Positions 1 through 64,000 of a stretch of 64,000 nucleotides of DNA are shown piece by piece. The notes under the pieces are model-generated. The model was not told where the DNA came from. It saw only the letters and a program-made list of their open reading frames with translations, and did no database searches. Positions within the stretch are counted from its first letter, which is position 1. Each line of letters opens with the position of its first letter. The DNA is from a virus: IMG/VR virus record IMGVR_UViG_3300027710_001079, positions 1-64,000 of that record, one strand, 5' to 3'. Both the position numbers and the translations under genes were made by a program.

Positions 1-6
1 TATAGA

Positions 7-2955
7 GTGAGTGCAGTTCCTTACAACGAATCAGGTTTTGCAAATCCTAACACCATTTATACAGATATTTCTTTTGGTGGAAACACTGTTAAAGAAGTAA
101 TTGAAAGTTTGTTTGAAGGAATTAATAAGAGTACTCGAGAACGTGCAGCAAAAGAAAAAACAGCAGAAGCGGCGAAAGTTATAGACGAATATCAAGTGTT
201 TTTCCCTGCAATGCCTTCTGCAGGATCTAGTTTAAAAATTGAAACAACTGATACTGCAATTTCTAAAGCAAAGATTAATGAACAACTTCGATCAAATGCT
301 GTTTACAAATTTCCGCCTATTGAGAAAAGTCCTACAGTAACATCGTCTAGTGGTGGCCGAGGTTCAGGATATAATGATCCAAGAAGAACTGATGCAGGAG
401 AAATTCCTAAACGATACGACCCTCAGCAGAATCAAATTCAGTTTGCTGCAAATTCTAATATACACGAAATCATTGAAGCGGTAATTCGAGATAGTCTATA
501 CTTTGAACAAATATTAAAAGACGTTGAAGCTGCCAAGAAGTCAGACGGGATGATTGATTATTTTCAAATAATGATCAATACTGTTCCTGGACCAATGGAT
601 ACTACTTTTAATCAACAACGATTTATATATCAGTATATAATTTGTCCATACCGTGTACATTATTCTAAATTGCCCGGACAACAAAATGCAAACTTTGATG
701 CAGCTTCTATGAAAAATTATGTAAAGAGAGTTTACAACTATCTTTACACAGGTAAAAACATCGATGTTCTAAGTTTTAGATTAAATTTTAATAATTTATT
801 CTTCCAGGCTGCTAATCCTAAAATGGGTAATAATGATAAGTCTGATACCAGTCAAGGTGCCGGTGCATCCAATGATCCAGTAGTCAAGGCACCTAACAAC
901 GGTGCCAAGGATGCACCAAAAGATCAAAATGATAGGGCACCTGCCCTTCCGGGGAGCGAAGCTGGATCTACTAATGCAAGGGGTCAGCCAGTACAACAGA
1001 ATCCTTATTATCAAATTGCATATGCTGCCCATCAGGCTATATTAGAAAGTGTTAATATGCTTACCGGTGAGATTGAGATTTTAGGAGATCCTTTTTATCT
1101 TGCAACCGGTGGCATGGGAAACTTTTTGCCAAGTTTAAAAGATACGGCAATCACTACTACCGGCGAAGCCAATTTCAATAACGGTCCTGTAGTGGTAAAG
1201 ATTAATTTTAGAAATCCAATAGATATCAATGAACAAACTGGTCTTGCTGAATTTAGCAAAACAGCGGTGCCGTTTAGCGGAGTTTATCAAGTTTTAAAAT
1301 GTCAAAGTACATTAAGAGACGGTGCTTTTAAACAAAAATTAAACATCATGCGGTATAGTGGTCAGATAGCAGACGGATCTGATCTTAAAGAAACAAAAGC
1401 ACAAAAAGATGTACAAGATAGCAAACCTGGAGAACAGCAAGTTATTGATCGTGCACCGAATGATGTTGCACGATCGGGTGTTAAACCTAACGAAGCAAAT
1501 TTAGCCGGATGGATTGATAAAGGGCTGCCGTCAGTGGGACTGCCTGGACAATTTGCTAACTTGCTAGGTGCAGGAAATCAAGCATTAAAAACGGTTACCG
1601 GTGCATTAGGTCCCGCCGCAAATGTATTAAATCAAGTTGGTAATCTAGGTGCTGGGTTGGGCATAGGAGATGCATTAACAGGTATTAATCCTTTGTCAAA
1701 AGGAATACCAATCAATGTAGATTCATTGGCAATATTAAATGGAAATCCTTTAGCTGGTGCAGCATCACTTAACCAAGTAGGGAATCAACTTAAATCTTTA
1801 GTTCCTGGAAACATTGACGGACTTATAAACGTACAGTCGGCACAGGATGCGTCAAGTATATTGAATAAAGCAGCAAGCGGTGCATCGTCAGTGGTTAATG
1901 GAGTAGCAAAGGGTGCAGAAAGTTTTGTAGCATCTGCAGGTGCAGGAGTTAGTAATCTATTAGATTCTACTAAAGGATTAGGAGACACCGCTGGACTTGT
2001 TAATAATGTTCAAGGAAAATTAGCTAACTTAACTTCTGGTGGTAGCAGTAGCCTAACGCCGCTACAGAAATCTGCGGTAATGCAAGATGCAATTGATAAA
2101 GGACTCCCAGTCGATCAGGCGTTAAGAAACGCACAATTATTTGGAGTTAATGTTGCAGGATTTGAAACTAATCCTAGTGCAATGGCAGCTAAATTGGGAA
2201 TTGACACTTCGCAGTTGTCTGGGCTAACTGGAAAATTAGATAGTAAAGTAATTTCTGAACTTCAGTCTGTTGTAAAAGAATTACCTGATAATGTTAGTTT
2301 AAACTCTGTTAAAGAACAGGGCATTATTCTTGCAAACATTGGCAAAGACTCATTAAAGAATATTCCGGCAATTCCCCCTAAAGTAACTGCACCTTTTGCA
2401 GAATTGCCTACTCCCGCAACTTCAGACACACTGTCTGTAGCTGATAGATCTAAAGTAATTAATCATGCAATTGCAAATGGCATACCTGTTGATCAAGCAT
2501 TAAGGAATGCATCATTATTTGGCGGCACCGGCAGTATTCCTAGTCTAAATGGATCAGCACTAAGCTCATTATCTGCCCTTGGTAAATCTTCAGCAGACAT
2601 GATAACTGGTAAAATTTCTTCAATCCAGCAGGGCATATCGGGAGTTGTAGGTCAGAGAGGTGCATTACAAGCCGGCCTTACTACAGCAATGGGTATTCCT
2701 GGATCAGTTGAAAGTCAAATATCGTCAGTTCAAAAAATGTTAGGTAATCCTGAATCAGGAGTAACTCAACTATCGAATTTAGGAAAAAGTGTTACTGCAC
2801 AGTTTGGAAGTTTATCAGCAGCATCAGCCAGTCCTTTAGAAAAGTTTATGAACAACTCTGTAAATAGCCTAAACGATCCGAACGCCCCACCGTACGCAGG
2901 AACTGACCCTATTGTAAGAAGAAGGTTAGGTTTGCCTCCTATAGAAGAAGCATAA
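7..2955 (+). CDS. Large Ala/Ser/Gly-rich virion protein, probably tail or baseplate
   Basis: 982 residues from a GTG start. The frame stays open to the window edge, so the true start may lie upstream, although the first residues (SAVPYNESGF) look like a natural N-terminus. The first 450 residues are of mixed composition. Residues from about 500 on are rich in Ala, Gly, Ser, Leu and Asn, as in extended virion proteins. A motif is repeated at residues 688-714 and 814-840 (GLPVDQALRNAQLFG and GIPVDQALRNASLFG). The protein ends with a Pro-rich tail (TDPIVRRRLGLPP). The stop is one base before the gp5-like hub gene, so it heads the baseplate operon visible here. I do not recognise the family; the virion role is inferred from position and composition. 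Confidence 0.7.
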   Translation: MSAVPYNESGFANPNTIYTDISFGGNTVKEVIESLFEGINKSTRERAAKEKTAEAAKVIDEYQVFFPAMPSAGSSLKIETTDTAISKAKINEQLRSNAVYKFPPIEKSPTVTSSSGGRGSGYNDPRRTDAGEIPKRYDPQQNQIQFAANSNIHEIIEAVIRDSLYFEQILKDVEAAKKSDGMIDYFQIMINTVPGPMDTTFNQQRFIYQYIICPYRVHYSKLPGQQNANFDAASMKNYVKRVYNYLYTGKNIDVLSFRLNFNNLFFQAANPKMGNNDKSDTSQGAGASNDPVVKAPNNGAKDAPKDQNDRAPALPGSEAGSTNARGQPVQQNPYYQIAYAAHQAILESVNMLTGEIEILGDPFYLATGGMGNFLPSLKDTAITTTGEANFNNGPVVVKINFRNPIDINEQTGLAEFSKTAVPFSGVYQVLKCQSTLRDGAFKQKLNIMRYSGQIADGSDLKETKAQKDVQDSKPGEQQVIDRAPNDVARSGVKPNEANLAGWIDKGLPSVGLPGQFANLLGAGNQALKTVTGALGPAANVLNQVGNLGAGLGIGDALTGINPLSKGIPINVDSLAILNGNPLAGAASLNQVGNQLKSLVPGNIDGLINVQSAQDASSILNKAASGASSVVNGVAKGAESFVASAGAGVSNLLDSTKGLGDTAGLVNNVQGKLANLTSGGSSSLTPLQKSAVMQDAIDKGLPVDQALRNAQLFGVNVAGFETNPSAMAAKLGIDTSQLSGLTGKLDSKVISELQSVVKELPDNVSLNSVKEQGIILANIGKDSLKNIPAIPPKVTAPFAELPTPATSDTLSVADRSKVINHAIANGIPVDQALRNASLFGGTGSIPSLNGSALSSLSALGKSSADMITGKISSIQQGISGVVGQRGALQAGLTTAMGIPGSVESQISSVQKMLGNPESGVTQLSNLGKSVTAQFGSLSAASASPLEKFMNNSVNSLNDPNAPPYAGTDPIVRRRLGLPPIEEA

Positions 2956-2956
2956 T

Positions 2957-5233
2957 ATGAGTATTCAAACCCGCAGAAGACAAAAATTACCACATCCTGG
3001 GCCTTGGCTAGGAGTAATTACAAACTATCTTGATCCTACATACATGGGAGGCTTAGAAGTCTCTTTGATTAAGTCTACTCAAGGCGAAGTTACATTACAA
3101 AGTGAAACGGTGGTAGTTCGTTACATGACTCCTTTTTACGGCATTACATCTATCAAACACGAAGGTACGAACTCTGCTGATTTTAATGATGTTCAAAAAA
3201 GCTACGGTATGTGGTTTGTACCGCCCGATATTGGTACCACAGTAATGTGTATGTTCATTGATGGAGATCCAAATTCCGGCTATTGGTTAGGCTGCGTGCC
3301 TGAGGCATTTCAAAATCATATGATTCCCGGACTTGCAGCAAGTCAAACAGTGGCAATGACTGCGGAGCAAGAAAGAAAATACGGCACTAGAAATGTACCA
3401 GTAGGTGAATTTTTAAAGAAAGGTAGAGATCTTTCTAATCCTAAACCAGACACATATACAAAACCTATACATCCTTTTGCAGATAGACTGCTGGCCCAGG
3501 GATTACTTACTGATACAATTAGAGGCACTACGACTAGTGGTGCTCGCCGAGAAATTCCTAGTGCAGTATTTGGTATCAGTACGCCCGGCCCCCTTGATCC
3601 AAATGGAAAGAAAGGCTACATTGGATATGAAAGTATTTCTACTGCACCAGTAAGTAGATTAGGTGGAACACAACTAGTTTTTGATGATGGTGATCAAAAC
3701 GGACAGAATGAATTAGTAAGGATTAGAACTAGAACCGGACATCAAATCTTAATGCATAATAGTCAGGATCTGATTTACATTGGTAATAGTAAAGGTTCTG
3801 CATGGGTAGAATTAACCAGCAACGGTAAGATTGATATCTACGCCGAAGACTCAATTAGTATCCATACTGAACAAGATTTTAACTTTAGAGCAGATAGAGA
3901 TGTAAACATCGAAGCTGGTAGAAATATCAATTTCCGTGCCGAAAAGAATATGGAGACCAACGTTAGCGGCCACTATTTTTTAAGTGTTGATGAAGAAACT
4001 AGAATTGTATTTTCAAAGACTAAGGACGAAACTATAGGTGCTGATTCTAAATTAACAATAATCGGTAATCACGAAATTCTTAGCGGTGCTAGTGTTAAAG
4101 TATCTGCCGAAGGCACAATGAATTTGGCTTCTGAAGGGAATATGCGTCAAAGTACAGGTGCAAGTTTCCATGTAGGTGCCGCCGGAAATTATTATGAAAG
4201 TGCTACTGCAATTCATATGAATGGTCCAGCCGCAGAGGCAGCAGAGACTGCAAGTCAAGCCACTGTACCACCTGACTTACCCTTGTATGCATTACCAAAC
4301 AGACAAAAATCAGCAGGCTGGGAAAATGGTCAATTCTATAAAGCAAGTCCTATTAGAAGTATTATGCAACGTGTTCCTACTCACGAGCCGTGGGATCAAC
4401 ATGAAAACAACAATCCTAAGCAGTTTAGTCCCGAAGCAACAGATAATACACTACAAAGTAGAGCAAGTAGTGGTGTAGCTGATAATCCAAATATTGGAAC
4501 GCAACAGCCCGCTAACGGTGCTGAGTCTACTCCGGGAACATGCAGTCCTGAATTTGCAAAAGATATCAGAGACTCTGGTGCAGCCGCAGGAATTGCAGCA
4601 ATTAAAGCAGCCTGTGCAAAATTTGGTCTAACAAGTCCATATGCTGTGGCGGCATTGCTAGGCATTGCTGGCGGTGAATGTCGTTGGAGACTAGTTGAAG
4701 AAAACTTTAATTACAAGACCGATAGATTGTTACAGGTCTTTCCTAGTGTATTCAAAGGTGATCGAGCACTTGCTGATCAGTATTCTGGAAATCCAAATAA
4801 CAGTTTACCTGAATTCTTGTACGGGTATCAGACCGCTAAAGGTAAAGGGTTAGGTAATACTGAAGCAGGTGATGGTGCAAAGTTTATTGGCCGAGGTTAT
4901 ATTCAGCTTACAGGCCGAGGCAACTACAGCAGATACGGCACACTAGCAGGTCATGACCTAATTAACAATCCTAAACTTCTAATGGATCCAGCAATCGCCG
5001 CAGAAGTTAGCGTTAAGTATCTGCTTGACAGAGTTAAAATGTCTCCATCTGATCCGGGTTATTTTGCAGCCGCATGTAAAGCTGTTGGGTTTAACACACC
5101 TGATATTAAAGCAAAGAAAACTGGGTTTTATAATTGTTTCTTAGCACAGCTACAGGGTAAAGTTGTAACATCTAGTGATGGCACACCTATTGTTGATGGA
5201 TCAGGAAACCCTGTAACAACTGGGGTAAAATAA
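2957..5233 (+). CDS. gp5: Baseplate hub / tail lysin, gp5-like with a GH19 domain
   Basis: 758 residues. The N-terminus (PGPWLGVITNYLDPTYMGGL, about residues 14-33) matches the OB-fold start of T4-like gp5 hubs. Residues about 270-400 are short beta repeats (VNIEAGRNINFRAEKNM and similar), as in gp5/VgrG beta-helix spikes. The C-terminal part, about 530-740, looks like a GH19 chitinase/endolysin domain: IAGGECRW with Glu574 as likely catalytic acid, and FIGRGYIQLTGRGNYSRYG near 640-660. T4 gp5 instead has a GH24 lysozyme in the middle of the chain, so here the hydrolase differs and sits at the end. It would locally cut peptidoglycan as the tail tube enters the cell. It is followed by gp25 and gp6, as expected for a baseplate cluster. 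The hub role is well supported; substrate specificity is inferred. Confidence 0.85.
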   Translation: MSIQTRRRQKLPHPGPWLGVITNYLDPTYMGGLEVSLIKSTQGEVTLQSETVVVRYMTPFYGITSIKHEGTNSADFNDVQKSYGMWFVPPDIGTTVMCMFIDGDPNSGYWLGCVPEAFQNHMIPGLAASQTVAMTAEQERKYGTRNVPVGEFLKKGRDLSNPKPDTYTKPIHPFADRLLAQGLLTDTIRGTTTSGARREIPSAVFGISTPGPLDPNGKKGYIGYESISTAPVSRLGGTQLVFDDGDQNGQNELVRIRTRTGHQILMHNSQDLIYIGNSKGSAWVELTSNGKIDIYAEDSISIHTEQDFNFRADRDVNIEAGRNINFRAEKNMETNVSGHYFLSVDEETRIVFSKTKDETIGADSKLTIIGNHEILSGASVKVSAEGTMNLASEGNMRQSTGASFHVGAAGNYYESATAIHMNGPAAEAAETASQATVPPDLPLYALPNRQKSAGWENGQFYKASPIRSIMQRVPTHEPWDQHENNNPKQFSPEATDNTLQSRASSGVADNPNIGTQQPANGAESTPGTCSPEFAKDIRDSGAAAGIAAIKAACAKFGLTSPYAVAALLGIAGGECRWRLVEENFNYKTDRLLQVFPSVFKGDRALADQYSGNPNNSLPEFLYGYQTAKGKGLGNTEAGDGAKFIGRGYIQLTGRGNYSRYGTLAGHDLINNPKLLMDPAIAAEVSVKYLLDRVKMSPSDPGYFAAACKAVGFNTPDIKAKKTGFYNCFLAQLQGKVVTSSDGTPIVDGSGNPVTTGVK

Positions 5234-5249
5234 CTGAATAAATAGAGTT

Positions 5250-5684
5250 ATGGCCTACAAAAATATAGTTATAACTCCTCCAAATCTTAAAAATGTAACT
5301 ACTACTAAAACTAGTCAGTTCTATAAAGGGTTCAGTACAGTAGATGATACAACTACTAATGTCAAACTCTACGACTATGAATTGATCAAACAAGATATTT
5401 TAAATCAATTCAACACTCGTAAAGGGGAACGATTAATGAATCCTAATTTTGGTTCAGTAGTCTGGGATCTAATATACGAGCCGCTAACACCTAATGTCAA
5501 GCAACAAATATCTGCAGACATTGATAGGATCCTTGCATCTGATCCTAGAGTAATTCCTACTCTAGTAAACATTATTGAACAAGATTACGGATTTTTATTA
5601 GAAGTTACATTATCTTATAAAGGTACTGATGTAAGTGACGGCATGATTTTATCTTTTGATAAGCGTGTTGGCTTGGCTGGGTAA
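5250..5684 (+). CDS. gp25: Baseplate wedge protein gp25
   Basis: 144 residues, close to the T4 gp25 length of 132. The family core is plain: LNQFNTRKGERLMNPNFGS followed by VVWDLIYEPL (about residues 49-79), where the Glu of the KGER turn is typical of the gpW/gp25 fold. It is part of the baseplate wedge next to gp6 and gp53 and is thought to start sheath assembly. It lies between the gp5-like hub and gp6. The ATG at 5250 has no good Shine-Dalgarno sequence; the leader is AT-rich (GAATAAATAGAGTT), so translation may be coupled to the upstream gene that ends 16 bases before. Confidence 0.93.
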   Translation: MAYKNIVITPPNLKNVTTTKTSQFYKGFSTVDDTTTNVKLYDYELIKQDILNQFNTRKGERLMNPNFGSVVWDLIYEPLTPNVKQQISADIDRILASDPRVIPTLVNIIEQDYGFLLEVTLSYKGTDVSDGMILSFDKRVGLAG

Positions 5685-5707
5685 TAAACTACGTGGTTTA
5701 TTTTTCC

Positions 5708-5715
5708 AATAAATA
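5708..5715 (+). promoter_or_regulatory. Possible T4-type late promoter before gp6
   Basis: AATAAATA is one base off the T4 late consensus TATAAATA. It lies in the 55-base gap between gp25 and gp6. Start-site spacing would give a leader of about 19 bases containing TTAAGGTAA before the gp6 ATG. Single short motif in AT-rich DNA, so only suggestive. Confidence 0.35.
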
Positions 5716-5739
5716 TGCAATATTAAGGTAACTCGGTTT

Positions 5740-8700
5740 ATGATCCCGTCAACAAATTCAAAACTACTGGTCGCAGAAGATTGGAAAAAGGTATATCAAT
5801 CTTTTAAGAATTCTGATTTTAAATCTTACGACTTTGAAACTCTTCGTAGGACAATGATTTCTTATCTCCGCGAAAAGTACCCAGAAGATTTTAACGACTA
5901 TATTGAATCTAGTGAATATGTTGCACTAATCGATCTTATTGCTTACCTTGGACAGAATTTAAGTTTCCGTGTTGACCTTAATGCACGTGAGAACTTTTTA
6001 GAAACAGCACAACGTCGTGACAGCATTTTGCGTCTAGCACAGTTGATTAACTACAATGCCAAGCGTAATACTCCTGCCAATGGATTTTTAAAATTAACAG
6101 CAATATCTACTACTGATAACGTATTTGATGCTAACGGTAGCAATTTAGCAAACACAGTTATTTCCTGGAACGATGTTAGCAACACTAACTGGTACCAGCA
6201 GTTTGTCACTATCATTAACAGTGCTATGCCCGGCTCTGTTACATTTGGCAAGCCGTATGACAAAAAGACAATCAACGGCATCCCTACAGAACAATACAAG
6301 TTAAACACTGCAAATTCTGATGTTCCTGTGTTCGGATTTAACAAAACAATTGGCGGCATTTCGATGCCTTTTGAAATCACCAGCTGCGAATTTACTGGAA
6401 AGACACACATCTACGAGTCAGTACCTAAGCCGGCTGATCAGTTTAGTTTTATTTTTAGAAACGATAGTAAAGGCAGTGCAAGTGCTAATACCGGTTTCTT
6501 TGCACACTTTCGTCAAGGTACATTAAACTTAGCTTCATTTGGTGTTGATGCACCTGTGCCAAATGAAATTGTTGGCATTAACGCCAGCGACATTAATGAC
6601 AACGATGTGTGGTTATGGCAGCTTGATGCTGACGGAAACTATGACACAAACTGGTCTAAAGTCCAAGCCTTAACTGGAAATAACGTAATATACAACAGCT
6701 TGAGCAATCAAGAAAGAAATATTTTTGCAGTTACTACTCGAGAAAACGATCAAGTTGATTTAAACTTTGCAGACGGTCTGTTTGGAAATTTGCCTAAGGG
6801 TCAGTTTGTATTGTTTTATAGACAGAGCAACGGATTAAAGTATTCTGTTAAGCCTGAGCAGATTAACGGAGTTCAAATTTCTTTACCTTATTTTAACAAA
6901 ATAGGACAAAAGCAACAACTATCTTTAACATTCAGCTTACAATACACTGTTAATAACAGTGAGAGTTCTGAGTCAGATGCTAACATTAAATTAAAAGCAC
7001 CACAGTCTTTCTATACTCAAAATAGAATGATCACCGCTGAAGATTACAACATTGCACCATTAACTGCTGGTGCAGATATTGTTAAGATTAAAAGCGTTAA
7101 TAGAATTTCTAGCGGAATTTCTAAGTATTACGAGCTAAGTGATGTTAGTGGAAAATATTCCGGAACTAATATATTTGGTGAAGACGGTGCGTTATACCAA
7201 GAAGATAAGACACTGACATTAGAGTTTTCTTACTCTAACAAAAACGAAATTTATGCAGCGGTGATTAACAAAATTATTCCTATTGCTGAATCTGCAAGTA
7301 TGAATAATTTTTACCTGAACTACTGGCCGCGTCCAGCAGTGTCAGACCCTCCGGCAGTATGGAATCAGTCTACCAAAAGTACTAATCAATCTACGGGATA
7401 TTTCAAAGATGGACTAACTGGTGTTGCTTTGCAAACAGGTATTTTTGCCGCTAGCAATCTAAGTTATTTAGAGCCCGGTGCTCTTGTTAAGTTTGTTCCG
7501 CCACAAGGACAATACTTTTTGCCAAACGGAAACTTGACAACAGTAAGTGATTCAACTACTAAAGATTTTAAATGGGTTAAGACATCCTTGATTATCGGTG
7601 ATGGATCTTACGGCGGCCAAGGAAATTTACCTGACGGTACTGGACCTGTTATTGTTACTCAGAACATTCCTTCAAATGCTATTGCAAGAGAAATTATTCC
7701 TCCGTTTGACAGTGTGTTCAGTTATTCATTACAAACTGATATTGTTAATCTTTCGTTAGCCAAGAGAAATTTTGGTCTAAGTTTTGCAGAAGACACTCGT
7801 TCGTGGTATGTGATTAACGACACTGACCTAGACTTGACAAATCCTTTTACTATCCTATACCAAAAAGATTCTTCAAACACTAATAAAGATGCTAGCTGGT
7901 TATTTGCATTTACTTGGACTGGAATAGGATATGAAGTAAAATATAGAATCACAGACTATATTTTTGAAAGCGAACGAGACACCTCGTTCTTCTTTGATTC
8001 TACAACAAAGAATTATGACTTCACAAAAAATACTCTTGTGAAAGATCAAATTAAGATCCTTGGAACCAATCCGTCTCCTGTTAATTATGGAAATGCTATT
8101 ATTTCATTAACGTCAACTGGTACTAACGGTAGCGTTACTGGATTTAACATTATTAATCGAGGTAAGGGTTACGTTTCTACTCCTCAAGTTACTATCACTG
8201 GTAGCAGTTCTGGAGAGTTTTATCCTGTGTTAAAAAATGGATCAGTGGATCGTATCATTGTGGTAAATTCAGGTTCAGGCTATAATACATTAACTTCGGT
8301 AGTGAGTATTTCTTTCTCTGAAACACAGTATTCTACATTGCCGCTCGGTATAGATTATGGCTGGCAAATTGACGGTAACATTGTTGAAGCAGATGGATAT
8401 ATTGAACCTAAAAAAATTCAAGTATCTTTCTTAGACGAATATGAAGACAATCAAATTGAAAACCCAGATGCCTTTACTGACATTGTAGCACCTGCTTCAT
8501 TAAGTCCTCAAACTGGATTTAAAGATAAGTTTGTCTATTTTAGATATGCAGATAATGACTTAACATATTCAATTGTTACTAATGCAGAAATTCTTGCTTA
8601 CCCTACAGAAGAAGATGTTCCGCAATCGGCAAAAGTTGAAGGGCAGTTATTTTATTTCTACGACAAATCAATTAACGTTATTAAACACTATTCAGAGTCA

Positions 8701-9399
8701 GCAGAAAGCTCATATGTATTACAACCTAACTACTTTGCAAGGCCTGGAAGAACAGGATTAAAGTTCCAGTATAGACACAATAGTGGCGACGACCGTAGAT
8801 TAGACCCAAGTAAAACTAACTTGATTGATATTTTTGTGCTTACACAAACATACGACACAACTTATAGAAATTGGTTAACTTCAGAATCGGGTAGCGAGCC
8901 ACTTCCGCCTACTAGTTCTGAGCTTGAAGAAAACTATAGCAGCACATTAGAGCCTATTAAAGCTATTAGCGATCAGTTAATTTACCAACCAGTAAAATAT
9001 AAAGTATTGTTTGGAACACAGGCAGATAGAAATCTTCAGGCAACATTTAAAGCAGTTAGAAATAGCACAAGAAGTACAACAGAAAATGAATTAAAATCTA
9101 GAATACTTGCGGGCATTGAACAGTTCTTTGCATTAGAAAATTGGGAGTTTGGACAAACATTCTACTTTAGTGAGTTGTCAACATACATCATGAACATGAT
9201 GTCTCCTGATATCACTAACTTTATTATTGTTCCAAAAGCAGATGTGCCATTTGGTAGTCTGTACGAAATTGCCTGCCAAAACAACGAAATTTTTATTAAC
9301 GGTGCCGGCGTAAGTAACATTGAGATTATTGACGCTATTACTGCAAATCAAATTAAAACAACAGCAACTATTATCAATAGTACATTAGGAGTATATTAA
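5740..9399 (+). CDS. gp6: Baseplate wedge protein gp6, enlarged
   Basis: 1219 residues, nearly twice T4 gp6 (660). The N-terminus carries the gp6 signature: TLRRTMISYLREKYPEDFND, then SSEYVALIDLIAYLGQNLSF and RVDLNARENFLETAQRRDSI (about residues 35-95). The C-terminus (residues about 1090-1219, including LENWEFGQTFYFSELSTYI) matches the wedge-core end of gp6/J-type proteins. The extra length is in the middle and includes a repeat pair with the motif G-x-GY (NRGKGYVSTPQVTI, NSGSGYNTLTSVVSI; about 800-860), also found in the next gene. gp6 dimers form the inner ring of the wedge. The stop codon overlaps the next start (TAATG), so translation is coupled. Confidence 0.93.
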   Translation: MIPSTNSKLLVAEDWKKVYQSFKNSDFKSYDFETLRRTMISYLREKYPEDFNDYIESSEYVALIDLIAYLGQNLSFRVDLNARENFLETAQRRDSILRLAQLINYNAKRNTPANGFLKLTAISTTDNVFDANGSNLANTVISWNDVSNTNWYQQFVTIINSAMPGSVTFGKPYDKKTINGIPTEQYKLNTANSDVPVFGFNKTIGGISMPFEITSCEFTGKTHIYESVPKPADQFSFIFRNDSKGSASANTGFFAHFRQGTLNLASFGVDAPVPNEIVGINASDINDNDVWLWQLDADGNYDTNWSKVQALTGNNVIYNSLSNQERNIFAVTTRENDQVDLNFADGLFGNLPKGQFVLFYRQSNGLKYSVKPEQINGVQISLPYFNKIGQKQQLSLTFSLQYTVNNSESSESDANIKLKAPQSFYTQNRMITAEDYNIAPLTAGADIVKIKSVNRISSGISKYYELSDVSGKYSGTNIFGEDGALYQEDKTLTLEFSYSNKNEIYAAVINKIIPIAESASMNNFYLNYWPRPAVSDPPAVWNQSTKSTNQSTGYFKDGLTGVALQTGIFAASNLSYLEPGALVKFVPPQGQYFLPNGNLTTVSDSTTKDFKWVKTSLIIGDGSYGGQGNLPDGTGPVIVTQNIPSNAIAREIIPPFDSVFSYSLQTDIVNLSLAKRNFGLSFAEDTRSWYVINDTDLDLTNPFTILYQKDSSNTNKDASWLFAFTWTGIGYEVKYRITDYIFESERDTSFFFDSTTKNYDFTKNTLVKDQIKILGTNPSPVNYGNAIISLTSTGTNGSVTGFNIINRGKGYVSTPQVTITGSSSGEFYPVLKNGSVDRIIVVNSGSGYNTLTSVVSISFSETQYSTLPLGIDYGWQIDGNIVEADGYIEPKKIQVSFLDEYEDNQIENPDAFTDIVAPASLSPQTGFKDKFVYFRYADNDLTYSIVTNAEILAYPTEEDVPQSAKVEGQLFYFYDKSINVIKHYSESAESSYVLQPNYFARPGRTGLKFQYRHNSGDDRRLDPSKTNLIDIFVLTQTYDTTYRNWLTSESGSEPLPPTSSELEENYSSTLEPIKAISDQLIYQPVKYKVLFGTQADRNLQATFKAVRNSTRSTTENELKSRILAGIEQFFALENWEFGQTFYFSELSTYIMNMMSPDITNFIIVPKADVPFGSLYEIACQNNEIFINGAGVSNIEIIDAITANQIKTTATIINSTLGVY

Positions 9400-12300
9400 T
9401 GTCTGATGAATTGAATCAGGTGGAAGACAAGAACACACCGAGCACTAGAAAAAGTGTTAACCTATTACCGGTGCTGTTCAGGACAGATAAGAACAGCAAG
9501 TTCTTAGCAGGTACTATTGACCAATTAATACAACCACCTCAATTAAAGAGACTTGACGGATGGGTCGGCAGTAAAATTACTCCAACATATGATCCAAGCA
9601 AGGATTATTATATTGAGTCTAATCTTAAAACTAGACAAGATTATCAATTAGAACCTGCACTAGTAGTTACTAATGATATTTTAAAAATTATTAAATCTAC
9701 AGCATATGATGATTTAATCAACCAACTTGACTATGAAGGTGCAAATACTTCGAGACTTGATAGACTTTTTGACCCGCAGTTTTATTCATACGACCCACAC
9801 ATTGACTGGGACAAATTTGTTAACTTTGAAAAATACTATTGGATTCCTGCAGGTCCTAATTCAATCTCAATATCAAATCAACAACGAGAAGTAGTTAGCA
9901 CATACAATGTAACTGACACTGCTGACGGTTTTAATTTTGTTTTCACCCCTGATGGACTTACTCCTGCTCCTCAAATTACTTTGTACAGGGGAGTTACTTA
10001 TAAATTCAATGTTAAGAGTCTAAGTACATTCTGGATTAAGACTTCTAGAATTACTGGGAAAGAAGCTCCTTACAGGGCTACTACTAATAACGGTATTTCT
10101 GAAGGTGAAATAACATTAACTATTGATCACACAACTCCTAAAGTTCTTTACTATGTTTCAGAAACAGAAATTCTCAATGGCGGAGAGTTCATCATCAAAG
10201 ATATTGAAGAAAACAGCTTCATTGATGTAGAGAAAGAAATTTTAGGAAAGAAAAATTATAAGTCTTTCTCTGGAGTTGAATTCACTAACGGAATGAAAAT
10301 TAACTTTGTTGGTCAAGTATCTCCTGAAACATACAAAGATAAAGAATTTGTTGTTGAAGGTGTGGGTTCTGAAATTAAGTTAGTTGAATTTGATTCTCTA
10401 ATTGCACCGGAACGCTTTGCTACTGTTTTTGATGAAAGGTTTGATAGCGAAAGCTTTGACAAATATGCATTTGATCAATCTATTAATCTTCCTCTAGTAC
10501 CTGAATATATCACCATCAACAAGGCTAGTAAAGATAAAAACCCATGGAGTCGTTACAATCGCTGGTTCCACGAGGATGTTATCCGATTGAGTGCAAAACT
10601 CAACGGAGTACCAGTACTGCTACCATTTAGCGATAGAGCAAAACGACCTATTGTTGAATTTGAAGCTGACATGCAACTTCATAACTTTGGCAGTTTTGTT
10701 AAAAAGAATGTTCAGTTCATTGATACTATTACTACTGATGTATTTTCTACAGTAGAAGGCTCAGTTGGATATTACATCGACGGAGAAGAAGTTGGTCAAG
10801 GTGATCGAGTAATCTTTACTGCTGACAATGACAACTTTGTTAATAATAAAACTTATATTGTTAACTTTGTAAAAATTGGAGAAAAATTTAGAATCAGTTT
10901 AGACGAAGAACCTGATGTTACTCCGCAGGCAGGTGACTCAGTTGTTATTACTAAAGGTACTGTTAAGCGTGGTGAAAACTGGTGGTTCAACGGAACTAAC
11001 TGGGTATCAAGTCAGCAAAAAACTGCTTTAAATCAAGCACCTCGATTTGAGATCTACGATAATAATGGTGTTGCATATAGTGACCCAGTTTATAAAGAAA
11101 TTTTCTTAGGATCTAAGATTTTTGGTTATAGCATCGGCACAGGCGTTGCAGATTCTGTATTAGGATTTCCTTTAAAATACAAAAATATTTCTAATCAAGC
11201 ATATTATTTGTTTGAAAACTATTTCATGACTGATGTTAATTTTGTTGTTGACGGCAACAATTCTTACTCAGTTCCTGTGTCTAACGGCTTTATAAAAAGA
11301 AACGTTAATAGAAACGACTCCGTTTATATCAATGTGTGGACAGAGTCTGCTGGATATCAAATTCCTATTATTCAATATACCGTTGCAGACTCTGTAATTA
11401 CTGAATTAGAAATTACTGCGGTTGAAAATGCCGGTTATCAAAATATTGAAGTAGAAGTATTTGTCAACGAAGATAAAAAAGTTTTATTAGATGAGTATAC
11501 ATTATATGCATCTGGCAGAAGATATTTTGTAGTTTTTAAAAATCCAGTAACCGTTGGAGACAGAGTACTTCTTAAAGTTAAAGGCACTGGAAAACCTAGT
11601 CTAACCGGTGCATACGAAACTTCTTTAGGATTTACAAATAATCCGTTGAACGGCCCTATTTCTCAATTTACTCTTTCCGAGTTGTCTGATCACGTTAAGA
11701 CTATGATTGACAGGCATCCTAACTTTGTTGGAAGCTTCCCGGGAACTAGCAACATTAGAGATATTGATCAATTACCTAGTTACGGCACTAGACTAATCTG
11801 CAATAAAAACCCTCTCGCATTTGCTGCATATTTTATTGCTAACGACAAATACAATTTGTTGTCTGCAACAAGAACGGTTGCACAACATTACAATCAATTT
11901 AAATTAGGGTTGATTGATCAAATTACAAAACTTAAAGGTAATTACACTTCTGCAAAAGCATTAGATATTGCATTATACAATATGAATGTGAATAAAGAAG
12001 TATCTTTTCCTTATGCACTAACTGATATGGTTGCTTACGGTACTGATTTAGTTTCTAGATCGTATCCTGTAACTGACAGCAGAAATAAAAATTATTCAGT
12101 AGTGTCAACATTTAATCTAACTGAATTATCTTTACGTTCTGTTATAGTGTACAGAACAGACACTGCTGGCAATATAGTACAGCTAGTTCACGGGTCTGAA
12201 TATGAATTTGATCTATTTGATTCGTCAGTTAATATTAAAATTGATTTAGTCAAAGGAGACATTATTACTGTTAATGATTATCCTAGTACTAAAGGCTGCT

Positions 12301-15300
12301 ACGTACCGCCTACACCTACTAAGTTAGGTCTATATCCTAAATTTGAACCTAAGATTTATCTTGATGATACGTTTGCAGGAGAAGCAAGGAATGTTATTCA
12401 AGGACATGACGGCAGTATTATGCTGGCATTTGATGACTACCGAGACGACATAATTTTAGAATTTGAAAAAAGAGTCTTCAATAACATTAAGATTAATTAC
12501 AATCCTGAATTGCTAGATATCAATAGTATTCTTCCGGGTGCGTTTAGAACTAACAAATATAACCTTAAAGAAGTTAATGATATTCTTTCCAGAGAATTTT
12601 TAAAGTGGGATGCGTTCTACGGATTTAATTATTCCTTTAACACTACTGCTACTGAAGATAGAAAAACTTGGAACTATAAAACAGGAAAAGATTTAGTTAC
12701 TAAATTGCCACTTCCTGGCAACTGGAGAGGTATCTACAAATATTTCTTTGATACAGATCGTCCACATACTCACCCTTGGGAAATGTTAGGCTTTCCTATT
12801 ATGCCTGAATGGTGGGTCGATGCATATGGACCTGCACCATATACTAGAGGCAACACTATTTTATGGGAAGACATTGAAAAAGGGTTTATTAGAGAACCTA
12901 ACAATTTCACTGTTAATGCAAAATACATTAGAACAGGATTGTCTAGAATATTGCCTGTTGACGACAACGGAAATCTTTTAGACCCGGCATCGGCTAATAT
13001 TGCTACCGGACTAGATTATCTTAGCACAACTGATAATTGGAAATTTGGAGATATTGCTCCAGTTGAAGCTGCTTGGAGAAGAAGTGCCCTATATCCTTTT
13101 GCAGTACAAATTTTAATGGCTTTAGCACAACCAGCTAGCTATGCAGCTATGTTGTTCGACACTAGTAGAATAACAAAAAATCTTGCGGGACAATACGGTT
13201 ACGGTGAAAATAAAGAATTCGTTAGCTTTGATATTCTTAAATTATATCAAGATGTTATTAACGATCAAGACACCCTTGCTGCTGGATACAGTGTGTTTTT
13301 AATTGAAGCAGGCAAACAAAAAAATAGAAAGTATCTATCTGAACTTAAATCTGAATTGAATTTTATTTCTTTTAAACTAAGCCATAAATTAGGCGGATTT
13401 GTTAATAAAGAAAAATTTAAAGTTATTGTAGACAGTGTAAGTCCTAACAGTGTTAGCACTGGCGTTGCATTAGTTAACGAAGATCATGAGATATTTTTAG
13501 ACAAAAGTAGTCCAGTTAAGAGTTTAGGAATCAGTGGAGTTATTGTTCAACGAACAGAAAAGGGTTATTCTATCAGAGGATATGATACAAAGAATCCTTA
13601 TTTCAATTGCCTGATGCCAAATTTCACAGCAACTGATCCTGCAATTACAGTAGGCGGAAAATCAGAAGCATATGTAGATTGGGCAGCTTCTAGTGCAAAT
13701 CCTATGACAGGTCTTGATACTACTTCAGTCAGTACAAATTCTGGTTATAGATATTACAAACAAGGTCAAGTAGTTAGATATTTAGGCGGCTTCTATCGAG
13801 TAAAGATGGGTCACAATTCTGGCTCAACGTTTGACTCTTCTAAATTCCAACCGCTTCCGGCACTGCCAGTTATAGGCGGAGTATCAGTTCGTCGTCCTTC
13901 TAAATTTGGTTCAACAGTTACAGAAATTCCTTACGGTATCGAGTATGAGAACCCTGAAGATATTCATGCAGTTTTATTAGGTTACAGTAAGTGGCTTGAA
14001 AGTCAAGGATTTGTTTTTGACGAGTATAATAAAGACCTTACAGAAATTTTAGATTGGACATTTAGCTCCAAAGAAATGCTATACTGGACTACACAAAAGT
14101 GGTCAGTTGGCAGTGTAATTACTTTAAGTCCTTTTGCAAACGGTGTTAAATTTGAAGATACAACCGCAGTAGTTGACGGATTAACCAATGCATTCTACGA
14201 CTACAGTGTTTTAAAAGCAGACGGTACTGTACTTTCTAATAAGTCTATTTCTACTTCAAGAGACGAAAACGTTTTCACAATTAAAACAGTGAATACCACT
14301 GACGGAATCTTTTTTGCAAGATTAAATCTAGTACAAAAAGAACATACCCTGGTATTGAATAATTCTACTTTGTTCAATGATGTGATCTACGAACCAGAGA
14401 CTGGATATAAGCAACGTAGAATTAAGTTAATAGGCTTTATCACTGGTGGTTGGAACGGCGATATGTTTAGTCCTGGCTTTATCTACGATGAAGCACAGAT
14501 TTCTACATGGGAAAAATTTACAGATTATTCTACAGGTGATGTAGTATTCTATGCGGGCAATTATTATTCTGCAATTTCAAAAGTTTTAGGTGCAGCTGAA
14601 TTTAATTTCAACGAATGGTCTGTACTAGGAGAAAAACCTGTAGCAGAACTTCTTCCTAACTTTGATTATAAAATTGGTCAGTTCGAAGATTTTTATAGTC
14701 TTGATATTGATAATTTTGATGCGACTCAACAAAGTCTTGCACAACACCTTGTTGGTTACAGTCCGAGAAGTTATCTTGATAACATTTTTACTAATGCGAC
14801 AAGCCAGTATAAATTCTATCAAGGCTACATTAAAGAAAAAGGTACTAGAAATACAATTAGTAAATTGGCCAAGGCTAGTATTATTTCTCAAGGCGGCTTC
14901 GTAGATTTCTATGAAGATTGGGCATTCAGGATCGGTAACTACGGTTCATTCCCTACTAACGAAACATTAGAGCTTACTTTAAATGAGTTGCAATTCAAAG
15001 AGAATCCGCAAATTATTAAATTTGTCGAAACTGAACCAATCACATACAGTGAGTTTATAAGCTATCAGACTCCTGAAACCATTGCTATTAAAACAAGCGA
15101 TTACTCTAGCACACCTTTTAAAACAACTAGTACCGCTCTTTCTGACAGTGTAGCTATCTTACCGACTGCTGGATATGCTAGACTTGATGATGTTACGGCT
15201 ACGGCTTTCAACAGAGACAGCCTGCTTGACATTGCTAACAACAGAAGTCTAAAAGATGGAGACACGGTGTGGGTTGGATTCCTACCTAACGGTAACTGGG

Positions 15301-18300
15301 ACATCTATAGATATACTCAGATTTCTACAAGAATTGTAGATGTGGATGTTTATTCGCCAGGGTCTAGTTTATTAGTAACAACTGATTTTAGACACAATTT
15401 ATCTATTGGGGATATTATTAGTATTAGTCAGTTTGACGGACAAGTTGATGGAGTATACACAGTTGATCAAATTATAGAACTTAATCAGTTTGTGGTTTCG
15501 TCTGTTCTTACAACATTAACAACTCCATTTTCTCCAGCAATAGGATTGTTGTTTAAATTTGTCAGTTCAAGACTTGGACAGTTTGACGATTTAGAAAATT
15601 CTATATTACTTGATAAGATCGGTGTCGATGAAAAGATATGGGTAGATGATCAACTAGGTAAGTGGGCAGTGTATCAAAAGACAAACAATTTTGTTTCAAC
15701 AGAATTTAAATCTCCTTATGTTGCTTACACACTAGGACAGAATCAACAGTATGGCTACCAAGTCGCTGGCAATTCTGCAGGAACAAAACTAGTAACTAGC
15801 TCCCCTAATTTTTATTACTCAGCAGACGGCCGCTCTCTAGATTTTGGAAAAGTTTATACCTACAAGATCAATAGTGGACAGGCTCTATTCTCTAGTGCAG
15901 TGTACCCAAACATTTCTATATCAGACACGTACTTCACAGGAACTAATACTTCTTTATTCGGGCAGTCGATTAAATTTGATGATGATAATGATTTGGTCTT
16001 TATTGGCTCGCCTGGTACATCGTACATTCGACAAGTTACTGCAACTAACAAATTTAGTACAGTTAACTTAACTACTTCAACATCAAACTTTATAGAACAA
16101 GGATTTGTTAGAATAGCTAGAATTGATTTTGACAACAACGAAATTTTGTTTAATGCAGCAATTAGCAGCCCTCAGCCTCAGTCTGGAGCAAACTTTGGAC
16201 ATGCTATGCACGTTGGAAATATTTCTCCAACTTCTAAGGTACTATTTGTTTCAAGTCCCGATCATGACGGCATTGGTGCAGTTCATTATTCTGTACTGAA
16301 CATAACTACTAGTTCTGTTAGTGTTGCAGCTAGTGCAGATACAAATGCAAGGATTTCAGTTAGTGGACTAACTGCTGGCAGTAAATTTGGTAATGCAATT
16401 ACTGGTAATTCTTCTGGTACTAAAATTGCAGTGTCGGCACCTGGATGGTCTACGTCGACCGGTGCAGTGTTTGTTTACTCACTTGCAGGTTCTGGAACTT
16501 ACACTAATGTACAGACAATTACTTCTCTAGATAATGCATTTATCGGTATTGCAGGACCCGGAACTGGGTTTGGCAACAGCATAGTAATGAGTGAATCTGG
16601 AGACTACCTGTTTATTTCTGCAACTAAAGCAAGCGATAAAACTACTCGTTCGGGTAAAGTTATTGCAATGAAATTAACTAATGGGCAATATGTAGTAGAT
16701 CAAGTTATTGATAATCCTTATTTAAATAACGGTTATGACTTTGGCAGTACTATGGAATTGTCTCCAGATAACAAGACTTTAGTAGTATCTTCAGCAGGTG
16801 CAAGTCACAAACCTTTTGCTACATTTGACAGTTATACTTCTGCAATTGCTGGCAGAGAAAAATATGTACTAGACCCTAACAGTAATCTAAGAGCATCAAG
16901 AACTACATTTGATTCTGATACAACTAATTTTTATTCTGTAATTAAAAATTCTGGTGCAGTCTTTACCTTTGTAAAAGAAAATGAAAAATATATCTTCGGC
17001 GAAGAACTTTTTAATCAGTTATCAATTGCTGGGCAATTATACGGAAATAGTGTGCATGTACACAATTCCGGTGTTGTAGTAGGTGCACCTGGCTTAGATA
17101 GGCAACAATCTCAAATTGGTGCTTTATATTTTTATACAGCTAAGTCTGATTCACTAAACAGCTGGAAACTTATTAGATCTGAGGAAGACCTTGTTGATCT
17201 AAGTACAATTAAAACAGTTAAAACTATCAACACAAAAGATCAGTCAGTAGTTGATTATTTAGAAATCATAGATCCATTGAAAGGTAAGATATCTGGCTTT
17301 GCTGATCAAGAACTTTCTTATAAGTCATTGTTTGACCCTGCGGTTTATTCTATAGGTGTTAGCGGAGTGGTGACTAACACTAACAACAACTGGTTAGACG
17401 AACACGTTGGAAAATTATGGTGGGATCTGAGCTCAGTCAAATATGTTTGGTATGAGCAAGGTGAATTAGAATTCCGTAGAAATAGTTGGAATACTTTATT
17501 CCCTGGATCTATGATAGATGTATACGAATGGGTAAGAACATCATATCTTCCTAGCCAGTGGAGTGCAATTGCTGATACTAACGAAGGCCTTGCACAAGGC
17601 ATTAGCGGCCAGCCTAAATTTATCGACAATTCAGTTATTTCTGTAAAACAAATTTGGAATCCTATTTCTAACTCGTTTAGCAATGTCTATTATTACTGGG
17701 TTAAAAACAAGATTACTATTCCTGAAGGTGCATCTAGAAGACTAAGTGCATACGATGTTGCAACCCTTATTGCAGATCCCAAAGTAAAAGGTGTTAAGTT
17801 TGCATCTATTATTGCAAACAATGCGTTTATGGTAACTAACATGGGCAGTTCTATCATTGGAACTGACATTAATTTATCAATTGACGTAGATACAACTGGA
17901 AAAGAAATCAATAAACACACTGAATGGTTGTTGCTGCAAGATGGAAATGCATCTAGCGTACCTAATACACTAATGATCAGAAAACTAATAGACAGTCTAT
18001 TAGGAAAAGATACAGCAGGTAACTCAGTACCAGACCCAATGTTGTCTGATAGATTAAAGTACGGAATTGAATTTAGACCAAGACAAAGTATGTTCAAAGA
18101 TAGAATCGGTGCTCTAAGAACATTGGTTGAATACACTAACAGCGTATTGAAAACTGCTAACATTGTCGACAGTGTAAACTTTGCCAAGTTCAATGCTAAA
18201 GATGAGATTCCTAACCAAGTATTAGGAACTTATGATGTATTAGTTGAAGACTTGATCGAAAGAGATTTTGCAGTCAGTACTAGAAATCTTAAGAGAGCAC

Positions 18301-21300
18301 AGTTAACTTGCCAGGTAAGAAATGGTAAAATTATTTCTGTTACAATTATTGATCCGGGATTCGGGTACGGCACATTGGAAAAAGTTTTAGTTAACTCTAA
18401 CCAAGAAGCAGTTAACTATGTTGGTCCAACTGTTACTATTGACGGCAATGGTAGTGATGCAAAAATTGTAACTGAAGTTAACGTTGTTGGCGAAATTGTT
18501 AAAGTCACAGTGGTAAATCCTGGAAAGAATTATACAGCATCTCCAGCATTAGCAGTTAGACCTTTCACAGTAATAGTAAGAACAGACGACACAGTAAATG
18601 GTCGCTGGAGTCGCTACGAATGGGAATACGATCTTAAAGTATTTTTAAGAAAGTACACTCAGTCCTATGATACTGCTAACTTCTGGAAATATATTGATTG
18701 GGTTGACACAACTTACAATCCTGCACAAGATATACTTGCTACAATAGATGCACCGTACCAGCTAGCCAGTGTATCTAGTATCCCTGCTGGCAATTATGTT
18801 AAAGTAAGAAACGGCGGTGATGGCAGATATATTATTTTAAGAAAGCGTTTATCTACTGCCGGTGTTGGAACTTACAATAGCTCATTTGATTTGATTTATC
18901 AAGAAAATGGTACTATTAAGTTAGACGAGTCTATCTGGAACTATAAAGCATCAGTATACGGATGGGATCAAGTATCCGGATGGGATCAAACTTCTTGGGA
19001 TCAAAATCCTGCTAAAGAAACTGAAAACATTATATACGGCTTACTTGAAGATGTATTTGTAGGGCCGTTAAAAGTTTACTATAACAAACTTTTCTTTAAG
19101 CTAATCAAATATGCACTAAGCGAGCAAAAATTCTTAGACTGGGCATTTAAAACATCGTTTATTAACGTGTATAATCATGCCGGAAGTCTAGATCAACGAC
19201 CTGTTTATAAGTTAAACAACGAATCTTATTACCAAGACTACATTAACGAAACTAAACCATACCATACTAAGATTAGGAATTTTACTAACAACTACACTGC
19301 AACAGACGTTACAAGTGCAGTCATTACTGACTTTGACCTGCCATCAGTTTACAGTCCTAGTCAAGGCAGATTTATTCCTGTTACATTTGGTAGAGCAGAA
19401 TTGAACACGTATCCTTGGAAATCTTGGTTACAGAGTTATTCTTATTCAGTTGATGCTATAGATGTATATGACGGCGGCTCTGGGTATGAATTACAACCAC
19501 TGGTTGAAATTTCTCCTCAGCCAGGCGATACTACTGGCACTGGTGCTAAGGCAGTGGCATATATTGCACTTGGAAAAGTAAGTCAAATTGTTGTTACTGA
19601 TGCAGGTTCTGGGTACACTGCAACTCCTATTATTAAACTAATTGGTGGCGGCCCGACAACTCTTACTCCAGCAAGAGTATCTGTAAGAATTACTAACGGT
19701 GCTGTTAGATCAAACTCTATTACGATGAAATTTGATAGAGTATCTGGATATAATGAAATTACTACATCTACTGCATTTGATTCTTACACTGCAACTGGTG
19801 CTAGCCGAGAGTTTGATTTAACATGGGCACCTAGTCCTGATAAGAATAACATCACAGTTAAGGTAGACGGTATCCGTGTTCTTTCTGGAGATTACACTGT
19901 TGAGAAATATTCTGAAAAATACAATGGATATTCTAAACAGTACGGCAAAATAGTACTTGCAGATATTCCTAAAAAATTATCAAAGATCACGGTAGAGTAT
20001 AAAAAGGATCATTCTTTATACCATGCAGTTGATAGAATCAGAGATTACTATGCACCGGTATCTGGTATGCCGGGTAATACTGCAACTATGTTAATGAATG
20101 GATTAGAATATCCCGGAGTAACAATTGACACCCTACCATTTGAAGTTTCAAAAGGTTGGGACACTACTTTGTTTGGTGACAGTAATTGGGATGATTTTAT
20201 TCCAGAAGTAGGTGCGTATGAAACCAAAGGACCAAGAGTAACTGCTACTGTGGCGGCAACTACTAGCAATAGTGCTGGTTCAGTATTATACTTTACATTA
20301 GCAACTAATAAAGATATTACAGGTGTTCGAGTGGGATCTACGGTTACTATTGCAACAGTAATCTATACAGTTACTTCGTCTACCATTGATACCGCTAACA
20401 TGACTAGATGGGTATTACAATTAGGAGCACCGGTCGGAGTAACTCCTGGTGCCTCTCTAGCATTTGTAAATCCAAATCCATTAGTCTACACTTTGCCTTT
20501 CGTTCCAACATTAGGCCAAGGATACAATGCATATATTAAGTATTCAGGTACTGACAATTTTGTAAGAATTGATACTACTGCTACAGCATTTGTTGGCAAT
20601 GGATACGTTAGTACAATTACAGTTCCTGCAATTTATAATTCTAATGATAGAGTATTGTTTAGGTCTACTTCAAGTGACGGCTCTTTACCAGTTGTTGATT
20701 TAGATTTAGATACCTATATTAATCCTAACGGTGCTACTAGCCCCGGATGGTATTATGACAACATCAATGGTATGATGGTACCTACTAAGTCTGATGACTT
20801 AGAAGATATCAACATTGATGGTGATAAGTTAATCAGTGCAGCTAACAGTTACGGTCCTGAAGAAAATCTTCCAGGTAGGGTTTCTGATAGTTTAGGAATC
20901 AACGTCTACACTTATCCTACAGCAGGTGCAGCGTTAATGATTAACAAAAAGTATTTTAAAGACGCATTCACTAGTAGATATCCAATCGGGTTTACACCTC
21001 CTAGTAATGAATCCGTTGAAGTAATGTTAAACAACAGATTGTTGTCATATGGTGTGGATTACATTATAGATTATCAAACTAATGAAGTTATTTTCTTAGA
21101 AGATCCTTATGCCGGAATTCGAGGTCCTTATTTTAATCCTACAGATGTCTTACCAAGACGCCAGGGCACGGTAATTGAAAGTAATGCAGGAGATGATACC
21201 TTTACCGGTCCATACCCTCTTGGATTTTCCTGGAACATGTTTGGAACATTGTACAATGAAGTGTATGTTGGAACAAACGGCTATTTAACTTTTGGTGCCG

Positions 21301-23720
21301 GCGATAGCCAGTGGACTCCGCTAGTGCTAGGGCAATTAATAGCACCTGCAATTTATATTGAATATTGTGACTTGTGGCAAGATTACGGTATTAATCCTAG
21401 TACAGGGCTACGAAATACTCCGCTTTCAACTGGTGAAACTCCAGGCCTATTCTTAAGCGGCGGCGAAGTAGGCGACTTTGTATATTGGAGACTGCGTTTT
21501 CAAGGCTCTCATTATAATCAAAGAACTTCGACTACGACAGTTCCGGCGTATCAATTTGAAGTTACGTTATATAGTGACGGAACAAATCAGTACATCGAAA
21601 TGATTTATGAAAATACATGGAGAGGTGCAAACTTTAACGGCGACCAAGGATTTATTACTGGTGTTGCATTAGGTCGTTCTGGTAGCACACCGGGTACTGG
21701 TATTCTAGTAGATGATGCTAGTATTCAAAATAATACTAGCCATGTATTTTATAGTACCAGTAACGGCGGTAATTGGCAATATGCCGGTCGAGGAAGCTTC
21801 GATCCATTTAAGAATCAAAATCCAGATCCGGAACTATTATCTATTACTACTATGAGCGTTGGTGGCAAGAACTTGCTAGAAAAAGCATCAGTTCCTATTA
21901 CATATGCTAGTGGGCAGAAAGTATTTGATTTTGCATCTAGTTTTGCAGATATTAAGAGCAGTTATGTAACAGTTAACGGAGTTAAACGTACTGATTATAC
22001 ATTATCTGGATTAATTAAAGGAACTTCGGGCAGAGTAAAATTAACGTTTGCTACTAACTTGGCAATTGGAGATACCTTACAAGTTTGGTTCTTTGCTAGT
22101 GATCACAAAGCATTTAGTGAAGTTAAGGAGCAGATTATTGCAGTTACTTCGGGCACCACAGTGTTCACATTAACTTCACCTCCGGGAAATATTCAACCGT
22201 TCCACAGTCAATTGATTGTTGAGCGTGATGGTCTACGTTTGAGCCCACCAGACACTGTATATTATTCGGCAGCTAACGGAGTTAGATCATTCTCGTTAGA
22301 TCAGCATATTGATTACCCGCAAGGGCTACCTGATAGAGCTAAATTAGAAATTTATGTTAACGGTGTAAGAAGAGATTTTGACACCGCAGTTAGATTAAAT
22401 CAAGATGAAAATCTAGTAGAATTTAACACTCAAGAGTTAACGGATACTGATGTAGTTGCTATTACATTGTTAAGAGATCATGATTACTATGTTACTGGAT
22501 CAACATTAACATTAACTGATCGAGTTAACGTTGCTAGCTCTAGTACAATTAAAGTTACAACTTTTAACAACCATGATAACAGCTTGTTTAGAAGAGAACG
22601 CTTTAACGGTAACTATGCAGGCATCTTTAAGTTAAGCAGAACTGTAATCAATAGTAATTATGTTTGGGTTGAAGTTAACGGACGTCCAATTACTAGAGAA
22701 ACTGAATTTAAAATTGGATCTGATAGCAGAACAGTTATCTTGAATGAGCAATACAAATTAAAATCCACTGATACAGTAGTGATTATGAGTGTAGTTGATC
22801 AAACAAGTGAAGCACTAGTTGGTTATAGGATTTTCCGTGACAATCTTGGTAGGACACATTACAAGAGAATTAGCCAAGAAAATTCTACCCAACTTGCAGC
22901 AGATCTATTGCCAACTGATACTTCTATTACAGTAGAAGATTCGAGCGTATTGACATTGCCAAATCACAGTAACAATCGTCCTGGCGTTATTTTAATTGAC
23001 GGAGAACGAATTGAATTTTATAAAGTAGAAGGTAATAAACTCAGCTGGTTACGCAGAGGAACATTAGGCACAGGCATTAAATCTTTACACAAAGAAAGTT
23101 CTATAGTGTTAGATCAAGGTCCTGAGCAAAATATTCCGATTGTTGAATATAAGAAACAAGATAAGTTTACTATTAATAGCACAACTAACACAGTACTAAC
23201 ATTAACAAATATTGTGTTTGATGGCGGAGTTATTAATTCTTATAATCATGTTGACGTTGTTTATCAAGGCAGAGTGTTGCGTAAGCCACTATCTGATACT
23301 TACACTTCGTTATTCAACAACGGTGTAAAAGTTGTTAAAAATACAACAGCAACTTACAAGACAACCGATGTTAGTGTTGCATATGATTCAGGAGAAACTA
23401 ACTCTTATAACACTGCAAGTACAGTATTGTTATCAGCTGAATACAGCATTACCACAGCAACAAATACTATTAATTTGAACTTTACTCCTAGAGTGGGGTC
23501 AGAACTAAAAGTAATTCAAACAGTGTCTCAAGAGTCTGGAATTGAATATTCTAACATCCATTCTAGAAATGTTGAGCAAGTTAAGTTCTTGTTGGAGAGG
23601 CCATCTTTCCTACCAGATAAATATTACTATGGTCAGAATACTGCAACAGATCAATACCTAATCCTTGAATTTGGGGATACATTAGACAGTGAAACAGGAG
23701 ATCCTTTAATAGGTTCATAA
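9399..23720 (+). CDS. gp7: Giant baseplate/tail protein in the gp7 position (4773 aa)
   Basis: One uninterrupted frame of 14.3 kb. T4 gp7 is 1032 residues and also follows gp6, so the gp7 name rests mainly on order and on an N-terminus ([20 protein letters not shown]) that I associate with large structural proteins of marine T4-like phages. Visible domains: a cupredoxin-like beta domain without metal ligands at about 180-270; FG-GAP/integrin-type propeller blades at about 2110-2600 ([71 protein letters not shown]); G-x-GY repeats near 2960-3050 and 3340-3420; and a nidogen-like stretch with [11 protein letters not shown] at about 3930-4130. A baseplate arm or adhesin-bearing wedge is likely. 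Coupled to gp6 by a one-base overlap and followed two bases later by the collagen-like gene. The virion role is firm; equivalence to gp7 is moderate. Confidence 0.8.
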
Positions 23721-23721
23721 T

Positions 23722-25860
<2,139 letters not shown>

Positions 25861-25877
25861 AATAATAATGGATAAGT

Positions 25878-26534
25878 ATGAACATGCAAGAAGAAAATAA
25901 ACAACAAGAACAAAGGCCAGTGCAAGAAAAACGCCCCGACGAAGTTGGCGGAATTAGTCTTCAAGGTCATATTAAGATCTTTGATCCTGCCACTAAAGAA
26001 GTCTTTGTTAATAAACGCAATGCTATCCATTACGAAAATTTTAGTCTAGCACTGGTTAACAGTGTTGGAAATCAAGGTTACGGATGGGTCAGTAAAATGG
26101 CGTTCGGCAACGGAGGTAGTAGAGTCGACCCTACTGGTATTATTACATACTTAACACCTAACTCTGTTGGTCAAAATGCAGCATTATACAATAAAACTTA
26201 CGAAAAATCAGTTGACGCTGCTAGCTCATCTAATTTAGATCCTACAAGAAATTATATGGAATCTAGGCATTTAGTTGGTGCAACATACAGTGATCTTCTT
26301 GTTAGTTGTTTATTAGATTTTGGAGAACCTAACGGTCAGTCAGCGTTTGATAACAGTGCAAATTTAGACGGACAATTTGTATTTGATGAATTGGGATTAG
26401 TAGGATACGATTCTACTGGAAATGAATTGTTGTTAACACACGTTATTTTTCACCCTGTGCAAAAGAGTTTAAACAGAATGATACAAATTGACTACACTGT
26501 TAGGGTTCAAAGTATTAGTGGGGTAGGAGCATAA
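25878..26534 (+). CDS. Small tail/baseplate protein of unknown family
   Basis: 218 residues. The start is charged and Gln/Glu-rich (QEENKQQEQRPVQEKRPDE, disordered), followed by a beta-rich globular part (GGISLQGHIKIFDPATKEVF, then VSKMAFGNGGSRVDPTGI). The C-terminus (LNRMIQIDYTVRVQSISG) looks like a beta edge. It lies between the collagen-like fibre and the first collar-type fibre, with 17-base and 1-base gaps, so it probably belongs to the tail, perhaps as a connector of fibres to the baseplate. The leader GGATAAGT before ATG is a usable ribosome binding site. No family recognised; position alone might suggest gp8, but I see no sequence support for that. Confidence 0.7.
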   Translation: MNMQEENKQQEQRPVQEKRPDEVGGISLQGHIKIFDPATKEVFVNKRNAIHYENFSLALVNSVGNQGYGWVSKMAFGNGGSRVDPTGIITYLTPNSVGQNAALYNKTYEKSVDAASSSNLDPTRNYMESRHLVGATYSDLLVSCLLDFGEPNGQSAFDNSANLDGQFVFDELGLVGYDSTGNELLLTHVIFHPVQKSLNRMIQIDYTVRVQSISGVGA

Positions 26535-26535
26535 C

Positions 26536-28779
26536 ATGGCCTATACAGTTTATTTTTCTGACCCTACAAAGTATAGCAGTGCTATTTTAGTCGATGACGG
26601 TCTGCCCGGTAATCCTGGAAATAATTATTCTACTAGTCTAACACTAGTTGGAAAAAATGCTTCAGGATACGCATACGATTTTGCCACTAACTTTCTTCAC
26701 CTGTTAGAAAATCATTCTAACGCTACTCCGCCAAACAACCCTATTGAAGGGCAACTTTGGTACGACAATGCTAATCATAAATTAAAAATCAATGATGGCA
26801 CAGCTAATGGTGCAAATTGGAAATCGATTAACGGAGTGTACCAAGAAGCTTCGGAGCCCCCCGAAGCAGTTACTGGTGATGTTTGGGTAGATACGACAAC
26901 ATTTCAATTAAAAGTTAAGAATGAAAACAGTGAATGGATCTTGGTAGGTCCAGCTGTTGACGGTAGCAGTAAGTCTGGTCCAATTGCAGAAACAGTTTTA
27001 GATACTGTAGGTGTTGGGCATAAAATTATTGCAAACTATGTTGACGGAAACATTGTAGAAATTATTAGTCCTGAACAATTTACTCCACAGATTAAAATTG
27101 ACGGATTTGAAACAATCAAAGCTGGTCTTAATTTAACAGCAGTCAATTCCGCAATTTTGAATTCTACTGCATATGCAGCACAGAATCTTATTGTAACTAC
27201 ACCTACTCGGGGCGTTATCAGCGGTAATTATTTTGTTCGTAACGACATTGATACATCTATTAATGGAGTATTGAACGCTAAGAACGGCTTTACACTGGGC
27301 GTCGATCCTACTTTCTTAATTCAAAAGGAAGGCACATTTAAAAATAAATTTGTCAACAGCAAACTTAATGGAACATTTGCATTCCAAGTAGTTGACGAAA
27401 GTGAAATTTATAACGAAATTTTAACTGTCCAGGGAGAAAATAAGAGAATAGGAATAAACACTCCTAATCCTCAATTTACTTTGGATGTTACTGGCAATGC
27501 TAGATTTTCTGGAACTGTTACAATCACAACCAATGCTGATGATGCACTAACTATTTCGGGTGCAGTTGCATTTGGTAAGAACACTTCGTTCAGTAGCACA
27601 GCAACATTTAACTCAACGTCTACATTTTTTAATGGGATTAAGATAGGTAATACAGTTACTGATGCTTCTTTATTCTCTAAAGAAATTATTCAACCAGCAG
27701 TTCATAATGTTTACACCTTAGGATCTGTTACTAAGTCATTTAAAGAAGTTCATAGTGCAGTATTTAGAGGCACGCTTGACGGAACATCTACAGTAGCAAC
27801 TAGATTAGCATCTTCTGCAACATTCACAATGGCAGGCGATGTATCTAGTGCAGGTATTACTTACGGCGGAACGAGCGAAACTAGAACATTTACAACTCAA
27901 TTGCAGGCTAATGCAATTACATCAAGAAACACAGTTACTAGTGTTGCATCAACTGATGAATTATTAGTAGCTGTTAAGAGTGTTAGTTTTGTTTCAATAC
28001 CTGCTAACGGCGGATCTGGTAGCGGTATTGCGTTTGATATTACTCGTCAAGCTGCTGGAACATATGTCATTGACAGAGTTGCAAATAGCGGAACCAACTA
28101 TCTTGCTAACGATGTGTTAACGGTTCCTGGAACATTGCTAGGTGGCGAAAATAATATCAACGATATGTCAATTACTATTCCAAGTGTTAACATACTTGGT
28201 AGTGCCCCAACAAACACCGCATTATTTACAGCAGTCTCTGGTACAGGGGTTACTGGATTAGCTAAGGCCAGTCGAGATGCTTTATTGTCCAGTGTGTTAG
28301 ATTTCTTAATTCCTCCCGGTACAATTATGCCGTATGCTGGAATTGAAAAACCAAACCCTGCAACACCGTTGAGCAAAGGATGGTTATTCTGTGACGGGTC
28401 AGTGGTTGGACGTACAGACTATCCTGCATTGTTTGCTGCAATTGGTTACACTTATGGTAAGACATTGGTTAACGGTCAATTTAGATTGCCCGATCTTCGA
28501 GGTAGAATGATCATTGGTTATGATAATATGACCAACGGTCTTACTAGTAGCGGCGGAACTGCAAATAGGGTAGTAGGAGCAAATACACCTAACTCTTTTT
28601 CTGCATCTCAAGGAACAGCTCCGCCAGTAGTTGGCGGTCGCACTACGGCTACTATGACAGCAACATCATTCTCTCAGCAGTTTCCGTATCCAACTCCGGG
28701 CTTTGGCGGAACCGCAACAGGTATGGTAACTACCGTAATGAATCCGTTCCATGCTATGAATTATATTATCAAGGCCTAA
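26536..28779 (+). CDS. Tail fibre with phage collar domain (gp12-like)
   Basis: 747 residues. Residues 1-95 form the N-terminal domain shared by four consecutive genes here: TSLTLVGKNASGYAYDFATN, LLENHSN, and GQLWYDN. Residues about 110-150 repeat a related WVDTTTFQLKVKNENSEW strand pair. The C-terminus carries the phage tail collar domain, about 595-670: FLIPPGTIMPYAG, GWLFCDGSVVGRTDYPALF, FRLPDLRGRMIIGYD. It ends in MNPFHAMNYIIKA, typical of gp12/microcystin-dependent-protein collar tips. The middle (about 250-400) has fibre-type beta repeats. Most likely a short tail fibre or receptor-binding fibre. It starts one base after the preceding stop. Confidence 0.88.
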   Translation: MAYTVYFSDPTKYSSAILVDDGLPGNPGNNYSTSLTLVGKNASGYAYDFATNFLHLLENHSNATPPNNPIEGQLWYDNANHKLKINDGTANGANWKSINGVYQEASEPPEAVTGDVWVDTTTFQLKVKNENSEWILVGPAVDGSSKSGPIAETVLDTVGVGHKIIANYVDGNIVEIISPEQFTPQIKIDGFETIKAGLNLTAVNSAILNSTAYAAQNLIVTTPTRGVISGNYFVRNDIDTSINGVLNAKNGFTLGVDPTFLIQKEGTFKNKFVNSKLNGTFAFQVVDESEIYNEILTVQGENKRIGINTPNPQFTLDVTGNARFSGTVTITTNADDALTISGAVAFGKNTSFSSTATFNSTSTFFNGIKIGNTVTDASLFSKEIIQPAVHNVYTLGSVTKSFKEVHSAVFRGTLDGTSTVATRLASSATFTMAGDVSSAGITYGGTSETRTFTTQLQANAITSRNTVTSVASTDELLVAVKSVSFVSIPANGGSGSGIAFDITRQAAGTYVIDRVANSGTNYLANDVLTVPGTLLGGENNINDMSITIPSVNILGSAPTNTALFTAVSGTGVTGLAKASRDALLSSVLDFLIPPGTIMPYAGIEKPNPATPLSKGWLFCDGSVVGRTDYPALFAAIGYTYGKTLVNGQFRLPDLRGRMIIGYDNMTNGLTSSGGTANRVVGANTPNSFSASQGTAPPVVGGRTTATMTATSFSQQFPYPTPGFGGTATGMVTTVMNPFHAMNYIIKA

Positions 28780-28785
28780 TAAGTT

Positions 28786-31008
28786 ATGTCATATACGATT
28801 AAATTTACAAACGGAAAAACATTAGCAGTAGTAGCTGATCAATCAATTGACGAAGTGTCAACTAGCATAACTTTAGTGGGCAAGAATGTTAATAATTACG
28901 GACAGTATGTTAATGCTAACTTTGTGTCATTGCTTGAAAACTTTTCAAACTTAATTGAACCATCTAGCCCTGTTGTAGGTCAAACATGGTTTGATACAAG
29001 TGAAGGACGATTAAAAGTTTATTCAACTGGTACATTTAAACCAGTTGGTGCTCCTATTATTAGCACCATTGAACCAGCCGGTGCAGTCCGCGGTGACTTA
29101 TGGGTAGATACTACTGACAATTTATTAAAATGGTATGACGGAACAGTTTGGCAACTGGCTGCTAAACAATATTCTGACAGTGTAGGTAAAGAAGGATGGT
29201 TCGTAGATACAATAACTGACAGCTCAGGTTTTGATCACGAGCTGTCTATTTTCTATAGTCAAGGTGTTCGTTGGGCAGTTATGTCTACTTCGACTATCAC
29301 ACTTCAACCAGAAACGTTAACTGCAATTGCTTTAGGCACTAGCACTATTAGATCTGGTTTGATGATTAACAGTGCAATTGGTGCTAAATTTTATGGTGTA
29401 GCAACTAGTGCAGAAAGTATTCAAGGAGTTAGTCTCGACAGCGTACTAAGATCTAATTCTTCAACAGAAATTACTGGTAAATTTGATTTTGTTAACGATA
29501 ACGGTATTTCAGTTGGAACAAATTCAAATGTTGAAATATTAGTTGACAATACTGGAGTAGTTACTAGTGTGATCCGAGGAACAATCCAAGGCGAACCTCT
29601 AGAAATTAGATACAATAGTGTCACAACTGGCACTGATGCAGTAGCAATCCATGTTGATTCTGACAATGATCGAATTGGTATTTTTAAACGAAATCCTACA
29701 GTTGATGTAGATATTGCAGGCGATGTGCAGATTTCTGGAAACCTTACAGTGCTAGGAACTCAGGTAAGTGTAGAATCTACATTTATGAGAATTGAAGATA
29801 AAAACATCGAACTTGCAACTGGCCAAACTACTGCAACCGATGCGTTTGTCGACGGCGGCGGCATTACATTGCACGGTTCTACTGATAAACTTTGGGTGTT
29901 TAGTGACTCGTCTGATTCTTGGCAATCTAATATTGGCATTGATACCTTAACTACATCTGGATCTTATAAAATTGCAGGGGTTCCTGTATTAGAATGGGCA
30001 GGTGCTGCTGACTACAAATTAAGTTCTTCAGTTAAGTTTGCACCGGGATTAATTAATTTACCAGTGCTTCAGGGACTAACTGTTTCCAGTGTTGTTATCT
30101 ACGATAAAAATATCTCAACAGTTTCAACACCGCTAACTGATTTATACTTAACTCCGTCGAGCGGATATGTTAATTTAGACAACTCTAACAAGATTGTTGG
30201 ACTAGCAGCTACAGTTGACGTTGATACTGATGATACTGCGGTGTCTAAAGGCTACTTTGAAGGTCGTCTTGCTGGTGCATTAGGTGGATATAGTGCTAGA
30301 AAGCCTTATACATTGGCCATTGATATCACTGACTTTGACACAGTTAACGAAGATATTATTGCTACGTTAGATGTTACACTACCAGTTGACGGATTTGGTG
30401 ATCCGTACTATGTTCAGCCTGACGGTGCTAGATGTACGGTTTTATGTACCAAGTATGAGGCCACTACTGCAACATATTTGTTGAATAATTTAAACACTTC
30501 TACTGTTAGAAAATTATTCAATATTGTTACCGGTATTAATTATACAGCAACATCAACTACTACTTCGTTTATCAACACTATAACAAGTACATCTACTTTA
30601 TTAGTCACTGATTTTGAATTAGCAGGTAATGTAACTATTGCTACTCCCATGCCTCGTATTGTTAGAACTGTAAAATTGTTTGCAGTTATTGCAGGATATT
30701 GGACATTTATTGAAGATGTTGATACTACCTATCTAACATCTGACAGTGCGTTTACTCTAACTACAGGCGTAAAAACTTTCACAGTTAACAAAAGTAGTTC
30801 TACAGTTTATAGCTTCCCAACATCATGGGGCAGCATATTCAGTACCGGTACTAGCATAACAATTAGAGAAACTGATACACAGGTTAACTACCTACAAGGA
30901 ACAATTTCTGAATATTCAGGAACTAACTTAACAGTTAATGTAACTGCTGCATACAATACTGCAACAACATCAACGTTCACATCGTGGATTATTAGAAGAG
31001 ACCTATAA
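28786..31008 (+). CDS. Tail fibre protein, paralogue 2
   Basis: 740 residues. The N-terminal domain (ITLVGKNVNNYGQYVNANFV, LLENFSN, VGQTWFDTSEGRLKVYS) is shared with the genes before and after it. A central segment with VDIAGDVQISGNLTVLGTQV and MRIEDKNIELATG (about 305-350) is a widespread marine phage fibre pattern. The last 90 residues are the same beta module found twice in the collagen-like fibre (TFTVNKS ... GTSITI ... FTSWII). No collar tip is present, so the distal end differs from paralogue 1. Function inferred: structural part of a side fibre or alternative adhesin. Confidence 0.83.
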   Translation: MSYTIKFTNGKTLAVVADQSIDEVSTSITLVGKNVNNYGQYVNANFVSLLENFSNLIEPSSPVVGQTWFDTSEGRLKVYSTGTFKPVGAPIISTIEPAGAVRGDLWVDTTDNLLKWYDGTVWQLAAKQYSDSVGKEGWFVDTITDSSGFDHELSIFYSQGVRWAVMSTSTITLQPETLTAIALGTSTIRSGLMINSAIGAKFYGVATSAESIQGVSLDSVLRSNSSTEITGKFDFVNDNGISVGTNSNVEILVDNTGVVTSVIRGTIQGEPLEIRYNSVTTGTDAVAIHVDSDNDRIGIFKRNPTVDVDIAGDVQISGNLTVLGTQVSVESTFMRIEDKNIELATGQTTATDAFVDGGGITLHGSTDKLWVFSDSSDSWQSNIGIDTLTTSGSYKIAGVPVLEWAGAADYKLSSSVKFAPGLINLPVLQGLTVSSVVIYDKNISTVSTPLTDLYLTPSSGYVNLDNSNKIVGLAATVDVDTDDTAVSKGYFEGRLAGALGGYSARKPYTLAIDITDFDTVNEDIIATLDVTLPVDGFGDPYYVQPDGARCTVLCTKYEATTATYLLNNLNTSTVRKLFNIVTGINYTATSTTTSFINTITSTSTLLVTDFELAGNVTIATPMPRIVRTVKLFAVIAGYWTFIEDVDTTYLTSDSAFTLTTGVKTFTVNKSSSTVYSFPTSWGSIFSTGTSITIRETDTQVNYLQGTISEYSGTNLTVNVTAAYNTATTSTFTSWIIRRDL

Positions 31009-31022
31009 CGGAGAGCAACTAG

Positions 31023-32645
31023 ATGCCTTATAATTTGAATTATTTTGACGGGAGAGCTTTTATAACGCTTGCTGATGGTGTAGTCGATCAGCAGGCTTCT
31101 TCTAGTCTCTATTTAATTGGTAAAGATGTTACTAGTTATGGTACTATTCAAAACGATAACTTCCTTTGGTTAACTGAAAATTTTGCAGGAACAGTGGAAC
31201 CTGTTAATAAAGTACAAGGACAGCTTTGGTTTGACAAATCCGATAGTGTATTAAAACCGAAAATATACGACGGTGGCGAATGGAGAACTATTGGAATTGT
31301 TACAGCAGGAGTAACTTCGGCAACAAATGCAACACTTGGCGATTTTTGGTATGAAACTTCTGCAGGACAGTTGTTTATTAAGAATACGCTGTCTAATTAT
31401 TCACTAATTGGACCAGAAGCAGTTCCCGGCTTTGGTACTACTAAATTTGTATCGACTAAAGTTATTGATTCTGCTAATGGAATACATGCTTGTATTGTAA
31501 TGTATGCTGATGGCATAATTTTAGGTGCAGTGTCTAACGACGATTTTGATGTTAAATCGACTGAAGCAGTGTACCTTGCAGGTATTCCTCATGTTGGTCG
31601 AGGATTTAATTTTGCATCTGGTGCAAGTATTAGTTCCGACGATGTGTATTTAAAAGCAGATGTTGCTGAAGTAATTACAGCACGGTGGTCTTTTACTAAT
31701 AGCAGTGGAATCGGAATTGGTACATCTACTATCTATTCAAGCGAAGCTGGTAATTTAACATTACAATCTACAAATAGAAGTGTTGTGGTTAATGCATCTG
31801 AATTTAGACCAGGAAGCAGTTTAACAACATTAGGAAATTCTTCAAATAAATTTGCTAAAGTTTATACAAGTGAAATTAATGCAGGTAGCAGTATAACTTC
31901 TGCAAATTTAGTTGGTAAGTTTATTTTAAGTTCTAGTAGCAAAATTGAACCAGGCACTGATGCTTCAATTAATTTTGGTGCAGCTAATGCTCGCTTTGCT
32001 ACGTTGTTCTCAAAAGGATTGAATGCAGGCGGAACGGCTGAGTCTGGAGTTATTACTGGCCAATGGTCTATGGGTGCAGGAAGTTCATTATCTTTACAAA
32101 ATGCTACATTAATTGTTGACACTCTTGCTGCTCCGACTGTTTCAGCTACAACAGCAGTTTCTACTCCTAAATTATCGGCTGGAAGTCCTAGTACTAACGG
32201 CACATTTGAAGGCCAGTGGTCATTTGGATCAGGGTCATCGTTATCATTGCCAATTGGCACAACATCTTATTATGCTGACATTGCAGAAAGATATGCAAGC
32301 GATGAGCAGTATGAATCTGGAACAGTTGTAATGTTTGGTGGGACATCGGAAGTGACTATTGCAAATGTTCATAGTACACCCGCAGTTGCTGGAATAGTAA
32401 CAACAGAACCTGCACAAATTTTAAATTCTGAATTGGCAGATTCTGTTGCAATTGCCCTAGTTGGTCGAGTACCTTGCAAAGTAACAGGTAATATCACTCG
32501 TGGTAATTTATTAGTAGTGAGTCATATTCCGGGAGTCCTTACAACTTCTCTATTCCCAAGTCCGGGAACAATTGTAGCGAAAGCAATGGAAAATTATAAC
32601 TCTCCAGATGTGGGAGTAATTGAAGTAATGGTAACAAGAGGCTAA
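31023..32645 (+). CDS. Tail fibre protein, paralogue 3
   Basis: 540 residues with the shared N-terminal domain (SLYLIGKDVTSYGTIQNDNF, LTENFAG, VQGQLWFDKSDS). The middle repeats GSSLTTLGNSSNKFAKVYTS-type units, each about 40-50 residues, consistent with a beta-helical shaft. The C-terminal 120 residues (ADIAERYASDEQYESGTVV, then ALVGRVPCKVTGNITRGNLL, ending GVIEVMVTRG) are closely related to the end of the next gene. That end resembles fibre domains of the peptidase-G2/intramolecular-chaperone type, though I cannot confirm a cleavage residue. The leader AACGGAGAGCAACTAG gives a strong ribosome binding site (CGGAGA). Confidence 0.82.
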   Translation: MPYNLNYFDGRAFITLADGVVDQQASSSLYLIGKDVTSYGTIQNDNFLWLTENFAGTVEPVNKVQGQLWFDKSDSVLKPKIYDGGEWRTIGIVTAGVTSATNATLGDFWYETSAGQLFIKNTLSNYSLIGPEAVPGFGTTKFVSTKVIDSANGIHACIVMYADGIILGAVSNDDFDVKSTEAVYLAGIPHVGRGFNFASGASISSDDVYLKADVAEVITARWSFTNSSGIGIGTSTIYSSEAGNLTLQSTNRSVVVNASEFRPGSSLTTLGNSSNKFAKVYTSEINAGSSITSANLVGKFILSSSSKIEPGTDASINFGAANARFATLFSKGLNAGGTAESGVITGQWSMGAGSSLSLQNATLIVDTLAAPTVSATTAVSTPKLSAGSPSTNGTFEGQWSFGSGSSLSLPIGTTSYYADIAERYASDEQYESGTVVMFGGTSEVTIANVHSTPAVAGIVTTEPAQILNSELADSVAIALVGRVPCKVTGNITRGNLLVVSHIPGVLTTSLFPSPGTIVAKAMENYNSPDVGVIEVMVTRG

Positions 32646-32648
32646 TGA

Positions 32649-34028
32649 ATGTCATATATTATTAACAAATCAAACGGTACAAAATTAGTTACTATTGAGG
32701 ATGGCTCTATTAACGTTTCTGTTTGTGATCTATCTTTAGTTGGTAAAAATTATGCTGGCTATGGCGAATCTATCGCAACTAATTTTGTTAAACTTTTAGA
32801 AAATTTCTCAAACAGTAAACAACCACCTAAACCAATTACTGGTCAAATTTGGTACGATAGCACTAACAGAAAAATTAAATTCTATAATGGTGCAGAGTTT
32901 AAACCAGTTCCTTCGTTGCAATCATCAACAGACTATCCAACTGATCAATATAAAGGTGACCTGCACTACAACGAAACTGAAGGCAAACTTTATTATTATG
33001 ATGGTACTGGATACGTTTTAATTGGACCACAACTAACAGGCAAGTCTGCAATCAACACAGTGACACCTGTTCTTCTACAAGAATCTAACGGCCAGGTACA
33101 TTATGTATTGAAGCATCAAATTCAAGATCAGTTTGTTGAAACAGACCTTAAAGATATTGTAATTGCTTCAAGGGCACAATTTGTTCCAACATCCGGAGAC
33201 TATTCAGATTATCCTATTATCAAAAGAGGATTAACATTACCCGGAACAAACAGTTTTGGAGTATCTTATAGTTCTGAAAATCTTGAAGGTTACTTACTAT
33301 GGGGCACGGCTTCTGACAGTATTCGATTAAACGGTAAAGAGTCCAGTGATTTTGTCACATATGAATCTCCTATTTTTACAGCACAAGTGCAGGTTAATAA
33401 TGTCAGCGGAGTTAACATTGCACAGAACCAACTAAGATTGTTCTCCAATGTAAACGGAGCTCAAATTACTTCAAGTTTATATAGACTTAGTTTAAATGTT
33501 ACTGACACTAACCAAGAAATTATAAATGTTGTTAACGTTGATGCTAGTGATAATCCGGCATTGCTTGCAAGTAGAACACTAGGAACCTTAGTTAATATTG
33601 GCAGTGCTTCGAATCCTTTCAACATTATATACGGTAGAGAGTTTAATACAGTAGGTGCCGACTTGGCAGAAAACTATCTTGCAGATGCAGAATATGAGCC
33701 GGGCACTGTGTTACGTTTAGGCGGAACAGCAGAAGTTACTATCTGTGCAAGTTACGAACACGAAGGCATTGCAGGTATTGTGTCAACTCAACCTGGATAT
33801 CTATTGAATAGAGATTTGGCTAACGGAGTTGCTATTGCACTTAAAGGTCGCGTACCTTGCAAGGTAAAAGGACCAGTTAAGAAAGGTGATGTATTAGTTT
33901 CGTCTAATATCCCTGGACATGCCGAAGTTCGTAAGTACGGACATAGAACAAATCCAATGGCAGTGCTAGGAAAGGCACTCCAAGACTTCACTGGTGAAAC
34001 TGGCGTTATTGAAGTAATGGTATATTAA
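32649..34028 (+). CDS. Tail fibre protein, paralogue 4
   Basis: 459 residues, the last gene of the + strand operon. It shares the N-terminal domain (DLSLVGKNYAGYGESIATNF, LLENFSN, ITGQIWYDSTNRKIKFYNG) and the C-terminal domain with paralogue 3 (ADLAENYLADAEYEPGTVL, LKGRVPCKVKGPVKKGDVL, ending GVIEVMVY). The shaft is shorter than in paralogue 3. The pair with the same two ends but different shafts points to tandem duplication followed by divergence or exchange in the middle. The stop codon touches a strong terminator hairpin. Confidence 0.82.
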   Translation: MSYIINKSNGTKLVTIEDGSINVSVCDLSLVGKNYAGYGESIATNFVKLLENFSNSKQPPKPITGQIWYDSTNRKIKFYNGAEFKPVPSLQSSTDYPTDQYKGDLHYNETEGKLYYYDGTGYVLIGPQLTGKSAINTVTPVLLQESNGQVHYVLKHQIQDQFVETDLKDIVIASRAQFVPTSGDYSDYPIIKRGLTLPGTNSFGVSYSSENLEGYLLWGTASDSIRLNGKESSDFVTYESPIFTAQVQVNNVSGVNIAQNQLRLFSNVNGAQITSSLYRLSLNVTDTNQEIINVVNVDASDNPALLASRTLGTLVNIGSASNPFNIIYGREFNTVGADLAENYLADAEYEPGTVLRLGGTAEVTICASYEHEGIAGIVSTQPGYLLNRDLANGVAIALKGRVPCKVKGPVKKGDVLVSSNIPGHAEVRKYGHRTNPMAVLGKALQDFTGETGVIEVMVY

Positions 34029-34052
34029 AAAAGCCCCGGAAGGGGCTTTTTT
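34027..34052. terminator. Bidirectional rho-independent terminator
   Basis: Perfect 11-base-pair stem AAAAAAGCCCC / GGGGCTTTTTT closed by a GGAA loop. It ends in T runs on both strands. It lies between the stop of the last tail-fibre gene and the stop of the convergent - strand gene, overlapping both stops, so it can end transcription from either side. Confidence 0.93.
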
Positions 34053-34677
34053 ATGCTTCAGTAGTTTCTACTTTTGAAGTTTTCTTCTTTGGCGGATCAA
34101 TTGTGTCTGCTTCTTTTCGCAATCTTGCAGCCTCTTTATAAAGAGCATCTGCTCGACTACGCATTTCTGCAGGAGACAACTCTACGGGTGTAGTGTCGAC
34201 AACAATTTCGTTGTCTTTCATTTTGTCTTCCCTAGCTTTGTCCCATTTAGTTTTTACAGATTCCTTTGCACTAGGGCTTGCAGGCTTCTGCTCAGTTGAT
34301 TCTGTAATTGCTAATTGATCAATAGTAATACCTTTTTGGTCAGCAACTAGTTGATTTAACTCACTTAGAGTAATTTGATTCTTATTATCAAATACCATAG
34401 TGACCATATTAGTTGCAACTTTAGTCAATAGCCCATTACGGTGTAAAAATTCCAACATGTTGGAACCATCTGGGAACCTACGTACAGCTAATACATCTGC
34501 AAGTTCATTTGCTTGCTGACCAGAATCGCTTTCAATTAGACTCATAAGAGAATCGTGAAATGCATCGGGTAATGCATTAGTACCGCATACTAGAGCACTG
34601 GTAGCTTCGCCAGGCAGTGTTCTAAACACAACGGCTAACTTTGCTCCGTTGTTCTTCATTTTTCCAACATGTTTCAT
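34051..34677 (-). CDS. Conserved-looking phage protein of unknown function
   Basis: 208 residues. The first 120 are globular (AKLAVVFRTLPGEATSALVC, FHDSLMSLIES, ELADVLAVRRFPDGSNMLEF). The last 85 are highly charged and rich in Lys, Glu, Ala and Pro, with a likely coiled coil (SPAEMRSRADALYKEAARLR) and a basic end. Good ribosome binding site AAGGATAAAAT before ATG. It is the last gene of the - strand arm and reads into the shared terminator. The 71-residue gene ends 9 bases upstream. I have the impression that this family recurs in marine T4-like phages, but I cannot name a function. Confidence 0.75.
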   Translation of the reverse strand: MKHVGKMKNNGAKLAVVFRTLPGEATSALVCGTNALPDAFHDSLMSLIESDSGQQANELADVLAVRRFPDGSNMLEFLHRNGLLTKVATNMVTMVFDNKNQITLSELNQLVADQKGITIDQLAITESTEQKPASPSAKESVKTKWDKAREDKMKDNEIVVDTTPVELSPAEMRSRADALYKEAARLRKEADTIDPPKKKTSKVETTEA

Positions 34678-34686
34678 ATTTTATCC

Positions 34687-34902
34687 TTATTCTGGTTGAG
34701 CAGTTTGCTCAGCAGCCTCTGGTGCTTTCTGTGCAGGTACAACAGCAGCCAAGAAGGTATCTAATTTATTAAATACACCTCCAACTGCGGCCATCTCGGC
34801 TGCTTTGAATGCACCGCGAGTTGCGGCAATATCAATAATAGATCTGACATTTTGTAGATCTGTAATTGTTAGCTCAGGGGCTTGTTTTTCTTGTTCTGAC
34901 AT
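34687..34902 (-). CDS. Small acidic protein, unknown
   Basis: 71 residues, with one predicted helical core (LTITDLQNVRSIIDIAATRG, AAEMAAVGGVFNKLDTFLAA) and a Pro/Ala/Glu-rich tail. The start has AAGGATTAAAA upstream, the same type of ribosome binding site as the next gene. It is three bases downstream of the preceding gene, so co-transcribed. Function not recognised. Confidence 0.7.
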   Translation of the reverse strand: MSEQEKQAPELTITDLQNVRSIIDIAATRGAFKAAEMAAVGGVFNKLDTFLAAVVPAQKAPEAAEQTAQPE

Positions 34903-34904
34903 TT

Positions 34905-35183
34905 TTAATCCTTATGCAAAAGTGGACAGGCTAACGATAGCATAGATAGTTCTTTTGCATCTTCAACACCTATCTCGATAGCAGTAGTTAGCTTATTATC
35001 ATCCACGATGGTGCATTTTCTGACGCAATAGCGACTATCCAAATTAAGATAAATCCATTTATCTAGCTCTCTAATATCGAGCATTTTTTTAATTTGGAGC
35101 TTGCTAAAATTAGGAGGAATCCGATCTAGTCTTCTCATTGAGAGTACGTTTAACGGATTCACTCTTCCTTTACTGATAGCCAT
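34905..35183 (-). CDS. Small protein, unknown
   Basis: 92 residues, mixed alpha/beta and basic in the first half (VNPLNVLSMRRLDRIPPNFS), with a beta-rich centre around residues 45-70. Its start lies just downstream of the VWA gene and just after an exact TATAAATA motif on the - strand, so it may have its own late promoter. The leader AGTAGGTATATT gives a fair ribosome binding site. No family recognised. Confidence 0.65.
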   Translation of the reverse strand: MAISKGRVNPLNVLSMRRLDRIPPNFSKLQIKKMLDIRELDKWIYLNLDSRYCVRKCTIVDDNKLTTAIEIGVEDAKELSMLSLACPLLHKD

Positions 35184-35195
35184 AATATACCTACT

Positions 35196-36452
35196 TTATT
35201 TATAATAGGCAGTCTGACCGAATGGAGAAACAATGGATTCAGTGCCGTGTATTACAAACAGAGTTTCGCAGTAGTTTTCATCGCCCCAGCTACCGCAAGG
35301 GTATCCGTCCGTAAACATAATGAAACGCTTAGGTTCAATACCTTCTTCTTTCATAAAGTCCCAGTTAGCATCAAAGTCAGTACCACCACCGCCTTTAACA
35401 TCGTAGCTCATAATTTCATCAGCGTTATCGCCAGTGAATTTTGCATAATTGTAGACGCTGGTATCAAAGCACCACAGATCTAATTTAAAGTCTTGGTACT
35501 CATCCATAATACCTTTAACTTCACTCAGGAAGTCTTTAGCCATTGAGTCGGAGATAGAACCTGACATGTCAATTGCAACACTGACATCGATTGTTTCTTC
35601 GTTCATCATACCGGGCAAGATTGCACCGCAGTGCTGTGACTTACGGTTGGGACGTTGGAAGCTAAAATTGCTCTTAATGATACTTTGGATATTCATACGG
35701 AGCAGTTGACGCCAATCCATTTTAGGTTCAGTAAAGTCTTTAATTAGACGTTGAACACCTGCAGGAATACGACCGGCACCTGCTGCCTGAGCAGCCGCCA
35801 CCATTGCTTCTTTAATCTCGTCACGGATCTGTTTCTTTTCTTCAGCAGTTAAGGTTGGACGTTTACCCTTGCCTTCTTGGTCGCCGTCCTCACCTTCACC
35901 CTCGCCTTCGCCCTCACCGTCAAGGTGCTCGTCTAACATCTCGCCAAGTTGGCTCAGATCAATCTTCTCGGCCTTTTCGTACAGCTCGTCATAGATCTGT
36001 TCATAACTCCAACCACGGTATTTGTTGTCTTGGAAAATTTTAATGAAACTAGGCACTTCACCAATTTTCTCATCTTTAAGGATTTGATTGGCTGCAAAGT
36101 CTGCGGCAATGTTTGACAGCTTAGGATCTCGACCATCGCGACGACCCATGTGATCAAATACGTTGTGGAGAACTTCGTGTGCAAAACCAAACTCTGCTTC
36201 TTTAGGCTTGAGCTTATTAACGAAGTCCAAATTGTAATAGAAATTGCGGCCGTCTGTTGCTAGAGTTGAGCACCAGTCTGACGCATCAATTAGCTTCATG
36301 CGGGTAGCAAGGTTACCAAAGAAAGGATGGCGTAGCAACAGACCAACTCGTGCGGTGATCAGTTTATCTACAATTTTTGCCTTTTCAGCAGAAGTGTATT
36401 CTTTTGCAGGTGCAGTCTTTTTGACTTTTTCTGCTTTCATAACTGTTGACAT
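35196..36452 (-). CDS. VWA-domain protein with metallopeptidase-like N-terminus
   Basis: 418 residues. Residues about 25-130 resemble the putative metallopeptidase part of DUF2201-type proteins: GFAHEVLHNVFDH, an HExxH-like motif with His92, Glu93 and His96. A Glu/Gly-rich acidic linker follows at about 170-195. The C-terminal von Willebrand A-like domain has a MIDAS motif, AIDMSGSIS with Asp295, and a later MFTDG. MoxR ATPase plus VWA partner pairs act as chaperone or metal-insertion systems in bacteria; here the MoxR gene is directly upstream. It has its own strong promoter and is separated from the MoxR gene by a terminator, so the two may be made at different levels. Peptidase activity is unproven. 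Confidence 0.85.
   Translation of the reverse strand: MSTVMKAEKVKKTAPAKEYTSAEKAKIVDKLITARVGLLLRHPFFGNLATRMKLIDASDWCSTLATDGRNFYYNLDFVNKLKPKEAEFGFAHEVLHNVFDHMGRRDGRDPKLSNIAADFAANQILKDEKIGEVPSFIKIFQDNKYRGWSYEQIYDELYEKAEKIDLSQLGEMLDEHLDGEGEGEGEGEDGDQEGKGKRPTLTAEEKKQIRDEIKEAMVAAAQAAGAGRIPAGVQRLIKDFTEPKMDWRQLLRMNIQSIIKSNFSFQRPNRKSQHCGAILPGMMNEETIDVSVAIDMSGSISDSMAKDFLSEVKGIMDEYQDFKLDLWCFDTSVYNYAKFTGDNADEIMSYDVKGGGGTDFDANWDFMKEEGIEPKRFIMFTDGYPCGSWGDENYCETLFVIHGTESIVSPFGQTAYYK
35197..35204 (-). promoter_or_regulatory. T4-type late promoter motif, exact TATAAATA
   Basis: Exact match to the T4 late consensus on the - strand. It lies within the last codons and stop of the VWA gene. Transcription would start about 6 bases downstream, near 35191, leaving a very short leader of about 8 bases for the 92-residue gene but normal leaders for the genes after it. 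Confidence 0.5.
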
Positions 36453-36479
36453 ATTGTGTCCTTTTGTTGTCTATGTATT

Positions 36480-36508
36480 ATTATATACCCAAACTCGTAA
36501 GAAGTCAA
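36480..36508 (-). promoter_or_regulatory. Sigma-70 promoter for the VWA gene
   Basis: On the - strand, TTGACT (36508-36503), a 17-base spacer, then TATAAT (36485-36480). The predicted start near 36473 leaves a leader of about 20 bases with AAAGGA before the VWA ATG. Near-perfect consensus, in a true intergenic gap just after a terminator. Confidence 0.88.
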
Positions 36509-36510
36509 GC

Positions 36511-36532
36511 AAAAAGGGCCCCAAAGGGCCCG
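36511..36532 (-). terminator. Rho-independent terminator after the MoxR gene
   Basis: On the - strand GGGCCC, loop TTTG, GGGCCC, then TTTTT, starting a few bases after the MoxR stop codon. It is followed at once by the VWA promoter, so the two genes are separate transcription units with possible read-through. Confidence 0.85.
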
Positions 36533-36535
36533 ATT

Positions 36536-37618
36536 TTAACCTTCCATTGCTTGGATAATGTACTTGCCGTATTTGTCGTGGAACTTGTCAAAGTTCTTCA
36601 ATTTGCTAGCATCAAACGGCAGTTGATAGTTAGTCAACGCTACCTTTGCACCCATAACAACCAATTCGGTTGGGAAATTATCCATCATAAAGCCAAAGAA
36701 GTTGTCTGCCATACTGTCCCACTCTTTAACTTTCTTGCGATCTGCTTCTTGAAGCTCGTAGCACATAGAAGTAGTCAAAGAATACATAGCGGAGATTTCT
36801 TTGATGTTAATCTTAGTAACCTTACCCGACAGGATGTCTTCTGGCTGTGGCATCTGTTTAGCAACCTTGCGGTGTGCCATAAACTTAACAGCAAGACCTT
36901 CGCCAATAGCACCTGACACCAAATCAGTCAGTGTGCCTTCATCCAAGTCGTCGTCAATCAACAAATCGGATACAAAGCTCCAAGAACGTGGAGTAGCAAA
37001 CGCACGTGAGCTAGACTTTGGGTCAAAGTCATACAGGTCCTGCTTGGCAAAAGAACAGTAACCAACAACCTGTTCATGCACACGATTCTTAGTAGCCCAC
37101 ATCAACCAGTCTTCAAAGTCAGTACGGAGTTCCAAGTGCAGGAAACGATTAGCCAACGGAGCAGGCATACGATAAGTAACACCCTTGTCAGTTTCACGGT
37201 TACCTGCGGCAACAATTGAAACACCATCGGGCAATTTGTATGTACCAACACGGCGATTCAGCACCAACTGATAAGCAGCCGCTTGAGTAGCAGGAGCCGC
37301 AGAGTTCAATTCATCCAAGAACAAGATCGCAGTAGATTCTGGATCAGTGGGCAATTCTGCAGGAGGTGCCCAAGTCATTGTATTGGAAGTGGAGTTGTAA
37401 TAAGGAATACCTTTGATATCGGTAGGTTCCCAAAGTGACAAACGAACGTCAATCACTTCGCGATTTTGTTCATCGCCAATTTGTTTAACAATATCGGACT
37501 TGCCGATGCCTGGAGCACCCCACATGAATACCGGACGCTTAATCTTTACGCACTTGCGAATAGACTTTTTTGCTTCGTTAGGAGTGACTGCACGATTACC
37601 GCTGAGAGCTTCTGCCAT
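36536..37618 (-). CDS. MoxR-like AAA+ ATPase
   Basis: 360 residues. Walker A is MWGAPGIGKSD (residues 32-42), Walker B is AILFLDELNSA (97-107, Asp102 and Glu103), and sensor 1 is SIVAAGNRETD, with the MoxR-type region RMPAPLANRFLHLEL after it. Residues 230-360 form a lid and a helical end. MoxR proteins remodel partner proteins together with VWA-domain proteins, and the VWA gene lies downstream. Driven by a perfect TTGACA-17-TATAAT promoter, so early and strong expression by host polymerase is likely. Its target in the infected cell is unknown. Confidence 0.9.
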   Translation of the reverse strand: MAEALSGNRAVTPNEAKKSIRKCVKIKRPVFMWGAPGIGKSDIVKQIGDEQNREVIDVRLSLWEPTDIKGIPYYNSTSNTMTWAPPAELPTDPESTAILFLDELNSAAPATQAAAYQLVLNRRVGTYKLPDGVSIVAAGNRETDKGVTYRMPAPLANRFLHLELRTDFEDWLMWATKNRVHEQVVGYCSFAKQDLYDFDPKSSSRAFATPRSWSFVSDLLIDDDLDEGTLTDLVSGAIGEGLAVKFMAHRKVAKQMPQPEDILSGKVTKINIKEISAMYSLTTSMCYELQEADRKKVKEWDSMADNFFGFMMDNFPTELVVMGAKVALTNYQLPFDASKLKNFDKFHDKYGKYIIQAMEG

Positions 37619-37677
37619 TTTAAAACCTTAAAAAATGTGTTGAAAATTTGTACGCTGTATCGTTAGCGTATGTATTG

Positions 37678-37706
37678 ATTATACAGGGTTTTCAGTCAGT
37701 TGTCAA
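37678..37706 (-). promoter_or_regulatory. Consensus sigma-70 promoter for the MoxR gene
   Basis: Exact TTGACA (37706-37701), a 17-base spacer, exact TATAAT (37683-37678) on the - strand. The -35 box lies inside the last codons of the upstream 135-residue gene. The start would be near 37671, giving a leader of about 50 bases before the MoxR ATG. Confidence 0.93.
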
Positions 37707-38099
37707 TGGTTTTTGCTGTTGTGTTTTTGCAACACTCATTGCCCTAGAAAGGCCGTATTTTTGGATATTTCCAGAAAACAATACTAATTGCACTGCCATC
37801 TTTTCTCTATATACAAAGATAGCTTTTTTGGTTAGATAAAATGGGCAGTCAATAAATTGATCCATTTGGATAATTAACCGATTTGTCCATTCAACTTCTT
37901 TTGGCAGATCAATTTGATAGCATTTGATATCAGCCTGTTGCATCCATTCTTGTCCAGAATCAGTTAGCCGTAATCCGCCTGTTGCTTTTTGTCTAGGATT
38001 CATCCAAAATGCAGGAAGCATTTTTTTAACATACTCGTCGTGGTGAGGCTTACCTAGTGTTTCTAAAACGTATTTGACTATTTCAGTCCGTTGATTCAT
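37692..38099 (-). CDS. Unknown protein, 135 aa
   Basis: Globular alpha/beta protein. Notable runs are GGLRLTDSGQEWMQ (about residues 41-54) and DQFIDCPFYLTKKAIFVYRE (79-98), followed by KMAVQLVLFSGNIQKYG. It reads like a conserved small phage protein, but I cannot assign a function. The start overlaps the end of the preceding gene by 17 bases, indicating coupled translation. Its 3' end carries the -35 box of the MoxR promoter. Confidence 0.7.
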   Translation of the reverse strand: MNQRTEIVKYVLETLGKPHHDEYVKKMLPAFWMNPRQKATGGLRLTDSGQEWMQQADIKCYQIDLPKEVEWTNRLIIQMDQFIDCPFYLTKKAIFVYREKMAVQLVLFSGNIQKYGLSRAMSVAKTQQQKPLTTD

Positions 38100-38382
38100 T
38101 GCCTAGTTTTTCACCAGTTGTGAGTTTATAAACGGAGAAGTCCTGACAATTGAACATTTTGTTCAGTCGTTCTGCTAGATTGTGTGCGTGGCCGCTATTG
38201 GAAAAACTAACTTTTTTATACTTTGGACCTAAGTCTTGTGCCACTATGCTGGTAGTTTTTAAGTTGACTGGTTTGTCTTTATAAAAAACTGCCCAAATTG
38301 CATCGGCTTCTAATACCTGTTCAGTCTTGTAATTTTTTTTATTTGTTAGTTCTAATAATACTGTAGGTTTAGGTCTGCTCAT
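38083..38382 (-). CDS. Unknown protein, 99 aa
   Basis: Basic small protein beginning SRPKPTVLLELTNKKNYKTE, with a beta-rich first half and one helix near the end (HNLAERLNKMFNC). CGGAGA lies before the ATG, and a CTAAATAA motif is in the leader. It overlaps the following 135-residue gene. Function unknown. Confidence 0.65.
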   Translation of the reverse strand: MSRPKPTVLLELTNKKNYKTEQVLEADAIWAVFYKDKPVNLKTTSIVAQDLGPKYKKVSFSNSGHAHNLAERLNKMFNCQDFSVYKLTTGEKLGNESTD

Positions 38383-38411
38383 AATGCGTACAATCTCCGT
38401 TATATACGCAT

Positions 38412-38419
38412 TTATTTAG
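38412..38419 (-). promoter_or_regulatory. Possible late promoter motif CTAAATAA
   Basis: CTAAATAA on the - strand in the 44-base gap before the 99-residue gene, close to the T4 late consensus. The predicted start near 38406 leaves a leader with CGGAGA. Supported by the same motif before several other - strand genes in the window. Confidence 0.45.
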
Positions 38420-38426
38420 TTGGGAT

Positions 38427-38654
38427 TTATCGAAATCCACCACCGTCCATAGATACCTGTATCACTTCTTCTTGACTAGGTTGTTGTACAAAGTCTTCTA
38501 ATTTTCCCACTAGTCTGGTCATAACTACCGCAAGACTATCTGCTAATGCAGTAGCTTCATTTATGTCTAAAACTACAGTCTTTTGACCTGATTTCTTTGC
38601 AATACGAGCCTTTTCGAGATAGTTTTCGATGGCTAATGTGTTAATTTGTTTCAT
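38427..38654 (-). CDS. Small helical protein, 75 aa
   Basis: Mostly helical (LAIENYLEKARIAKKSGQK, ATALADSLAVVMTRLVGKLE) with a Gly-rich tail (VSMDGGGFR). The start overlaps the end of the upstream gene by 14 bases. Size and composition fit a small DNA- or protein-binding factor, but there is no recognisable motif. Confidence 0.65.
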   Translation of the reverse strand: MKQINTLAIENYLEKARIAKKSGQKTVVLDINEATALADSLAVVMTRLVGKLEDFVQQPSQEEVIQVSMDGGGFR

Positions 38655-39126
38655 TTTCTTTTTTACTTAGAGTAGTGAGCATCTGTTTCATTTCGACTTC
38701 GGTCTTAAAAGGTCCATGAAATGGATATCGATCTAATGTAATTAGCTTAGGACAAAAACTTTTAACCCAACCTTTGCGGAATTTAATTACATAGTAACCT
38801 GCACAATATTGACTTTTGCTTTTTGTACTCTTAGCATAGATAGGCAATCTTTTCCTAATGTCGTACACTGATCCAAACGGTTTTGATCCGCATGGAAAAT
38901 CATAAACTGCATATTCTTTAGTTTCGGATTTTACAGATTTAACAACATCAAAAAATACAACGCCTAGTTTTTCTTTAACATCTTTTACGGTACCTATGGC
39001 AATTTTATTGCCGTTCTTTAAAATAGAGTACGAGCTACGTTCTTTATTCAAAGTACCTACTTTTTTACCGTCTCTTTCTAATAGCCAACTTTTGTTAGGT
39101 ATCAAAGGTTTTGCAATAGTTGTCAT
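38641..39126 (-). CDS. Unknown basic protein, 161 aa
   Basis: I use the ATG at 39126 because it has GGAAAGATAAA before it. A longer reading from 39231 would overlap the nuclease gene by 86 bases and adds unlike sequence. The product is beta-rich and basic: SWLLERDGKKVGTLNKERSS, KFRKGWVKSFCPK, and a C-terminal LDRYPFHGPFKTEVEMKQML. The repeated short beta hairpins suggest a compact RNA- or protein-binding fold. Function not known. Confidence 0.7.
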   Translation of the reverse strand: MTTIAKPLIPNKSWLLERDGKKVGTLNKERSSYSILKNGNKIAIGTVKDVKEKLGVVFFDVVKSVKSETKEYAVYDFPCGSKPFGSVYDIRKRLPIYAKSTKSKSQYCAGYYVIKFRKGWVKSFCPKLITLDRYPFHGPFKTEVEMKQMLTTLSKKENETN

Positions 39127-39145
39127 TTTATCTTTCCAATTGTTA

Positions 39146-40144
39146 TTATGCTGATACTTTGTATCTCGCATTAAAGGGCTCTGCGTAACTCTGTGCTTGA
39201 TCTGTGATTTTTTGCAGATCGTAAGTTGCACAAAATTTCATAAGTCTGATGCCAACTTGCGGCACATTTTTTTCTGCGGTAATTGCTGTGTTGATAGTTT
39301 CGGTAATAAGATTACGAATTTCTTGAGGTTGCTCAGTTAAGTCACACAGTAGACGATTTCGATTATAGTCATCTAGCACTTTATGCTCAACGCCTTCGTG
39401 ATCAACCCACTTCTGGAGCATGAGATTGTTCCAAGAATATCCTTTAGAATTTCGATCAGCAAATGCTTCACGAAGTCCTACTTTGTTCTTTGTGCCTTTT
39501 TCACGCACACCTGGATATGCACTAAAGATATTATCGCTAGTATCGCCACGCATACATTTCTCGAACAATAGCCATTCTGGATCAGGTTCGGGTTTTACAA
39601 GTCCAGTTTTCTTGTCTTTAACTCGTTTGCCCTTCTCGTCAAAATACCCCTCATGTGTAGTAGTAACTTGACTGACACCGTTATATTGTTTGACATTGGG
39701 TGCAACCAATTGTGCGAAATCTCCATCTGTCGAAATGATAATATGTTGGTCCTCGGGATGTGCCTGAATAAATCCTGCAATAAGATCATCTGCTTCTAGA
39801 CGAGGATGTTGCAAAACAGTACAGTTAGTCTTCTCTGTAATAAAGTCTTTAAACTGATCAAATGTTTCCCAAAATACACGGTCTTCTTCAGCTTCTCGTG
39901 GACTCTGTGCCGCACGAGCTTCTGTACGTTGACGCTTGTAAGGTGCATAAAAATCCTTACGCCAGCTACGCCCCTCGAGGTGAAAGATAACATGGTCACC
40001 TTTAAAATCACGCCACGCTTTGCGTACACTGCTAAGAATTGTATGAAGACTCATACCTACTTTATCTTCAAGTCCACCACGCACTACGTGACGAGCTCGG
40101 AAGAATGTATTAGCAGTATCGACGTGAATAAATGTTTGTGCCAT
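39146..40144 (-). CDS. rnh: RNase H / FEN-type 5'-3' nuclease
   Basis: 332 residues, close to T4 RNase H (305). PIN/FEN metal-binding acidic residues are visible: FIHVDTANTF (Asp9), HLEGRSWRKDFYAPYK with the fingertip Arg/Lys stretch, LEADDLIAGF, IISTDGDFAQL, then CMRGDTSDNIFSAYPGV of the helix-three-turn-helix. In T4 this enzyme removes RNA primers from Okazaki fragments. It is in the replication/nucleotide arm of the - strand but far from gp43. The stop of the upstream 148-residue gene overlaps its start by one base. Confidence 0.9.
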   Translation of the reverse strand: MAQTFIHVDTANTFFRARHVVRGGLEDKVGMSLHTILSSVRKAWRDFKGDHVIFHLEGRSWRKDFYAPYKRQRTEARAAQSPREAEEDRVFWETFDQFKDFITEKTNCTVLQHPRLEADDLIAGFIQAHPEDQHIIISTDGDFAQLVAPNVKQYNGVSQVTTTHEGYFDEKGKRVKDKKTGLVKPEPDPEWLLFEKCMRGDTSDNIFSAYPGVREKGTKNKVGLREAFADRNSKGYSWNNLMLQKWVDHEGVEHKVLDDYNRNRLLCDLTEQPQEIRNLITETINTAITAEKNVPQVGIRLMKFCATYDLQKITDQAQSYAEPFNARYKVSA

Positions 40145-40590
40145 TAACTGACCTCTACTTTCCCATTACCTAAATTGTTTACGTTTACAAAGCCACTGCC
40201 TCTACGTTCCATATCTACACCTTCCTCGGCACCAACGCCTCTGCAAAGCTCTTGGAACCATTTATCCACAATGGCCTCATCTGACTCGCCAGTATAACCA
40301 GCGGATCTTAATTGTAACACAAAATACTCATTCCAGTCAAGTTCAAAGAATCCGTTACGCACATTTTCTTTATTAACATGAGTATCTAGTACAGCTACCC
40401 AGGGCTCTTTCTTTTCATTTGCTATTTCTTTTGGGCTAAGTTTTGATAACCGTTCTAATTCTCTAGCACGTTCTGCCTGTGCCGCCGCCTCTTTGGCAAT
40501 TTGCGTAGAGCGTTCTGCATCCTCTACAGCACGTCTAGTTTCGGCTTCAATTTTGTCAATGCCAAATATTTTTTTAATAAAACTGTTCAT
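40144..40590 (-). CDS. Coiled-coil protein, unknown
   Basis: 148 residues from the ATG at 40590, chosen because GGGGAACTTA precedes it and it overlaps the QueE stop as TAATG. A start 12 bases upstream has no such site. The first 65 residues are a helical, Ala/Glu/Arg-rich coiled coil (AEAATRRAVE-like; AKEAAAQAERARELERL). The rest is a compact domain: PWVAVLDTHVNKENVRNGFF, ELDWNEYFVLQLRSAGYTG. No family recognised. Between QueE and the nuclease in one tight operon. Confidence 0.68.
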   Translation of the reverse strand: MNSFIKKIFGIDKIEAETRRAVEDAERSTQIAKEAAAQAERARELERLSKLSPKEIANEKKEPWVAVLDTHVNKENVRNGFFELDWNEYFVLQLRSAGYTGESDEAIVDKWFQELCRGVGAEEGVDMERRGSGFVNVNNLGNGKVEVS

Positions 40591-41432
40591 TAAGTTCCCC
40601 ACTCATTTTTAAATAACGGCACTTGCAATCTGTCACTGTAGCGTAGACCTGCGTTCATTGCCATAATAGCTACTGCTCGATTGTTTAGTGCGTAAACACT
40701 TTCAACACCACCTACTGGCATTAGATAAACATGTCCTTTAAATCCTGCGGCACGATATTCTTCAGTAGCACGTTTAGCATCAGCAAAGTCTTGTTCTGTT
40801 GCAATAACAAACTTCAAATAAACTGTACCGTAGTTTTCATAGTCACAAACTACTTCTGGCTTAATAGCATCTGCCCACGGCTCACCGCTACATGGAAGTT
40901 TAGCACTTACGCTGAAAGTAATTTCTCTCTCGTCGCTACCGAACGCCCAGTCTTTTAAATATTCTTTAAATGCTGTAGTAAGACGCATAGTACCGTTGGT
41001 CTCAAAAGTAATTTCTTTTAGACCTGCCATCTTAGAATGTGATAACAAATCTGGATATTGTTTCTGCCATCCTAGCAATGGCTCACCGCCTGTAATTACA
41101 AGATGTTCGTCCCGCCATTCTTTGTGCGGTAACGAATCAACAATAGCATCGGCAATTGAATCAGTAGAAAGAAGGGGAGATAGATGCTTAAAGCGAGGAT
41201 CCCAACTAGCGTAACTGTCACAACCTGTACTAACCAAAGGTAGCGATTTGTACTCGGTGTAAAGAGTTGGGTCAATATTTTCTGCTTCATTGCTAAGTTC
41301 TCCTCGTGGCATGCCAAAGCCTTGACATTTAAAGTTACATCCAAATGTACGCAAGAAAACGGAAGGTACTCCCATGTACCGTCCTTCACCTTGGATACTG
41401 TAAAAAAGTTCTGCGATTTTAATCTTACTCAT
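40590..41432 (-). CDS. queE: 7-carboxy-7-deazaguanine synthase, radical SAM (QueE)
   Basis: 280 residues. QueE turns 6-carboxytetrahydropterin into 7-carboxy-7-deazaguanine. The N-terminus is diagnostic: ELFYSIQGEGRYMGVPSVFL then RTFGCNFKC (Cys32, Cys36). The usual third cluster Cys three residues on is missing; instead STGCDSYASW brings Cys71 after an insertion, so the pattern is C-x3-C-x34-C. VITGGEPLLGWQ (substrate/SAM glycine motif) and EITFETNGT follow. The insertion resembles the CxxxC variants with long loops known in some QueE clades. FolE lies 2 kb upstream and a DpdA-like gene 6 kb upstream on the same strand, fitting a DNA-modification route. Confidence 0.9.
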   Translation of the reverse strand: MSKIKIAELFYSIQGEGRYMGVPSVFLRTFGCNFKCQGFGMPRGELSNEAENIDPTLYTEYKSLPLVSTGCDSYASWDPRFKHLSPLLSTDSIADAIVDSLPHKEWRDEHLVITGGEPLLGWQKQYPDLLSHSKMAGLKEITFETNGTMRLTTAFKEYLKDWAFGSDEREITFSVSAKLPCSGEPWADAIKPEVVCDYENYGTVYLKFVIATEQDFADAKRATEEYRAAGFKGHVYLMPVGGVESVYALNNRAVAIMAMNAGLRYSDRLQVPLFKNEWGT

Positions 41433-41697
41433 AAATTCCTGACCATTGTTTTAATTTTTCAATCTTAGCCTGCTTGGCAGTATTAAGACCTTCTTCTGTT
41501 ATAATATCATAAGATTTTAACAGATCTATCATAGCAAGTACATCCCCAATCTCACCTTCTAGGTGCTGTGCATTAGTTAACGGCTTACCGGGTTTAAAAT
41601 TGTTTAAACCAAATCGATGACATTTACTAACTGCCTGAATTACTTCTGCACATTCTTCACTGAGAATGTTCATTACTTCGTGTAACTTATTATCCAT
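41425..41697 (-). CDS. MazG-like nucleotide pyrophosphohydrolase
   Basis: 90 residues with the MazG/all-alpha NTP-PPase metal motif: ILSEECAEVIQAVSKCHRFG (EExxE-type) and EGEIGDVLAMIDLLK (ExxD-type). Phage MazG proteins hydrolyse dNTPs or (p)ppGpp-like nucleotides and are frequent in marine phages. Overlaps both neighbours by 8 bases. The substrate cannot be read from sequence; degrading non-modified or host nucleotides is possible given the DNA-modification genes nearby. Confidence 0.82.
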   Translation of the reverse strand: MDNKLHEVMNILSEECAEVIQAVSKCHRFGLNNFKPGKPLTNAQHLEGEIGDVLAMIDLLKSYDIITEEGLNTAKQAKIEKLKQWSGIYE

Positions 41698-42151
41698 TAT
41701 TTGCTCTTTCTGTTAGGTAAACATCATTGTGTACCCATTTATTGTTTACTAGGAAACCCCATTCTCTACGCTGTGGACCAGGCATGAACATTGTCCAGCA
41801 GTCCGTTCCTGCTTTAAGCTCAACACGGTGATAGCTATTAGCAGGGCAAATACGGAAGTGCCCAGGACCACGCCAATGCCGTGTTTCACTGATCTTGGCA
41901 CCTTGTGAATCAAAGTTAGGAGTCCATTCATAATAACCACCTTTAAGTATTAGAGTAGCGTAAGGCCATGGATGATCATGCACATCATCGGGATCTGATT
42001 TAAGGAACTTATGAAGAAAGATATTAAAGGGGAAGTGCTTTCTATCTTTAAGAAATAAGTAATAGCGTTCGAGATACGGTTCATTTTCTTGCCTATCCAT
42101 TACGATACGTTTACGACCAACTTGTTCTAAAAAGTTTAGGAACCATTTCAT
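41690..42151 (-). CDS. Cupin-fold protein
   Basis: 153 residues from the ATG at 42151, which has GGAGAATTGCAA upstream and overlaps the previous stop as ATGA. The cupin signature is visible: DDVHDHPWPYATLILKGGYY, then HFRICPANSYHRVELKAGTD, giving His-x-His and a later His as likely metal ligands. Cupins include sugar isomerases, dioxygenases and non-catalytic binders. I cannot tell which, though nearby sugar enzymes make a sugar-related role possible. Confidence 0.75.
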   Translation of the reverse strand: MKWFLNFLEQVGRKRIVMDRQENEPYLERYYLFLKDRKHFPFNIFLHKFLKSDPDDVHDHPWPYATLILKGGYYEWTPNFDSQGAKISETRHWRGPGHFRICPANSYHRVELKAGTDCWTMFMPGPQRREWGFLVNNKWVHNDVYLTERANNG

Positions 42152-42363
42152 TTGCAATTCTCCAGCCAACTGTCAAATCGTTGTACGGCTTCTTCGAAGT
42201 CGATAGCCCAGACTTTTGCATAGATGATATTTTCTTTAATCTCCATATCAAATGGAATAGTACCATTGAAACGAAAATCTTCTGGAACATCTGTAGTAAC
42301 TACAAATTCGTTAAGATGCTTTGCACGATTAATCAAGTTATGCATCATATCAACTGAGTTCAT
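42148..42363 (-). CDS. Small protein, unknown, 71 aa
   Basis: Acidic alpha/beta protein (MMHNLINRAKHLNEFVVTTD, then YAKVWAIDFEEAVQRFDSWL). The C-terminal helix is amphipathic. Overlaps both neighbours by four bases, so it belongs to the same translationally coupled run. No function recognised. Confidence 0.65.
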   Translation of the reverse strand: MNSVDMMHNLINRAKHLNEFVVTTDVPEDFRFNGTIPFDMEIKENIIYAKVWAIDFEEAVQRFDSWLENCK

Positions 42364-42863
42364 GTTGCCTCCGGGTCTGGAAATGATTCACTAAAGGGCC
42401 AAGACGTCTTTGGATTCGGCCTTGGCTTTAGTTTAATATTTTCTTCAATTACTGTACCATCATCTTCACACAAGTCTATTTGATAAGGTGCAATAACATG
42501 TACAGCAGTATCTTCTTCTTGCCAATCATGTTCACCGTCAAACAACCAGCCTGCTCCACCTTCGTAGTAGAGTTCTTTAAGTTCTTGCTGTTCTAATTCT
42601 GTAATGTCATCACTGAATTCCCATTCGATACTACAGCTATCGTCAAACTCGCAACCCCAACCGCAGTCAGCTCTGGCATAAGCAACATTGTCACCTTCCC
42701 ACGGAAGATTACAATCTAGGTCGCCTTCAACAAAACCTTGTCCCCAGCGATATGTTTCGTCAATATTAAACCAGCTGATACTACCGTCAGCATTTTCTCG
42801 AAACATTTCTACATGCCATACAATGCTTTTCTTTTCAAGAGGTTTAATTAAGTATACTGACAT
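42360..42863 (-). CDS. Acidic protein, unknown, 167 aa
   Basis: Strongly acidic, Trp- and Cys-rich (DNVAYARADCGWGCEFDDSC, then GAGWLFDGEHDWQEEDTAVH), with beta-strand character and a Pro-rich end. I checked it as a QueD candidate because of its location, but the CxxxHxH zinc pattern is absent. An acidic DNA-mimic role is conceivable from the charge, but this is a guess. The gene is well spaced and has no internal anomalies. Confidence 0.65.
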   Translation of the reverse strand: MSVYLIKPLEKKSIVWHVEMFRENADGSISWFNIDETYRWGQGFVEGDLDCNLPWEGDNVAYARADCGWGCEFDDSCSIEWEFSDDITELEQQELKELYYEGGAGWLFDGEHDWQEEDTAVHVIAPYQIDLCEDDGTVIEENIKLKPRPNPKTSWPFSESFPDPEAT

Positions 42864-42864
42864 A

Positions 42865-43056
42865 TTAGTTGTCTAATTCCATAGAGTTGTATTCTTTAAC
42901 TACATCGAGAACTTCTTCTTCTGTGTTACATACAATCTTACTGTTCTTCCATTCGTTGTCGCTATCACGACCGCCGACTTCTACCATCCAACCGTTATCA
43001 TAACGATTGATAGTAATTGACTCATTTACTTTTGCGAGTTTTTTTAATTTTGACAT
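42865..43056 (-). CDS. Small protein, unknown, 63 aa
   Basis: Beta-rich core (ESITINRYDNGWMVEVGGRD) followed by a helix (EEEVLDVVKEYNSME). A strong ribosome binding site, AAGGAGATCCAG, decides the start, even though the gene overlaps the end of the preceding one by 35 bases. Function unknown. Confidence 0.65.
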   Translation of the reverse strand: MSKLKKLAKVNESITINRYDNGWMVEVGGRDSDNEWKNSKIVCNTEEEVLDVVKEYNSMELDN

Positions 43057-43291
43057 CTGGATCTCCTTGTGTTGTTTCTACTGGAATAGTACTTTCCGCT
43101 TTTAGTATAGCAGCTCTGACGTCTCTTGTCAATGCTTCGTCGTCCCATTCTAATTCAGTGCGACCATCCGGGTAAGTAGTCACTGTTAAATGACTGCCTT
43201 TTTCTACTTTTGGCAGAACAATTTTAGCAGAACCTATTGTTCCGGGCATTTCCAAAACTGTACTATCTGATTTCTTTTTACGTGTTGCCAT
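43022..43291 (-). CDS. Small protein, unknown, 89 aa
   Basis: Start taken at 43291 because GGAGAATAATACT precedes it; an ATG 15 bases upstream lies inside the previous gene. The protein begins and ends with Lys/Arg-rich tails (ATRKKKSDSTV, DVKIKKTRKSK) around a beta core (SHLTVTTYPDGRTELEWDDE). The basic tails suggest nucleic-acid contact. Unrecognised. Confidence 0.65.
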   Translation of the reverse strand: MATRKKKSDSTVLEMPGTIGSAKIVLPKVEKGSHLTVTTYPDGRTELEWDDEALTRDVRAAILKAESTIPVETTQGDPDVKIKKTRKSK

Positions 43292-43295
43292 AGTA

Positions 43296-43499
43296 TTATT
43301 CTCCAAAATAACTGTTCATTATTTCTAGCTTGTCTTGATACTCTGCCATTAGTGCAACTTCCTTTTCAATAGCATCCATTAGATCTGTGTGATCATGGAT
43401 AGCAGTAGGATTACTAAGCATAATATCCACATTCATTTTATGCTTTAGAATGTGTGCTTCAAAGTGTTGTTTTAATACGCTGATAATTTCTTGTCTCAT
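43296..43499 (-). CDS. Small helical protein, 67 aa
   Basis: Helical throughout: ISVLKQHFEAHILKHKMNVD, then TDLMDAIEKEVALMAEYQDK. Starts four bases inside the end of FolE (ATGA-type overlap), so its translation is coupled to FolE. No motif seen. Confidence 0.65.
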   Translation of the reverse strand: MRQEIISVLKQHFEAHILKHKMNVDIMLSNPTAIHDHTDLMDAIEKEVALMAEYQDKLEIMNSYFGE

Positions 43500-44194
43500 C
43501 TTGGGGCAAAGTCCTGTTGTAATTTAATGTTATCAAAGAATTCCTTCTTTGTGCTTTGATCGTCTTTAAACGCACCTTTTAGTACTGTGGTTTGTGTAAG
43601 ACTTGAATGTGCCATGATGCCGCGATTCTCACAGCAACCATGTACTGCCTGAATATAAACGCCTACATCCTTGGCGTCTGTAGCCTTCATGATTTCTTTG
43701 GCAATATCATTAGCAAGCTCCTCCTGGAGAGTACCACGTCGGGCACACCATTGAGCGATGCGTGTATATTTTGAGAGGCCAATGAGTTTCTCGGCAGCAA
43801 TAATACCAATATAGGCAACGCCACTAACAGGTTGGTGATGATGACTGCACATACTGCGAAGCTCACTGCGAACAACCAACATACCTTCGTAGCGGTCCTC
43901 CGAATCATTTGGAAATGCTGTTGCGTCTGGTGCTGGGTCATATCTACCTGCCATTATTTCGTGGAAGTACATTTTGGCAAGTCTTCTTGCGGTACCTTTT
44001 GAGTTGGGATCATTTTCGCGATCAATTAGCAATGTGTCTAGCACTTGTTCAAATGCTTGTGTTGCTTCGTCGATTAGTTCGGGCAAAACATTAGTATCAA
44101 CATACTCGCTGATGTTGTCTCCTGCCCAGAAACGTTTGTTGTCGCTTCGCATTCTATTACGAATTACTTGCGACAGATTTTTACTTGTATCCAT
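43496..44194 (-). CDS. folE: GTP cyclohydrolase I (FolE)
   Basis: 232 residues. Converts GTP to dihydroneopterin triphosphate, the first step to folate and to 7-deazaguanine. Zinc-site motifs are plain: MCSHHHQPVSG (Cys116, His119) and HGCCENRGIM (Cys187 or Cys188). IGLSKYTRIAQWCARR and LQEELANDIA match the FolE core. Length is close to that of E. coli FolE (222). A CTAAATAA motif overlaps the stop of the gene before it, so late transcription is possible. QueE and a DpdA-like gene on the same strand indicate that the product feeds base modification rather than folate. Confidence 0.95.
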   Translation of the reverse strand: MDTSKNLSQVIRNRMRSDNKRFWAGDNISEYVDTNVLPELIDEATQAFEQVLDTLLIDRENDPNSKGTARRLAKMYFHEIMAGRYDPAPDATAFPNDSEDRYEGMLVVRSELRSMCSHHHQPVSGVAYIGIIAAEKLIGLSKYTRIAQWCARRGTLQEELANDIAKEIMKATDAKDVGVYIQAVHGCCENRGIMAHSSLTQTTVLKGAFKDDQSTKKEFFDNIKLQQDFAPR

Positions 44195-44243
44195 TGTGAT
44201 TTCTCCGAGTTATTGTCGTGGATGACTTCTATACATTGTAACT

Positions 44244-44251
44244 TTATTTAG
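44244..44251 (-). promoter_or_regulatory. Possible late promoter motif before folE
   Basis: CTAAATAA on the - strand, using the stop codon of the upstream dehydrogenase gene. The start would fall near 44238, giving a leader of about 43 bases with CGGAGA close to the folE ATG. Confidence 0.45.
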
Positions 44252-45059
44252 GCAGGTCAGTCAACCGTAGTAGCAAATTTTTCTGCACAGCTGATGATAG
44301 CACATTTAGATTAACATTATATTCTTTGGCATAGTTTATTAAAGCTTCTGTATCTTTTGGAAAGCAGTACCCGCCAAATCCTAAAGAGCCATCTATACCT
44401 GGAACACGCATATGACTTTCACCGATGCGTTCGTCTTGCTTAATTAGATTAACAACTACATCGTAATTTAATTCAGCCATTCTTGCTAATTGATAAAGCT
44501 CATTCATGAACACTACCTTAGTAGCCAGGAAGCTATTAATAGCATATTTGGCCAAGGCAGCATCACCTATACTACAGAATTTAACTGTCTCTAAACAAGG
44601 CTGTGTCATTTTAATAATGCGTTCAGCTTCGTTTCGATATGCCCGAACATCGCCGCCGATAATGCACCACTTTGCATTGGCATAATCTCTACTAGCATTT
44701 GCTGCTGTTAAAAATTCTGGACTGTGTACTAGATTAGGGTAGATTTTATTGAGACTCTGATATACATTTGGTGGTGCAGTTACTTTAGAAATAATAACGC
44801 CTCGAAAGTCTTTTAGTTTTTCTAGTACGCTTTCTAGTATACTAGTGTCACAACTCCCGTCGTCTTTCATTGGACTTGGAACACATATAAAGATGCCTTC
44901 GCATGCCATTAGATCTGTGTAAGTTCCGACATGTCCTTTACGAACATCGGAATCTACACATACAACATTATCGGATGTAAATTCAGTAGAAGCACGAATA
45001 GCCTCTCCAACAAACCCTAAACCAACAATTCCTACCCTGGGATAAAAAGAATCATTCAT
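44244..45059 (-). CDS. UDP-glucose/GDP-mannose dehydrogenase family protein, short form
   Basis: 271 residues against the usual 390-450. The N-terminal Rossmann motif is VGIVGLGFVGEAI (residues 9-21). Catalytic-region motifs are kept: SPEFLTA (Glu115), KYAINSFLATKVVFMNELYQ (171-190) and GFGGYCFPKDTEAL with Cys232. The chain stops shortly after the active Cys, so the C-terminal UDP-binding Rossmann domain is absent. It could still act as a nucleotide-sugar oxidoreductase with a partner, or use another substrate. It overlaps the glycosyltransferase gene upstream by four bases. The family is secure, the reaction is not. Confidence 0.85.
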   Translation of the reverse strand: MNDSFYPRVGIVGLGFVGEAIRASTEFTSDNVVCVDSDVRKGHVGTYTDLMACEGIFICVPSPMKDDGSCDTSILESVLEKLKDFRGVIISKVTAPPNVYQSLNKIYPNLVHSPEFLTAANASRDYANAKWCIIGGDVRAYRNEAERIIKMTQPCLETVKFCSIGDAALAKYAINSFLATKVVFMNELYQLARMAELNYDVVVNLIKQDERIGESHMRVPGIDGSLGFGGYCFPKDTEALINYAKEYNVNLNVLSSAVQKNLLLRLTDLPK

Positions 45060-46129
45060 TTAATATTTTCCAACAAGGTACTAGCACTAAAGAAATGTTC
45101 AGTTAAATCAGTTGCTTGTTTACGCACTTGAAATTTAAACTGTTCGTAGTTGTTAATATACTGAATAATTTTGTAGCATAGTGCATGTCGATTTGCCTCG
45201 TATGCCTTGTAACTGTCAGTCCATTCGCTAGGATATTTAAACATGTCGTAATACATTTCAGTATATGACAATCTATCCGGAACCATTGGAATAGCATCTA
45301 CAATAGCACCTTCGTAACAGCTAATGCCTAGTGTTTCTTGTAGATTGGCACTAAACACTAACTTTGCCTCGCCTAACAAATTATGATATTCATTCTTTGT
45401 CAGTTGTTGATCTTGACACACAACAAATTCATATTGCGGCAAGTGTTTAGCTAAGTCACGGAAAATTTCAACCTGCTTTTCAGGAGCAATACGGTGTGGA
45501 AACAAAATAAGATCACGCTTGGGCATGTTCTTATACATTGTTAGTGTTGAGTCCATATATTCCATAGGCCAACCTGAACGTACAATTTTGTTAGACCGTA
45601 CAGCACGGAAATGTTCTGTTGGACCGTCAGTGCCAAACAAATTCTTAACGAACATGTCAATATGAAATTGTGTAGCAAAGTAGTTGTGATCAAATGCGTG
45701 ATAGAAACTCTTCTCAGCGTGTCTAACCCAAGGCTTATCACCTACAAGACGTCCTAGAAAGTCTTGAGGGTCATAACTGCCAGCATGCCATAAGCCGTGT
45801 GTAGTTACTGGAATACCCAGCAACTCGCTCATGTACTTGAGATTGATGATACCAGGGTGCCAAGCATCAGTAAATACAAAATGATCACCTGGGCGAACGG
45901 CTCCGTTGCAAAATAGCCGGCCCATCTGCTCAACTTGACTAGCCTTGTATATATTGGTGCCGCCAAAGTTGAGAAACGCTCCAGGAGTGGTAGCACTAGG
46001 AATATCCGTAGGACCTGATATAATGTTGACATTGTGTCCTGCCTTTCGTAAGAGGGCAGGTACATGGGACTTCCATTGTCCCGTGTACCTTGTCTCTACT
46101 GATTCTAAATCAACGAGAAAAACTGTCAT
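45056..46129 (-). CDS. Glycosyltransferase, GT-B type
   Basis: 357 residues from the ATG at 46129. The longer frame from 46315 is antisense-like sequence overlapping the preceding gene. The GT-B pattern is visible: a C-terminal nucleotide-sugar half with DLILFPHRIAPEKQVEIFRD (residues about 225-245) and SANLQETLGISCYEGAIVDA, the E-x7-E-like motif of group-1 transferases. The N-terminal half has HFVFTDAWHPGIINLKYMSE. It probably transfers sugar to a phage or host acceptor. Coupled to the dehydrogenase, which may supply its donor sugar. DNA, virion or cell-surface targets are all possible. Confidence 0.8.
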   Translation of the reverse strand: MTVFLVDLESVETRYTGQWKSHVPALLRKAGHNVNIISGPTDIPSATTPGAFLNFGGTNIYKASQVEQMGRLFCNGAVRPGDHFVFTDAWHPGIINLKYMSELLGIPVTTHGLWHAGSYDPQDFLGRLVGDKPWVRHAEKSFYHAFDHNYFATQFHIDMFVKNLFGTDGPTEHFRAVRSNKIVRSGWPMEYMDSTLTMYKNMPKRDLILFPHRIAPEKQVEIFRDLAKHLPQYEFVVCQDQQLTKNEYHNLLGEAKLVFSANLQETLGISCYEGAIVDAIPMVPDRLSYTEMYYDMFKYPSEWTDSYKAYEANRHALCYKIIQYINNYEQFKFQVRKQATDLTEHFFSASTLLENIK

Positions 46130-46364
46130 TTCTGTTGTATTGTGGACGAGGGTTTTTGCCCTTGTACTCAGTACGAGGTCGACGTTCGCCACCGCTGTTC
46201 CAACGTTGATAATTCTTGTATTCTGGAGAACGATACAAGTCTGCTGGATTAAAATCCAATAAGTTGAAACGGCAATAATCGAGCCACTTATCGAGATCAT
46301 CAAAGATCTTCTCAACTTCAGGTTTCATGAACAGGGTTTTTTGAATGTAGTTTGGCTGTGCCAT
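46110..46364 (-). CDS. Small basic-tailed protein, 84 aa
   Basis: The N-terminal half is conserved-looking (AQPNYIQKTLFMKPEVEKIF, DDLDKWLDYCRFNLLDFNPA). The C-terminal half is disordered, with Arg, Asn, Gly and Pro (SGGERRPRTEYKGKNPRPQY). The tail overlaps the glycosyltransferase start by 20 bases. The family seems to recur in marine phages; function unknown. A basic disordered tail may bind nucleic acid. Confidence 0.68.
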   Translation of the reverse strand: MAQPNYIQKTLFMKPEVEKIFDDLDKWLDYCRFNLLDFNPADLYRSPEYKNYQRWNSGGERRPRTEYKGKNPRPQYNRNDSFSR

Positions 46365-46379
46365 TTTTGTAATACCTAA

Positions 46380-46763
46380 TTAAAGGGTTGAAGGAAATTT
46401 AATGAAGCAGCCGTTCTCGCCGTCTTCACTTACATCAATCCAAATCTCGCGACCTGGATATCTTGCAGAAATGGTTCCGTGGAGATCACGGCTTATCATT
46501 TCGCAGGATTTGTGGTTGAGTTCGAGTGTGCCATCTGTGTAGCAGTGCTCTAACCAACGCTTAAACTGAATAAACTCAATATCACGATCATCGTGAAAAA
46601 CTTGAATATAGATTTTAAAATGGAAAATATGACGGTGCGGAGTACCAAGGAAACTGACATCATACATGTCTCCTGTTTTAAGTTTAGGGTCTGTAGCCGC
46701 CGCTGGATACATATGAACACCTTCCTTGCGAAAGGTTACCCAAATCATGTTAAGATCAGTCAT
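46380..46763 (-). CDS. Possible T-fold protein, QueD/PTPS-like
   Basis: 127 residues, the length of QueD (6-carboxytetrahydropterin synthase). Order of elements fits the T-fold: an early His (EGVHMYPAA, His17), a His-x-His zinc-type pair (TPHRHIFHFKIYIQVF), then DIEFIQFKRWLEHCYTDG in place of the usual DFxxLK helix, LNHKSCEMISRDLHGTI in place of the PTxE-containing helix, and EIWIDVSEDGENGCF for the last strand. The catalytic Cys four residues before HxH is not present, so activity is doubtful or uses another residue. FolE, QueE and the DpdA-like gene nearby support the idea. Treat as inference; otherwise an unknown small protein. Confidence 0.4.
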   Translation of the reverse strand: MTDLNMIWVTFRKEGVHMYPAAATDPKLKTGDMYDVSFLGTPHRHIFHFKIYIQVFHDDRDIEFIQFKRWLEHCYTDGTLELNHKSCEMISRDLHGTISARYPGREIWIDVSEDGENGCFIKFPSTL

Positions 46764-46962
46764 TAACTAGATCCTTTGCAAGAGATTTAATCTCTGAATC
46801 AGTTAGGAAAAATTGATAGTTTGAAGTAAAGTCAACTTCTCCGTCTTTGTTAAAACATTCCTGAATAAACTGTACATGATTCAAGTCAGTTGGAGTAAGG
46901 CATTTCTTTGACGTAACACGGAGCCTAAACGCTTTATTTTCTTTTACTGTAAATTCTTTCAT
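46756..46962 (-). CDS. Small protein, unknown, 68 aa
   Basis: Basic beta-rich start (EFTVKENKAFRLRVTSKKC) and a helical end (LTDSEIKSLAKDLVND). Overlaps both neighbouring genes by 4-8 bases, so it is part of the same coupled run leading from the DpdA-like gene. No motif recognised. Confidence 0.63.
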   Translation of the reverse strand: MKEFTVKENKAFRLRVTSKKCLTPTDLNHVQFIQECFNKDGEVDFTSNYQFFLTDSEIKSLAKDLVND

Positions 46963-47477
46963 TTTGCTATCTCGTCCTCTTTATATTGATCCCAATCGGT
47001 AAACTTATTACTATCCAACAAATCGTGCAATCTATGTGTCCAAACACCTGCATTAGTTGCTTCGAAATCTTTGTCGTCTAGCTTTATTGTAGCATTATAA
47101 TTGAACTGTGTCAAGTAGGGTAACTTAACAGAAATCATCGAAATGAATTTTCTTTGCTCATTTAATCCTGTTTCCAAAATATCTTCTGCGTACTTGCAAT
47201 CAAAATCCAAAGTACACCAAAAATCTTGTTTTAGAAGAGCCATAATCATTAGCTTCCAATTTTCGAGATCTTCTGTGCTTCTTGGTTTGAAACTTTGATT
47301 TGCACCAAAGTAAACATGCTTGACTTTTTCTTGTTTAGCAAGTAGTAAAACTTCGGCTGGATTTTGAACACCTGTTACAAACAGAGTGTCCATTCCGTAT
47401 GCCGCAGTATGCTCAATTTCTTTACCAGTAAAGAAAATTACTTGATCACTAGTACCTGTTGCATAATCACGATTCAT
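46959..47477 (-). CDS. Unknown protein next to dpdA, 172 aa
   Basis: Alpha/beta protein: TGTSDQVIFFTGKEIEHTAA, EVLLLAKQEKVKHVYFGANQ, and FISMISVKLPYLTQFNYNAT with alternating strands and helices that suggest a Rossmann-like or TIM-like fold. AAGGACTGCAAG before ATG is a good ribosome binding site. The start overlaps the end of the DpdA-like gene by 11 bases, so both proteins are made together. It may work in the same modification pathway, but this rests only on position. Confidence 0.72.
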   Translation of the reverse strand: MNRDYATGTSDQVIFFTGKEIEHTAAYGMDTLFVTGVQNPAEVLLLAKQEKVKHVYFGANQSFKPRSTEDLENWKLMIMALLKQDFWCTLDFDCKYAEDILETGLNEQRKFISMISVKLPYLTQFNYNATIKLDDKDFEATNAGVWTHRLHDLLDSNKFTDWDQYKEDEIAK

Positions 47478-49101
47478 CTTGCAGTCCTTCTTCTAGAGCA
47501 CGTAAATCATCATCATCTGGATTAACTAAATCAACTTCTTCTGCTTTAGTAACTTCTTCAATTTCGAAGAATGAGTTAAAAGTATTCTGCTTAGGACCGC
47601 CTTGTAGACGAGCACCTTCTAAGCTACGAAGGAAAGGACCAGCTTGCTCAATTAACGCAAACGCTTCATCTTTAGTAGCAGTATTAAACAGCTCTTCGAC
47701 AAATGTGCTAAAGTACAAAATGTTACGAGGAACCCAATCTGAATACTCGTCACTCATGTCGCTTGATTTAACTTTCTTCCAATGTTTCCAATTAATTCTA
47801 TCTTTAGTTTTTGCAATCTCAATATCCATTAATTGTTGAGCACGTTGAACAGCAACAATATGACATTCAACATTATGTCCCATCATTAGGGCATATGCAA
47901 AGCTATCCCAAGATGTTTTGTTAGGAATCTTACCTAGTTTGTTAAGCCTAGGCACAATATGATAGTGTTCTGGATTCAAGTGATCAAACTTAACATCACC
48001 TAACTCTGTATCAGACTTTCTTTCGCCTAGATCATAATAGGCGATGTCTTTCATTGTTAGACGTTTTCCGATTGTTGACTCGAATGGGAACGGGATGTCT
48101 GATCCTGAAAGTGCTTTGTTATCTGGGGCTTTGTCCATAATAACACTCCACCTTTTTGGCGTGTGGACTGCGTTTGTGTAGACGAGGCCGTGTGCTGTTG
48201 CGATGAACGGTGAGGCACAGTCAAAAGATATGGTAAGCTCTTCATTAATATGTTTCCTAATTTGTCGTTGAATTAACGTTAAGTAACAACTCCAGTCAAG
48301 TTGTGCTGTACCCAAGAAGTGGATCCAGTTTTTGCCCTTCAGCAAACCATCTTCACGCAAGGTCATAAGACGCTTGAGTGTAATATCCATCTTGCACATG
48401 TTAGCACCACCAAAGGCCCAACCTTCTGCTTCACGCCCTGCATACTTGCCTGCCGGGTCGCTAAATTCTTTTACACCATTATACCACTTCTCAGCAGTTT
48501 CCCAATCTGAACCTTGTAAGACATTAAGCCATTTAGTATTGCCTAATCTGTTCATTAGGAAGTAATCGTTATTGTAACGAGTCTTATCTAAGCAGTCATC
48601 GAATGTTTTTAATCCGGTCTTTGGACTGTGAATATGATCACAGGCCCAGGTTGGAACGTCTAACATCATAGACCAATCGGCTGTTAGCTCAAGCCATTCT
48701 AAAATACTTTGACGTGTCTTAGTTGCAGCAGGACCTTCAAAGTTTAACCAGTCAAACTTAAGAACACCTTTACCAATTTGGTATCCGCCGGAGTCTCCCA
48801 GAATCATTGTATTCCCGCGATCACGTTGTTGGATCATTGACTCCTGCGTTATACTCTTATTCAAGTCTAACTGTGCGTGACCCGCAGAGTATAGACCGTA
48901 CTTGTATGTGAAATATCCTTGTTCAGGATTTAAAAAGTTCATACCTTCAATGCCGCGATCAAAGCCGGCGGGAATACGATCTTTGGGAACGAACTCTTCT
49001 AGGCGTTGCTTGGCAACATAGGTACTATAGAAACTACTAATTGCAGGTAGGTATACTGCGTAGTCCTTTTGTAGTGGGGTTAAATTAACTTGTTGTTTCA
49101 T
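47467..49101 (-). CDS. dpdA: DpdA-like DNA-guanine transglycosylase (TGT superfamily)
   Basis: 544 residues. Phage DpdA proteins swap guanine in DNA for a 7-deazaguanine base. The TGT landmarks are in order: MILGDSGGYQIGKG (Asp103; TGT has DSGGFQ), DVPTWACDHIHSP (149-160), NVLQGSDWETAE (like the IVQGG strand), GWAFGGANMCK, IHFLGTAQLDWSCYLTLIQR (like YLMGVGxPxDL), and ISFDCASPFIATAHGLVYTN, where Asp294 occupies the nucleophile position of TGT. The classic TGT zinc Cys cluster is not evident. The C-terminal 200 residues are extra and charged. It is directly downstream of gp45/gp43, and FolE and QueE lie in the same arm. Strong family call; the exact base inserted is unknown. Confidence 0.85.
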   Translation of the reverse strand: MKQQVNLTPLQKDYAVYLPAISSFYSTYVAKQRLEEFVPKDRIPAGFDRGIEGMNFLNPEQGYFTYKYGLYSAGHAQLDLNKSITQESMIQQRDRGNTMILGDSGGYQIGKGVLKFDWLNFEGPAATKTRQSILEWLELTADWSMMLDVPTWACDHIHSPKTGLKTFDDCLDKTRYNNDYFLMNRLGNTKWLNVLQGSDWETAEKWYNGVKEFSDPAGKYAGREAEGWAFGGANMCKMDITLKRLMTLREDGLLKGKNWIHFLGTAQLDWSCYLTLIQRQIRKHINEELTISFDCASPFIATAHGLVYTNAVHTPKRWSVIMDKAPDNKALSGSDIPFPFESTIGKRLTMKDIAYYDLGERKSDTELGDVKFDHLNPEHYHIVPRLNKLGKIPNKTSWDSFAYALMMGHNVECHIVAVQRAQQLMDIEIAKTKDRINWKHWKKVKSSDMSDEYSDWVPRNILYFSTFVEELFNTATKDEAFALIEQAGPFLRSLEGARLQGGPKQNTFNSFFEIEEVTKAEEVDLVNPDDDDLRALEEGLQDES

Positions 49102-49453
49102 GTTCTTTACTTAATATTATTGTAGCATCTAATTGTATCTTTGCCTTCTTTAAATTATCCAAGGCAATATTAATAGCAGGATGTTCTTTAGCTAACGCTT
49201 CGATTTGAAACTCTTCGTCTCGCTTCCTTCGAGCCCAATCGAGTAATGCTTCTGCCTCAGTAGTCATTGATACACTAGCATAGGTTGTTGATAACTCTTT
49301 CCATGATGAACCGTCGTATACTTCCATGTTACAACTAGAGGTATTGTATCGCAACATTCCTGCTGATTGACTTCCAGGAGGAACGTATGTGCTTATAGGA
49401 CTACCTCCAGTTACCTGAAGGTATCTTCCGGAATGAGTTATCCCTTTTATCAT
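49085..49453 (-). CDS. Unknown protein between gp45 and dpdA, 122 aa
   Basis: The N-terminal part looks like a virion-type beta element (GRYLQVTGGSPISTYVPPGS, then GMLRYNTSSCNMEVYDGSSW), similar to the Y-D-G-S-W hairpins of the tail fibres. The C-terminal half is helical (EALLDWARRKRDEEFQIEAL). Overlaps the gp45 stop as ATGA and the DpdA start by 17 bases. A structural-looking protein in a replication operon is odd. Function unknown. Confidence 0.68.
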   Translation of the reverse strand: MIKGITHSGRYLQVTGGSPISTYVPPGSQSAGMLRYNTSSCNMEVYDGSSWKELSTTYASVSMTTEAEALLDWARRKRDEEFQIEALAKEHPAINIALDNLKKAKIQLDATIILSKEHETTS

Positions 49454-50184
49454 GCCTGTGCTGGAATAATATATTTGTAAGTAGCAAGGCCGCTATCTAA
49501 TGTAATCTGCATAGCACCTTCGTTACTGAAACTTACTTTAGCATTATTAGCGTCTGCAATTTTAAGAATGCTCAACACACTTTGTACAGGCCATGTCCAA
49601 CCTTTATTTAGGTTGCCAACAACACCTGTTGCAAAAATAAATTCACCACCGTGTGTGCTTTGATCTCCAAAGGTAAACTTTAAATTACCATTTTCGGTCT
49701 TTGCCAAGAAAGTAGTGTGTTCGTTGTTAGCAGCCGCTTGGAACTGAAAACGTTGTACACTTTGAACGCTAGGCTCAATCTCAACATCCCACTTGACACC
49801 GCGAAACTTCACAGTCTTCAACTTTTCGTTAATAATGTCAGTATTCATAAAACGATAATCGTTTTTGAAGTCCTTTGTTTTATTCTCAAAGTGCAAACCA
49901 GTTGGAATAGTATCTCCGTTGCGGTCTGCGGTAGTAACTTCAATCTTAGCATCTTCTTTGTACTCTGGGCAATCTAACAGATACTTTAGCTTGTTCATTT
50001 GCGGCATACCGAACACACCTACCATGTCTGGATATGGATTTGCTGTTTCAGCATACATGATAACCGAACGGTCATCTGCCATACTGTCAACGCTAGTCTT
50101 CTTTGCGTCTCCAGTAATTTTCACAATATTTAGGAAGCCAAGGTTATGTGTGTGACCTACGATGTCTTGAAGAATGTCTTTCAT
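49450..50184 (-). CDS. gp45: DNA polymerase sliding clamp gp45
   Basis: 244 residues (T4 gp45 is 228). T4-like clamp features: MKDILQDIVGHTHNLGFLNI at the start, VGVFGMPQMNKLKYLLDCPE, and the C-terminal strand pattern AMQITLDSGLATYKYIIP. The clamp forms a trimeric ring that tethers gp43 and, in T4, activates late transcription with gp55/gp33. The gene directly follows gp43 but has its own sigma-70 promoter in the 53-base gap. The clamp-loader genes 44 and 62, which lie between 45 and 43 in T4, are not here. Confidence 0.93.
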   Translation of the reverse strand: MKDILQDIVGHTHNLGFLNIVKITGDAKKTSVDSMADDRSVIMYAETANPYPDMVGVFGMPQMNKLKYLLDCPEYKEDAKIEVTTADRNGDTIPTGLHFENKTKDFKNDYRFMNTDIINEKLKTVKFRGVKWDVEIEPSVQSVQRFQFQAAANNEHTTFLAKTENGNLKFTFGDQSTHGGEFIFATGVVGNLNKGWTWPVQSVLSILKIADANNAKVSFSNEGAMQITLDSGLATYKYIIPAQA

Positions 50185-50201
50185 TTTAAATCCTTTTGTT
50201 T

Positions 50202-50230
50202 AGTATATTTAGAAATTTGTATAATGTCAA
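50202..50230 (-). promoter_or_regulatory. Sigma-70 promoter for gp45
   Basis: On the - strand TTGACA (50230-50225), a 17-base spacer, TATACT (50207-50202). The start near 50195 gives a very short leader with AAAGGATTTAA before the gp45 ATG. Lies in the gap after the gp43 stop. Confidence 0.85.
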
Positions 50231-50237
50231 ATAAATT

Positions 50238-52907
50238 TTATTCAAAGCTGAATAAACTGCCGAATGTGTTGTTCTGGGTAGTAGATTCTAAGTCCCACTC
50301 TAGAACTCCAATTAAGTTGTCTAACTTGTTGTTGATAATAGTAGCTTCCATTTCGCTATGATCGAACGGAAGTTCTTGGAACCATTTTGGTAAACGCATT
50401 TCGTCAACTGGATATGCAATTGAAGTATACCCTAATGGATTGTCTTTCATCTTGCACACAATAACTTTCATACCGTCTACGATGCCCATTGAGTACTTGT
50501 CACCGTTCATACGTTTCAAAGTATTCCAGTTAATACTAGCACGAACATGTCCTGGCATGTTAGTCCTGCCTGCTTTGACTTCTTTGGCTTGATATTCTGC
50601 AATGTTATTTGCACGTTTAGGACTGCCTTTTTCCCAACCGGGCCTTTGTTTAAATTCACTTCGGAACTCACCGATGCGTTCTAGAATCTCTTCTTCCTGG
50701 GCATTATTAAGCACCTTGGTTAGAATTTCTTCTAAGAACTTTTGCATAAATTCAGGAGTATCACTGCGTTTCAAATCTAAGCCCATAGCTTTGATCTTAC
50801 CTGGCTTACCATCTACATCGCTACGCTTGCCTTCTTTGTCATAATACAAAACAGCATAACGCTTCTTAGTAATGAACAGGCCTTTGATAGCAACAATTTC
50901 ACGACCAGCTTTGATAACATCTCCTCGAGTTTTCGGGCAGTGGAAGTCGTCTAACATAAATTGTGGAAATGTGCCATTTACTTCTTCGGAGATAGTGTCG
51001 TATAGTTGAACAACGACTTCTTTGTTCCAGGGTATTTGCCCCTTATTAATCTCGTTTTTTAAGGTTGTGTAAGCTGAAAAGTATACAGAATCTGTATCAC
51101 CGTATATGATACTTTTGCCAGTATAGTTGTACTCACCAGTAACTACTTCATTTACTTTCGCAGCCATATGCCTGGCGATCCGTCGACCAGTAAGAGTTGT
51201 GGATTGCCCAATACGATTATCAAAGAACCTACAACCAGCGTTAAGAATAGCACCGTATAGGCTATTGAGGTTAATCTTTTTAACCAGCTGTCTTTTATCC
51301 CAATATTCTTCTTCAACTTTATTCCCCGATGCAATACATTCTTTTAATTTTGCCTGCATTTCTTTACGTTCGGCATACCAACGTTTTAACAATCCGGGAA
51401 TGATCCCTTCTTTCTCATAGGTAAAGATAGTACCGTTTGCTGAGATTACCCAAGGCTGATTGCTTTCAAAAATCAGTTCATAGATTTGAGCACCGCTCAG
51501 TATATCAACTCTGCCATCTTCCCAGTCGACAGTGATATCAGTTGCACGATCCTTTGACATAACAAGTTCGTATTCATTACTGCCAAACTTACCTTCCCAT
51601 GAAGCTGCAAAGCTAGAACCTTTATTCATCTTACCTTCGATTTCGGTCTTAGTATAAGATTGGCGTAACTGTCCAACAATAGTTTCTGGACCCATGTTCA
51701 ACGCACGAATAGCAGACGGATACAATGAGTTAATGTCCATTGATCCGATCCAGTCATGCAATCCTTTTTTAGGATATGCAACATACGCCCCTGCGGCTTG
51801 TGTTTCTAAATCTTCATCACGTTTAGGACGACCCGGAACAATCAATCCGCGGTGATGAGCTTCGTTTACAATTGCCTGTTCAGTAACAGCTACCGCACCC
51901 ATTGTGGTCTGTAATAGTACAGTACACTCGTGTGCTAGTGTGTTAGCTAAGTCAATGAACTTTAATTTATTGTCTAGCTTATTCAACAATGCTGTATCTT
52001 GTCTATTGTATTCGATGAACTTGCGAAAGTCATTGTTATACAATTGATCCAAGGTACCTTCGTATTGCGTCTTACTCTCACCTACTTCCATCTCTCCGAT
52101 GGCATCCAATCTATAGGTGTGTCGCTCTTCATAGGTGTACTTGCGGTACAACTCGAGACTGTCCAGATGAACGCGACCAACCAAGTCATAAGTAATAGCT
52201 TTTTTTCCATACTTCTCGTACTCTCTTTTCTTAGGGAACTGATCCCATAGACACAACCTACGAGTATCTTCTTTACTAAGAACTTTAATGATGCGGTTAA
52301 CAGTGTAAGGCATATCATATCCTTCACTATTCCATCCGCTCAAAATATCCGCATCTTGAATCAGGCCTAGGAATGTTTCTAACATTTCATATTCTGTTTC
52401 AAACAGCATGGTGTTAGGAAAGTCTTTTACTTGCTCCTTTGCCTGCTCCATTGTCAGCGTCTTGGGCGGAACTGCAAGACATACTAATGTATCTAACCAT
52501 TGCAAGTGGACAGAAATTGCAGTAATTGGCATAAACGCATCTTCAGGAGTGCTGTAACCGCGTTCTGGATCAAAGTCTACCTCAATATCCCAAAATGCTA
52601 CATTGAGCTTAGGAGCATCTTTGCCTAAATAGTTTTCTTCTAGGCATCGGAATACAGGATTAATATCATTTTCAAAGAGTTTTTTTCCTGAGTGAATTCG
52701 TGTTTCTTTTTGGAACTCTTTGTAATTTTTGACAGAAACTTTACTTAGTGGATCACCGTAAATTGAACGGTATTTTCCTTTAGCGTCTGGGTAGTATAAT
52801 ACATATTTGGCAGGATAATCTTGAAAGATTCTGCCTTTCTTTGGATCACGCTCAACGACGCGAATAACGTCCTTGTCGCGATCCCACATTGAATCGACGT
52901 AGCTCAT
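50238..52907 (-). CDS. gp43: DNA polymerase, family B (gp43)
   Basis: 889 residues, the T4 gp43 size (898). Exonuclease motifs: AFWDIEVDF (Asp107, Glu109), GWNSEGYDMPY, YNRQDTALL. Polymerase motifs: MDINSLYPSAIRALNMGPET (A, Asp391), KKINLNSLYGAILNAG (B) and IYGDTDSVYFSAY (C, Asp604 and Asp606). The C-terminus FGSLFSFE resembles the clamp-binding peptide at the end of T4 gp43. Both proofreading and synthesis residues are intact. The leader holds a hairpin immediately before the ribosome binding site, at the place of the T4 gp43 autoregulatory operator. The clamp gene follows. Confidence 0.97.
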   Translation of the reverse strand: MSYVDSMWDRDKDVIRVVERDPKKGRIFQDYPAKYVLYYPDAKGKYRSIYGDPLSKVSVKNYKEFQKETRIHSGKKLFENDINPVFRCLEENYLGKDAPKLNVAFWDIEVDFDPERGYSTPEDAFMPITAISVHLQWLDTLVCLAVPPKTLTMEQAKEQVKDFPNTMLFETEYEMLETFLGLIQDADILSGWNSEGYDMPYTVNRIIKVLSKEDTRRLCLWDQFPKKREYEKYGKKAITYDLVGRVHLDSLELYRKYTYEERHTYRLDAIGEMEVGESKTQYEGTLDQLYNNDFRKFIEYNRQDTALLNKLDNKLKFIDLANTLAHECTVLLQTTMGAVAVTEQAIVNEAHHRGLIVPGRPKRDEDLETQAAGAYVAYPKKGLHDWIGSMDINSLYPSAIRALNMGPETIVGQLRQSYTKTEIEGKMNKGSSFAASWEGKFGSNEYELVMSKDRATDITVDWEDGRVDILSGAQIYELIFESNQPWVISANGTIFTYEKEGIIPGLLKRWYAERKEMQAKLKECIASGNKVEEEYWDKRQLVKKINLNSLYGAILNAGCRFFDNRIGQSTTLTGRRIARHMAAKVNEVVTGEYNYTGKSIIYGDTDSVYFSAYTTLKNEINKGQIPWNKEVVVQLYDTISEEVNGTFPQFMLDDFHCPKTRGDVIKAGREIVAIKGLFITKKRYAVLYYDKEGKRSDVDGKPGKIKAMGLDLKRSDTPEFMQKFLEEILTKVLNNAQEEEILERIGEFRSEFKQRPGWEKGSPKRANNIAEYQAKEVKAGRTNMPGHVRASINWNTLKRMNGDKYSMGIVDGMKVIVCKMKDNPLGYTSIAYPVDEMRLPKWFQELPFDHSEMEATIINNKLDNLIGVLEWDLESTTQNNTFGSLFSFE

Positions 52908-52916
52908 TTTTTCTCC

Positions 52917-52938
52917 TTTGTAGTTTGTGGCCTACAAA
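52917..52938 (-). promoter_or_regulatory. Candidate translational operator hairpin of gp43
   Basis: On the - strand TTTGTAG, loop GCCACAAA, CTACAAA: a perfect 7-base-pair stem with an 8-base loop. It is followed at once by the ribosome binding site AAGGAG, then AAAAA and the gp43 ATG. In T4 and RB69, gp43 represses its own translation by binding a hairpin with an 8-base loop just 5' of the Shine-Dalgarno sequence. Loop sequence differs, so binding is inferred from geometry. Confidence 0.6.
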
Positions 52939-52976
52939 TACCAACCGGATCATTTATGGCTGATCAAACCTTTCTC

Positions 52977-53264
52977 TTATATATTTAATAGTCTAACGTA
53001 ACCGATAATATCTATAGTGACTAACAATAGATAATTTGCTACCATGCCAGTACTCTTGCGAGTCCAAGCAGCCCATCCAAATATTGCACATTGTAAAATG
53101 AATATAGGATACAGATAGAAAAATAAGGGATCAGTTGCTCCTGCTGCCAATGTCAGCGAGCAACCAAGACTCATTAACCAGGCAGCAATTTCTAATGAAA
53201 ACCGTGTCGGCCATTCTCGATAATCAGTCCTTGCCCAATTATATATTCTTTGGATAAACTCCAT
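52977..53264 (-). CDS. Small membrane protein, unknown
   Basis: 95 residues with about three transmembrane segments: FSLEIAAWLMSLGCSLTLAA, PLFFYLYPIFILQCAIFGWA, and VANYLLLVTIDIIGYVRLL. The first 22 residues are charged (RIYNWARTDYREWPTR) and probably cytoplasmic. Gene order next to gp43 might suggest a membrane-bound replication or transport aid, but nothing specific is visible. Overlaps the upstream gene by one base (TAATG). Confidence 0.75.
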   Translation of the reverse strand: MEFIQRIYNWARTDYREWPTRFSLEIAAWLMSLGCSLTLAAGATDPLFFYLYPIFILQCAIFGWAAWTRKSTGMVANYLLLVTIDIIGYVRLLNI

Positions 53265-53533
53265 TAGTCTTCCTTACGGAAGCTGTGGCCGCTAATATCA
53301 ACAATAGTTTCCAAATCATCAAACTCACGGAATACTTGATCCCATGTATCTTTTTGTGCAATCTTGATAGCCTTCTTGATAACGCTTGGCTTGACTTCAA
53401 GTTCCTCTGCAACAGCTTTGATTGTTTCATTCAAACCTTCTGTTAGGTCTTGAATTTCCTGCATAACTGTCATACCTTCTGCGACAATCTGCTTAATCTT
53501 TGCTTGCTCTGGGGCACCGAATGCTTTTGACAT
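53264..53533 (-). CDS. Small helical protein, possibly DsbA-like DNA-binding factor
   Basis: 89 residues, the same length as T4 DsbA (a double-stranded DNA-binding late-transcription factor), and mainly helical: PEQAKIKQIVAEGMTVMQEI, LNETIKAVAEELEVKPSVIK, then KKAIKIAQKDTWDQ. The second part (ELEVKPSVIKKAIKIAQ) looks like a helix-turn-helix. A sigma-70 promoter lies directly upstream and AGGAG precedes the ATG. The name is tentative, from size, helical content and company with replication genes; a recombination or transcription cofactor is equally possible. Confidence 0.5.
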   Translation of the reverse strand: MSKAFGAPEQAKIKQIVAEGMTVMQEIQDLTEGLNETIKAVAEELEVKPSVIKKAIKIAQKDTWDQVFREFDDLETIVDISGHSFRKED

Positions 53534-53556
53534 AAATTAATCTCCTGTGAACATTA

Positions 53557-53585
53557 AGTATATACTAATGCGAATACAGTGTCAA
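53557..53585 (-). promoter_or_regulatory. Sigma-70 promoter before the DsbA-like gene and gp43
   Basis: On the - strand TTGACA (53585-53580), a 17-base spacer, TATACT (53562-53557). The start near 53550 leaves a leader with CAGGAG. No terminator follows before gp43, so this promoter may also feed the polymerase gene. Confidence 0.88.
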
Positions 53586-53589
53586 ACTT

Positions 53590-54225
53590 TTATTCGTAAG
53601 TTACTGTATCAGAGTCGCCCAATCGCCATTTGGGGTTTGTTTCCACAACCCATTTTTTAGTAGCAACTTTGAAATCTGGAAAAAGCATTTCTTTGGGGTT
53701 ACTGGCGGCATCAAAAAATCTACAACGGTTATTGGGCTGTGCTGCATATTGTCCGTTGGCTAACTGTATAAAGTTAAAGCTCTTGTGATCCTCCGGCCAT
53801 TCACTGTAGCCGGTATCTATTGTGTTAAGATCTGGACTAGCATTGTCCACTGTAAACATATAGTCGCCCTTGTGTAGTTGACGATCTTTGGCATAAAACT
53901 CGCAGGATAGATTGCGTAGAAATGCCTTTTGTATCACAGCAATGTCATAACTGAAACAGTCCCAGATCTGTAGTGTGTCAAGTGGTAAAAACTTATCTGG
54001 CTCTAGGTCAGTGTTTCTGCTCACGTAGGCGTGTAGGGGTAGTTTATCATACAGAGCACCGTATCTGGGCAAATAACTTTCAATACGAAATGCTTGACTA
54101 CGTAAGCTCTTTATTGATACCCATATACAAGGTTCGTATTCGCCGTGTCCAGATTTAAAATCATATAAAAATTCTCGACGTACGAAACAATGTACCGGCG
54201 GCAAGTTAGCAACTAAGAAACTCAT
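53590..54225 (-). CDS. Unknown protein, 211 aa
   Basis: Beta-rich protein with many aromatic residues: VHCFVRREFLYDFKSGHGEY, CIWVSIKSLRSQAFRIESYL, and SEWPEDHKSFNFIQLANGQY. It has a compact globular look, no disordered regions, no transmembrane segment and no catalytic motif I can name. It lies between the metallopeptidase-like gene and the sigma-70 promoter. It lacks the capsid-targeting N-terminus of its upstream neighbours. Possibly a conserved marine phage family. Confidence 0.7.
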   Translation of the reverse strand: MSFLVANLPPVHCFVRREFLYDFKSGHGEYEPCIWVSIKSLRSQAFRIESYLPRYGALYDKLPLHAYVSRNTDLEPDKFLPLDTLQIWDCFSYDIAVIQKAFLRNLSCEFYAKDRQLHKGDYMFTVDNASPDLNTIDTGYSEWPEDHKSFNFIQLANGQYAAQPNNRCRFFDAASNPKEMLFPDFKVATKKWVVETNPKWRLGDSDTVTYE

Positions 54226-54226
54226 G

Positions 54227-54643
54227 TTATTCTTCTAGATTAACAGCGTCGGTATTAAAAAATTCTGGATTTGCTTTGTTAAACTTACGCATCACAATAC
54301 CGGCTAACTCGTGTGCTTGATTTTCCTCAGGACTACCTGTAGCACCTGCACCAGGCTGTAGACCAGTTTCTTCGTTTTGTTTGTAATGCACCATTTCGTG
54401 TGCCAGTGTTCTTAGAATGTCTAATGGATGCCTATCTTCGATTGCAATATTGATTATTTTAGTTTCGCTATTGAAACTTCCAAAACTAGGCTGATCGTCT
54501 ACACTGCCAATGCGTAAATGCATTTTGATCTTTGGAACAGTTTTTAATTTAAGTTCGTTGACTGCAAAGGGAAGGAACTCCTGAAGTATTTTCATAAAAT
54601 CAGGTTTTGAATTTACATTCTCTAATAAGTCTATGATTTTCAT
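54227..54643 (-). CDS. SprT/M48-like zinc metallopeptidase with capsid-targeting start
   Basis: 138 residues. RTLAHEMVHYKQNEETG contains HExxH (His82, Glu83, His86), and NQAHELAG (His111, Glu112) could give the third ligand. Preceding strands (KIINIAIEDRHPLDIL) fit a minimal gluzincin fold. The N-terminus MKIIDLLENV resembles T4 capsid-targeting peptides, so it could be packaged and injected, or trimmed by the prohead protease. It overlaps the next gene upstream by one base. Active-site residues are complete; the target is unknown. Confidence 0.78.
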   Translation of the reverse strand: MKIIDLLENVNSKPDFMKILQEFLPFAVNELKLKTVPKIKMHLRIGSVDDQPSFGSFNSETKIINIAIEDRHPLDILRTLAHEMVHYKQNEETGLQPGAGATGSPEENQAHELAGIVMRKFNKANPEFFNTDAVNLEE

Positions 54644-55545
54644 TACTTGATAATTCTACGATCCAGTGCTGCCCATAGACGAGATTCGTAAGCAGGCTCT
54701 TTGTTTTTATGCTTAGTGTCGCCTTGCTTTTGGGCTTTCTTTTTATCTTTGTGAGCACCAGCACCGCTTTGCACAGCATTCTTGGCCACAAAGTTTCGAG
54801 GTTTAACTGTGTGTTTCACAGCACGTACACCTTTCTTATTTTCTTCAACTGGCTTTTCTTTTAATTTACTGCGAGCCTGCATCTTAGACATTTTGTAAGT
54901 TGATTGGAATTCTTCGTCACTCATTGTGCGTAGATCCATTAGGATCTCTTTAACTCCGCCCTCTTTGATACTTTCTTTTTTGTGGCTCTTATAACCCTTG
55001 TTTTTCATGGACCATGCTAGTGCATATGGATTATCAATATCATCATGCTTCTTCATAGCCTTAACAGTCTTTTCCCATCCTGGCGGTGCAACTTCTGCTA
55101 CTGCACTTTCTTTTGGCACACAGTTAGGAACTTGTTTTCCGCCCTTTTTCTTCATGCCAATTTGCTTATAGTCTTTCCAACATGTTTCGTCTAATTCGCC
55201 CTCCGCTACACCTTGCCCTAACACTTGACGAACTAATAGTTCAGGAGCAAAATCCATGTCACCGGCTAGTTCTCTTGCTGCCGACAGCACTGCTTGTCTA
55301 GTTGGCTGTAATCTTTTTTCTTCTACATCTCTACGAAGTTTCATTATGAGAGATTGTGCATCATATCCCAAATCTCTAACGCCTTCCGCAGTGTTAGTTT
55401 CTTGGAACAGCTTTCCGCTATCAAGAGCATTGTCTGTAGGCTTTTGTCGTCTAATCATCTTGCCAGCCTTGCTAGGTGCAGTTGCTACAGAGCTTGTGCT
55501 CATTCCGCCTACGCTTGCAGATTCTAAAATTTGTATGATTCTCAT
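54643..55545 (-). CDS. Basic protein with capsid-targeting start, putative internal head protein
   Basis: 300 residues. It begins MRIIQILESA, where ILE then Ser fits a gp21-type cleavage site. The chain is Lys/Ala/Gln-rich and low in complexity. A motif ETCWKDYKQIGMKKKGGK then NCVPKES (about residues 119-147) also occurs at the end of the 1270-residue protein. It ends in ESRLWAALDRRIIK, with a long disordered Lys-rich stretch before it. This fits an internal protein condensed with DNA. No enzyme motif is seen. Confidence 0.7.
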   Translation of the reverse strand: MRIIQILESASVGGMSTSSVATAPSKAGKMIRRQKPTDNALDSGKLFQETNTAEGVRDLGYDAQSLIMKLRRDVEEKRLQPTRQAVLSAARELAGDMDFAPELLVRQVLGQGVAEGELDETCWKDYKQIGMKKKGGKQVPNCVPKESAVAEVAPPGWEKTVKAMKKHDDIDNPYALAWSMKNKGYKSHKKESIKEGGVKEILMDLRTMSDEEFQSTYKMSKMQARSKLKEKPVEENKKGVRAVKHTVKPRNFVAKNAVQSGAGAHKDKKKAQKQGDTKHKNKEPAYESRLWAALDRRIIK

Positions 55546-55913
55546 TTTGTTAATTTATTCCTATCAGGAACGGGCCCGTATATGTTTGTAGAGTCTAACT
55601 CGTCACTATTCATGTCACCGTGATTCATATCTTCATAACTCGCACCGGCAGCTTTGTAGGCTGCTTTTAGCATGTCTGCTTCTACTTGTGTGTAAGGATG
55701 TGCAGTCTTCTTTTTACCTGCCCAACTTTTTGAATCAATGTCTAACTTATTCTTTCCATCGCTCATTGCCGCTGCCATACCAACTCTAAAACTGACGTAT
55801 CCGCTATCTGCTTTTTCAGAATCAGAATAACGATGCAGTCCCCGTGTGGATTGCTGCTGACGCTTAGTCAGCTTGCCGTTAGTTCTTTCAGCGATGAATT
55901 CTTTTGCTCTCAT
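55542..55913 (-). CDS. Small protein with T4 internal-protein-like capsid-targeting start
   Basis: 123 residues. The start MRAKEFIAERTNGKL shares EFIAE with the T4 internal proteins (MKTYQEFIAEA), which are cut by the prohead protease after that Glu. The rest is polar: TKRQQQSTRGLHRYSDSEKA, MAAAMSDGKNKLDIDSKSWA, then KKTAHPYTQVEADMLKAAYK. This middle block looks like a module shared by marine phage proteins. A packaged internal protein is the best reading. It overlaps the next gene by four bases. Confidence 0.72.
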   Translation of the reverse strand: MRAKEFIAERTNGKLTKRQQQSTRGLHRYSDSEKADSGYVSFRVGMAAAMSDGKNKLDIDSKSWAGKKKTAHPYTQVEADMLKAAYKAAGASYEDMNHGDMNSDELDSTNIYGPVPDRNKLTK

Positions 55914-55921
55914 AGTGTTAT

Positions 55922-56188
55922 TTATTTTTTACCAAACCAAAGTTCGAACCAAGCCGGCGTACCCGGTTTAATTCCCTGTTCACGCATTATGCGAGCATTT
56001 TCGTTACCATGTTGACTATGTAGCGGTATATCTCTTTTTGTCAAGTATTCACGCATACGCTGTTCTGCACCTAACTCTCCTAGCCAGTTACTAGATTGTA
56101 GTGCATGTACAGGATCATCTGGGCTTAGAGCACAGTCTGGATCAGTTGAAGCATCTACAGGGAATCCTGCTATTCGATATTGTTTCAT
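55922..56188 (-). CDS. Small protein, unknown, 88 aa
   Basis: Residues of note: YRIAGFPVDASTDPDCALSP, LGELGAEQRMREYLTKRDIP, then PGTPAWFELWFGKK. Mostly helical in the middle and without a capsid-targeting start, unlike the genes on either side. The start overlaps the stop of the 1270-residue gene by four bases, so it is made together with it. Function unknown. Confidence 0.65.
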   Translation of the reverse strand: MKQYRIAGFPVDASTDPDCALSPDDPVHALQSSNWLGELGAEQRMREYLTKRDIPLHSQHGNENARIMREQGIKPGTPAWFELWFGKK

Positions 56189-59100
56189 TTATTGCTTTCG
56201 AACAGTTTTAAAATTGCCAGCGTCATTTCGAGTTCGTATGCTTCGCCAATTGGCACACACTTATCTTTACCATTCTTAGTACCTGCGTACTTATAACCTT
56301 TCCAACAGGCTTTTCCGTCTGCACCTTTTTTCTTATCAGTCTCGCCTACTAATTTATGTGTAGGTTGTTCTTTAGGTGCTGTACCTTTTAACTGGCCTTG
56401 TGATCCTAGTTTGTTTTTATTACTACCTGCAAATTTGTTTGCAGACATCATTGCTTCATTCTTCTTAGCTATGTTTCTGCCTTTTAAATGTTCTTCACGA
56501 CGTTTGTCACCAGCAGCACGTAGTTTGGCCGTAGCACCATCTTTAGGATTAGTTAATCTACTGGCAACCTGTGCCATTGCGGAACTATTATCTTCCCCTA
56601 CCTTCTTTTCATCATTAGCAAACTGTTTCTTAGTTGCCTTAACAATGCCGCTAAAACGTTTGTTGCCTTTGGCATAGTCGCCTGCTTTATCGGCAGCACT
56701 GGCTTGGGCACCTGCGGCTGTTTTATATTGTGCTAATTTTTCGTTGGATAGCTCTGACACAATCTGCCTTAAGTTGTTAACAGCAACGCTTTCGCTAATC
56801 TTTGGATCCCTGCCCATTTCTTTTTGGCTCAACAAATAATCCCAAACACTAACTAGCATCATTTCTGCTTTGGCAATCTTTTCTTGTCCCCATTCTGGTA
56901 GGTTGTCATTACTCTTAATAGTTTTTAATAAGCCGTCGACTGCACGAGCCATTGTGCGTAGATTACTCTGTGCCATTCCTGCTTCGTCGTCGTACTCGCC
57001 GTCGAAGTTTTCGTTCTTAGCCTTTGCTTTGCCTGCTTTCATATTTGCCATCCAATGTGCTAATTGTCCTTTACGTCCGCCTTGTTTAGCTACTTTACGT
57101 AGATTACTGACTGACGATTTTGTGGGAACTCCGTGACGCTTACTGTCGCCCTTGTCTTGTGGGTTGCGACCGTCTGCAAAGTTTTCATTTAACATCAGTG
57201 CGTTAAACAATCTCATTTCACCTAGTGCAGGTTGTTCAACTGGCTGTGGTGCAGGTTGAACAGCAGGCTTCTTAACTGCTGGTTTTAATTGAGGCGTACT
57301 CATACCAGTCTTTGACACATCCATTAGATGTTTGATCCATTGTGAAGGTAGTGGCTTTGCACCATCTTGCCCGCCATTAAATGCATCATTCCACATTTGA
57401 AATGCCTGTTGTTCATCTCCAGTTTTTAACACATTGCGTAGCTTAGTAAAGCTCATGCCAGTGCCTCTAGGAGTAACTTCTAACTGAACTTTAACATGCT
57501 CATATCCGGGAAACTTATTAACTGCTTTCATCAAAGCCTGTGCAATAGGCATCTTGGCCTGATCTTCACCTACCATAATAACAACATTATCGTAACGTGG
57601 AGGTTTACCCGGCAACGGATTAATCAGCTCGTGCTTGATCTTCTGCATCAAAGATCCGCCTTCTTGAGTTACAGCACCAATGTTGGCTGCATACTCTGGA
57701 TACAGTTGTTTCCAAGTTTTAATTTTATCTGCAACAGGAATAGGATCATCTACACCTACAGCATTACCCATAAACAAGTATGGATCTCCACTGACTTCTT
57801 TCGCCTTATTAATTGTAAGACCGAATAATTGTTGATGACCTTTGTGTCCTACAAAACTGCCAATGGCTACTACCGCAGTTTTATTTCCTGTACGTGGTTG
57901 TTCTGTACGTGCTGCTGCTTTAGCTGCCTGCTTGTCTGCAATAATTTTCTTTTGCTGTGAGCTAGTAACTTTGATAGGTCCTAGACGACTATTGATAACA
58001 ATGCCTTCGTAGTCTTGTCCTAACAAGTCCTTGCCTAATATATTAGGATCTTCTTGAATTGCTTTTTCTAATGCTAATGCCACAGGTGCTAATATTTCTT
58101 TAGCTTCTCGCTTTTGTGCAAGTTTACCGCTGGCTAACATTGCTTTAATTTGTTCAATGTTTTCAACTGGGGGAACTATTGCAGTAACGTCTAGTCCTTC
58201 TTTTTGTGTTAATGAATTATCAATAAACATAACACTGCCTTGCTTGCCTAATCCTGTTAGTTGTTTAACAACAGATTGTGCATCGCCTAAGTCTTCTCCA
58301 GATGTTGCATCAACAACACGGAAGGGAACTAGTGCCAATTGAATTCCTTGTGGTAACTTGTCGTAATGTATACCTACAAATTTTAATTTGCCTTCTGGAG
58401 TTTCTGTTGCAAATGGTAAGAACAGCACTTCGCAAGTGACCTGCTTATTGACTAGAAATTCTGGACCTAATTTGCTATCAACTAATTTGATAGCGTTCAT
58501 CATTTCCATGAACAGCTTGTCAAAGTTTTGAGCCCGACCTAGAATCTCAGGATCAGTTGTTCCCTTTTCTTGATGGTACTTAACAAAGCTAGGTGCATAC
58601 CTTGGGGGAGTATTACTAGTAGCCATAAATGGCTTGCCGTCTGCATCCTTACCAAAGCGTCCACCGAAACCATCTACTTTAACGTTTAATGGAATGTTTT
58701 GTAGTTTAAAATTGCCATTACCGTCATGAATTTCGTCAATTAGATCTAATAAGTCAACTGGCTTTAGATCACGCAGGTGCGGCATATTCTTACGGAACTG
58801 TGCCTTAACTTCTTCTGCTTCCTGCAAACTTTCGGCAGTTACTTTATAAGCTGCTTTATATTGTTGCTTCATTTGTTCAAGGTCGCCTGGTGCTTGAACA
58901 CCTAATTTATTAATCATAAGATCTAACGCAGCAGATTTTTCTGCACTATCACGTTCTGGATCTCCTTTGTAAAGGCCCTGAGCACCTTTGCCAAATATTT
59001 TATCAACAAATGCTGACAACACTGACTGCTTTTCTTCTGGAGTAACTAGAGTGTTCATTGCATCTAGTAAACCGGTAAAGCTCCAATACTTACTTTCTAA

Positions 59101-59997
59101 CTGTGCTGCCTGTTTAGGATTCAATCTAGAACCAAAGATAGATCCAAAAATCTTTCCAATATCCTGTTCGTAGCCTGTTGCAGGTAATGCCTGCATAACC
59201 GGCATGCCGTTGCTGACTATAGGCTGACCATCTGCTCCTAATACTGGTTCGTATTTGGCACGTAGACCACCACCTTCTTTGCTAGATACTGCAAAGCTGA
59301 CCATGTTATCAGTTGTAGGCACATCTTGTATTTCTTTTGCTTTGCCCCGGCCTACTGATTTGCGTAGTAAGAAATCTTTTCTACTTAATGATGCTAGACT
59401 TTGAATTAAGAACTTGTGGAATACACCCTTAACTCCTGCGTTCAGATCATCCCAGCTACTGCTGTGACTAAATTTACTCCACGGAGTTGGCTCGTCCTTT
59501 TCAAATGCTACAAACTCTAAGTCAATTTGTACTTTAATAGGAGGATCTTGTAGTTCCCATAGACTAGAGAACTGCTCGTTACCACGTTGGAAACCTAAGA
59601 ACTTAGCATTGCCTACCATCTTACCTTGACTGGTAGATAACCATTGTTCTAGTTCTTGTTCGTTTTCTTTATTGACTTGTGTGTCAATGTCGCCAACTTT
59701 AGGCTTCTTCTCCACAAATTGTTGATCGGTAATACCCTTGGTATTGAAGAAGTGTAGACTACTTCCGCTTAGAAATTGTTTACTTTGTAGTAGTTGCGGA
59801 TTCCACAAAGGCTTTTTGTATTTTTTTGCAAAAGAATTGTTGATATTAAGCAACAAGGTATCTAAAATTGGTACAATATAGGAACGATTATGTACTTTAA
59901 GATCAATTTGTTGTGCTTCGTGTCCGCCAGGTAGCGATAAATTGCCGCCTTCTGAAACAACTTTCTTTCTATTACTAAACAGCTCATTTAAATTCAT
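56185..59997 (-). CDS. Giant three-domain nucleotidyltransferase protein, putatively packaged
   Basis: 1270 residues. Start MNLNELFSNRKKVVSEGG resembles a capsid-targeting peptide (VSE then Gly). Domain 1, about 60-220: Pol-beta-type nucleotidyltransferase (SGSSLHFFN, VGDIDTQV with Asp103 and Asp105, VQIDLEF with Asp159). Domain 2, about 400-690: ligase-type covalent nucleotidyltransferase: motif I NVKVDGFGGR (Lys440), III TCEVLF (Glu523), IV YEGIVI (Glu664), V GPIKVTS (Lys676). Domain 3, about 705-870: HxGH nucleotidylyltransferase, IGSFVGHKGHQQLF (718-721) and GMSFTKLR (848-854). The last 350 residues are basic modules with GRKGQLAHWMANMKAGKAK, LPEWGQEKIAKAEM and a CWKGYKYAG ... CVP motif. 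All catalytic residues I looked for are present. Nucleic-acid repair or NAD-type chemistry are possible; which is unknown. Confidence 0.8.
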   Translation of the reverse strand: MNLNELFSNRKKVVSEGGNLSLPGGHEAQQIDLKVHNRSYIVPILDTLLLNINNSFAKKYKKPLWNPQLLQSKQFLSGSSLHFFNTKGITDQQFVEKKPKVGDIDTQVNKENEQELEQWLSTSQGKMVGNAKFLGFQRGNEQFSSLWELQDPPIKVQIDLEFVAFEKDEPTPWSKFSHSSSWDDLNAGVKGVFHKFLIQSLASLSRKDFLLRKSVGRGKAKEIQDVPTTDNMVSFAVSSKEGGGLRAKYEPVLGADGQPIVSNGMPVMQALPATGYEQDIGKIFGSIFGSRLNPKQAAQLESKYWSFTGLLDAMNTLVTPEEKQSVLSAFVDKIFGKGAQGLYKGDPERDSAEKSAALDLMINKLGVQAPGDLEQMKQQYKAAYKVTAESLQEAEEVKAQFRKNMPHLRDLKPVDLLDLIDEIHDGNGNFKLQNIPLNVKVDGFGGRFGKDADGKPFMATSNTPPRYAPSFVKYHQEKGTTDPEILGRAQNFDKLFMEMMNAIKLVDSKLGPEFLVNKQVTCEVLFLPFATETPEGKLKFVGIHYDKLPQGIQLALVPFRVVDATSGEDLGDAQSVVKQLTGLGKQGSVMFIDNSLTQKEGLDVTAIVPPVENIEQIKAMLASGKLAQKREAKEILAPVALALEKAIQEDPNILGKDLLGQDYEGIVINSRLGPIKVTSSQQKKIIADKQAAKAAARTEQPRTGNKTAVVAIGSFVGHKGHQQLFGLTINKAKEVSGDPYLFMGNAVGVDDPIPVADKIKTWKQLYPEYAANIGAVTQEGGSLMQKIKHELINPLPGKPPRYDNVVIMVGEDQAKMPIAQALMKAVNKFPGYEHVKVQLEVTPRGTGMSFTKLRNVLKTGDEQQAFQMWNDAFNGGQDGAKPLPSQWIKHLMDVSKTGMSTPQLKPAVKKPAVQPAPQPVEQPALGEMRLFNALMLNENFADGRNPQDKGDSKRHGVPTKSSVSNLRKVAKQGGRKGQLAHWMANMKAGKAKAKNENFDGEYDDEAGMAQSNLRTMARAVDGLLKTIKSNDNLPEWGQEKIAKAEMMLVSVWDYLLSQKEMGRDPKISESVAVNNLRQIVSELSNEKLAQYKTAAGAQASAADKAGDYAKGNKRFSGIVKATKKQFANDEKKVGEDNSSAMAQVASRLTNPKDGATAKLRAAGDKRREEHLKGRNIAKKNEAMMSANKFAGSNKNKLGSQGQLKGTAPKEQPTHKLVGETDKKKGADGKACWKGYKYAGTKNGKDKCVPIGEAYELEMTLAILKLFESNK

Positions 59998-59998
59998 T

Positions 59999-60373
59999 TT
60001 ATTTTCCTAACTGATACATGCCTTTGAGGATGTCGCCGTTGTAGTGTTCTGATAATCGAGTGCATAAAGATTCTCTAAACTCTTTGGAAAATAATTTTTT
60101 AGGATCTTCTTTAAGATCAAATCTATGATAAAATTTCATGCAGCCTTTATTGGCCAACGGCATCCAAACTTCCGGAGTATGCTCGGCAGTGGGTTTGTTT
60201 CCGATTTCTTCCGCAATCGGGAAGAAGACCTTTTTATGCAAATTGTCGTCATTTATGATATATTCTAATATATCTTCTAACATCTGTGTTTCTTGAAGCT
60301 TGTCGTTTTCTTCATTTTTTGACAGCTTGTCGTTTTTGATGTTTAATCGTCCAAAGAATTCATTTAATAGCAT
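59999..60373 (-). CDS. Small protein with capsid-targeting-like start, unknown
   Basis: 124 residues, beginning MLLNEFFGRLNIKNDKLSKN, a hydrophobic start like its downstream neighbours, though no clear cleavage Glu follows. The rest is polar: EDILEYIINDDNLHKKVFFP, then MKFYHRFDLKEDPKKLFSKE. It ends one base before the giant nucleotidyltransferase gene and may be co-packaged with it. A late-type motif lies in the leader. Confidence 0.66.
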   Translation of the reverse strand: MLLNEFFGRLNIKNDKLSKNEENDKLQETQMLEDILEYIINDDNLHKKVFFPIAEEIGNKPTAEHTPEVWMPLANKGCMKFYHRFDLKEDPKKLFSKEFRESLCTRLSEHYNGDILKGMYQLGK

Positions 60374-60423
60374 AAGTTTATAGGCCCTAATATAACCAAT
60401 AGAGAGGCTAACGCTCTAGTAGA

Positions 60424-60431
60424 GTATTTAG
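60424..60431 (-). promoter_or_regulatory. Probable late promoter motif CTAAATAC
   Basis: CTAAATAC on the - strand in the 71-base gap before the run of capsid-targeted genes (60373 leftward). Start near 60418 gives a leader of about 45 bases. Same motif as before the virion-like gene at 60445-60894. Confidence 0.5.
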
Positions 60432-60444
60432 CTGAAATGTTTGC

Positions 60445-60894
60445 TTAGTAATTGTAGCTGACTGCGGTCACAGCACCGGAATTTACAGCAAGTATTGCAC
60501 GTAACCATGCAAATTGCCCTGTAAAATTAAGGTGTTCTGTGCGAATAGGGCCTTCAATAGCACCTACTCTAGCTGGAGGGATATACCCTGGGCTGTCTGT
60601 AGTATAGACAAACTCTGCATTGTCTATATCGAACCAATCTGCTTCTGCTGGGCTTACTGCTAGTGTGGCTTGAATAGTAGCGGTTCCTACAAACGTAGGA
60701 GTTGTATTCACTATAAGCGTGTGTAAACCTGAAGTAGTTCCGTAGTACCCGGCTCCGTGTTCTGGGATACTGGTAAAAACTTGAGTACCAGTAGTTCCGA
60801 TAGGATAAAGGGGATATGCAACTGCCACACTGGTGCCAGTTGATCCTATTCCTGTATATACGGTGAATTTAAAACTCTTACTTAGTGATGGCAT
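60445..60894 (-). CDS. Putative virion protein, 149 aa
   Basis: All-beta and low in charge, rich in Thr, Gly, Ala and Val: SFKFTVYTGIGSTGTSVAVA, TFVGTATIQATLAVSPAEAD. It ends NFTGQFAWLRAILAVNSGAV then TAVSYNY, a strand pattern I associate with small phage head-surface or whisker proteins. It has its own late-type motif upstream, consistent with a structural role, although it sits apart from the + strand virion operon. Decoration protein or collar piece are possible; not certain. Confidence 0.68.
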   Translation of the reverse strand: MPSLSKSFKFTVYTGIGSTGTSVAVAYPLYPIGTTGTQVFTSIPEHGAGYYGTTSGLHTLIVNTTPTFVGTATIQATLAVSPAEADWFDIDNAEFVYTTDSPGYIPPARVGAIEGPIRTEHLNFTGQFAWLRAILAVNSGAVTAVSYNY

Positions 60895-60911
60895 ATTACG
60901 GCTCTAAAGCT

Positions 60912-60919
60912 ATATTTAG
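60912..60919 (-). promoter_or_regulatory. Probable late promoter motif CTAAATAT
   Basis: CTAAATAT on the - strand; its TAA is the stop codon of the upstream gene (60916-60918). The start would be near 60906, giving a leader of about 11 bases before the virion-like gene. Confidence 0.5.
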
Positions 60920-61599
60920 CCCTTAACTAATGTATCTCGAGGTATGTATTCGTACACTTTGCGGATGTTGTTGCCTAAGAACAAATGAGTCATGGTCAAC
61001 ATCTTACTGTCCTTAACGTAAAAGAACGGATCTTGTTTATACGAGTATCGTCCAGTCATCCATTCTTCAGTAGTTGGGCTAATTTTAATATCGTCACCGT
61101 ATTTTTTAGCCCATTCGTGGAATTGTAATTTTACATTAGATGCAACATTCCGCATGACAACTTTATAAACATACTTTTCATGAGGTATGACATCACACAA
61201 TACTCGTTTGTTTTCGTTATCTAACAAAAATGTTAATTGGTCTGGAGTTTCTGGCTCGTATACTGTCCATAACCACGGAGATAGATCTTTCAAAATACTG
61301 TTATAAACTGTAGGATCTTTACAGAAAAGGCAGAACTTGCTGCCTTCTGCTCTAATCTGAACTTCTTCCTTACGGTCTAAGTAAGACATAACCGCGTTGG
61401 TAAATGCACGAAGTTTATCTTTGTCAACTGCAATTTTTGAATATCCTAAACTAACAGCTTTACCGTCGCAATAATCTAATACAGGGCCAATGCCGTATCG
61501 AACTATTCTACTAGAAGCCGTTACAAGGCATTCAACCTTGTAAGGCCACTTGTTATAGAATAGCTTATTGACCTTCTGTCGCTTTATCGATTTCAACAT
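60916..61599 (-). CDS. Unknown protein, 227 aa
   Basis: The best canonical start (61599) lies 35 bases inside the end of the ClpA-like gene. The match that looks like a real protein begins near NKLFYNKWPYKVECLVTASS, so a shorter non-ATG start just after AGAAGG is possible. Mixed alpha/beta, basic, with PTVYNSILKDLSPWLWTVYE and VYKVVMRNVASNVKLQFHEW. It ends in a tidy TLVKG. I do not recognise the family. Expression is probably coupled to clpA. Confidence 0.7.
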   Translation of the reverse strand: MLKSIKRQKVNKLFYNKWPYKVECLVTASSRIVRYGIGPVLDYCDGKAVSLGYSKIAVDKDKLRAFTNAVMSYLDRKEEVQIRAEGSKFCLFCKDPTVYNSILKDLSPWLWTVYEPETPDQLTFLLDNENKRVLCDVIPHEKYVYKVVMRNVASNVKLQFHEWAKKYGDDIKISPTTEEWMTGRYSYKQDPFFYVKDSKMLTMTHLFLGNNIRKVYEYIPRDTLVKG

Positions 61600-63835
61600 T
61601 TTCTACTACAGGTAAAATTTCAGGATATGTCAAAGTAAGATCGTTACCTTTAACACCTACTTCAACTACTCCTCCGTTTACTAATCGACCGAATAAGATT
61701 TCCTTACTTAGCGGCTTTTTAATCATATCATCAATTGTACGTTGTAGTGGACGAGCACCCATCTTACGATTGAATCCTTTCTTAATTAACAATTCGGCAG
61801 CATCAGCAGTCAGCTTAACAGCAACATTCTTATCTTTCAACAATCCATTCAGTTCGTCAACAAACTTCTTGACAATCTTTGCCATAGTGTTGTGATCTAG
61901 TTTACCGAACTTGATAATGCCGTCTAATCGATTGCGGAATTCTGGCTTGAAGAAACTGTTAATAGCACCGTCAGTTTCGTCTCCACGCTCTAAGCTACCA
62001 AAGCCCACTGCATTGCGATCATTGTCAGCAGCACCTAAGTTACTGGTAAGGATAAGGATAGCATTGCGGCCGTCCGCCTTCTTGCCGTTAGATCCAGTAA
62101 CATAACCGTTATCCATCATTTGTAGCAGTACATTGGCAACATCCGGATGTGCTTTTTCAATCTCATCAAACAACAAGATAGCATTTGGGTGCTCTTGCAG
62201 TTTAGTAATCAACATACCTGCATTGTCTTCAAAACCAACATATCCAGGAGGGGCACCGATAAACTTAGCAACTGAGTGTTTCTCTTGGAATTCACTCATA
62301 TCAAAGCGAACTAGTTCTACTCCCATACTTGCAGCCAATACTTTAGCAGTCTCAGTCTTACCTACACCTGTTGGACCTGTAAATAGGAAACTACCTACTG
62401 GCTTGTTCAAGCTCTTCAAGCCTGCTTGTGCAATAAAGATTTTATCTAACAAGATTTCGATAGCAGTTTCTTGACCAAACACTTTGTTACGCATGTTCTT
62501 GTCGAGATCTTTAAGATTCTTGTTTTCTTTTTGTGCAATTTGATCTAGCGGCAAACCAGTCAGTTTACTGACTTCAAACAAAATTTCATCGTGATCGACA
62601 ATACCTTGTTCTTCGTCTCGTACTTTAAATCTAGCACACGCACAATCAATTAGGTCAATTGCTTTATCTGGTAATTTCTTATCAGTCATGTACTTGATAG
62701 AATACTTTACGCTATCAATTACTGCTTGATTAGTGATCTTAACACCGTGATGTTGTTCATAATACTTTTTAAGACCTTTGATAATCTTAATAGCGGTAGC
62801 TTCATCTGGCTCGTTTACTACAACACGTTGGAATCGACGCATTAGGGCACGATCCTTTTCAAAGTGTTTGCGGAACTCTTCCCATGTAGTTGATGCTACG
62901 ACTTTGATAGTACCTTTGCCTAACGCTGGCTTGAGCATATTAGCCATGTCATTAGATCCACCGCTTGCTGATCCAGCACCGTTCATCATGTGTGCTTCGT
63001 CAATGAACAAGATACAGTTCTTTTTCTTTTCAAGTGCAGTAATTACCATCTTTAGGCGTTCTTCAAAGTCGCCTCGATATTTGCTACCTGCTAGCAAAGC
63101 ACTGATATCTAAACTGTAAACTGTGTGCCCTTGAATAAACTTAGGAACCTTGCCTTCTTCAATCTTACGTGCTAGACCTTCTGCAATAGCAGTCTTACCT
63201 ACACCCGGATCACCGATCAGCATGACATTTGATTTTTGACGGCGTGCTAGTGCAAGTTGAATTTCTTCAATTTCTTTCTCACGTCCAATAACTGGATCAA
63301 TCTTTTTCTGTTTAACTCTATTGGTTAAGTTTGCACAGTACTGAACAATCATCTTTTCTAGTTGATTGCCACCTACTTCACTAGCTTCACCGTCTTCGTT
63401 CAATGCACTGTTATTCAGGAATTCGATAAACTTGTCTTTATCGATTTTAGCCTTACGTAGGAAGAAGTTAGCAAAGCTCTTCTTTTCGCTAAAAATACTA
63501 ATGAAGCAGTCAACTGGTTCAATTACTGTACGCCCGCCAAACAATACTTGTGTAAAAGCACGATTCAACATACGTTCTACAGTGTTTGTTTTCTTTGGGC
63601 GATAATTTTCTTTGTCGGTTTTAATGTCGTTAAGATCATCTCGAATAAATTTTTCGAGGCTCTTCTTTAGCAGTTCGACTTCGGCACCAAACTCTTTCAG
63701 CATCCCTTTGAACTTTTCATCAGTTACCATACTGTACAAAAAGTGTTCCAGCGTGATATACTCATGTTTATGTTTGGCAGCAACCTCAATTGCACGTTCA
63801 AACATTCCTTCGAGATCGTTATTTGGTTCCAGCAT
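61565..63835 (-). CDS. clpA: ClpA-like ATP-dependent unfoldase
   Basis: 756 residues, the full ClpA length (758). The N-domain (FERAIEVAAKHKHEYITLEH) is followed by two AAA+ modules: Walker A1 GDPGVGKTAIAEG (Lys214), Walker B CILFIDEAHMM, Walker A2 GPTGVGKTETAK (Lys493), Walker B AILLFDEIEKAH, and ARPLQRTIDDMIKKPLS at the end. The loop that docks ClpP in ClpA (IGL) reads VGFGSLERG here (about residues 608-616), so binding to a host ClpP is plausible. No ClpP is in the window. A phage copy could redirect host proteolysis or act as a disaggregase. The start overlaps the deformylase stop by one base (TAATG). Confidence 0.93.
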   Translation of the reverse strand: MLEPNNDLEGMFERAIEVAAKHKHEYITLEHFLYSMVTDEKFKGMLKEFGAEVELLKKSLEKFIRDDLNDIKTDKENYRPKKTNTVERMLNRAFTQVLFGGRTVIEPVDCFISIFSEKKSFANFFLRKAKIDKDKFIEFLNNSALNEDGEASEVGGNQLEKMIVQYCANLTNRVKQKKIDPVIGREKEIEEIQLALARRQKSNVMLIGDPGVGKTAIAEGLARKIEEGKVPKFIQGHTVYSLDISALLAGSKYRGDFEERLKMVITALEKKKNCILFIDEAHMMNGAGSASGGSNDMANMLKPALGKGTIKVVASTTWEEFRKHFEKDRALMRRFQRVVVNEPDEATAIKIIKGLKKYYEQHHGVKITNQAVIDSVKYSIKYMTDKKLPDKAIDLIDCACARFKVRDEEQGIVDHDEILFEVSKLTGLPLDQIAQKENKNLKDLDKNMRNKVFGQETAIEILLDKIFIAQAGLKSLNKPVGSFLFTGPTGVGKTETAKVLAASMGVELVRFDMSEFQEKHSVAKFIGAPPGYVGFEDNAGMLITKLQEHPNAILLFDEIEKAHPDVANVLLQMMDNGYVTGSNGKKADGRNAILILTSNLGAADNDRNAVGFGSLERGDETDGAINSFFKPEFRNRLDGIIKFGKLDHNTMAKIVKKFVDELNGLLKDKNVAVKLTADAAELLIKKGFNRKMGARPLQRTIDDMIKKPLSKEILFGRLVNGGVVEVGVKGNDLTLTYPEILPVVENVEIDKATEGQ

Positions 63836-64000
63836 TACTTGTATTTCCTTTTGATTGATTTCTTAACCGCCAATGCCCACTTAAGAGCACTTGTTCTATT
63901 TTGAAATGTGATTCCTTCTAGATGATCAAATTCATGTAGAAAGCATCGGCATTCGTAACCAAAAAATTCAGCTTCTTGGGTTTCACCTTTTGAGTTTTGA
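63835..64000 (-). CDS. def: Peptide deformylase, C-terminal part (cut by window edge)
   Basis: Only the last 54 residues are present; the gene runs off the right edge. The frame has no stop up to the edge. The diagnostic metal motif is FLHEFDHLEGITF (HExxH), preceded by EFFGYECRC and followed by a basic tail ending KKSIKRKYK. Peptide deformylase removes the formyl group of nascent proteins, and phage copies are common in marine viruses. Its stop shares one base with the clpA start, so both are co-expressed. Confidence 0.88.
   Translation of the reverse strand, partial: QNSKGETQEAEFFGYECRCFLHEFDHLEGITFQNRTSALKWALAVKKSIKRKYK

Follow-up and report, generated by a model that had tools for sequence, protein, structure and literature searches.

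A three-domain nucleotidyl-transfer precursor, predicted to be packaged and processed in the head, in aquatic T4-superfamily phages

The 64,000-nucleotide stretch of viral DNA analyzed here (the window; positions 1 to 64,000 of IMG/VR record IMGVR_UViG_3300027710_001079) contains on its minus strand an ATG-initiated open reading frame, at 56185-59997, that encodes 1270 aa. AlphaFold models and Foldseek searches identified three domains in the product: NT, a nucleotidyltransferase of the Pol-beta type; LIG, which resembles ATP-dependent ligases; and HX, an HxGH nucleotidylyltransferase (Table 1). The residues that a preliminary description had proposed as catalytic (D103, D105 and D159; K440, E523, E664 and K676; H718-x-G720-H721 and SFTKLR 849-854) all lie at the positions it gave. 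Its claim that a single chain combines three different nucleotidyl-transfer domains also held: the active sites are invariant in relatives (55 for NT, 49 for LIG and 48 for HX), a conservation far beyond chance, and domain-by-domain structure prediction agrees, with NT matching Pol beta and LIG-HX matching ligases and HxGH enzymes. These fold matches, together with the succession of secondary-structure elements, suggest that the catalytic residues cluster.

Table 1 Features of the three-domain gene and its neighbors in the window.
Feature	Position	Strand	Basis
N-terminal leader, residues 1-16 (MNLNELFSNRKKVVSE), capsid-targeting-like, predicted site VSE16/GGN	59950..59997	-	
NT, Pol-beta-superfamily nucleotidyltransferase, residues 17-393	58819..59949	-	alignment, model, Foldseek
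Second predicted prohead-protease site LQE393/A394, NT/LIG linker	58816..58827	-	
LIG, ligase-like covalent nucleotidyltransferase, residues 397-692	57922..58809	-	alignment, Foldseek
HX, HxGH nucleotidylyltransferase, residues 705-900	57298..57885	-	alignment, Foldseek, HMM
Variable C-terminal tail, residues 901-1270	56188..57297	-	shared phage modules
Upstream 124-aa gene, CTS-like start MLLNEFFGRL	59999..60373	-	
123-aa gene, CTS-like start MRAKEFIAE	55542..55913	-	by inspection
300-aa gene, CTS-like start MRIIQILE/S, CWKDYK...C module as in main protein	54643..55545	-	
138-aa HExxH metallopeptidase-like gene, CTS-like start MKIIDLLE/N	54227..54643	-	

Alignment of NT with its 55 relatives from other phages revealed invariant GS 78-79, D103, D105 and D159, and the GGN with which the mature domain would begin is invariant or nearly so. 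The NT model (pLDDT 94.3, pTM 0.90) places these active-site residues at a helix start and on strands 87-93 and 139-147 (model numbering). Its best fold match in the PDB was DNA polymerase beta (prob 0.97, E 8e-3), followed by pol mu, TUT1 and MenT4; because whole-chain TM-scores were low, the relation to Pol beta is distant. NT has the GS motif, the DxD on a strand, the third acidic residue and the fold match of the DNA polymerase beta superfamily. By sequence, no match to NT was found in the PDB, or in Pfam across the 55 members, and neither NT nor LIG had a convincing named homolog in Pfam, NCBIfam or the PDB. Two candidate identities were set aside for NT: RlaP, whose PF10127 profile found nothing in the genome at E 10 although the controls did match, and kinship with the CCA-adding enzyme of Vibrio phage Va1, for which hhalign gave no match to this single-sequence target.

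LIG contains the motifs K440xDG, RFG 447-449, E523, E664G and K676, with K440, D442, G443, E523, E664, G665 and K676 invariant across the 49 relatives. It shows motif I (KxDG), the acidic residue of motif III, motif IV (EG), the lysine of motif V and the adenylation-domain fold of covalent nucleotidyltransferases. The best fold matches to this part of the LIG-HX model (pLDDT 88.9) include an archaeal RNA ligase, a fungal tRNA ligase and Rnl2-type enzymes: the archaeal ATP-dependent RNA ligase 5d1o was recovered from the PDB (prob 1.00, E 1e-3) and a viral Rnl2-type RNA ligase (REL/Rnl2) from BFVD (E 7e-6), and DNA ligases in the PDB reached prob up to 0.98. Pfam RNA_ligase matched 1 of 48 members (E 0.055), and no Pfam RNA ligase family gave a convincing match. 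Membership of the T4 Rnl2 family was not supported by sequence, as T4 RnlB gave no hhalign match, a weak test with a single-sequence target.

HX has GHKGH at 717-721 and SFTKLR at 849-854, with G717, H718, G720, H721 and R854 invariant across 48 relatives; the HxGH, a downstream S/T-x-x-R motif and a Rossmann-like fold are those of HxGH nucleotidylyltransferases. FAD synthetase, PPAT and NadD were its PDB fold matches (prob 1.00), and FAD_syn matched 46 of 48 members (best E 2e-6). The family HMM matched the cyanophage cytidyltransferase PHM2_163 (E 8e-15) and Melnitz gp18 (E 1.5e-17); the Melnitz protein has a leader-like start (MKKFSEIIE/A) and a CW..C module as in the studied protein, and P-HM2 HX is leaderless and unfused. 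By sequence, HX is a member of the cyanophage 'cytitidyltransferases'; no described family matches either NT or LIG.

These matches raise a cofactor or nucleotide metabolism role, in which HX makes a NAD-, FAD- or CDP-type product and NT and LIG act on the same molecule, for example against NAD-depleting defenses. Phage NadR/NadM salvage is known (PMC9503650), and some cyanophage relatives of HX carry an NMNAT or NadR-like annotation. We nevertheless consider this role improbable, given that HX conserves few residues beyond its nucleotide-transfer motifs, that a NadV-like or kinase gene was not linked in the cassettes inspected, and that no NadV, Nudix or kinase partner was seen fused in the studied chain. 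Moreover, all characterized members of the KxDG ligase superfamily act, to our knowledge, on nucleic acid ends. Of the two functions initially suggested, end repair of nucleic acid fits better than the making of an NAD-type cofactor.

A search for the same architecture in other phages recovered 76 complete distinct ORFs with the NT-LIG-HX fusion, which is common to dozens of aquatic T4-superfamily phages; elsewhere the same three domains are separate adjoining genes. The preliminary description knew of no protein with this set, and our literature search likewise found no published NT-ligase-HxGH phage protein; the fusion is nonetheless recurrent and its HX family has been described. Xanthomonas phage X1 and Stenotrophomonas phage Mendera carry unfused NT, LIG and HxGH genes with the order kept. 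Because of this shared order, and because DUF6267 adjoins or is fused to an HxGH domain in cyanophages, we regard NT-LIG-HxGH as a functional unit. Campylobacter phages encode NT without LIG or HX; in CP220/IBB_35 its leader ends in ILE/GGN, and the gene goes unnamed in the main texts, as far as available, of the CP220/IBB_35 Campylobacter phage papers. A first scan of bacterial genome contigs returned no homologs; a second returned a single relative, whose contig, part of an Anaerolineae MAG, also bears gp21/22/23-like genes and is therefore phage sequence. Alignments and models support the three domains and their invariant active sites, and sequence comparison supports the fusion, the operon linkage, the leader and the cleavage-type sites.

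Two of the neighboring products recur joined to NT. A protein like that of the 124-aa gene is fused N-terminal to NT in three relatives (L027, L067 and L068; ..KLMEGGN at residue 125), and the HExxH metallopeptidase-like protein is fused in front of NT in two others (L025, L072). The tail differs among relatives, four of which (L004-L007) have an extra insert of ~330 residues that is LysM-like and lysozyme-like by eye; in the studied protein it contains further [LIV]xE[AGSN] motifs at 936, 1067, 1250 and 1265 and an CWKGYKYAGTKNGKDKCVP module at 1231. The same phage encodes 38 tRNA genes, a DUF2828/DUF7788 vWA protein, a calcineurin-like phosphoesterase and a small P-loop kinase.

The start of the chain had been proposed to be a capsid-targeting peptide, and its MNLNELF indeed resembles the T4 Alt leader MELITELFDE. 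Leaders in relatives are variable, ~10-20 residues long, with first residues that vary around M-x-L-x-E-L-F and an [L/I/V]xE end directly before the invariant GGN. Among 77 distinct GGN leaders or starts, 76 were true leaders; P1 was Glu in 75 of these, and P3 was L in 47, I in 21, V in 7 (as in the V-S-E studied here) and F in 1. In the NT/LIG linker, [LIVMF]xE[AGS] occurred in 70 of 86 distinct linkers, against 11.1 expected by shuffling, and this type of motif was found 0 times in 1143 residues of LIG/HX linker. Split genes each have a leader of their own, including NT (..FLNE/GGN) and LIG (MGFEKYLQE/AE..) in L130 and HX (MLLSELFE/AS) in L064; the leader of the separate L130 LIG gene ends at the position of the fusion's linker site, and the L130 NT and LIG genes adjoin head genes. 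A gp21-type prohead protease (PF03420) is present in the records of six relatives, including one whose NT is 95% identical (G014). In these relatives gp23 contains LLE/G and LAE/S sequences, and a small gene adjoining the portal gene begins MLLNEFIYF. Neither PF03420 nor a gp23 match was found in the studied contig, because this 192,832 b fragment is incomplete. A crude leader regex across all ORFs of the contig gave 2 matches against 1.3 expected, and a CTS scan of this kind is uninformative.

Almost certainly, this chain is a precursor, a point that the preliminary description missed in speaking of a packaged multi-enzyme: the sites at E16/G17 and E393/A394 predict NT (41.8 kDa) and LIG-HX (~60 kDa, beginning AEEVK at A394) as separate mature products. 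We infer packaging, injection and cleavage from these patterns, and consider head packaging and protease processing of the three-enzyme protein very probable. One may instead suppose an ordinary long cytoplasmic multi-enzyme whose leader and linker motifs have no packaging role, as leaderless, unfused versions exist (X1, Va1 and Mendera; P-HM2 HX). The leader and site statistics, the leaders on individual split genes and the head-gene neighborhood of L130 make this quite improbable, as does the identical start point of the leaderless X1, Va1 and Mendera genes, exactly at MGGN; the phages with leaderless genes evidently use the enzyme set without packaging.

T4 Alt, suggested earlier as a counterpart, and IPI-III are CTS-targeted, gp21-processed and injected, and the propeptides of T4 internal proteins are 10-19 residues long (PMC9026906). 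The studied protein shares with them a short leader of the same style with a Glu-ended site, and its T4-superfamily relatives encode a gp21-type protease and gp23; it differs in its cargo, three nucleotidyl-transfer domains as opposed to an ADP-ribosyltransferase or restriction inhibitor, in an internal site that would split the precursor into separate enzymes, and in being known from sequence alone. The system may therefore be a variant of T4 Alt/internal-protein delivery with a new cargo. This route would also suit injected host-modifying enzymes, with NT (perhaps HX) nucleotidylating host proteins to switch off defense or redirect transcription. MenT4 is among the NT fold matches, and polyvalent proteins and toxin-antitoxin systems are known to include Pol-beta nucleotidyltransferases that modify proteins (PMC5512222). 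Such a function would account neither for the HxGH domain nor for a linked ligase-type domain bearing the complete KxDG/EG/K set, and we deem it unlikely.

Our preferred explanation, which we advance tentatively and at somewhat less than an even chance, is a packaged, processed enzyme kit for RNA (tRNA) end repair. The leader would dock the precursor onto the prohead core, where a T4-type prohead protease would cut after Glu16, so that the Pol-beta-type enzyme begins with Gly-Gly-Asn, and after Glu393, parting NT from the ligase-HxGH enzyme. Both would enter the cell with the phage DNA and act at once on host-made damage to nucleic acid ends, most likely of RNA (tRNA), ahead of phage gene expression. 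The Pol-beta domain would put back nucleotides lost at the break, and activation and sealing of the ends would fall to the lysine-adenylating ligase; the HxGH domain, whose role is least clear, may add or take off a nucleotidyl group within that pathway. A more specific version, possible though on the unlikely side, is an undescribed virion-delivered kit in which a protease-activated precursor yields a new Pol-beta enzyme (from GGN) and a ligase-HxGH enzyme that rebuild tRNAs cut by anticodon nucleases and shortened, before expression begins.

We lean toward RNA because of the RNA-ligase-type LIG matches, the 38 tRNA genes, the vWA, phosphoesterase and P-loop kinase genes, and the precedent of RlaP, for which restoration of nucleotides by Pol-beta nucleotidyltransferases with RNA ligases is an established proposal (PMC7824862). 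That system likewise ties a Pol-beta nucleotidyltransferase genetically to a ligase-type enzyme (ATP-grasp-type) in large tRNA-rich phages, and differs in that NT has no PF10127 match, LIG has no convincing Pfam RNA ligase match, and the enzymes studied here are joined to an HxGH domain and predicted to be packaged. Several observations count against RNA repair. The fold matches of LIG to DNA ligases are nearly as good as those to RNA ligases, and the sequence of NT is not that of RlaP. Between the NT and LIG genes of X1, Mendera and L130 there is a nuclease-fold-like gene, with PD-(D/E)XK-like motifs (by eye), which phrog_12709 joins to LIG; it could indicate a DNA substrate. HxGH enzymes, moreover, mostly act on small molecules. 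The occurrence of NT alone in Campylobacter phages, the leaderless sets and the lack of a protease or gp23 match in the studied contig also count against the kit. A packaged and processed protein might instead have DNA ends of the phage or the host as its substrate, with NT filling or tailing and LIG sealing them, and so protect or circularize the injected genome, as the nearest NT fold matches, DNA polymerases beta and mu, would allow. We consider this fairly unlikely, since the top matches of LIG include RNA ligases, no DNA-binding helix-hairpin-helix or lyase domain was detected in NT, and the HxGH domain would be left unexplained.

If the end-repair reading is correct, RNA or DNA end repair is carried in by phages and not merely encoded. 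In T4, repair of PrrC-cut tRNA relies on enzymes synthesized once infection has begun; a kit already loaded would outpace a defense that quickly halts translation. RloC excises the wobble base, a lesion beyond plain healing and sealing, and a nucleotide-restoring enzyme beside a ligase would answer how phages handle such lesions. The cleavage-site pattern may also make it possible to recognize packaged, injected proteins by sequence alone. Polyvalent proteins are similarly large, multidomain and injected, some with Pol-beta nucleotidyltransferases and a role in conflict; in the available part of their description (PMC5512222), these nucleotidyltransferases are minimal and mostly occur with ArdC-N in Firmicute elements, and no NT-ligase-HxGH set or gp21-type LxE inter-domain site is described. 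The cyanophage 'cytitidyltransferase' (phrog_3041, phrog_395) is homologous to HX and differs in having no NT domain with it. Homology of its partner DUF6267 (PF19782, T4-GC 71, phrog_455) to LIG was not detectable by sequence; the ligase-like motifs KWDG..EGYVA..KLVDR, recognized by eye, nevertheless suggest a ligase-like activity for this widespread cyanophage family.

The main gene, on the minus strand, encodes 1270 amino acids that comprise a Pol-beta-type nucleotidyltransferase (NT, residues 17-393), an ATP-dependent ligase-like domain (LIG, 397-692) and an HxGH nucleotidylyltransferase (HX, 705-900). The preliminary description had placed three nucleotidyl-transfer active sites in this one chain; every residue it listed is present at the number given, the proposed catalytic residues are all invariant in alignments of 55 NT, 49 LIG and 48 HX sequences, and the fold models match each class, which bears the proposal out. 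Confidence in the NT model is very high (pLDDT 94.3); its top PDB neighbours, DNA polymerases beta and mu, TUT1 and the MenT4 toxin, are matches of modest significance (best E 8e-3). In the LIG-HX model (pLDDT 88.9) the relative placement of the two domains is uncertain because pTM is 0.59; the LIG part matches an archaeal RNA ligase and DNA ligases, and the HX part FAD synthetase, PPAT and NadD. Among viral models, LIG-HX matched a standalone LIG of 300 aa (27% identity, TM 0.80), Rnl2-type RNA ligases and, across both domains, cyanophage cytidyltransferase-like proteins. No curated family spans the protein, the sole match being a sub-threshold FAD synthetase around the HxGH motif, and the matching PHROG families have no assigned function.

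Searches of annotated phages with tblastn recovered NT only, plus part of LIG in Xanthomonas phage X1; the NT relatives are hypothetical proteins of Vibrio, Campylobacter, Stenotrophomonas and Xanthomonas phages. Viral contigs scanned with the NT alignment yielded 170 relative-encoding stretches, of which 79 loci were retained, and a LIG-based scan gave 80 loci. Across all loci pooled, the NT-LIG-HX order occurs in 76 complete distinct ORFs and in 10 truncated at contig ends; the preliminary description had proposed looking for this architecture in other marine phages. Split arrangements also occur (Table). X1 and Stenotrophomonas phage Mendera encode NT, LIG and HxGH as separate genes in unchanged order, with one additional gene between NT and LIG, and Vibrio phage Va1 has a separate NT with a ligase-like plus HxGH protein 1.3 kb downstream. 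Genuine homology links the LIG of X1 to that of the window (hhalign 99.3%). The CTP_transf-like HxGH genes of X1 and Mendera gave no alignment with HX, the divergence being too great; the L064 HX is intermediate between them.

Several loci carry further elements. A 1602-aa version (L004, also L005, L006 and L007) has an inserted tail segment, extra cargo that reads by eye as LysM plus T4-lysozyme-like. In L025 and L072 a metallopeptidase-like protein (DUF6782/Peptidase_M78) is fused N-terminal to NT, and the junction carries a cleavage-type site. Unannotated genes adjoining the ligase-like gene, including those of X1, Mendera and L130, show a D..SxK pattern and appear PD-(D/E)XK nuclease-like by eye; in phrog_12709 the Mendera version is combined with LIG.

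The NT-LIG-HX chain is very probably a packaged, processed precursor. NT N-termini vary in length and sequence, and all end in [L/I/V]xE before an invariant or near-invariant GGN. In a first leader set P1 was Glu and P3 was L, I or V in 53/53; in a larger set P1 was Glu in 75/76 and P3 was L (47), I (21), V (7) or F (1). Leaderless NT genes of X1, Va1 and Mendera begin MGGN and would thus yield an identical mature N-terminus, and in N-terminal fusions (L025, L027, L067, L068, L072) SE or ME still directly precedes GGN. The NT/LIG linker contains [LIVMF]xE[AGS] in 70 of 86 distinct linkers vs 11.1 expected from shuffling, the remainder having mostly LxE with D, E, T or Q as the next residue; a cleavage-type motif was sought in the LIG/HX linker and none was found. 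Matches to [LIV]xE[AGSN] in the main protein are confined to 14, 391, 936, 1067, 1250 and 1265, none of them inside the three domains. Split genes such as the LIG of L130 and L080 and the HX of L064 have leaders of their own, terminating at the same place (Table).

Positions of the main gene, its split versions and accompanying genes (L handles, loci with their own coordinates; G000, the whole record of the phage; CTS, capsid-targeting sequence; slash, cleavage-type position)
Feature	Stretch	Position	Detail
NT-LIG-HX gene	window	56185-59997	CWK(G/D)YK..C, residue 1231
CTS-style start	window	54227-54643	
CTS-style start	window	54643-55545	CWK(G/D)YK..C, residue 122
CTS-style start	window	55542-55913	
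CTS-style start	window	59999-60373	
CTS-like start	G000	168105-168389	MRAHEFINE
CTS-like start	G000	168386-168931	MRIQELLEAE
CTS-like start	G000	175099-176745	MRAREFLKES
NT + LIG-HX	L036		
NT-LIG + HX	L064		HX leader MLLSELFE/ASTEV
NT + LIG	L076		
NT + LIG	L080		LIG leader MMFNIDSLFLE/SE
NT + LIG	L130		LIG leader MGFEKYLQE/AEIAASKRKG
NT by itself	L050		
NT by itself	L058		
NT by itself	Campylobacter phages		
1602-aa version	L004	8001-12809	
Metallopeptidase-like fusion	L025	7593-10850	
Metallopeptidase-like fusion	L072	7593-11858	
Gene beside ligase-like gene	L009	8948-9952	
Gene beside ligase-like gene	L012	8728-9672	
Gene beside ligase-like gene	L130	9039-10355	
Gene beside ligase-like gene	L214	1281-2366	
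Gene beside ligase-like gene	L215	1288-2778	
DUF6267	L214	2350-3606	
DUF6267	L215	2778-3998	
tRNA array	G000	137.8-153.4 kb	L098
Outside tRNA array	G000	114.1 kb	L096
DUF2828/DUF7788 vWA protein	G000	135999-137237	L211:100-1338
4773-aa ORF	window	9399-23720	tail region
211-aa protein	window	53590-54225	phrog_3704

T4 internal proteins carry N-terminal, core-targeting propeptides of 10-19 residues that gp21 removes (PMC9026906), and proteases of T4 and giant phages cleave after Glu (PMC5694885); T4 Alt begins MELITELFDE. A gp21-type protease was found in 6 of 14 relatives' records and gp23 matches above cut-off in 7 of 14, with LLE/G and LAE/S present in the gp23 N-termini. A small gene adjoining the portal gene in relatives starts MLLNEFIYF or MILREFIYF, resembling the NT leaders in style, and L130 has its NT and LIG genes close to gp23-, gp22- and gp21-like genes. 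The window's source, an incomplete IMG/VR virus record of 192,832 bases, has T4-type baseplate genes and rIIA, and no head genes were detected on it. The delivery route would be of a known kind, as for T4 Alt and IP. Window neighbours also start in CTS style, so the region resembles an internal-protein gene cluster. The CWK(G/D)YK..C module shared by two neighbouring window genes recurs in Melnitz and P-HM2 proteins adjoining HxGH genes. Judging by their starts, three G000 genes far from the cluster are possible additional packaged proteins.

The partnership of Pol-beta, lysine-adenylating ligase-type and HxGH enzymes is constant across fusion, fission and strong divergence, pointing to a single pathway. 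Because nucleic acid ends are what the ligase superfamily works on, end repair is favoured, and RNA end repair is our tentative prediction. The RNA side is preferred because RNA ligases rank among the best LIG matches and because the phage has 38 tRNA genes, a DUF2828/DUF7788 vWA protein, a calcineurin-like phosphoesterase and a small kinase. Nearly all the tRNA genes form one array beside the vWA gene; the 64-kb window has none. The vWA protein is possibly TROVE-like, DUF2828 being presumably linked to ROT/TROVE proteins. ROT/TROVE proteins have been described as RNA-repair platforms (PMC7824862), and RlaP Pol-beta enzymes have been proposed to restore nucleotides ahead of RNA ligation, e.g. 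post-RloC (PMC7824862; PMC2610378). NT was ruled out as an RlaP by sequence, so NT-based repair would be a parallel solution.

Injected proteins that are large and multidomain already have a known example in the polyvalent proteins (PMC5512222), and in the papers searched no protein of NT-LIG-HX type was found described. What is new is the NT family, the LIG family, their joining to HX and the evidence for a cleavable head-targeted precursor. The L064 HX is matched by 403 records; T4-like cyanophages have annotated members of the HX family, paired or fused there with DUF6267. The DUF6267 motifs KWDG, EGYVA and KLVDR appear ligase-like by eye, and DUF6267 may be an unrecognised ligase-like family. 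In cyanophage/Methylophilales phage loci DUF6267 (PF19782) has KWDG, EG(Y/F)VA and KLVDR, and phrog_455 takes in a DUF6267-cytidyltransferase domain fusion. Elsewhere in the window, the 211-aa protein matches phrog_3704 (labelled ferredoxin) with an E of 1e-85.
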